Shown: one piece after another, positions 1 through 21,460 of the stretch
How the letters are laid out: every line of letters starts with the position of its first letter
How positions within the stretch are numbered: position 1 is the first letter of the stretch
From: a virus
Length of the DNA stretch: 21,460 nt
Virus record (IMG/VR): IMGVR_UViG_3300030104_003055
Location: 1 to 21,460 of that record
Strand: one strand, 5' to 3'
The notes under the pieces: generated by a model
Databases searched by the model: none
What the model was told of the DNA's origin: nothing
Seen by the model: the letters and a program-made list of their open reading frames with translations, nothing else
Position numbers and translations under genes: made by a program

Positions 1-3
1 AAT

Positions 4-267
4 ATGAATGACCAAACAACTCAAATGACACAGTATATTCCTATGGAATCATTATCTAAATGTATGAAAGAAGTAAGATTACTTAAGAAAAAAAATACTG
101 GATATGACAAGGATGCTTTTTGTGGTCCAGGTATTGTAGAAATTAAAGACGGAGAAGTAATGGCATTATACAATGACGTACCAGATGGTGCTACATTAGT
201 TAAAAAAGATATAGATGCAGCAGCATTTGAAAGATGGGCACTTCGTGCCAAAGCTAAGTGGGATTAA
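4..267 (+). CDS. Hypothetical phage protein, 87 aa
   Basis: No family recognised. The ATG lies 3 bases from the window edge and no in-frame stop is visible upstream, so the true start could lie outside. The product is small, mixed-charge and soluble, with a basic stretch near residues 20-33 (KEVRLLKKKN) and no membrane segment. Third codon positions are strongly A/T-biased like the neighbouring genes, which supports real coding over the antisense frame. It is one of only two sizeable plus-strand genes in the window and converges on the long minus-strand operon: its TAA ends 12 bases before the stop codon of the facing ORF at 280. Nothing in the sequence suggests a function. Confidence 0.65.
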   Translation: MNDQTTQMTQYIPMESLSKCMKEVRLLKKKNTGYDKDAFCGPGIVEIKDGEVMALYNDVPDGATLVKKDIDAAAFERWALRAKAKWD

Positions 268-332
268 TGGAACCAGTAACTATAGCTTATATTTTTTTTG
301 GAACACTCTGGGTAATAGGTGTACTATCCTAA
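267..332 (+). CDS. Possible hydrophobic micro-peptide, 21 aa
   Basis: A tiny ORF starts at an ATG that overlaps the stop codon of the preceding 87-residue gene (TAATG), the same coupling seen throughout this genome. The product is almost wholly hydrophobic (core IAYIFFGTLWVIGVL) and could form one membrane helix. Against it, the ORF overlaps most of the 3' end of a convincing minus-strand ORF at 280-474, and a 21-codon ORF can arise by chance. It is listed as a low-confidence candidate only. Confidence 0.2.
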   Translation: MEPVTIAYIFFGTLWVIGVLS

Positions 333-474
333 ACCATAGACACGCTGGACGTTTAGATCCATCATTCCATACCTCAAGCCAAGGACCGTCACCTACTTTA
401 GCATAACCTACTCTTGCAGGCCATTGTTGCTTTCTATAGTTTCGCGTACTCCTTAACTTTCTTAAGCATTCCAT
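280..474 (-). CDS. Hypothetical small protein, 64 aa (last gene of operon)
   Basis: This minus-strand ORF fills the otherwise gene-free stretch after sufE. Residues 13-44 read like a folded protein (WPARVGYAKVGDGPWLEVW), and the C-terminus is basic. No family recognised. The start is uncertain: the ATG at 474 lies inside the sufE 3' end, giving a 41-base overlap, and only a weak purine-rich stretch precedes it. The good Shine-Dalgarno-like AAGGAG further in has no obvious start codon in this frame. The stop codon falls 12 bases from the end of the converging plus-strand gene, a tidy tail-to-tail junction that favours reality. Confidence 0.45.
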   Translation of the reverse strand: MECLRKLRSTRNYRKQQWPARVGYAKVGDGPWLEVWNDGSKRPACLWFRIVHLLPRVFQKKYKL

Positions 475-835
475 GCACACCGTTATTTCTTCCTGGGGTT
501 AATAAAGTATCTAACTTTAATATTTTAAACTCGTCTTGATCAAACTCTTTAATGTCCTGGGCCGAAGATCCACTATACACATCCGCAATGATACAGACCA
601 TGCCTTTAGATATAAGTGCAGCTGAATCAGCACTAAAATAAATTTTATCTTCAACAAAATGCGGAACCAACCATGTTTGGCTCTGACAACTTGGAACCTC
701 AAACTCTCTACTTTTAATTGAATCTTCCATGGATCTGGAATTCTTTCCAAAATCCATAATCCAAAGAAATTTATCTTGTGGGTCATCAATGTTATTTATT
801 ATTTGCGCGTATCTTTTTAATTTTCTTTTTATCAT
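434..835 (-). CDS. sufE: SufE-type sulfur acceptor protein
   Basis: SufE-family proteins accept persulfide sulfur from a SufS-type cysteine desulfurase and pass it on, classically for Fe-S cluster assembly in the cytoplasm. The 133-residue product has the usual family length. The signature VPSCQSQTWLVP (residues 47-58) carries the expected catalytic cysteine at residue 50. It is followed by the family-typical ISKGMVCIIADVYSG (75-89) and a C-terminal TPGRNNGVHGML block. All core parts are intact, so the protein is probably functional. No desulfurase (SufS/IscS) is visible, so it would have to use the host enzyme. It sits last but one in the accessory operon with a PP-loop ATPase and an Fe(II) oxygenase. 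The start overlaps the preceding small gene by 44 bases; later starts would cut conserved helix 1. Confidence 0.9.
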   Translation of the reverse strand: MIKRKLKRYAQIINNIDDPQDKFLWIMDFGKNSRSMEDSIKSREFEVPSCQSQTWLVPHFVEDKIYFSADSAALISKGMVCIIADVYSGSSAQDIKEFDQDEFKILKLDTLLTPGRNNGVHGMLKKVKEYAKL

Positions 836-950
836 TCTTTCTTTTTTTAAATAATTTCATCCAACTTAGCCTTGGTCCAAAATAAATTGCTTTATATTTC
901 TTTCCTAACCAATCATAATCCCAAAACCACTGCCAGACGTGTTTTACCAT
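792..950 (-). CDS. Hypothetical small basic protein, 52 aa
   Basis: No family recognised. The N-terminal third is unusually aromatic (VWQWFWDYDWLG, residues 4-15) and the last 22 residues are almost all lysine or arginine, suggesting nucleic-acid or membrane contact (inference). The ATG at 950 overlaps the stop codon of the preceding gene (TAATG), which points to translational coupling and fixes the start. An in-frame upstream extension to 1058 exists but would overlap the preceding gene by about 100 bases. The 3' end overlaps the start of sufE by 44 bases. Confidence 0.5.
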   Translation of the reverse strand: MVKHVWQWFWDYDWLGKKYKAIYFGPRLSWMKLFKKRKNDKKKIKKIRANNK

Positions 951-1156
951 TAAAATCCCGGGATGAATCCTACCACCCATGTCTTTAAAGCCTGATACCG
1001 GGTCATTATGAGCGTTTTTATTTCCCAGAAAACCGCCCTTTCTTCCCCAGGGTCCCAAACAGCCATTCTTTCGTGTTTTTGACGTAATGACTCACGATAA
1101 CTAAAATCTAGCATGTCTTGTTCTTTTTTCATGTGTTCATAAAAATCTTTAGTCAT
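950..1156 (-). CDS. Hypothetical protein, 68 aa
   Basis: No family recognised. The ATG at 1156 lies within the last codons of the Fe(II) oxygenase gene (8-base overlap), and the stop overlaps the ATG of the next gene (TAATG), so it fits the coupled operon exactly. The product has a charged helical N-terminal half (KDFYEHMKKEQDMLDFSYRE) and a hydrophobic C-terminus (TWVVGFIPGF) too short for a confident membrane helix. A longer reading from 1219 would extend well into the oxygenase gene and is less likely. Confidence 0.55.
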   Translation of the reverse strand: MTKDFYEHMKKEQDMLDFSYRESLRQKHERMAVWDPGEERAVFWEIKTLIMTRYQALKTWVVGFIPGF

Positions 1157-1766
1157 TTTTATTTGGCATGTGAATAACATTATCACGTTCTTTAAATTTA
1201 ATTTGTGCATTAAATGCAATTGTAATACGCTGTCTGTTACTTCTGTTAGTATCTACATCATGTAAAAGATAAGATGGAAAACATAATACATCACCATCAC
1301 CAGGCGCGTGACCTAACATGTTAGAGTGTGGCATATGATCAGGAATCATTTTATACATTTGCTCATGTGTAGCAAATCTAATAACACCTGTGTTAAATCC
1401 TTGCACATAATACACGCCAGATATATCTGCATCCGCACGGTAGTGTGAATGAAATATATTATTACTTCCTACTTCATTTACATTTGTCCAATAGTTAATT
1501 GCAGCATCCATAGGTTTTCTTGGAAAGTAATGATCCATGTAAGCTGACATAATCATACCAATTGGTTTCATTAATTCTGCCTCACATTTATACTTCATCA
1601 TACTACGCCAACATCCAGTATTAGTAGCTGGTAATCCTTTTGGATCCTTTTCTCTTTCCGCTTCTATCTCTGTCTTTAATAAGTTATTTAAATTTTCAAA
1701 ATTATCCCATTTTTTGTAAAATAATCTTGTGTCTTGTATTGGTATTTTAGCTATTACGTCTTTCAT
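1149..1766 (-). CDS. 2-oxoglutarate/Fe(II)-dependent oxygenase
   Basis: Members of this superfamily use Fe(II), O2 and 2-oxoglutarate to hydroxylate or demethylate a substrate. The 205-residue product resembles the bacterial/phage group described as putative 2OG-Fe(II) oxygenases (TIGR02466-like). It shows an FHSHY block (residues 105-109) followed by DISGVYYVQG (114-123), then GDVLCFPSYLLHDV (158-171) with the distal metal histidine at 169, and RQRITIAFN (178-186) with the arginine expected to bind 2-oxoglutarate. The double-stranded beta-helix core looks complete. The substrate cannot be read from the sequence. The ATG at 1766 is preferred over an in-frame GTG at 1793 because GGAG lies 4 bases upstream. 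The start overlaps the zinc-ribbon gene by 20 bases. Confidence 0.8.
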   Translation of the reverse strand: MKDVIAKIPIQDTRLFYKKWDNFENLNNLLKTEIEAEREKDPKGLPATNTGCWRSMMKYKCEAELMKPIGMIMSAYMDHYFPRKPMDAAINYWTNVNEVGSNNIFHSHYRADADISGVYYVQGFNTGVIRFATHEQMYKMIPDHMPHSNMLGHAPGDGDVLCFPSYLLHDVDTNRSNRQRITIAFNAQIKFKERDNVIHMPNKND

Positions 1767-1929
1767 ATTTCTCCGTTGCACATTGTGGACCACATAAGAA
1801 TATCATTTTATATTCTTGATCCGGATTAAACTTTCTATCTAACCAGTATAACAGTTTTTTAAACCATTTACCACATTCAGAACATTTAAATTCAGGTCCT
1901 GGGCGCACGCTGCTTTTATCATACTCCAC
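1747..1929 (-). CDS. Small zinc-ribbon protein, 60 aa
   Basis: The product carries two cysteine pairs, CSECGKWF and CGPQCATEKYERR, about 30 residues apart, the pattern of a zinc ribbon or treble-clef finger. Such small fingers often bind nucleic acid or serve as subunits of modification enzymes, but no specific family was recognised. No ATG gives a short overlap. The GTG at 1929 is preferred because AAGG sits 5 bases upstream and the gene then overlaps the PP-loop gene by only 11 bases; an in-frame ATG at 1977 would add 16 residues and a 59-base overlap. Its place between a PP-loop ATPase and an Fe(II) oxygenase suggests it works with one of them (inference). Confidence 0.6.
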   Translation of the reverse strand: MEYDKSSVRPGPEFKCSECGKWFKKLLYWLDRKFNPDQEYKMIFLCGPQCATEKYERRNS

Positions 1930-3031
1930 ATAAACCTTCACATTCGTCCGCAAACTCTTCATCAAATGTTTCACCAAACAAATTACCTTGAGCTTTTGGT
2001 TCTAAAAAATTAATACTTCTCAAAGGCTTTGCTGATTTATGTAGAAACAATTCTGTCTCTGTATTCTTTAATCCGTGCCTTATTTTGTCATCAAGATCAC
2101 ATGCATCTTCCCAATCCTTAGGATAGTTCTTTTGCATATTTTTCCATTGATCATTGTGATGATAAGGACAACCAATACATGATGACTTACCAGGCATAGG
2201 ATGTTTCTTTATATCACGATACCATTGCAAACAATCAGCACGTGACATTTTCATTTCAATTAAAGGCCAACGTGATGTTAACCATGGCATTCTTGCTTTC
2301 TTCATACGCATGGCTTCATCTGTAGATATACCTATCCATTGTTCCACTATCATATCTTTTTTAACTCTATGTCTTGGTTTAATACCAAGTAATCTTCGCA
2401 TTTCTTTTTGAATAGGGATCACTTTATAGTCATGTGTACACTGTCTATAAAGCATCCCCACTCTTCCACCATTAGGACGTGCAGCAAACAAAGGTGGGTT
2501 TGGTACACGACCAGCAAACGATTTCTCCTCTTCTCTAGACCCTGGTTCTGGGTTCGCTGCTTTGATTAGATCCTCACGGATATTTCCTCTCTCTACAGTG
2601 ATAATAGGACAAATTGTTATTGCTTTCTTTAAATATTCTACATGCTCATAGACAAAAGATGGTTCCCATCCTGTGTCAGCAAAGATCATGTAGTCTGGTT
2701 TATGTTTCGTTAATCCTTCTTGTGCCATGAGTGCCAGACAGGAAGACTGTACCCCTGCCCCGAGTGATAGTATGCGCATCGTCGGTTCACGTTTGTTTCC
2801 TTCTTCGTCAAAGTACTCTGGTTCTTTGGTAGCCGCAACTGCTGCCATCGTATTAAGTTCTTTTTTATTTGGCGCCATTTTACTAGACATTTCTTGTAAA
2901 AGTTTACGCCTTTCAAATTCCATTTGTTCATGATTAATAGCAAATCCTGGTTTAACTCCATGTACAGCTTTTTGATTTGCTGCACGGCTCTTCCCTTGTT
3001 CTTTGTACCCGGGTTTTTTAGTCTCTGTCAT
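1919..3031 (-). CDS. PP-loop ATPase, PAPS-reductase/DndC-like
   Basis: This 370-residue protein belongs to the adenine-nucleotide alpha-hydrolase (PP-loop) superfamily in the phosphoadenosine-phosphosulfate-reductase-like branch. It shows a PP-loop variant SLGAGVQSS (residues 89-97), FADTGWEP (117-124), WIGISTDEA (232-240), a PLIE segment (256-259) and CIGCPYHH (285-292). Cysteines 198, 267, 285 and 288 form a tetrad of the kind that can hold a 4Fe-4S cluster in sulfur-transfer members such as DndC or TtuA. Residues 1-84 are a basic, probably disordered extension absent from classic PAPS reductases. The substrate is unknown; classical sulfate assimilation is less likely than sulfur transfer to a nucleic acid or small molecule. 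The start ATG overlaps the preceding gene by 14 bases and is preceded by GGAGG. Confidence 0.8.
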   Translation of the reverse strand: MTETKKPGYKEQGKSRAANQKAVHGVKPGFAINHEQMEFERRKLLQEMSSKMAPNKKELNTMAAVAATKEPEYFDEEGNKREPTMRILSLGAGVQSSCLALMAQEGLTKHKPDYMIFADTGWEPSFVYEHVEYLKKAITICPIITVERGNIREDLIKAANPEPGSREEEKSFAGRVPNPPLFAARPNGGRVGMLYRQCTHDYKVIPIQKEMRRLLGIKPRHRVKKDMIVEQWIGISTDEAMRMKKARMPWLTSRWPLIEMKMSRADCLQWYRDIKKHPMPGKSSCIGCPYHHNDQWKNMQKNYPKDWEDACDLDDKIRHGLKNTETELFLHKSAKPLRSINFLEPKAQGNLFGETFDEEFADECEGLCGV

Positions 3032-3539
3032 AGGCCTCCAACTTCTTTAATGTACTGATGATTTTTTGCGTATAATATACATCTTCTGCATATATTGCAA
3101 GTGTCATAGCTAACTTCTCTAAGTCAACTATCTTATTGAAATACTGAGATAATCTTTCTTCTCTAAACTGTTTATAATGATGGTTATTATTAAGTAAATA
3201 CATATAGTAAGAAATGGATTCGCACTTTGTCTCAAAGATCCTAAGCCCCCAGCTTGCATTAGGATTATTTCGCGGCTTTAGTTGATCATCTGATGAGTCA
3301 AACGTGCGGATTCCAAGGAGGTTATTACCTTCCACGGCAAACCTAGATTTGCCCCAATTAGACTCATGAATTGCTTGAGCTATAACTAAATTAACTGGTA
3401 CTCTTTCTTCTTCTGAATACATAGAATTAAGATGCAATGCACACGCACTTACATCATCTATAAATTCATCATTAGTGGTGTAATCCATTTCTGGATTAAA
3501 CCCTATGCAAATCATTAATGTAACACAAATCCAGTTCAT
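3018..3539 (-). CDS. Bax-like glucosaminidase (peptidoglycan hydrolase)
   Basis: The protein resembles the Bax/FlgJ-type N-acetylglucosaminidase fold (GH73-like), which cleaves the glycan strand of peptidoglycan. The key block is VPVNLVIAQAIHESNWGKSRFA (residues 47-68) with the likely catalytic glutamate at 59, then GNNLLGIRTF (71-80), SWGLRIFET and a YYMYLLN repeat-like helix. The first 14 residues are hydrophobic (WICVTLMICIGF) and could be a weak export signal, but there is no clear cleavage site. The ATG at 3539 overlaps the DNA polymerase stop (ATGA); a TTG three codons upstream is less likely. It sits between the polymerase and the sulfur genes, far from the endolysin at 12786, which is odd for a lysis enzyme. 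It might be virion-borne or act early at the cell wall. Confidence 0.75.
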   Translation of the reverse strand: MNWICVTLMICIGFNPEMDYTTNDEFIDDVSACALHLNSMYSEEERVPVNLVIAQAIHESNWGKSRFAVEGNNLLGIRTFDSSDDQLKPRNNPNASWGLRIFETKCESISYYMYLLNNNHHYKQFREERLSQYFNKIVDLEKLAMTLAIYAEDVYYTQKIISTLKKLEAYDRD

Positions 3540-5368
3540 CCGCCCCAACTCTCTCCAAGATCTATATCAGCTTTAGAAGGCACCTCTAGTTCTACACATG
3601 TTTCCATAACTCGTTGTATTTCTTTAGCTTGTTTCTCATCTTTAACAGAGCAATCTAATTCATCGTGCACTTGTATTAAAGGTACTACTCCTAGCTCCTC
3701 ATATACATCTACCATGGCTTTCTTAGTTTGATCTGCCGCTGATCCTTGTATCAATCTATTTAAAGCTTTGTATGTACCAGCTCTTTTTATTGCTTCACCA
3801 TACTCTACCTTTGCTTGATTGTGTGGTAATGCTTTATGTACACCCCACTGTGTAGGTTCCCATAAATCAAATCTACATTTACGACCAAGTAATGTGCGAA
3901 TAATACCTTTAGAATTAGCACGATTCATTACCGCTTCCAACATACCTTGCATAAAAGGTACACGTTCACGGAAATCTTTCAACATTTTTTTAGCTTCCTG
4001 AGGATCTATATCTAACTCACGAGCCATCTTGTTATAACCCATGCCATACATTACACCTAAACCAATAGTCTTAGCTAGTCTTCTTTCGACCCCCGCCATG
4101 TCTGCCGTTTGTTGGTGAAAATCAAGATCACTTTTCTTATAGGCTTCTTTAACTTCTTCAGCGCCCAATTGTCCGACGAGGCATGCCCAATGCGTAAGTA
4201 ACCTGGGCTCTTGTTGCGAGTAGTCTGCTTTAAGCCAATACTCTCCAATTTCCGGGATAAATAGTTTACGTATCTCTTTAGCAAATTGACCGCGACTCGG
4301 TATCTGCTGCAAATTAGGATGATTGTAACTAAATCTACCAGATACAGTGCCACCGCTATCAGATCTAATTTGATTAATGTGCGCGTGAATTCTACCATTT
4401 GTGTTGTGTTTTAACAGACCTTGTAAAAAAGTTCCACGTAATTTATTAAGCTCACGTGCTTGCATAATAAGACGTGGTAGCTCATGCGGATGGTCAGTTA
4501 AAAACATTTTGGTAAATGATGGAGCATCTGTTTTAGTAGTTCTTTCGTATGGTAAATTTAAAGCATCAAAAGCTTTTGAAATAGAAGCTGCTGCCCATAT
4601 CTCTACATCCTGGTTAGTTAAATCCTTTATTCTTTTTAAAAGTTTCTTCTCTTTGTTTTTAAATTTACTATTTAAATCAACTACTTTTTCTTCGTCAAAT
4701 CTAACACCTTTTTTTGTCATGTTAAAAATAACACGGATTAATCTGCATTCAATATCATAGATTGTATCAAGATTATCCTTCTTAATCTCCCATGCTAATT
4801 TCTCATACAACTTTAGCGTTAGCCTTGCGTCTTCCTCAGCATACTCTCCTACAAATGTAGCCGGTAATTTATACATTTCAGCCTTTGCATCTACACCAAA
4901 TGATGCCGCTGCTTCTTTAAGTTTAGCTTCACTCTTAAATTCACCAAGGTAATCAAACGATATACTATTTAATGTATAAGAATATCTATTCTCATCAATA
5001 AGCGCCATTGCTACCATTGTGTCATGAATACGACCTTTAACTTCTATGCCTAATACACTAAGCCAACCTATGTCGTATTGTGCATTGTGAAATACTTTCT
5101 CTAACTTTTCATCTTCACACAATGATTTAATATATTTAATAACTTTCTTGCTATCCATGTTACCCCCACCTTCATGGGCGATAGGATAGTAAGCTTTAAA
5201 TCCATTAGCAGCTACAGCTATACCAATAACTGCACCTATCTTTTTAGGCCACCCAGGACCATCTTTAATTAATCCTGGGTCACATGTTTCTAAATCAATT
5301 GCTATTTTCTCCCGATTACTTAAATCCGGAAATTCCGTAGGTGCTATCCAATCTGAATTAATTGTCAT
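3536..5368 (-). CDS. Family A DNA polymerase with 3'-5' exonuclease
   Basis: This is the phage replicative polymerase, 610 residues, similar in design to T7 gp5 and the Klenow part of Pol I. The proofreading domain is intact: Exo I IDLET (D25/E27), Exo II HNAQYD (D99) and Exo III YAEED (Y176/D180). The polymerase domain has motif A WLKADYSQQEPR (D382), motif B RRLAKTIGLGVMYG (R429, K433, Y441) and motif C QVHDE (H568, D569, E570). The position equivalent to E. coli Phe762 is leucine (L437). No 5'-3' exonuclease domain is present. The start overlaps the preceding gene by 11 bases and its stop overlaps the glucosaminidase ATG. Confidence 0.97.
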   Translation of the reverse strand: MTINSDWIAPTEFPDLSNREKIAIDLETCDPGLIKDGPGWPKKIGAVIGIAVAANGFKAYYPIAHEGGGNMDSKKVIKYIKSLCEDEKLEKVFHNAQYDIGWLSVLGIEVKGRIHDTMVAMALIDENRYSYTLNSISFDYLGEFKSEAKLKEAAASFGVDAKAEMYKLPATFVGEYAEEDARLTLKLYEKLAWEIKKDNLDTIYDIECRLIRVIFNMTKKGVRFDEEKVVDLNSKFKNKEKKLLKRIKDLTNQDVEIWAAASISKAFDALNLPYERTTKTDAPSFTKMFLTDHPHELPRLIMQARELNKLRGTFLQGLLKHNTNGRIHAHINQIRSDSGGTVSGRFSYNHPNLQQIPSRGQFAKEIRKLFIPEIGEYWLKADYSQQEPRLLTHWACLVGQLGAEEVKEAYKKSDLDFHQQTADMAGVERRLAKTIGLGVMYGMGYNKMARELDIDPQEAKKMLKDFRERVPFMQGMLEAVMNRANSKGIIRTLLGRKCRFDLWEPTQWGVHKALPHNQAKVEYGEAIKRAGTYKALNRLIQGSAADQTKKAMVDVYEELGVVPLIQVHDELDCSVKDEKQAKEIQRVMETCVELEVPSKADIDLGESWGG

Positions 5369-5642
5369 GTTTTAATTCTCCTGCTATTGCCATGTATGCT
5401 GAAGCATCGACATAATCATCTACGTTAGCCTTACCTCTTTGTGATCTTGATATTTTTAATAATGCCATCATCGTTGCTACTTCATCAGAATTAATAGCCA
5501 CGCATGGTTTGAGTTTTTCATCTAAAAATACAGTCCAAAATTCTGCAATTTGTTCATGGTTTTGTTTTGTATCTCCATGTGTCTCTTGTCTTCCACCGTT
5601 AACTAACTCAGCGGCTTTTAATAATATTTCACTCTTGTTCAT
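5358..5642 (-). CDS. DUF6378-like phage protein
   Basis: The 94-residue protein matches, from memory, the small phage family DUF6378: it has RQETHGDTKQNHEQIAEFW (residues 18-36) and EVATMMALLKISRSQRG (54-70), followed by VDDYVDASAYMAIAGEL. The conserved His/Glu/Asp residues and all-helical look recall small nucleotide pyrophosphohydrolases of the MazG kind, but the catalytic EExxE motif of MazG is not evident, so function stays open. It is coupled to both neighbours: its ATG overlaps the UvrD-like gene stop (ATGA), and its end overlaps the DNA polymerase start. Placement between helicase and polymerase fits a role in replication or nucleotide supply (inference). Confidence 0.75.
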   Translation of the reverse strand: MNKSEILLKAAELVNGGRQETHGDTKQNHEQIAEFWTVFLDEKLKPCVAINSDEVATMMALLKISRSQRGKANVDDYVDASAYMAIAGELKHDN

Positions 5643-7144
5643 ATAATGAACCCTCCATCTCTTTGTGGTTGTACTACGTGTAGCTCATTACGAGCACGTG
5701 TGGCTGCTACATAAAACACACGGCATTCATCATCTGAATCCTTTTCCATTGCTTCTTGTGACTTTCTTGATAAGTCTGTAAGCAACATAACCTTATCTGC
5801 TTCTCCTCCTTTAGCACCATGAATTGTGCTTAAATGAATCTTTGGATCACTCTTGGTAAAATCCTTGTTCCTCGTTTCAATAGATCTTAAAAATTCTTTA
5901 TCACGTGTGCCTACCTTATCAAAAGCTACATCCCATGGTCTACCACCCATAAGTAATCCGTGGTGCATGACTAACTCTTCTAGCTCGTATTGTTCTTTAT
6001 TAGCTGTTCTAAGATTCTTATGGCCACGCTCTATTCCTATTTCTGAAGACATGTAAGAATATATATCTTTAACGTCTGTTAATTCTACGTGCCCCCCTTC
6101 ATTTAATTTCTTCCATGCGCTTGTAGCATTTAATAACTTCTGCGATATAGGTAAACGATTATTTCTTTTATAAAATAATCCTTGCAATCGTATGTCACGC
6201 TCAATCTCATCAAGTAAATAATTGGTTCGTGCCATGATAAGCCAGTTATCATCACCTACATCTACACTATCTGGGTATGCATGGTATTGTACTAATCCTC
6301 TAGTCTTTGTACCATACCATTGTTTAGGTATACGATTACGTACACGTCCTATAATTCTTTGTGAACAATTTTGTATAACTCGTGCACATCTATACGATTG
6401 TTGTAGTACTTCTCGCTCTCCATTTAATCTAATAAGATGTTCTACATCTGCACCAGCCCAACGGTAAATAGCTTGATCATCATCACCACTTACATAAACT
6501 TGTTTAGCATTCTGACATATCTTATGTACCATACGCCATTGTAGTTTACATAAATCTTGCGCTTCATCTATAAATACTACATCTAACTTTGGAATCATAC
6601 CAGCTTCTATGTACATTTCTATCATGTCTGTAAAATCTAGTATTTCTTTTTTCTTTTTAAATTCTTCAATAGAACGTTGTGCTCTCAACAATGCATGCCA
6701 AGAAACGTCTAAATTAGAATCATTATAATGATGTTCTAAATCCATACATTTCATTCTTGCTAAATTTACTTCAGACAGGAGCTGGTTATCAACTGTAAAC
6801 ACTCCACCTGAATCAACACCATCAGATACTGATCCTAAGTCCATACCAAATGTTTGTCCAAACTCTTTGTAATTATCACGTGACATTACCTCTGACTTTG
6901 TTAATCCTAATTGATTAAAAGCAAATGAATGTAAAGTTCTAAAATATGGAAGATGCTGCTCTTCTAAGTTAAACTTCTTCATTGCCCGGTCCCTTGCTTC
7001 ACTAGCTGCTTTCTTTGTAAAAGCTACAAATGCAATACGGTCTGGTGGTGTACCTTTAGCTAACTCTTGTTCCACTAAATTTAACAAGTTGTGTGTCTTT
7101 CCTGTACCAGGAGGACCTAGTATTATCTTTGTCTTACTTTGCAT
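5639..7144 (-). CDS. UvrD/Rep-like superfamily 1 DNA helicase
   Basis: A 501-residue ATP-driven 3'-5' DNA helicase of the UvrD/Rep/PcrA type, shorter than the bacterial proteins (about 670-720 residues) and apparently lacking parts of the accessory subdomains. Motifs in order: Walker A GPPGTGKT (10-17), motif Ia AFVAFTKKAA (38-47), TLHSFA (70-75), Walker B FIDEAQD (191-197), GDDDQAIYRWAG (220-231), QQSYRC (248-253), STIHGAKGGEADKV (motif V) and FYVAATRARNELHVV (motif VI) near the C-terminus. It sits between a PD-(D/E)XK nuclease and the polymerase, and may do unwinding at the fork or in recombination. No DnaB-type helicase is visible in the window, so it may carry part of that load (inference). 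Confidence 0.93.
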   Translation of the reverse strand: MQSKTKIILGPPGTGKTHNLLNLVEQELAKGTPPDRIAFVAFTKKAASEARDRAMKKFNLEEQHLPYFRTLHSFAFNQLGLTKSEVMSRDNYKEFGQTFGMDLGSVSDGVDSGGVFTVDNQLLSEVNLARMKCMDLEHHYNDSNLDVSWHALLRAQRSIEEFKKKKEILDFTDMIEMYIEAGMIPKLDVVFIDEAQDLCKLQWRMVHKICQNAKQVYVSGDDDQAIYRWAGADVEHLIRLNGEREVLQQSYRCARVIQNCSQRIIGRVRNRIPKQWYGTKTRGLVQYHAYPDSVDVGDDNWLIMARTNYLLDEIERDIRLQGLFYKRNNRLPISQKLLNATSAWKKLNEGGHVELTDVKDIYSYMSSEIGIERGHKNLRTANKEQYELEELVMHHGLLMGGRPWDVAFDKVGTRDKEFLRSIETRNKDFTKSDPKIHLSTIHGAKGGEADKVMLLTDLSRKSQEAMEKDSDDECRVFYVAATRARNELHVVQPQRDGGFII

Positions 7145-7419
7145 GTGCCATCCTTATCTACAAATATAAATTTCATCTTTAATCTTTTTTGTTCTTGAGT
7201 TAATCGTCTACATATACGTGTACCTGGTTTCCAAGTCTTACGATAGCTTTCAGTCTTTACATCAAATATTTCTACTGCTCCTTTTTCATTTATTGCTATG
7301 AGGTCGGCAGGTCCAACCCCATATAAATTTTTAAAAACAAAATAACCTTTTTCTATTAAATGTAGTATGGCTATTTGTTCACTTTGCATTCCCTTTTTTA
7401 ATTTAGAAAGGCGCACCAT
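7123..7419 (-). CDS. PD-(D/E)XK nuclease, resolvase-like
   Basis: A 98-residue protein with the PD-(D/E)XK core: GPADLIAI (Asp40 in numbering from an upstream TTG), then EIFDVKTES with Asp54 and Lys56, preceded by an N-terminal helix with a glutamine/glutamate (SEQIAILHLIEKGY) and a typical VFKNLYG strand. The size and layout fit small Holliday-junction-resolvase-like or endonuclease families found in phage replication modules. It probably processes branched DNA. The ATG at 7419 is chosen: a perfect AAGGAGG lies just upstream, though only 3 bases away. It overlaps the primase stop by 17 bases and its own 3' end overlaps the helicase start by 22 bases. Confidence 0.75.
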   Translation of the reverse strand: MVRLSKLKKGMQSEQIAILHLIEKGYFVFKNLYGVGPADLIAINEKGAVEIFDVKTESYRKTWKPGTRICRRLTQEQKRLKMKFIFVDKDGTCKVRQR

Positions 7420-8890
7420 CAACCTCCTTTATGTCAAATGCTGAATCTTGTTGCTGGTATGCAGGCACACCCCACACTCTCACTGTTCTACCTTTAAGAT
7501 TAAACTTATCACTTTTACCGTTAAGCCTGCGTAGTGCTTGTACTAACTGACCTGTATTATAGTGTGTAAATTTATTTCTAGTTAAATAGTCTAAAAGATC
7601 TTTTAATCTAAACCATGTGATACCATCTTCGGTCCATGGTTTACGTAATAGTAATTCATCTCTGTTCTGTGCCTGGGCACGATCAGTACAAAACTCCTGG
7701 AGGAAAGCTTCAAACTGACCGGCCACAGACCCGTCATCAGAAACAGGTATCTTTATAAGGTTAGTAAATAACCTTTCAATTGATTCCTGCCATACTGACT
7801 GTTTTACAAGAGGAGGCATAGTATTCAAAGTATTCATACATTTCTTTTGAAACTTTGTTTGTATCTGCAACTCATCTGTTTGTAATTCCATACGTGCATC
7901 GCCTACGTTTAAGATCCATACGGGTGGATCTGTTTCTAACTTAGTTAATGCGCTAAACTCTAATGATGCACTACCACCCACACCATGCTTACGCGTTCTA
8001 CATACTTGTGCGTTACAGTAAGAACTAATTGGTGGTTCTTTACATCTATAATTATATTCTTTTTTCTCTAGTTGATTTTGTACAATGACTACCTCTGATG
8101 CAGCTAACGGTGGGTTCATGTACTGTTGATTATGTTTTTCTAATAATGTTTTCCAATTGTCTGCATCTAACTTACGTAAAAATACACCAATATTAAATAA
8201 ACCATTATTACGTGTTCCTTCTGGAAATCCTTGTGTACATAATTGTTGAAGACATGGAGGACCATCGGGTATGACTTCATCAGATACCTTAATTGCAACT
8301 TTGTCTATATTCTCTAACGAATATTTATTGTATAAGTCTATGAACTCTAGCAATGACGCTGCTGTTCCATCATCCTTGTAGGCATACCTAGTTGAATTTT
8401 TGGCATTATAATATGGAAGATTTAAAAAATTTCCTAAATCTCCTTTCTCAATTAATATTGTGGATTGTTTCGGAAATACTTCAACGTCAGCGTATCCTAA
8501 CGCTGATGCAGCCTCTCGTAGCTTCGCTCTTATCAATTTTGCGGCGATTGGTTTTTTAAGAAATAAAAAAATATGTAAACCACCACTCTTGGAACGACAA
8601 GGCACCAAAGGTAATTGTAATGTTCGAATACTATTTATTATTTTTCTGTAATCAATAGGATAAGTATCAATATCAATACAGCCCCAACGGGATGTATTAT
8701 CAGCCATAATAGGAATAATACCCAAGGAAGGCCCTTCACCATCAAGGTGCGCCTGCCATAATTCATCTGTAACAAGTTTTTTAACAATGTAAGATTTTCC
8801 TTCTTGCTTACCGTCAGCACGCTTCCCTTGGGATTGATGCTGACCATAAGCCACGTCTAAACCTTCAAATATAGATTTGAATTCTTCCAC
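7403..8890 (-). CDS. AEP-type DNA primase (TOTE-like) with cysteine tetrad
   Basis: The 495-residue protein looks like an archaeo-eukaryotic primase of the kind first described in TOTE systems and many phages; it makes primers for replication. The catalytic core shows WGCIDIDTY (residues 69-77; D73, D75 for metal), RSKSGGLHIFLFL (99-111; His106), DVEVFPKQ (135-142) and GNFLNLPYY (153-161). A following helical domain holds PPCLQQLC and NNGLFNIGVFLRK. Cysteines 213, 283, 292 and 297 (YRC, YCNAQVCRTRKHG) form a set like the Fe-S site of the PriL C-terminal domain. The C-terminal third has no recognised domain. The start is a GTG at 8890 supported by GGAGG 4 bases upstream. It follows the SSB gene after a hairpin. 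Confidence 0.85.
   Translation of the reverse strand: MEEFKSIFEGLDVAYGQHQSQGKRADGKQEGKSYIVKKLVTDELWQAHLDGEGPSLGIIPIMADNTSRWGCIDIDTYPIDYRKIINSIRTLQLPLVPCRSKSGGLHIFLFLKKPIAAKLIRAKLREAASALGYADVEVFPKQSTILIEKGDLGNFLNLPYYNAKNSTRYAYKDDGTAASLLEFIDLYNKYSLENIDKVAIKVSDEVIPDGPPCLQQLCTQGFPEGTRNNGLFNIGVFLRKLDADNWKTLLEKHNQQYMNPPLAASEVVIVQNQLEKKEYNYRCKEPPISSYCNAQVCRTRKHGVGGSASLEFSALTKLETDPPVWILNVGDARMELQTDELQIQTKFQKKCMNTLNTMPPLVKQSVWQESIERLFTNLIKIPVSDDGSVAGQFEAFLQEFCTDRAQAQNRDELLLRKPWTEDGITWFRLKDLLDYLTRNKFTHYNTGQLVQALRRLNGKSDKFNLKGRTVRVWGVPAYQQQDSAFDIKEVDGAPF
7423..7429 (-). promoter_or_regulatory. Strong Shine-Dalgarno, AAGGAGG
   Basis: A perfect anti-16S-complementary AAGGAGG lies inside the primase 3' end just before the nuclease gene. 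The distance to the ATG at 7419 is short (3 bases); to the next in-frame GTG it is 6. It supports re-initiation on the nuclease gene and rules against a start further inside. Confidence 0.6.
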
Positions 8891-8894
8891 TAAA

Positions 8895-8899
8895 CCTCC
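8895..8899 (-). promoter_or_regulatory. Shine-Dalgarno for primase GTG start
   Basis: GGAGG is placed 4 bases before the GTG at 8890 and decides this start, since no in-frame ATG is nearby. The motif lies in a small palindrome (AACCTGGAGGTT) whose 2-base loop is too tight for a stable hairpin. Confidence 0.65.
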
Positions 8900-8909
8900 A
8901 GGTTATTTA

Positions 8910-8938
8910 GAAGACGTTCCCTAAAAGGGTACGTCTTC
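8910..8938 (-). promoter_or_regulatory. Intercistronic hairpin over the SSB stop codon
   Basis: A perfect 8-bp inverted repeat (GAAGACGT and ACGTCTTC) encloses, after one mismatched base, a 3-bp CCC/GGG extension and a 5-base loop, 29 bases in all. It covers the last codons and the TAG stop of the SSB-like gene. No U-run follows on the transcribed strand, so it is not a canonical intrinsic terminator. It could protect the upstream mRNA from 3' exonucleases or cause partial termination, keeping SSB high and primase low (inference). Confidence 0.55.
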
Positions 8939-9724
8939 GCTTTCTGTTGTGTTAGATTGAGGCGCTACTTTTGCAGGTTCTCCTTCTACGACAGGTTTAG
9001 CTTCGACATCTCCTCTTGATGCTGCGGTTGAAAATGATTTTGCCTCATTATAGACAGTAGGATCATCCACCATTTTAGATTTCTCAACTTGGTACCCAAA
9101 CCAACTACCACGATCATTTGACTCGCTAACAGTAGATAGCTTGTAAACAATTGCATAGGTTGGTGGAGTAAAACTTCCTGATGGACCCTCAACTTTCTGC
9201 GTAAGCATTAAGCTATTCCAACGTCTACTCTTTTTTAATTGAGTAGAGGTCATGCTGATAACAGCCTGGGACCAATTCCCATCTTTACCTTGTACCATTA
9301 CATAATGGTAAGCTGTTGTAGCAATGTAGTTTCCATTTGGAAGGACATCTTTATATGTCATTTGGTCACGTTTAGTTTGACCCAAGATGCCACTAGAGGC
9401 ATCATGCATTTCCACTAGTCCGCCACCAGTTTCACGTGGTTTCCATTCCACGTATTTTAGTTGATAAAGTACAGGGATAACATTTAATGAATCACTTACT
9501 TCTTGTGAAACAGTATTATAAAACTGTCCCACTTTTGCTCCTTCAACATGTTCCGCTTTTGACGGGTTAAGTTGAGGGCTAGTTGTTTGTAGTATGTTGA
9601 TGTAAGGAATCATAACATCTCTTGACATGTCAAGATTGCCAAATCCACTTGCATCTTTTGAGTCACCAGCAAGAACTGCTAGATCTAACTTCGCTGCTTT
9701 TGCAACTGCTTTAGTCTGTGCCAT
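8921..9724 (-). CDS. Single-stranded-DNA-binding-like protein
   Basis: The 267-residue protein ends in an acidic tail SEDVPF, closely like the DDDIPF tail by which bacterial SSBs recruit partner enzymes. The body has two halves with beta-rich blocks (VIPVLYQLKYVEWKP, residues 83-97; YAIVYKLSTVSE in the C-terminal half). A low-complexity linker rich in E, P, V and K precedes the tail. It lacks the classic bacterial SSB signature, so the fold assignment rests on tail and context rather than on sequence identity. It lies just upstream of the primase. AAGGAG sits about 10 bases before its ATG. A role in coating ssDNA at the fork is likely but inferred. Confidence 0.65.
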   Translation of the reverse strand: MAQTKAVAKAAKLDLAVLAGDSKDASGFGNLDMSRDVMIPYINILQTTSPQLNPSKAEHVEGAKVGQFYNTVSQEVSDSLNVIPVLYQLKYVEWKPRETGGGLVEMHDASSGILGQTKRDQMTYKDVLPNGNYIATTAYHYVMVQGKDGNWSQAVISMTSTQLKKSRRWNSLMLTQKVEGPSGSFTPPTYAIVYKLSTVSESNDRGSWFGYQVEKSKMVDDPTVYNEAKSFSTAASRGDVEAKPVVEGEPAKVAPQSNTTESEDVPF

Positions 9725-9738
9725 AGGGCTTTTCTCCT

Positions 9739-10287
9739 TTATTCTTTTATTGTTGTTTTTTGTCCGACGAAAGCTCCTAACAAATCCATAGGTAACTCTT
9801 TACCTGCTTCATGTTGCTCTCGTATAAATGCGCGAAGGGTGGAGGGTTCGACCCACTCGCGTTGCGAAGATTGATATCCACCTTTATTCAAAGTATCAAT
9901 TAATCCTCTAGCTTTCTCATCTTCATCCCGTCCAAAGCTACAACTGACCTGGTTCTTTATCATGTCCCCAAATCCATTGTTCCTTAACCATGCAAATGCT
10001 GCTTCTTTTTTAGCTTCTTTAATAGATGCACCGTAATAGTTACCAACTTTTAAGTGTCTACCATCTGCAAGTTTTAATTCTGATAATCCAACCTCTGCAA
10101 AAAGGTTAGGTAAAACATTTTCTGATAAATGTTTTTTGTAATCTTTTTTAGTTTTAAGTTTGTCTTCTAAATCTTGTATTTCTTTTTCAGTGTCAGCTAC
10201 ATCATTAGCTACTGCACCAATTTTACCCATACTGTTATGACCCATACCTTTGGAATCATTTTTCATCTGGTCTAATAAATCATTCAT
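9739..10287 (-). CDS. Phage replication-module protein of unknown role, 182 aa
   Basis: No function recognised. Residues 10-18 hold a KGMGHNSMG motif also seen at the N-terminus of other alphaproteobacterial and phage proteins. Residues 25-55 form a likely coiled coil (VADTEKEIQDLEDKLKTKK), followed by a small beta-rich core (ELKLADGRHLKVGNYYGASI) and a helical C-terminus. The start ATG lies in the stop region of the upstream gene (8-base overlap). Its fixed place before the SSB-like protein suggests a helper of replication or recombination, perhaps an SSB partner (inference). Confidence 0.7.
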   Translation of the reverse strand: MNDLLDQMKNDSKGMGHNSMGKIGAVANDVADTEKEIQDLEDKLKTKKDYKKHLSENVLPNLFAEVGLSELKLADGRHLKVGNYYGASIKEAKKEAAFAWLRNNGFGDMIKNQVSCSFGRDEDEKARGLIDTLNKGGYQSSQREWVEPSTLRAFIREQHEAGKELPMDLLGAFVGQKTTIKE

Positions 10288-10594
10288 CTTTACCCCACAA
10301 ATCTATTTCTATATCGTAGTACCGTTTCTCATCACGATCCCACTTCAGTATTTTAAATCTACCTCTATTCATCTCACTAACAACTGCGCCAGCTAAAGCT
10401 ATAATAGCAGGATCACCCATTAAAAGCAAGTAGTCATCATCATTAAATGTGGATAACTCTTTTTTTAATTTATGTGTTAATGGTCCAGAAGATAAAACTA
10501 TTTGTTTATTATCTGGAAGTAATACTTTTAAATCGCCAAACTTTTCGGCTGAACGAACATTTCTTCCCATTTCTTGTAAAACGTAAACTGTCAT
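10280..10594 (-). CDS. Hypothetical protein, 104 aa, first gene of replication operon
   Basis: No family recognised. A compact mixed alpha/beta protein: a Lys/Asn-rich N-terminal half with VLLPDNKQIVLSSGPLTHKL, a DDDYLLLMGDPAIIALAGAVV helix (residues 51-71) and a C-terminal RFKILKWDRDEKRYYDIEI strand pair. The alanine-rich helix is not long enough in hydrophobics for a confident membrane segment. It is the first gene after the divergent promoter; the predicted transcript start leaves a leader of roughly 14 bases with only an AAGAAA purine stretch as ribosome site. As the most promoter-proximal gene of a long operon it is likely the earliest expressed (inference). Confidence 0.75.
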   Translation of the reverse strand: MTVYVLQEMGRNVRSAEKFGDLKVLLPDNKQIVLSSGPLTHKLKKELSTFNDDDYLLLMGDPAIIALAGAVVSEMNRGRFKILKWDRDEKRYYDIEIDLWGKDE

Positions 10595-10605
10595 AATTTT
10601 ATTTC

Positions 10606-10634
10606 TTGCGTTGCATTATAGCATATGATATAAT
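10606..10634 (+). promoter_or_regulatory. Sigma70-type promoter for the SNF2 gene
   Basis: TTGCGT (10606-10611) and a perfect TATAAT (10629-10634) are separated by exactly 17 bases, with a TG two bases before the -10 box (extended -10). The expected start near 10641 gives a leader of about 17 bases before the ATG at 10658. Confidence 0.8.
10615..10634. repeat. 20-bp near-palindrome joining two -10 boxes
   Basis: ATTATAGCATATGATATAAT is an inverted repeat with one mismatched pair, centred on CATATG (10622-10627). Its ends are the -10 boxes of the two opposed promoters. It could also serve as a dyad operator. Confidence 0.75.
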
Positions 10635-10643
10635 CTGCGTCAA
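10615..10643 (-). promoter_or_regulatory. Sigma70-type promoter for the replication operon
   Basis: On the minus strand TTGACG (10643-10638) and TATAAT (10620-10615) are also 17 bases apart, again with TG one base upstream of the -10 box. Transcription would begin near 10608 and enter the gene at 10594. The element overlaps the plus-strand promoter almost fully, so the two cannot be occupied at once. Confidence 0.8.
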
Positions 10644-10657
10644 CATTAGAAATAAGA

Positions 10658-12097
10658 ATGTACAAATTTAAAACTGAGCCATATGCGCATCAAAAAGATG
10701 CCCTTAAAAAATGCTGGAATAAAGAAGCATTTGCCATTTTTGCAGAAATGGGTACAGGTAAAACTAAAATTGCATTAGATAATGCATGCATATTATATAA
10801 CAAAGGCAAAATAGACCGCTTACTAGTGGTTGCCCCAAAAGGAACGTACATGAACTGGGTTGAACAAGAAATCCCCGTTCACGTTCCAGATTATATAGAG
10901 AAAAAAGTATTGGCTTGGAAACAATCTACCAGCGCACAATACAGACAAGATTTAAAAGACATTAAAGATATTAACGATTTTAGATTTAAAATTATGGTAA
11001 TGAATGTAGAAGCTTTTTCTAGTAAAAAAGGTTTAGAATTTGCTAAAATATTTTTGATTGGTAAATCAATGATGATTGTAGACGAAAGCACTACAATTAA
11101 AAATCCACAAGCCAAAAGAACTAAATCAATTCTACAATTAAGAAATGAAACTAAATACCGTAGAATATTAACTGGTTCACCAGTAACACAATCACCTATG
11201 GATTTGTGGTCACAGATGGATTTTTTAGACCCAGAAATATTAGGGCAGTCTAGTTATTACGCGTTTAGAACCCGGTACGCCGTGGTCATTACAGCAAATG
11301 CCGCAGGTGGAACACACAAGTATCAAAAAATAGTTAAGTTTAAAAACTTAGCACAATTAGGACAGTTAGTATCACCACATTCTTACCGTATTCTTAAAAA
11401 AGATTGTTTAGATCTACCTGATAAAATATTTACCAAACGTCCCGTAGAACTGACAGATGAACAACATAAAGCTTATAGTGAAATGAAATCAAATGCTATG
11501 ACCATGCTGCACACTGGAGAAACTCTTACAGCTGTTAATGTATTAACTCAGTTAATTAGATTACATCAAATTACGTGTGGTCACATGAAAACTGATGAAG
11601 GTGAAACTGTGCAGTTAAAAAATAATCGTCTTAACGAGCTTATGCAAATATTAGGTGAGACTACAGGTAAAGTTATTATTTGGGCAAATTACATACATGA
11701 TATTATGTCTATACAAAAAGCAATTAATGATGAATTTGGTCCTCAGTCAGCATGTACTTATTATGGTGGCACTAAACAAGAAGACAGACAAGCATGTATC
11801 AAAAAATTTCAAGATCCAGAAAACCCAATTCGTTTTTTTATAGGCAACACACAAACTGGTGGGTATGGAATTACGTTAACAGAAGCGAGTACTGTTATTT
11901 ATTATTCTAATAATTATGACTTAGAAAAAAGAATACAATCAGAAGACCGCGCACATAGAATAGGTCAAAAAAATAAAGTATTATATATTGACTTAGTTGC
12001 TAAAGGAACTGTTGACGAAAAAATAATTAAAGCTCTTAGAAATAAAGTTAATATTGCTAGAGAAATAAATGGAGAAGAATTAGCAAGTTGGATTTAA
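10658..12097 (+). CDS. SNF2-type helicase/translocase
   Basis: A 479-residue superfamily 2 ATPase of the SNF2 type, common in phages in a compact form. It shows a Q-motif region (AHQKDAL, residues 10-16), Walker A AEMGTGKTK (29-37), a DEST box in place of DEAH (VDESTTIKNP, 141-150), LTGSPV (171-176), IIWANY, GGYGITLTEAS, and RIQSEDRAHRIGQKNKV with the arginine finger of motif VI. It likely moves on double-stranded DNA, remodelling protein-DNA complexes or helping recombination. It is the only large plus-strand gene, driven by the divergent promoter at 10606. Its stop overlaps that of the facing exonuclease by 3 bases, leaving no room for a terminator, so read-through would make antisense RNA to the exonuclease and lysis genes. 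Confidence 0.92.
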   Translation: MYKFKTEPYAHQKDALKKCWNKEAFAIFAEMGTGKTKIALDNACILYNKGKIDRLLVVAPKGTYMNWVEQEIPVHVPDYIEKKVLAWKQSTSAQYRQDLKDIKDINDFRFKIMVMNVEAFSSKKGLEFAKIFLIGKSMMIVDESTTIKNPQAKRTKSILQLRNETKYRRILTGSPVTQSPMDLWSQMDFLDPEILGQSSYYAFRTRYAVVITANAAGGTHKYQKIVKFKNLAQLGQLVSPHSYRILKKDCLDLPDKIFTKRPVELTDEQHKAYSEMKSNAMTMLHTGETLTAVNVLTQLIRLHQITCGHMKTDEGETVQLKNNRLNELMQILGETTGKVIIWANYIHDIMSIQKAINDEFGPQSACTYYGGTKQEDRQACIKKFQDPENPIRFFIGNTQTGGYGITLTEASTVIYYSNNYDLEKRIQSEDRAHRIGQKNKVLYIDLVAKGTVDEKIIKALRNKVNIAREINGEELASWI

Positions 12098-12762
12098 AGT
12101 AAAGATTGATTATATAAATCTAATTTTTTCATAAAAGCATCACAAGCCCTAGTAAACTTTTCACCTGTTAATTCAAAACGTTGAAATGTTAAATCTCTTG
12201 AACACATTAATACTACACCTTGTTCAATTTCTGTATTAAATAAAGCGTTGTGTGCCTGGGCGTATGCAGCTAGTTGCATGAGGTAATCTTGTATCCATTC
12301 ACGTTTCTTTGGGCGATTAGTTTGTTTAAAATCTATAATGGTTGGTTTGTCTTTATACATGGCAATCATATCAGCCGTACCAGCATATTTGTTAGGATAA
12401 TACAAATGTACTTCTGAACCATAAACTTCTGTTATATCAGCACCGGCTTCTTCAATTATTTTTTTTGCCATTTTTTCAGCTTGTATTCCTATGTCTGTAA
12501 GATCTGCGTACTTTTCTTCGTTCACTAAACGTTCTATATATAGGTGGAGCGCGGTTCCAATTTTACCAGCATCAGATATAATTTTTTCTGCTTTTTCTTC
12601 CCCTACTTTAGCCCGCCATTGTTTTAAAAACGATTTGTCTTTTGTTTTATTTAATATGGTTGTAACAGATGGTAAGCTTTGTCCATCAGGTGTAAGATAT
12701 AAACGAGAATCACCATCCTGTCGTTTAAGTTCTGCGTAATTATATTTCTGTACTAATTGCAC
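12094..12762 (-). CDS. PD-(D/E)XK exonuclease, RecB/MGME1-like
   Basis: The 222-residue protein is a PD-(D/E)XK nuclease of the type found as phage exonucleases. It has TPDGQSLPSVTTIL (residues 24-37), GTALHLYIERL (69-79, His73), EVHLYYPNKYAGTADMIA with Glu117 and Asp131, TIIDFKQTNR with Asp144 and Lys146, and a YLMQLAAYA helix. It lacks the cysteine cluster of Cas4. A role in host DNA breakdown, end resection or recombination, like T7 gp6, is likely. The GTG at 12762 is the earliest possible start: an in-frame TAA lies 9 bases upstream. No Shine-Dalgarno precedes it, and a -10-like box ends 5 bases before the GTG, suggesting a leaderless message. Confidence 0.85.
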   Translation of the reverse strand: MQLVQKYNYAELKRQDGDSRLYLTPDGQSLPSVTTILNKTKDKSFLKQWRAKVGEEKAEKIISDAGKIGTALHLYIERLVNEEKYADLTDIGIQAEKMAKKIIEEAGADITEVYGSEVHLYYPNKYAGTADMIAMYKDKPTIIDFKQTNRPKKREWIQDYLMQLAAYAQAHNALFNTEIEQGVVLMCSRDLTFQRFELTGEKFTRACDAFMKKLDLYNQSLL

Positions 12763-12777
12763 GTGGTATTATACCAC
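12763..12777 (-). promoter_or_regulatory. Palindrome with extended -10 box at exonuclease start
   Basis: GTGGTATAATACCAC (minus strand) is a perfect 7-bp inverted repeat about one central base. It contains TGG-TATAAT, an extended -10 box, but no clear -35 element lies 16-18 bases upstream. It abuts the GTG start codon. It may be a promoter with a built-in operator; as a hairpin it lacks a U-run and would be a poor terminator. Confidence 0.5.
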
Positions 12778-12785
12778 AAATTGTA

Positions 12786-13292
12786 CTAAATTTCTAATGC
12801 TAATTTGGTAGTTTCTTCTACCCTTTTTGTCCAACCTTTTCCAAAGGTATCAAAAGTAGATAATTCTTCGTAGTATTTTTGTCTTCCATTTTGATAATGA
12901 CCAATAGCATGTGCAACATTAAATTTGTTAACATACTCTTCTACTTTTGCAAGGGTCATAGGTCCAATGCCACCATCTGCTTTAGTTCCTACTAATGTCT
13001 GAAGATATTTTGCTGCTCTTCCGGGTCCTGCATTCACACCAAAATCAAAAACACATAGATCTAAACCTGATGGTAAATCATCACATTTCATTTTATCCCA
13101 ATAACCTTTTTTGTAAATAGGTGCTACGTCTTCCACTGTTAAATCTTTCATGTCTTTTGTGCCACCATGTTCTTCATAAACTCTTTTAGTTACACCAAGA
13201 TTTGTTTCTCCACCTGGGTCCTTGGGGTGATTAACATATCCACCTTCATGATGTAAAATTGTTTTTAAGCATTGTTCGTAATTATGTTTCAT
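12786..13292 (-). CDS. Endolysin, glycosyl hydrolase family 108
   Basis: A 168-residue muramidase-type endolysin that degrades peptidoglycan for host lysis. The N-terminus has the GH108 hallmark HHEGGYVNHPKDPGGETNLG (residues 14-33) with the catalytic glutamate at 16, then GVTKRVYEE. The C-terminal half contains FDFGVNAGPGRAAKYLQ and DGGIGPMTLAKV, typical of the family's peptidoglycan-binding part. No signal peptide is evident, so release would need a holin; the small membrane protein encoded just upstream is the obvious candidate. The ATG overlaps that gene's stop (TAATG). The ribosome site is weak, so translation probably depends on coupling. Confidence 0.93.
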   Translation of the reverse strand: MKHNYEQCLKTILHHEGGYVNHPKDPGGETNLGVTKRVYEEHGGTKDMKDLTVEDVAPIYKKGYWDKMKCDDLPSGLDLCVFDFGVNAGPGRAAKYLQTLVGTKADGGIGPMTLAKVEEYVNKFNVAHAIGHYQNGRQKYYEELSTFDTFGKGWTKRVEETTKLALEI

Positions 13293-13495
13293 TATCTATC
13301 CAATTTTTTATTTATATTTTTTACTTCGTTTTCTATGACCGCTATTCTAGCTTCCATTTTTGTAAATAAAATTAAAGCTTCTTCTATACGATCTATGTCT
13401 CGTTCCATAGCATTAATACGTTGCGATGTCATACCCCATGTAGCTCCAAGTGCTATAAAAATTCCTATAATCCAAATAGCATCTCTTACACTCAT
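13292..13495 (-). CDS. Holin-like membrane/coiled-coil protein, 67 aa
   Basis: Residues 5-21 (DAIWIIGIFIALGATWG) form one membrane helix, followed by a long amphipathic coiled coil (residues 28-67) rich in E, K and I. This single-span N-terminal anchor plus coiled coil is common among small lysis-cassette proteins, including some holins and spanin-like proteins, but no exact family was recognised. Its location directly before the endolysin, with TAATG coupling, supports a lysis role. It starts one base after the stop of the 1078-residue virion gene. A tail-assembly or T7 gp17.5-like role remains possible. Confidence 0.7.
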   Translation of the reverse strand: MSVRDAIWIIGIFIALGATWGMTSQRINAMERDIDRIEEALILFTKMEARIAVIENEVKNINKKLDR

Positions 13496-13496
13496 A

Positions 13497-16400
13497 TTAA
13501 CTTACCAAAGATATTATGCCACCTCTTGCTGCAGTAGGCATTTGAGTGGTTGGGCCTGTAGGAGTACCAAATTGATTCGCTAGTGCTGCATCCGTGTTTC
13601 CACTATATAAACTAGCTGCCGCATTAGGATTCATACTTTGATTAAGAGCAATAGATGAGCCTGTAGTGCCACCTCCGAACGTATTTCCAGAAGTAGCACC
13701 GACAGACGTTGGGCTAGAAGATGCAACTGAAATATCTTCAGTTACATCAGTTACCGCAGGAGTGTTTGCAGACTCCTCACGGATTCCTTGTTTGGCTTGC
13801 GCCGCTTGTTTCATTTTTTCAAAGATGTTTATCTTTTCAGATATCTCTTCTCTACCAGTAGGGTCTGGTGGTTTATAAGCATTTACTTGATCAGTTCTAC
13901 GTTGTTGATTTAATACATCTTGAGTTTGTAATTCAAGTTCTTCTAAATCACCATTAAAGTTTGCACCAATAGTTTGTAATGCATTTTTAACAGCAAGTGC
14001 TTTAGCTGCTGAACCATATTTATGATAAGTAAAAGGATTCCATATTCTTGCAATATCTTCATCTGTTGCTTTTAAAATTTGATTAGCTGCTTTTAAATTA
14101 ATTGGATTAGTTAATATTTTACCACCTTGTCTTGCAAGTAAAGAAAACATAACAGCGTGTACCATGCTTACAGCCGGCACTGCAGCTCCAGCAGTTGCAG
14201 AACCACCTATAGTTCTACCTGGTAAGAAAGATCTAATAGCTCCTTGAAGACCAGAAATTTGTGCTCTTCTTGCTATGAATGTACTAATATCAGGAACACC
14301 ACCACGGAAACCTGCTTCTAAAACTGTAGCAAAATCTGTTAAATCTTTTGCTGTTACAAAACCAGTTTTAACTTGTTTTGCTTTTCCACCTAAAATTTGA
14401 ATTGTTTTTGCATCAGCTCCGGCATCAATTAAATCATCCGGTAAAGATTTCATCCAAGGTTGAAGGTTATCTTTTCCTATACCTTTTTGTGCTATATTTA
14501 ATCCTTCATCAATAGTTGCAAATAACTTTCCATTTTTATCATCAAGACCTAAATTTTCTATAAATTTTTTAGGATCAATTTGTTTAGCAGCAGCAACACC
14601 TTCTTGGTTTAATGCTTTTGTAGCAGCAAGTGGTGAATTTAAATCTAAAAATGATTTTCCTGGCCATGCTTTTAATGCACTGTCGTATGCTGATTCAATA
14701 TGCCTTCTCATCATACCTCTAAAAATGTCATCACCTACAAGAACTTGTAAATGTTTCATAGATTGAGGTGATTCTAAAAGTTTAGCTGTATGTAATAAAT
14801 CATCAGCATATTTAGAACCTTGTTGTCCAAGTTTAACTTGATAACCATACAACATATTTTCTGATAAACCTAATTGCTTTGCAACTGGAGAACCAAGAAG
14901 CATTTGCCCTTGTGACCAAAGATCATCATAACGTTTTAATGATGCTTTACCAGCTTCACCTAAATCAATTTGTCTCATAGCATTTTGAATTGATTGAGAA
15001 AATTGTTCAGCAAAATTAATAGCAGTAGGATTAGTTTTCATACCACCCATTTTCATTATTTGTCCAAGTTCATCTAACATTGCATCTGCACGTGCTAATG
15101 TAACTGAACCAGGTTCTTGTAATATATTATCAAAAAATGTGTTTAATCTATTTTTAACTACAACTGGAAGTGGTGTACCATCTAAACCTTTACCTGTTAT
15201 TTGTGCCATGTGTGCTTTAAAATCTGTAATGATTGCGTGTGGAGAACCATCACCAATATTACCAGCAAGCTTTACATTAGCTCCTCTAGAAATTGCATGA
15301 TCAAACCATTCTTTTCTTAATTTAGTTAACTCTTTAGTAAGATTACCGACAGTAACTTTAGAAGATGCGCTCACTGCTTCAGACAATCTATTATAACTAA
15401 CTGATGGAGCAATACGATTAGTCATGTCATCTAAAATAACATTCATTTTTTCTGCACGTTGAGCAAGGTTCTTTGCTCCTCCACCGCCAATTAAAGGAAA
15501 TCTTAAAAATACATTTGGAAAACCTTGAACAGATCTATATTTACTTACATCGGTAATACCTAATATTGCATCTGGTTCACCAGTTCTTTTCATCCAACCA
15601 GTTTTACCACCATATTGTCCTTCCGGAATAAATTTTTCTGATAGATCCATTCCTTTTTTAGCTAATGTTTGATCACCAGCTCCTAATAAACCTCTAGTAA
15701 GGTTTCTAACACCATTAATAGAAGGTGCTATAAAAGCGCCCATCGCCGTTAACTTTACTTCTTGTTCTGCTGTGTCTACTAAACCTCTTGCTCTTTCCGT
15801 TACACCAGGTCTATTAATTCCTTTTTTACCAAACACACCTGCTTGGTTAGCTACGTCAAGTGCTGTTTCATATCCATAATCTGCTGTTAATACACCAACA
15901 AGACCACCAGCAAGTGCGCCTGCCATTCGTCCCCAATAAGGACCACCTTTCCAAAACTTAAATCCACCTTGAACACCTTTACCAAAAGCTTGAGCTCCTT
16001 TACCTAACATAGAAGGTTGAGCAATTGCCCAGTTCTTTGACATATTATATCCAAGAATATTACCCCCAATACCACCACCAAATTTCATTATATTTTCAGC
16101 TTCAGGAAAAGGGTTAGGTGAACTTGTAGTTAATCCATAAGGGTCTGGCATTAAATTTACATCAACATCTCCACCGCCTTGGATTTCTTGTGCCGTGTAT
16201 CCATTTTGTCTTGCGTAAGCTAATAACCTTGCTTCCAATTCATTTTGATTAACACTACCAGGATTTTCATTTTCTTTTTTTTGTGCTTGTGCAATTACTT
16301 GAGAAATTTCTGCTCTAACTGTTTCAACAGGTCGTCTATTTGCTAAGGCTTTTTCGTATTGAATTTGTAATTCTTCATCTGCTTTAACTTTATCAAGTAA

Positions 16401-16733
16401 AGCTTTTGCTTCAGCAGCTCTTTGTTTTTTTATATTTTCCGGAACTCCTCGTGGACCATATTGATAAATATCATAAACGGTTTCTGCACCACCTTTAACT
16501 GCATCCCAAAAACCACCTAATATAGCGTCTTTTGCATCACCACTTTTTTTTCTTATGCGATCTATTCTTGCTTCAGCATCACTAATTGGAACAGTTTTTC
16601 TAAAGTCTACATATTCAGTATCTTTAGCACCAATAACTTTTTCTTTTCCTACATCTCCCATTAACAATTCAGAGATACCATCGGAAGATAAAGGATTTAC
16701 AACGTTTAAACCTTTTTTAATTAAGTCAGCCAT
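13497..16733 (-). CDS. Large internal virion protein, 1078 aa (T7 gp16-like position)
   Basis: The largest gene in the window. No enzymatic domain was recognised, and no lytic transglycosylase motif was seen at the N-terminus where T7 gp16 has one. Residues about 230-290 are glycine-rich and partly hydrophobic (GGGIGGNILGYN, GRMAGALAGGLVGVLTADYG), compatible with membrane insertion during DNA ejection. Long helical stretches follow. Residues about 935 onward are low-complexity, Q/S/T/G-rich, ending in ARGGIISLVS. By order and size it corresponds to T7 gp16 (1318 residues). The start overlaps the previous gene's stop (TAATG). The assignment is by synteny, not by sequence similarity. Confidence 0.6.
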   Translation of the reverse strand: MADLIKKGLNVVNPLSSDGISELLMGDVGKEKVIGAKDTEYVDFRKTVPISDAEARIDRIRKKSGDAKDAILGGFWDAVKGGAETVYDIYQYGPRGVPENIKKQRAAEAKALLDKVKADEELQIQYEKALANRRPVETVRAEISQVIAQAQKKENENPGSVNQNELEARLLAYARQNGYTAQEIQGGGDVDVNLMPDPYGLTTSSPNPFPEAENIMKFGGGIGGNILGYNMSKNWAIAQPSMLGKGAQAFGKGVQGGFKFWKGGPYWGRMAGALAGGLVGVLTADYGYETALDVANQAGVFGKKGINRPGVTERARGLVDTAEQEVKLTAMGAFIAPSINGVRNLTRGLLGAGDQTLAKKGMDLSEKFIPEGQYGGKTGWMKRTGEPDAILGITDVSKYRSVQGFPNVFLRFPLIGGGGAKNLAQRAEKMNVILDDMTNRIAPSVSYNRLSEAVSASSKVTVGNLTKELTKLRKEWFDHAISRGANVKLAGNIGDGSPHAIITDFKAHMAQITGKGLDGTPLPVVVKNRLNTFFDNILQEPGSVTLARADAMLDELGQIMKMGGMKTNPTAINFAEQFSQSIQNAMRQIDLGEAGKASLKRYDDLWSQGQMLLGSPVAKQLGLSENMLYGYQVKLGQQGSKYADDLLHTAKLLESPQSMKHLQVLVGDDIFRGMMRRHIESAYDSALKAWPGKSFLDLNSPLAATKALNQEGVAAAKQIDPKKFIENLGLDDKNGKLFATIDEGLNIAQKGIGKDNLQPWMKSLPDDLIDAGADAKTIQILGGKAKQVKTGFVTAKDLTDFATVLEAGFRGGVPDISTFIARRAQISGLQGAIRSFLPGRTIGGSATAGAAVPAVSMVHAVMFSLLARQGGKILTNPINLKAANQILKATDEDIARIWNPFTYHKYGSAAKALAVKNALQTIGANFNGDLEELELQTQDVLNQQRRTDQVNAYKPPDPTGREEISEKINIFEKMKQAAQAKQGIREESANTPAVTDVTEDISVASSSPTSVGATSGNTFGGGTTGSSIALNQSMNPNAAASLYSGNTDAALANQFGTPTGPTTQMPTAARGGIISLVS

Positions 16734-18997
16734 TATTTATATAATTCCATTAATTCACCAAAATCTGCTGGCCCTGTAACATTTACTTCATTTGTTCCAG
16801 AATAAATACTATTATTTCCCGTTGAAAGTGTTTGATTTTCATCAGGGAATTGACCTAAAAACCCTAAATTAATTCCTTGGTCTATTGCTTCTGGCCCAAC
16901 GAATCCTAAATAAGATTCATTATATCCTTGAATTGTAAGTGGTTGATTTAATCTACCTACACCAAATTGTGTTTCAGGTTTCATACCAGCTCTCATTGCG
17001 TGTGTAGCATAAGCATTGTATAGACGTTTTACAAACATATGCATTTTATTTGCATACTGTCTTGGATCACCTGAAGTTAACATTCTATCTTTTTTCAAAT
17101 TATTAATTGAAGTTTGAATTGTATCTGCAAGTAGACGACCAGTAGGCTGTTTTAAACGTGCTTCCAAGAAACCCATCATATTAATCATTTGTTCTTCTAT
17201 GTCATAGAATTGATTATCCATTAGGTTTCTTACATATTGTTCAGTAGCAAAATTACCTTCTCTAATGTTTCCACTTCCGTCATCATACTTACCAAATTGA
17301 ACATCTTTTTGGCCACCATGTGCTTTAGTTGCAATGTTTCCTTCACCGGCAAGTAAACCCATTTGTGAGTTAACTAAACCTTGCATTGTGTCTTCTGTTT
17401 GTGATCTCATCATTCCATACATTCCAGACATAGCATTAGATGCTGTTTTATTATTCGGGAAGAAAGTATTAAAGAAGTTTTGAACATCTTTAGTAACAAA
17501 TCTAGCAGTCTTTAAAGCAAGACCAGCTGTACCTGTTTGGAAATTACCTGAGTGAACACCTATTTCAGGGTCAGTTACAAAGTTTAAAATTTGTTCCAGG
17601 TTACTTTTGTATACACCAGCAAGTAATGATTGCTCACCACGTTGTGCTTTAGTAAGATTCATATCACCCAAACCAGAAGCTTTTGCTCCAGCATCAGTCA
17701 TATTAAATGGAACAACTTGAATATTAGGATCACCTAAAGATATTATATTTAATGCTTCTGGTGACTTAGAAAATACTTGTCTTACATTTGTCCAGTTATC
17801 AATCATTTCTCCATTAGGACCAATAAACGGAGTGTTCATTTGAATCATAGATAAATCTCCTGGAGGATTCATTGCATTTTTATAGTTTTCTTTTTGAACC
17901 CAATTATCCAGTTTATATTCTTCTTTCCAAACCCAATCAGTTAAATCGTCTGCACGTTTTCTTTTTGATGCACGGTCTTCACGAAGCATTTCGTAAGCCG
18001 CAAGTGAAATTTCTTTATCTTCTTTACGTTTGTTCTGCATGTGTTGCATCCACATAGGAAGAACTTGTTGTCCTGTTTTACCTAATATTTCAGCAAAACC
18101 AGCAAACCCAGGTTGATTAGATTTGCCCGCCATCATACCTAAACCAAGTTGCATTAACATAAGAGGTCCCATTGTCCCATCTTCTTTACCCATAATGCCT
18201 TGGAGCTCGGCTTTATAATCTTCAATTGATTTTTCTGATATAGTATCATCAACTGCCAGCACTTCTGATTTTAAATCAGGAATTGGTCCACCTGCAGCAC
18301 CTACAGTAGTTCCAGTGCCATCATATTCATCATTAGAATCTAAATCTGCCACACTATCATCAGGAACATTATCACTACCTGGTGTTATAGGTCCTTCTAC
18401 TTCTGGTATAACACCACTAGCAGTTGGTCCTTCTGTTGTCCCTGTTTGTGTTTCTGTTTCAACGGTTGATCCTGCTTCCACATCTACATTAGATGCAGCT
18501 TCAGAATGGTCCGTAGTCCAATTGTCTAGCATCGAATATGTAAATGGATAAGCTAATTGTTCAGTTATTTTTCTTCCACCTGGCATTTTAGGAATAGCTT
18601 TCCAATGATCTATAACTTCTTGTGGTAATCCTTTAACACCTTTTACACCACTAGCTTCTAGTGCTGTTAAATTATGTTTATTTCTTAAGTTATTTAATTT
18701 ACCACTCCATTCTTGTAATCTAAAATCATAGGTATCACCACCAGGTCTTCCTTTTCTATTAAGAGGTGCAAAATTTCTAGGGCCAGTTTTTCCAACCACA
18801 GGATTTTGTATTCCTGCTGCTCTTGGATTAACCATTCTATTTATGTTGTATGGAATATTTGAAAATTTAGGAGCGTAATATTTTGCTGCTCTATACACTT
18901 GTGGTGCAGCTCTAAGTATACCACCAATAAATTTAGCTTGTCTCATCTGACCATCAGGTCCACGTTTAAACATAGGACGATTAAGTGTCTTACTCAT
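16733..18997 (-). CDS. Internal virion protein, 754 aa (T7 gp15-like position)
   Basis: A 754-residue structural protein with no enzymatic motif seen. The N-terminus (RPMFKRGPDGQ, residues 7-17) is basic, with a hydrophobic-basic segment after it. Residues about 165-245 form an acidic Thr/Ser/Gly-rich, probably disordered linker (repeated T, E, D and P; DDSVADLDSNDEYDG). The remainder is mainly helical with several QMG/MMG-rich patches. T7 gp15 is 747 residues and occupies the same place in the gene order, so a role in the ejection tube is proposed. The ATG lies directly after the preceding stop, with AGGAG 5 bases before it inside the upstream gene. Confidence 0.6.
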   Translation of the reverse strand: MSKTLNRPMFKRGPDGQMRQAKFIGGILRAAPQVYRAAKYYAPKFSNIPYNINRMVNPRAAGIQNPVVGKTGPRNFAPLNRKGRPGGDTYDFRLQEWSGKLNNLRNKHNLTALEASGVKGVKGLPQEVIDHWKAIPKMPGGRKITEQLAYPFTYSMLDNWTTDHSEAASNVDVEAGSTVETETQTGTTEGPTASGVIPEVEGPITPGSDNVPDDSVADLDSNDEYDGTGTTVGAAGGPIPDLKSEVLAVDDTISEKSIEDYKAELQGIMGKEDGTMGPLMLMQLGLGMMAGKSNQPGFAGFAEILGKTGQQVLPMWMQHMQNKRKEDKEISLAAYEMLREDRASKRKRADDLTDWVWKEEYKLDNWVQKENYKNAMNPPGDLSMIQMNTPFIGPNGEMIDNWTNVRQVFSKSPEALNIISLGDPNIQVVPFNMTDAGAKASGLGDMNLTKAQRGEQSLLAGVYKSNLEQILNFVTDPEIGVHSGNFQTGTAGLALKTARFVTKDVQNFFNTFFPNNKTASNAMSGMYGMMRSQTEDTMQGLVNSQMGLLAGEGNIATKAHGGQKDVQFGKYDDGSGNIREGNFATEQYVRNLMDNQFYDIEEQMINMMGFLEARLKQPTGRLLADTIQTSINNLKKDRMLTSGDPRQYANKMHMFVKRLYNAYATHAMRAGMKPETQFGVGRLNQPLTIQGYNESYLGFVGPEAIDQGINLGFLGQFPDENQTLSTGNNSIYSGTNEVNVTGPADFGELMELYK

Positions 18998-19864
18998 TTA
19001 AACTCCTGTTGGTTGTGAGTTTTGGTATCCTTGATATGCTGCTAACCCTGTGATTCCCATTCCAATTGCTTGTGACATTGGATTGGCTTGTGGTGTAGTT
19101 GCCATTGTCAATGATGAAGCACTTGTTGGAGCACCTTGATAGATGTCTGAAACAAATCCTAATCGTTGATAAGGTTCGTACATTTGTTGTAATTTTTGTC
19201 TGTAGTCAGCGTCAAATGCTTGTTGTCCAAGTTGTTGTTGTCTTCCACCAGTTTGTAGAAGAGTGTTAATATCTTGACCTGCAAGACCTTGTTGTTGAGC
19301 ACCTAATGCCGCTTGAGTTTGTGCTGCACCACCGTAAACTTGATTAGCCATTTGTTGAGCTTGATTAAATCCTTGTGCTTGCGCTTGTCCAACTGCTTGA
19401 GCTTTTTGTCCTGCAAGTTCAGAAGCTGCAATTCCTTGTCTTGCTCCACCAAATGCACCAGCTTGAGCTGCTGCTAAGTTCTGTTGATTTTCTGATTTTG
19501 CAAATTGATCTTCTATTGAACGTATAACTTCATCCTGATAAGGATTCATGAAATCTTTGTATGCTGTTGGATCTGCTGCTTTTTGTGCAAAACTTGAAGC
19601 ACGATCCATATATGGTTGGTATGATCCAATACCTTGTGAAGCTAAATTAAATGCTTGTTGTTGTTGTGGATCAAAATTAGCTATTTGTTGAGTTGGTATT
19701 TGTAATCCGGCGTAAGATGGTTGTTCTCCTTGCGCTAATCTTCCTGCAATATCCATTAATCCAAGCTTACGTGCTTGAATTTCAGGTGCTTCCATTTGAT
19801 ATGACTGTTGCGATGTTGTAGGAGGAGTACTTACACTTGGATCTCCAAAACTTGGTAAACTCAT
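18998..19864 (-). CDS. Ala/Gln-rich virion protein, 288 aa (T7 gp14-like position)
   Basis: Highly enriched in Gln, Ala and Gly, especially residues about 130-215 (QQNLAAAQAGAFGGARQG, then repeated QAQA and QQQ runs), giving a largely helical, low-complexity core. The N-terminal 60 residues are Pro/Ser/Gln-rich. A conserved-looking NPYQDEVIRSIEDQF block (residues 107-121) recurs in many phage neck/internal proteins by my recollection. The hydrophobic GMGITGLAAYQGY sits near the C-terminus. Order matches T7 gene 14 (internal virion protein, 196 residues). The ATG overlaps the GNAT gene stop (ATGA). Confidence 0.6.
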   Translation of the reverse strand: MSLPSFGDPSVSTPPTTSQQSYQMEAPEIQARKLGLMDIAGRLAQGEQPSYAGLQIPTQQIANFDPQQQQAFNLASQGIGSYQPYMDRASSFAQKAADPTAYKDFMNPYQDEVIRSIEDQFAKSENQQNLAAAQAGAFGGARQGIAASELAGQKAQAVGQAQAQGFNQAQQMANQVYGGAAQTQAALGAQQQGLAGQDINTLLQTGGRQQQLGQQAFDADYRQKLQQMYEPYQRLGFVSDIYQGAPTSASSLTMATTPQANPMSQAIGMGITGLAAYQGYQNSQPTGV

Positions 19865-20316
19865 AATTTTTTCCTATATGTTTTGCTAGTCATTTCCATA
19901 CCTAATCTCTTAGCCATAGCGTCAAACTTATTTATATCACCGTTTGTTGATGGTTCAAATAAAACTTCGTCTGCCTTCATTGTCTTAGCCCACTCAATAA
20001 ATTTTTTCATTAACGTGATTGCAACCATGCTCCCACGATATTCCGGCACTACACATAATTCATTTTCACGAGCAACAAGTTTATTCATAAACCTATACTC
20101 GCCAACTTGACCTATGAGAAAGCCAGCTTTTTTATCATCCTTTAACCCTATAAGTCCACACATATAGAGGGGATGATTCGCGACATGGTGAAGATATTTT
20201 TTTATCTTCTCATTATCGTACTCTCCTTCTTTCCACTCCGACTCAGCAAACATTTGTTTGCCGACTTTATTTACCCACTCTATATCTTCAAGAGTAAGAA
20301 ATCTCCAATCTATCAT
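19861..20316 (-). CDS. GNAT-fold protein, T7 gp13-like position
   Basis: The 151-residue protein has the GCN5-related N-acetyltransferase fold layout: an N-terminal strand-helix (RFLTLEDIEWVNKVG), a central strand KAGFLIGQVG, then ELCVVPEYRGSMVAITLMKKFIEWA, the acetyl-CoA motif A region, and a final NKFDAMAKRLGMEMTSKTYRK. The usual R/Q-x-x-G-x-G/A loop is degenerate (RGSMVA), so acetyl-CoA binding is doubtful. T7 gp13 has a similar length (138 residues) and the same place before gene 14. A structural role in virion assembly is more likely than protein acetylation, although an enzyme cannot be excluded. The ATG overlaps the upstream stop (ATGA). Confidence 0.75.
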   Translation of the reverse strand: MIDWRFLTLEDIEWVNKVGKQMFAESEWKEGEYDNEKIKKYLHHVANHPLYMCGLIGLKDDKKAGFLIGQVGEYRFMNKLVARENELCVVPEYRGSMVAITLMKKFIEWAKTMKADEVLFEPSTNGDINKFDAMAKRLGMEMTSKTYRKKL

Positions 20317-21383
20317 CCATGCCCAACATAATTCATCTCTCCAGGTGTTTGGGAATTAGGATCTAAACTATTCATCATTGAATACATTTTTTTCGCTCCT
20401 TCCATACGGTCACCACCGCCTAAGTTCTCTACAGCTTTTGCTGTGACAACAAACTCTCCGTCACTTAACATTGCAGGTACATCATCAGATGTTCCAGTGC
20501 CTGGTCCTATTGAATGACCACCACTACGCATGTCTAAATCAGCTATGCCACCAGTTGCTTGGCTTTGTCTTAAAGCTTTGTCTGTTGGTGCACCTGCTGA
20601 TCCTGGTGCTCTCATTTTTTCTCCACTACCACCAGCAATACGTTTTCTTTTAGCATGTATGTTTGCCCATAAACCATCTTTAGCGTGAACTCTTGCTATG
20701 CCACCACTATTCATCATTAATTCTTCATCATAATTTTCACTTACTTCCATCATGCCACCACGTGCTGCCATTGGAATATCAATATCTAGTTGTGGAACAA
20801 TATCTTCCATAAATTCGTCAAATGACATACTACTAGGAATCTCTCCAGAACCAATCATATTACTATACATATCATGCCAGCCTTCCATTGGATGTGGTTC
20901 TGACATCGCTACTTCTTCACCCATTTCTTCTATAACTTCTCCTCCCATTTCATACCCTGGAAGTTGAGCTATTCCACCTCTTGCTAAACCAAAAAATTTA
21001 TTAGGGGTTAAAAAGTTTTTAGAATCAGCTACATCGTAGCCAGCTATTTTATTTAATCTTGCAATTCTTCTCTCTTCTTCTTCATCTAACCATCTTCTTC
21101 TACCAGCTAACGCTGCCGCGTTTGCTTCTTGTTGACCAAGCATTTCGGTTCCCATACCAATACCAGCTAAAGCCAACGCATTAGGCATCATTTTTTGTCC
21201 AAATCCAAATAAACCACCAGCTTTAGTGCCAGCTCCGCCTATTCCAAATTTATTACCAAGCATTCCACCAATGCCACCAAGAGCTGCACCAGTAAGCGCA
21301 CCTTTAACAAGATTTCCACCTCGTTGTTTTGAACCTAAAGCACCTATTAGTGCTCCTATTCCCATTGCGCCTAAACTAAACAT
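20313..21383 (-). CDS. Virion/tail structural protein with GPGTGTSD motif
   Basis: A 356-residue structural protein. Residues 1-80 are Gly/Ala-rich and hydrophobic (IGALIGALG, GALTGAALGGIGGMLG), then a basic helical patch (GRRRWLDEEEERRIARL, 94-110). The middle carries repeated short motifs: ARGGIAQLPG (134-143), ARGGMM (207-212), SGGIA (226-230) and TGGIAD (277-282). The C-terminus holds GPGTGTSDDVPAMLSDGEFV (293-312) followed by VTAKAVENLGGG, a motif I know from many phage tail and tape-measure-like proteins. Position upstream of the gp13-16-like set is where T7 has its tail tube genes. GGGAG stands 7-8 bases before the ATG, and the start overlaps the preceding stop (TAATG). Confidence 0.75.
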   Translation of the reverse strand: MFSLGAMGIGALIGALGSKQRGGNLVKGALTGAALGGIGGMLGNKFGIGGAGTKAGGLFGFGQKMMPNALALAGIGMGTEMLGQQEANAAALAGRRRWLDEEEERRIARLNKIAGYDVADSKNFLTPNKFFGLARGGIAQLPGYEMGGEVIEEMGEEVAMSEPHPMEGWHDMYSNMIGSGEIPSSMSFDEFMEDIVPQLDIDIPMAARGGMMEVSENYDEELMMNSGGIARVHAKDGLWANIHAKRKRIAGGSGEKMRAPGSAGAPTDKALRQSQATGGIADLDMRSGGHSIGPGTGTSDDVPAMLSDGEFVVTAKAVENLGGGDRMEGAKKMYSMMNSLDPNSQTPGEMNYVGHG

Positions 21384-21460
21384 TATACGTCTCCCGCTTT
21401 ACCTTCTAATATTTTGTGAATTGCTGCTTGGATCACTATATCTTGTCTGATGTGTTCCGA
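21383..21460 (-). CDS. 3' end of an unidentified gene (partial)
   Basis: Only the last 25 codons and the TAA are inside the window; the frame is open to the edge. The tail is mildly hydrophobic and charged (IVIQAAIHKILEGKAGDV). The stop overlaps the ATG of the next gene (TAATG), which shows it is the preceding gene of the same virion operon, probably a tail or head protein. No identity can be given from this fragment. Confidence 0.7.
   Translation of the reverse strand, partial: SEHIRQDIVIQAAIHKILEGKAGDV

Follow-up and report, generated by a model that had tools for sequence, protein, structure and literature searches.

Among the closest described systems to the locus considered here are those that phosphorothioate DNA. 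In the single-strand phosphorothioation system SspABCD, SspD is the ATP pyrophosphatase and SspA the cysteine desulfurase, and a complex of the two has been reported (PMC7188994). In DndABCDE phosphorothioation the corresponding PP-loop ATPase is the related DndC, whose cluster the desulfurase of that system is stated to help assemble (PMC7188994). On the phage side, SufE found in marine viromes has been interpreted as an Fe-S auxiliary gene (PMC8940887), and HTVC023P-type pelagiphages carry partner genes for thymidine hypermodification (PMC9599517). Phage 'PAPS reductase' genes are widespread and often reported as sulfate-assimilation genes; we found no established function for them in the accessible literature, and no mention of the pairing with SufE described below in the open-access literature.

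The window analyzed is a stretch of 21,460 nucleotides that makes up positions 1 to 21,460 of the IMG/VR virus record IMGVR_UViG_3300030104_003055. The original prediction of a coupled minus-strand run encoding a PP-loop protein, a zinc ribbon, an oxygenase, two tiny proteins and SufE describes the locus accurately: all of these ORFs are present with overlapping ends, neighbors sharing about 1-50 bases. The features are as follows.

434..835, minus strand: SufE persulfide carrier, 133 aa, PF02657
792..950, minus strand: basic, tryptophan-rich 52-aa protein, optional; overlaps the SufE start; no match in a Pfam search
950..1150, minus strand: 66-aa protein, a near-constant companion that recurs in relatives; no match in a Pfam search
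1149..1793, minus strand: 2OG/Fe(II) oxygenase-like protein of the PF13759/TIGR02466 group, optional; best ATG at 1766
1747..1977, minus strand: zinc-ribbon-like small protein with CxxC ... CxxxC, optional; best ATG at 1962
1919..3031, minus strand: SspD-like PP-loop ATP-pyrophosphatase (PPL), 370 aa, with an arm at the N-terminus (1-84), the loop S89-LGAGVQ-S96, two cysteines specific to the clade (C98, C141), conserved C198, C267 and C285-x2-C288, and C364-x3-C368 at the C-terminus
3018..3539, minus strand: glucosaminidase-type endolysin, optional, between the polymerase and PPL; PF01832 at 4e-19
3536..5368, minus strand: family A DNA polymerase, directly upstream in the same operon; PF00476 at 1.6e-68

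Relatives of PPL occur on more than 240 IMG/VR contigs and those of SufE on 59-120, and median dN/dS is 0.075 for PPL, 0.15 for SufE and 0.18 for the oxygenase. By this recurrence and constraint, the ORFs of the cassette are conserved genes rather than chance ORFs. An Rfam search gave no matches. The nearest isolates by polymerase are HTVC023P, 023Pt_psg01 and DSL-LC04 (51-53%), the terminase of one large relative scores 56-69% against the same three phages and HTVC027P, and the gene order primase-UvrD-PolA is common to HTVC023P-type phages and this lineage. The source is, to judge from these genes, a marine phage related to the HTVC023P-type pelagiphages.

A comparison of about 200 related loci separates what is constant in the cassette from what is not. 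At all 76 distinct loci with SufE, PPL lies upstream of it. Conversely, every distinct N-extended PPL with room for it has SufE downstream (37/37), no more than 3 kb away in 35 cases and at 3.6-3.8 kb in the other two, L262 and L265. The original prediction had proposed co-occurrence as a check, with independent occurrence in relatives counting against the idea, and that objection is half borne out: SufE loci in IMG/VR are never without PPL where upstream sequence exists, whereas sister phages carry shorter PPLs and no SufE. Most PPLs elsewhere likewise have no SufE alongside, adjacency of the two was found at none of 79 bacterial genome loci, and two SufE alignment scans, one of them led by an unrelated viral SufE, retrieved only this clade. 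One locus filed under a Planctomycetaceae MAG (L275) seems to be viral DNA that was binned with it. The association has a single origin, so these counts are not independent of one another, and a mirror-tree comparison gave a partial correlation of 0.47 for SufE and PPL against 0.46 for the control pair DUF6378 and PPL, which is no excess signal of co-evolution.

The constant unit is PPL with SufE, usually joined by the 66-aa ORF, which was recovered at 36/37 distinct loci by profile and 29/42 by tblastn and is weakly constrained (dN/dS 0.66). The idea of a single cassette holds for SufE and the PP-loop protein, which belong together, but not for the oxygenase, zinc ribbon or 52-aa protein, all of which are optional. 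At distinct loci the 52-aa ORF is present in 20/37 and the endolysin in 21/37, and other neighbors also turn over (ORF88p in 14/37, DUF6378 in 26/37). For the zinc ribbon we prefer the tblastn figure of 23/42 loci to a profile count of 34/37 that is inflated by short matches in the PPL overlap; its Zn-finger matches in Pfam are all sub-threshold. The oxygenase was rejected as a core part, being present at 16 of the 37 loci, and its proposed TET/JBP character found no support, as its matches are limited to PF13759 (2.7e-14) and a TIGR02466-like assignment, with phrog_81 at 5.5e-23. That a persulfide-carrying partner is kept while neighbors turn over points to sulfur transfer rather than sulfate assimilation.

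SufE is intact, as had been anticipated: it matches PF02657 with 103 bits against a cut-off of 27 (E 1e-29), its Cys50, in a CQSQ motif, aligns with Cys51 of E. coli SufE and its Arg116 with E. coli Arg119, and both residues are invariant in an alignment of 18 viral SufEs.

PPL matches the phrog_424 profile at E 6e-46, shares motifs with its phrog_424 relatives in alignments, and has SspD rather than DndC as its best match in the defense library (PADLOC SspD model, E 7e-11; 1.9e-19 for the relative in HTVC034P). Its core is predicted by AlphaFold to adopt a PP-loop fold, with low confidence for the N-terminal arm and C-terminal tail, and among its fold neighbors in the PDB are CysH/APS reductases, NcsA (a [4Fe-4S] tRNA thiolase) and LarE (a sulfur transferase). 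A further PDB lead, 'PptA' (21fy, E 0.005 with the profile), was a weak match for which no paper was found, and it was dropped. CysH carries the catalytic motif ECGxH at its C-terminus. The name of phrog_424 and the PP-loop/CysH fold would suit what the phage 'PAPS reductase' annotations imply, a PAPS reductase of the CysH type that enhances assimilation of sulfate, but PPL reaches only 16.7 bits on PF01507 (E 0.008) against a cut-off of 22.5, lies closer to SspD, and in place of ECGxH ends in ECEGLCGV, in which C364 and C368, spaced C-x3-C, are invariant among 49 aligned sequences. We therefore rejected this assignment and consider it scarcely credible.

Six cysteines of PPL are near-invariant, and it probably carries an iron-sulfur cluster, which these conserved residues would fit. 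PPLs linked to SufE group as a single long-branched clade (support 100/100) with an N-terminal arm of ~85-125 aa that is absent from sister PPLs; C98 and C141 are fixed in 83/83 of them, and C98 is found in 0/26 viral relatives. By this comparison the clade gained both the arm and two new cysteines, which we single out as testable features of PPL. These observations bear on another possible role for SufE, in which it would stimulate host SufS to make Fe-S clusters during infection, including that of PPL, and would pass no sulfur to nucleic acid. Such a role would agree with the reading already given to SufE in marine viromes (PMC8940887), with a cluster in PPL and with the help that a desulfurase gives DndC (PMC7188994). 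It leaves unexplained, however, why SufE tracks PPL alone and why the SufE-linked PPLs have acquired an arm and two fixed cysteines, and the sister PPLs, which share the six conserved cysteines, manage without SufE. We regard it as a real but minority possibility.

Instead, the viral SufE and PPL may constitute a sulfur relay from host SufS that thiolates nucleic acid, most plausibly DNA, a proposal to which we give an even chance. The viral SufE would dock on the host cysteine desulfurase SufS, receive a persulfide on Cys50 and deliver it to PPL, which would use ATP to activate an oxygen of the nucleic acid and then put sulfur in its place. This chemistry could draw on iron-sulfur or redox cysteines, on the mobile tail with its Cys-x3-Cys at the C-terminus and on Cys98 and Cys141, which are specific to the clade. 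From the observed gene linkage, family assignments, conserved cysteines and missing partners among those searched for, we infer both the transfer from SufS through SufE to PPL and the DNA target. Counting against the relay are the single origin of the association, the mirror-tree result, the many PPLs that do without SufE and the failure to find DndE or a recognized Ssp partner to direct the chemistry to DNA. If sulfur does move, borrowing of a host desulfurase, as originally proposed, would be needed. The original statement that no desulfurase is visible also holds: PF00266 is absent from 12 large relatives in searches with positive controls.

Phage DNA would be the most plausible acceptor because PPL follows the DNA polymerase in a replication operon and adjoins anti-restriction ardC in bacterial mobile elements. 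In cellular genomes, PPL is preceded by ArdC-like genes at 28 loci and followed by ParB-like genes at 44, on the same strand; near a mycobacteriophage PPL are genes for cysteine dioxygenase and glutaredoxin. Relays of the SufE type serve several acceptors, and with NcsA among the fold neighbors PPL and SufE might instead thiolate a tRNA, perhaps adjusting translation, or a free nucleotide, perhaps supplying the polymerase with modified nucleotides. This seems unlikely given the replication and anti-restriction contexts, and neither the window nor five large relatives contain tRNA genes. The adjoining ArdC genes and the resemblance to SspD might also suggest counter-defense, with host sulfur-based defenses blocked by SufE occupying SufS or by PPL serving as a decoy SspD or DndC. 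We think this improbable: PPL keeps all its catalytic-looking residues under strong constraint, unlike a decoy, and loss of SufS would presumably hurt the infected cell.

If the target is DNA, abundant marine phages may bear a phosphorothioation-like or thio-base mark made via host Fe-S machinery, and sufE, described from viromes as an auxiliary gene for Fe-S assembly, would be seen in a new light. More tentatively, and with doubt outweighing confidence, this could be a new sulfur-based DNA modification system of abundant ocean phages, in which an enzyme resembling SspD works with a phage SufE that hijacks host SufS, and the Dnd/Ssp nickase and ATPase partners are dispensed with; the orphan 'PAPS reductase' family of phages would then, more broadly, consist of nucleic-acid thiolases.

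Set against known systems, the locus resembles SspABCD in that PPL fits the PADLOC SspD model and in both a PP-loop enzyme would receive its sulfur from a donor, but the viral donor would be SufE borrowing a host desulfurase in place of a viral SspA. No SspB or SspC was recognized in the relatives scanned: when the 66 proteins from two large relatives were scanned, none matched an Ssp component. An empty DUF4007 (SspB) search was uninformative, its controls being equally silent. DndABCDE offers a functional analogy via DndC; here PADLOC scans matched no Dnd components, and DndE (PF08870) is absent from 15 records. With desulfurase and DndE missing, a standard Dnd or Ssp system was rejected, in keeping with the original prediction. 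The thymidine hypermodification genes of HTVC023P-type phages are likewise partner-gene modification modules of the same lineage; a Pfam scan of two large relatives listed no match to such enzymes, and the PPL-SufE module is of a sulfur type. Like the SufE/CsdE acceptors of the Suf system, the viral protein retains the whole SufE domain together with its catalytic Cys and the conserved Arg, but it is phage-encoded and always near an SspD-like enzyme, with no phage desulfurase found. Finally, PPL is a clear member of the phage and mobile-element 'PAPS reductase-like' family phrog_424; its relatives from pelagiphage HTVC034P, Salisaeta phage SIP1, Thermus phage P23-77 and mobile elements of alphaproteobacteria are about 36-50% identical to it. 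Yet within that family SufE, the long N-terminal arm and fixed Cys98 and Cys141 are found only in this clade.

On sequence evidence, the putative system is an SspD-like sulfur-transfer enzyme, here termed PPL for its PP-loop, with a dedicated viral SufE. The window, 21,460 bases, is a complete IMG/VR virus record, and IMG/VR also holds a near-identical contig of 25.9 kb. In order, its minus-strand replication operon encodes an ssDNA-binding-like protein, primase, VRR-like nuclease, UvrD, a DUF6378 protein (5358-5642, minus strand; its PHROGs label, 'phosphofructokinase', is an apparent misannotation) and the family A DNA polymerase PolA, after which come the endolysin, PPL, zinc ribbon, oxygenase, two small ORFs and SufE.

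Genes of the operon from PolA to SufE
3536-5368, minus strand: PolA
3018-3539, minus strand: endolysin
1919-3031, minus strand: PPL
1747-1977, minus strand: zinc ribbon
1149-1793, minus strand: oxygenase
950-1150, minus strand: 66-aa ORF
792-950, minus strand: 52-aa ORF
434-835, minus strand: SufE, a persulfide carrier

The host is probably SAR11 or another marine proteobacterium, judging from two proteins: the polymerase shares 51-53% identity with its counterparts in Pelagibacter phages HTVC023P, 023Pt_psg01 and DSL-LC04, and a 61.7 kb relative has a terminase with 56-69% identity to those of these three phages and of HTVC027P. The phage carries two distinct lysis-type enzymes, a glucosaminidase (3018-3539) and a GH108-like lysozyme (12786-13292), the latter gene sharing 77.6% DNA identity with myovirus Mosig EXVC030M.

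Every ORF named in the original prediction is present, with overlapping ends, and three of the products (PPL, oxygenase and SufE) have matches in curated families. Median dN/dS (PPL, 0.075; polymerase, 0.063; SufE, 0.15; oxygenase, 0.18) supports these as true genes, with weaker constraint on the small ORFs (0.29 and 0.66).

PPL belongs to phrog_424, a phage 'PAPS reductase' family, and scores under the Pfam PAPS-reductase cut-off; the defence model that it matches is SspD (7e-11; 1.9e-19 for its HTVC034P relative). In its AlphaFold model most of the core (approximately residues 71-340) is predicted with good confidence, but the N-terminal arm and the C-terminal tail are poorly predicted. The fold class is secure; function as read from fold neighbours (CysH, APS reductases, the [4Fe-4S] tRNA thiolase NcsA, YcfA and LarE) is not, because their TM-scores are low. 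Five cysteines (C198, C285, C288, C364 and C368) are invariant across 49 sequences, viral and cellular, and a sixth, C267, is almost invariant. The C-terminal Cys-x3-Cys, on a predicted flexible tail, recalls the ECGxH tail of CysH but is not the same.

We compared neighbourhoods of approximately 200 viral loci from four IMG/VR scans, removing duplicate sequences before counting. The pairing of PPL with SufE, which had been flagged as unusual, is constant: PPL lies upstream in 76/76 distinct SufE loci with 3 kb upstream, and SufE downstream of all 37 distinct N-extended PPLs with 3 kb downstream. Spacing is at most 3 kb in 35 of these 37 and 3.6-3.8 kb in loci L262 and L265, where extra oxygenase genes intervene. 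The 66-aa ORF occurs in 36/37 loci, DUF6378 in 26, the endolysin in 21, the 52-aa ORF in 20 and the oxygenase in 16. Thus PPL-SufE is the core and the oxygenase is accessory, and the cassette as first proposed was too inclusive. In some relatives the stretch from PPL to SufE contains two to four oxygenase homologues, at least two of them in tandem; in others oxygenase and zinc ribbon are replaced by a very basic 42-aa ORF and a coiled-coil-like ORF of approximately 62 aa.

Variant regions in compared loci
L262:2335-5217, L263:3208-4579 and L265:3200-5902: oxygenase homologue arrays
L134:7576-7764 and G001/G002: substitute small ORFs after PPL

Beyond SufE lies a convergent 87-aa ORF (ORF88p; 4-267, plus strand) with no family match, which many relatives conserve: it was found within 3 kb of PPL in 14/37 loci and within 2.5 kb of SufE in 37/67. 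Locus L275 (NHBP01000011.1), a contig filed under a Planctomycetaceae MAG, encodes PPL (88% identity), oxygenase, small ORFs and a SufE of the window's phage clade, and is probably viral DNA that was placed in a bacterial bin.

The main rival explanation is that SufE is an Fe-S auxiliary gene, as SufE in viromes has already been interpreted (PMC8940887). A fifth scan, whose query had an unrelated viral SufE as its lead sequence, once more retrieved the PPL-linked SufE clade; in each of the few new loci without PPL, SufE lies near the start of a contig piece. The sole other phage SufEs found are in three GenBank records, with PPL not detected nearby. The PPL-SufE association has a single origin in the tree, so linkage counts are not independent, and the mirror-tree partial correlation of SufE with PPL (0.47) equals that of a control pair (0.46).

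Returning to a SufE dedicated to PPL, the SufE-linked PPLs group together as a single long-branched clade (support 100/100). Sister phages whose replication genes are related mostly have PPL between UvrD and PolA, and SufE is absent from twelve such contigs of 11-61 kb. The N-terminal arm spans approximately 84-125 residues in SufE-linked PPLs versus 5-32 in sisters. Two extra cysteines, C98 (PP-loop serine +2) and C141, both occur in 83/83 distinct SufE-linked sequences, whereas position 98 is Thr, Val or Ala in the 26 other viral sequences. The arm is thus a natural candidate for SufE docking, and C98/C141 for persulfide acceptance; we infer these roles with caution, because a single evolutionary event could bring unrelated changes too.

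Three hints, none of them proof, favour DNA as acceptor: PPL resembles SspD, it sits in a replication operon, and bacterial PPL relatives lie 3' of ArdC-like anti-restriction genes (28 loci) and 5' of ParB-like genes (44 loci), on a common strand throughout. This block, recurrent in alphaproteobacterial loci (L276-L354), looks like a conserved mobile-element module. A search for phage tRNA genes found none in the window or in five large relatives. In the distant Mycobacterium phage phiT46-1 (L150:2436-5542), cysteine dioxygenase and glutaredoxin genes flank a PAPS-reductase-like PPL, an independent sign, not proof, of sulfur chemistry.

The original prediction that this is no standard Dnd or Ssp system agrees with the absence of DndE from 15 relatives and of cysteine desulfurase from 12 large ones. 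None of 66 further proteins encoded by two large relatives gave an Ssp/Dnd match; the empty DUF4007/SspB search is uninformative, since its controls gave no signal either. With no viral desulfurase found, any sulfur moved must therefore come via a host desulfurase, and in known phosphorothioation systems dedicated desulfurases are reportedly replaceable by housekeeping ones (PMC12839542).

Follow-up and report, generated by a model that had tools for sequence, protein, structure and literature searches.

What do two promoter-like sites that face apart and overlap fully do between a helicase gene and the replication operon of a marine SAR11-type phage? The two sites make up a 38-bp core at positions 10606–10643 of the window, by which we mean the entire virus record, which has 21,460 bases and is probably a phage fragment. 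The annotated relatives nearest to the window, phage 023Pt_psg01 and Pelagibacter phage HTVC027P, both belong to the HTVC023P-type group (PMC9599517). An earlier note on this DNA had described the core as two fully overlapping divergent promoters on one near-palindrome, and had proposed that it could act as a built-in switch and that the dyad could also bind a repressor. Judging from sequence, we consider the core to be, with a probability of about 0.78, a compact pair of sigma70-type promoters, with exclusive binding and a shared output, for a flipped SNF2-type helicase gene and for the replication operon.

Architecture of the double-promoter core

The SNF2-type helicase gene lies downstream of the plus promoter with a predicted leader of ~17 nt, and the 104-aa gene heads the leftward operon with a predicted leader of ~13 nt (Table 1). 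Both strands carry the sigma70-type combination of a -10 element near TATAAT and a -35 element near TTGACA at 16–18 bp, and the minus promoter is the top sigma70-like match (11/12) in positions 1–20000 of the window. Each -35 box sits beyond the -10 box of the opposite promoter, on the expected start of that promoter: the plus -35 box also spans the expected minus-strand start (predicted at ~10607–10608), and the minus -35 box spans the expected plus-strand start (predicted at ~10641–10642). The -10 boxes themselves are separate, with 8 bp between them, and the predicted starts are ~33–35 bp apart. In the near-palindrome ATTATAGCATATGATATAAT, 9 of 10 pairs are symmetric around the centre CATATG, with the -10 boxes at both ends; the single-stranded hairpin of the window core is weak (-3.0 kcal/mol). 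The promoter elements, 17-base spacers, TG and TATAAT that the earlier note had listed on both strands, and the near-palindrome, were right to the base.

Table 1. Coordinates of the genes and promoter elements around the core
Feature	Position	Strand	Basis or remark
SNF2-type helicase gene, 479 aa	10658..12097	+	PF00176 3.7e-26, PF00271 2.3e-16
104-aa gene, Pam3 gp32 family	10280..10594	-	PF23992 7.7e-28
Pam3 gp33-like gene, leftward operon	9739..10287	-	PF23984 2.3e-29
Pam3 gp34-like gene, leftward operon	8921..9724	-	PF23977 2.2e-65
Primase (AEP-type)	7403..8890	-	phrog_21866 3.5e-85; PF22548 2.5e-13
UvrD-like helicase	5639..7144	-	PF00580 6.8e-30
Family A DNA polymerase	3536..5368	-	PF00476 1.6e-68
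Plus -35 box TTGCGT	10606..10611	+	SNF2-direction promoter; 3/6 consensus matches, weak
Plus extended -10, TGA then TATAAT	10629..10634	+	SNF2-direction promoter; 17-bp spacer
Minus -35 box TTGACG	10638..10643	-	Replication-operon promoter; 5/6 consensus matches
Minus extended -10, TGC then TATAAT	10615..10620	-	Replication-operon promoter; 17-bp spacer
Mirror-image double-promoter core, 38 bp	10606..10643		Sequence, simulation, comparison
Near-palindrome, 20 bp	10615..10634		Two -10 boxes and 8-bp centre

Chance expectation

The promoter arrangement is not a product of chance, and what is surprising is the arrangement rather than the palindrome. When the window was simulated 1,500 times with a second-order Markov model, 12 of the simulated sequences contained ATTATA-N8-TATAAT, and in none was it accompanied by TTG at the two -35 positions. 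Palindromes that match the 18/20 dyad in quality are expected ~0.9 times per simulated window and one was seen, which places the dyad alone at chance level. A stricter form of the pattern was found at only 9 loci among the bacterial and archaeal genomes of 84,980 species, and this rarity speaks against a common bacterial motif. Five of these loci are from Treponema, where a cassette repeated in MAGs (L229, L230, L234, L235 and L236) places a mirror-image pair (TTGACGGCGATTATATACCGNCATATAAT...GTCAA) before several genes and is possibly an invertible promoter family.

Conservation in the window's clade

Searches with both flanking proteins, combined with a pattern scan, yielded 182 divergent-pair loci with 67 distinct SNF2/104-aa intergenic sequences. 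TATAAT is present on both strands in 46 of the 67, on one strand in 9 and on neither in 12, while TTG is found at both -35 boxes in 66 of the 67; the plus -35 box of relatives is frequently TTGACT or TTGACA. The -10 hexamers lie 14 bp apart in most relatives, a register that was built into one fit and was recovered by a separate, unconstrained fit. Several lineages lack the final T of one or both -10 boxes (TATAAG, TATATA, TATAGA). Where other genes intervene between the flanking pair (intergenic distance of 249–934 bp), the core is usually whole and located at one end. A gene-blind scan for the architecture across 2.9 million viral contigs returned 58 loci, 36 of which adjoin the SNF2 and/or the 104-aa gene. 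A 40-bp mirrored core is also shared by two viral contigs, L199 (775–814) and L217 (9609–9648), between two divergent ORFs without the SNF2/104-aa pair; one of the two contigs is 362,810 bases long.

Five cores carry the full TTGACA-17-TGnTATAAT on both strands, with SNF2 identity of only 56–58%; they were found via the pattern, which fixed part of these letters but left free both the TG and the CA in TTGACA. The retention of both -10 and both -35 boxes across the window's clade strongly supports two fully overlapping divergent promoters. The outcome named in the earlier note as refuting, conservation of only one -10 box, is absent from this clade; it does find a partial counterpart in the 023Pt clade, part of which has a degenerate minus -10 box and retains the TTGACA of that promoter.

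Could only one of the promoters work, with the other arising incidentally from the symmetry of the -10 box, as happens at many promoters in bacteria? The -10 element is near-symmetric and often yields incidental reverse transcripts (PMC10268837), and the plus -35 box of the window is poor (3/6). However, the -10 boxes of the core are separate instead of shared, both -35 boxes are conserved as well, each direction runs straight into conserved genes, and the five full-consensus cores are complete on both strands, so that a single working promoter is very improbable.

Geometry of the core in sister clades

Two extra protein searches, independent of the promoter pattern, extended the comparison to 348 loci with 186 distinct upstream sequences, and the promoter pair scored above the 99th percentile of shuffles in 87% of this set. 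The distance between the TTGAC arms differs by clade (33/34, 37 and 38 bp), while the within-strand spacers are mostly 16–18 bp; in the window and L201 clades the fitted spacers are 16–18 bp on both strands. Most cores of the L201 clade are 33–34 bp long and read TTGACAATATA-N12-TATATTGTCAA or variants of it, each strand having TATATT at 17 bp. Among the 023Pt-like phages, the TTGACA arms are mostly 37 bp apart and the plus side can be read with a 17-bp spacer to TATATA or a 19-bp spacer to TATAAT; the fit often favours the latter. Because the arms shift while the within-strand spacers stay mostly constant, a pair of promoters is a better fit than a single rigid dyad.

Not every phage that carries these genes needs the element, since HTVC023P has no clear promoter pair by eye and the DSL-LC04 junction scores poorly. 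In many L201-clade loci (L244–L317), the start codon of the 104-aa gene lies, by eye, 1–2 bases from the core, which predicts a leaderless transcript.

Symmetry, covariation and a possible operator

The palindrome could instead bind a dimeric repressor or activator, with the promoter-like letters being partly a consequence. This reading gains from the inverted TTG arms at both ends of 66 of the 67 distinct cores and from the behaviour of the two -10 hexamers, which change jointly across lineages. On the SNF2 tree, consensus loss in the two boxes is coupled: across 9 independent pairs, 5.9 changed the same way and 0.0 the opposite way (median p 0.03). Two independent promoters do not predict such covariation, which counts against the double-promoter reading; possible causes are a coordinated tuning of the two boxes, copying of one arm from the other between inverted repeats, and a bound dimer. 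In addition, the 33-bp cores of the L201 clade match their own arms in mirror image better than shuffled partners (11.27 vs 9.80, p 0.01).

In the window's clade, by contrast, the 38-bp cores are no more symmetric in their spacer and centre positions than shuffled partners, with 13.29 own-arm mirror matches vs 13.25 (p 0.45). The alignment of relatives that the earlier note had suggested came out in two ways: both -10 boxes are kept in this clade, but symmetry beyond the promoter elements is not. The combination expected of a dyad operator, symmetry beyond the promoter elements at a fixed spacing, was not found, the L201-clade 33-bp cores being the exception. From clade to clade the arms are separated by anything from 33 to 38 bp, and the 18/20 symmetry is at chance level in the window. 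On the variable arm distance and the lack of extra-promoter symmetry in the window's clade, a repressor dyad is out as the main reading; the repressor-binding role once suggested for it is disfavoured, and an operator in the broader sense is quite unlikely.

Between L007 and the window, the flanks are 91–100% identical but identity across the 30-bp core drops to 50%, a pattern that an exchange of cores or their rapid turnover might leave. Some pairs of cores align better when one is inverted (L089 vs L067, 87% inverted against 58%), as an inversion of the core between relatives might produce; but the promoter consensus is itself symmetric, and no near-identical pair of relatives with inverted cores was seen. 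A more far-reaching and rather doubtful idea is that pelagiphages repeatedly rebuild the overlapping mirror pair, with three or more geometries and joint changes of the two -10 boxes, and that polymerase competition thereby balances helicase and operon output. Arm copying between inverted repeats during replication, a kind of template switching described previously (PMC8604942), possibly helps the rebuilding.

Gene order and the question of a switch

The helicase, the homologue of the 104-aa gene and the genes that follow are co-directional in Pam3, Rhizobium phage RHph_I65 and YuA, and YuA has an annotated promoter upstream of the helicase. Gene order in Acinetobacter phage pB23, where the genes are without names, looks co-directional too; in DSL-LC04 the gene pair is divergent. 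The simplest reading of these gene orders is that the helicase gene was flipped in the pelagiphage lineage, with its expression probably still tied to the old operon. The co-directional homologues in outgroup phages argue for sharing and co-expression and against a switch.

In a genetic switch, the two promoters would be active at separate times in the infection, and a factor from the phage or the host would pick the direction. Such systems exist: overlapping divergent promoters with a regulator form a real switch in plasmid pLS20 (PMC4207663), and at bidirectional promoters a gain of activity one way represses transcription the other way (PMC12825309). At the present locus, no DNA-binding regulator was recognised among the window proteins searched, which cover only part of the small ORFs of what is itself a fragment; other phages have the homologues of the helicase and of the operon genes in one direction; and both promoters have the same element types in most relatives, so that the sequence marks neither as early or late. 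The built-in switch of the earlier note thus finds no support, and we regard a switch as unlikely.

Proposed mode of action

Shared, competing co-expression of the helicase and the old operon is the favoured reading. The host sigma70 RNA polymerase would bind the core in either orientation, and a polymerase bound one way would hide the opposite promoter. Exclusive binding is expected from the position of each -35 box on the start site of the other promoter and from the mere 8 bp between the -10 boxes, and every initiation would then be a one-or-the-other event. Over many events, the relative strengths of the two promoters would set how transcription is split between the helicase and the operon. 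Many cores are near consensus, which makes competition between the directions plausible. From the sequence and its relatives we infer the start sites, the sigma factor, the timing, the exclusion and the preference for co-expression over a switch.

Comparison with known systems

Overlapping divergent promoters are already known from pLS20 and from E. coli. Steric exclusion has been described at overlapping promoters (PMC12825309, PMC4207663), and mutual exclusion of polymerase at the present core would follow from its full overlap and from analogy with these published cases. Warman, Grainger and colleagues described short pseudo-symmetric sites that polymerase occupies in two orientations, yielding divergent RNAs that are often mRNAs of linked function (PMC12825309, PMC10268837). 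The core resembles these promoters in being one short site with two polymerase orientations and, as expected here, exclusive binding. In their promoters, however, the starts are 7–25 bp apart (10, 18 and 23 bp being common) and either flank a shared -10 element or fall inside it. In the core, ~33–35 bp separate the predicted starts, each promoter has a -10 box of its own instead of a shared one, and the -35 boxes fall on the opposite starts. Competition at the published E. coli bidirectional promoters occurs only at high activity (PMC12825309), and the five that were tested had basal activity too low for competition, in contrast to the many near-consensus cores here.

The Pc/Pr promoters of pLS20 (PMC4207663) are likewise fully overlapping and divergent, with coinciding boxes in the reading favoured by the authors. 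They pair a strong promoter with a weak, regulator-dependent one and form a switch with RcoLS20, whereas the two promoters here are of similar quality in most relatives. Overlapping divergent promoters of functionally linked genes are also found at E. coli bioA/bioB, which was among the five tested (PMC12825309). The bioA/bioB starts lie within 10–23 bp and share a -10 element, in contrast to the separate -10 boxes of the core. The bioA/bioB region carries a BirA operator, and no counterpart of it was seen at the core.

Closer to the window, the gp01/gp87 junction of HTVC027P (MN698241) has the same divergent gene pair and, by eye, promoter-like elements in both directions. If the record ends join, as the comparison assumes, the predicted -10 boxes of this junction overlap (ATTATATA), compared with the 8 bp that separate them in the window. 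The HTVC027P junction (record ends L002 and L163) is thus closer in form to the bidirectional promoters with a shared -10 element in the literature. Text searches for promoters in the paper on the HTVC027P transcriptome (PMC12753301) and in that on HTVC023P-type genomes (PMC9599517) gave no match, and no description of the conserved mirrored form was found in the open-access literature searched.

The core suggests where transcription of the replication genes starts in phages of this group. Together with its relatives it forms a series of overlapping promoters made by nature, ranging from degenerate ones to those with full consensus on each strand, at one syntenic place in abundant ocean phages. 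Such a series allows one to test when steric competition between polymerases shapes expression, a question newly opened in E. coli (PMC12825309). What sets this locus apart from the known systems is the distance between the predicted start sites, the separate -10 boxes and the quality of both promoters.
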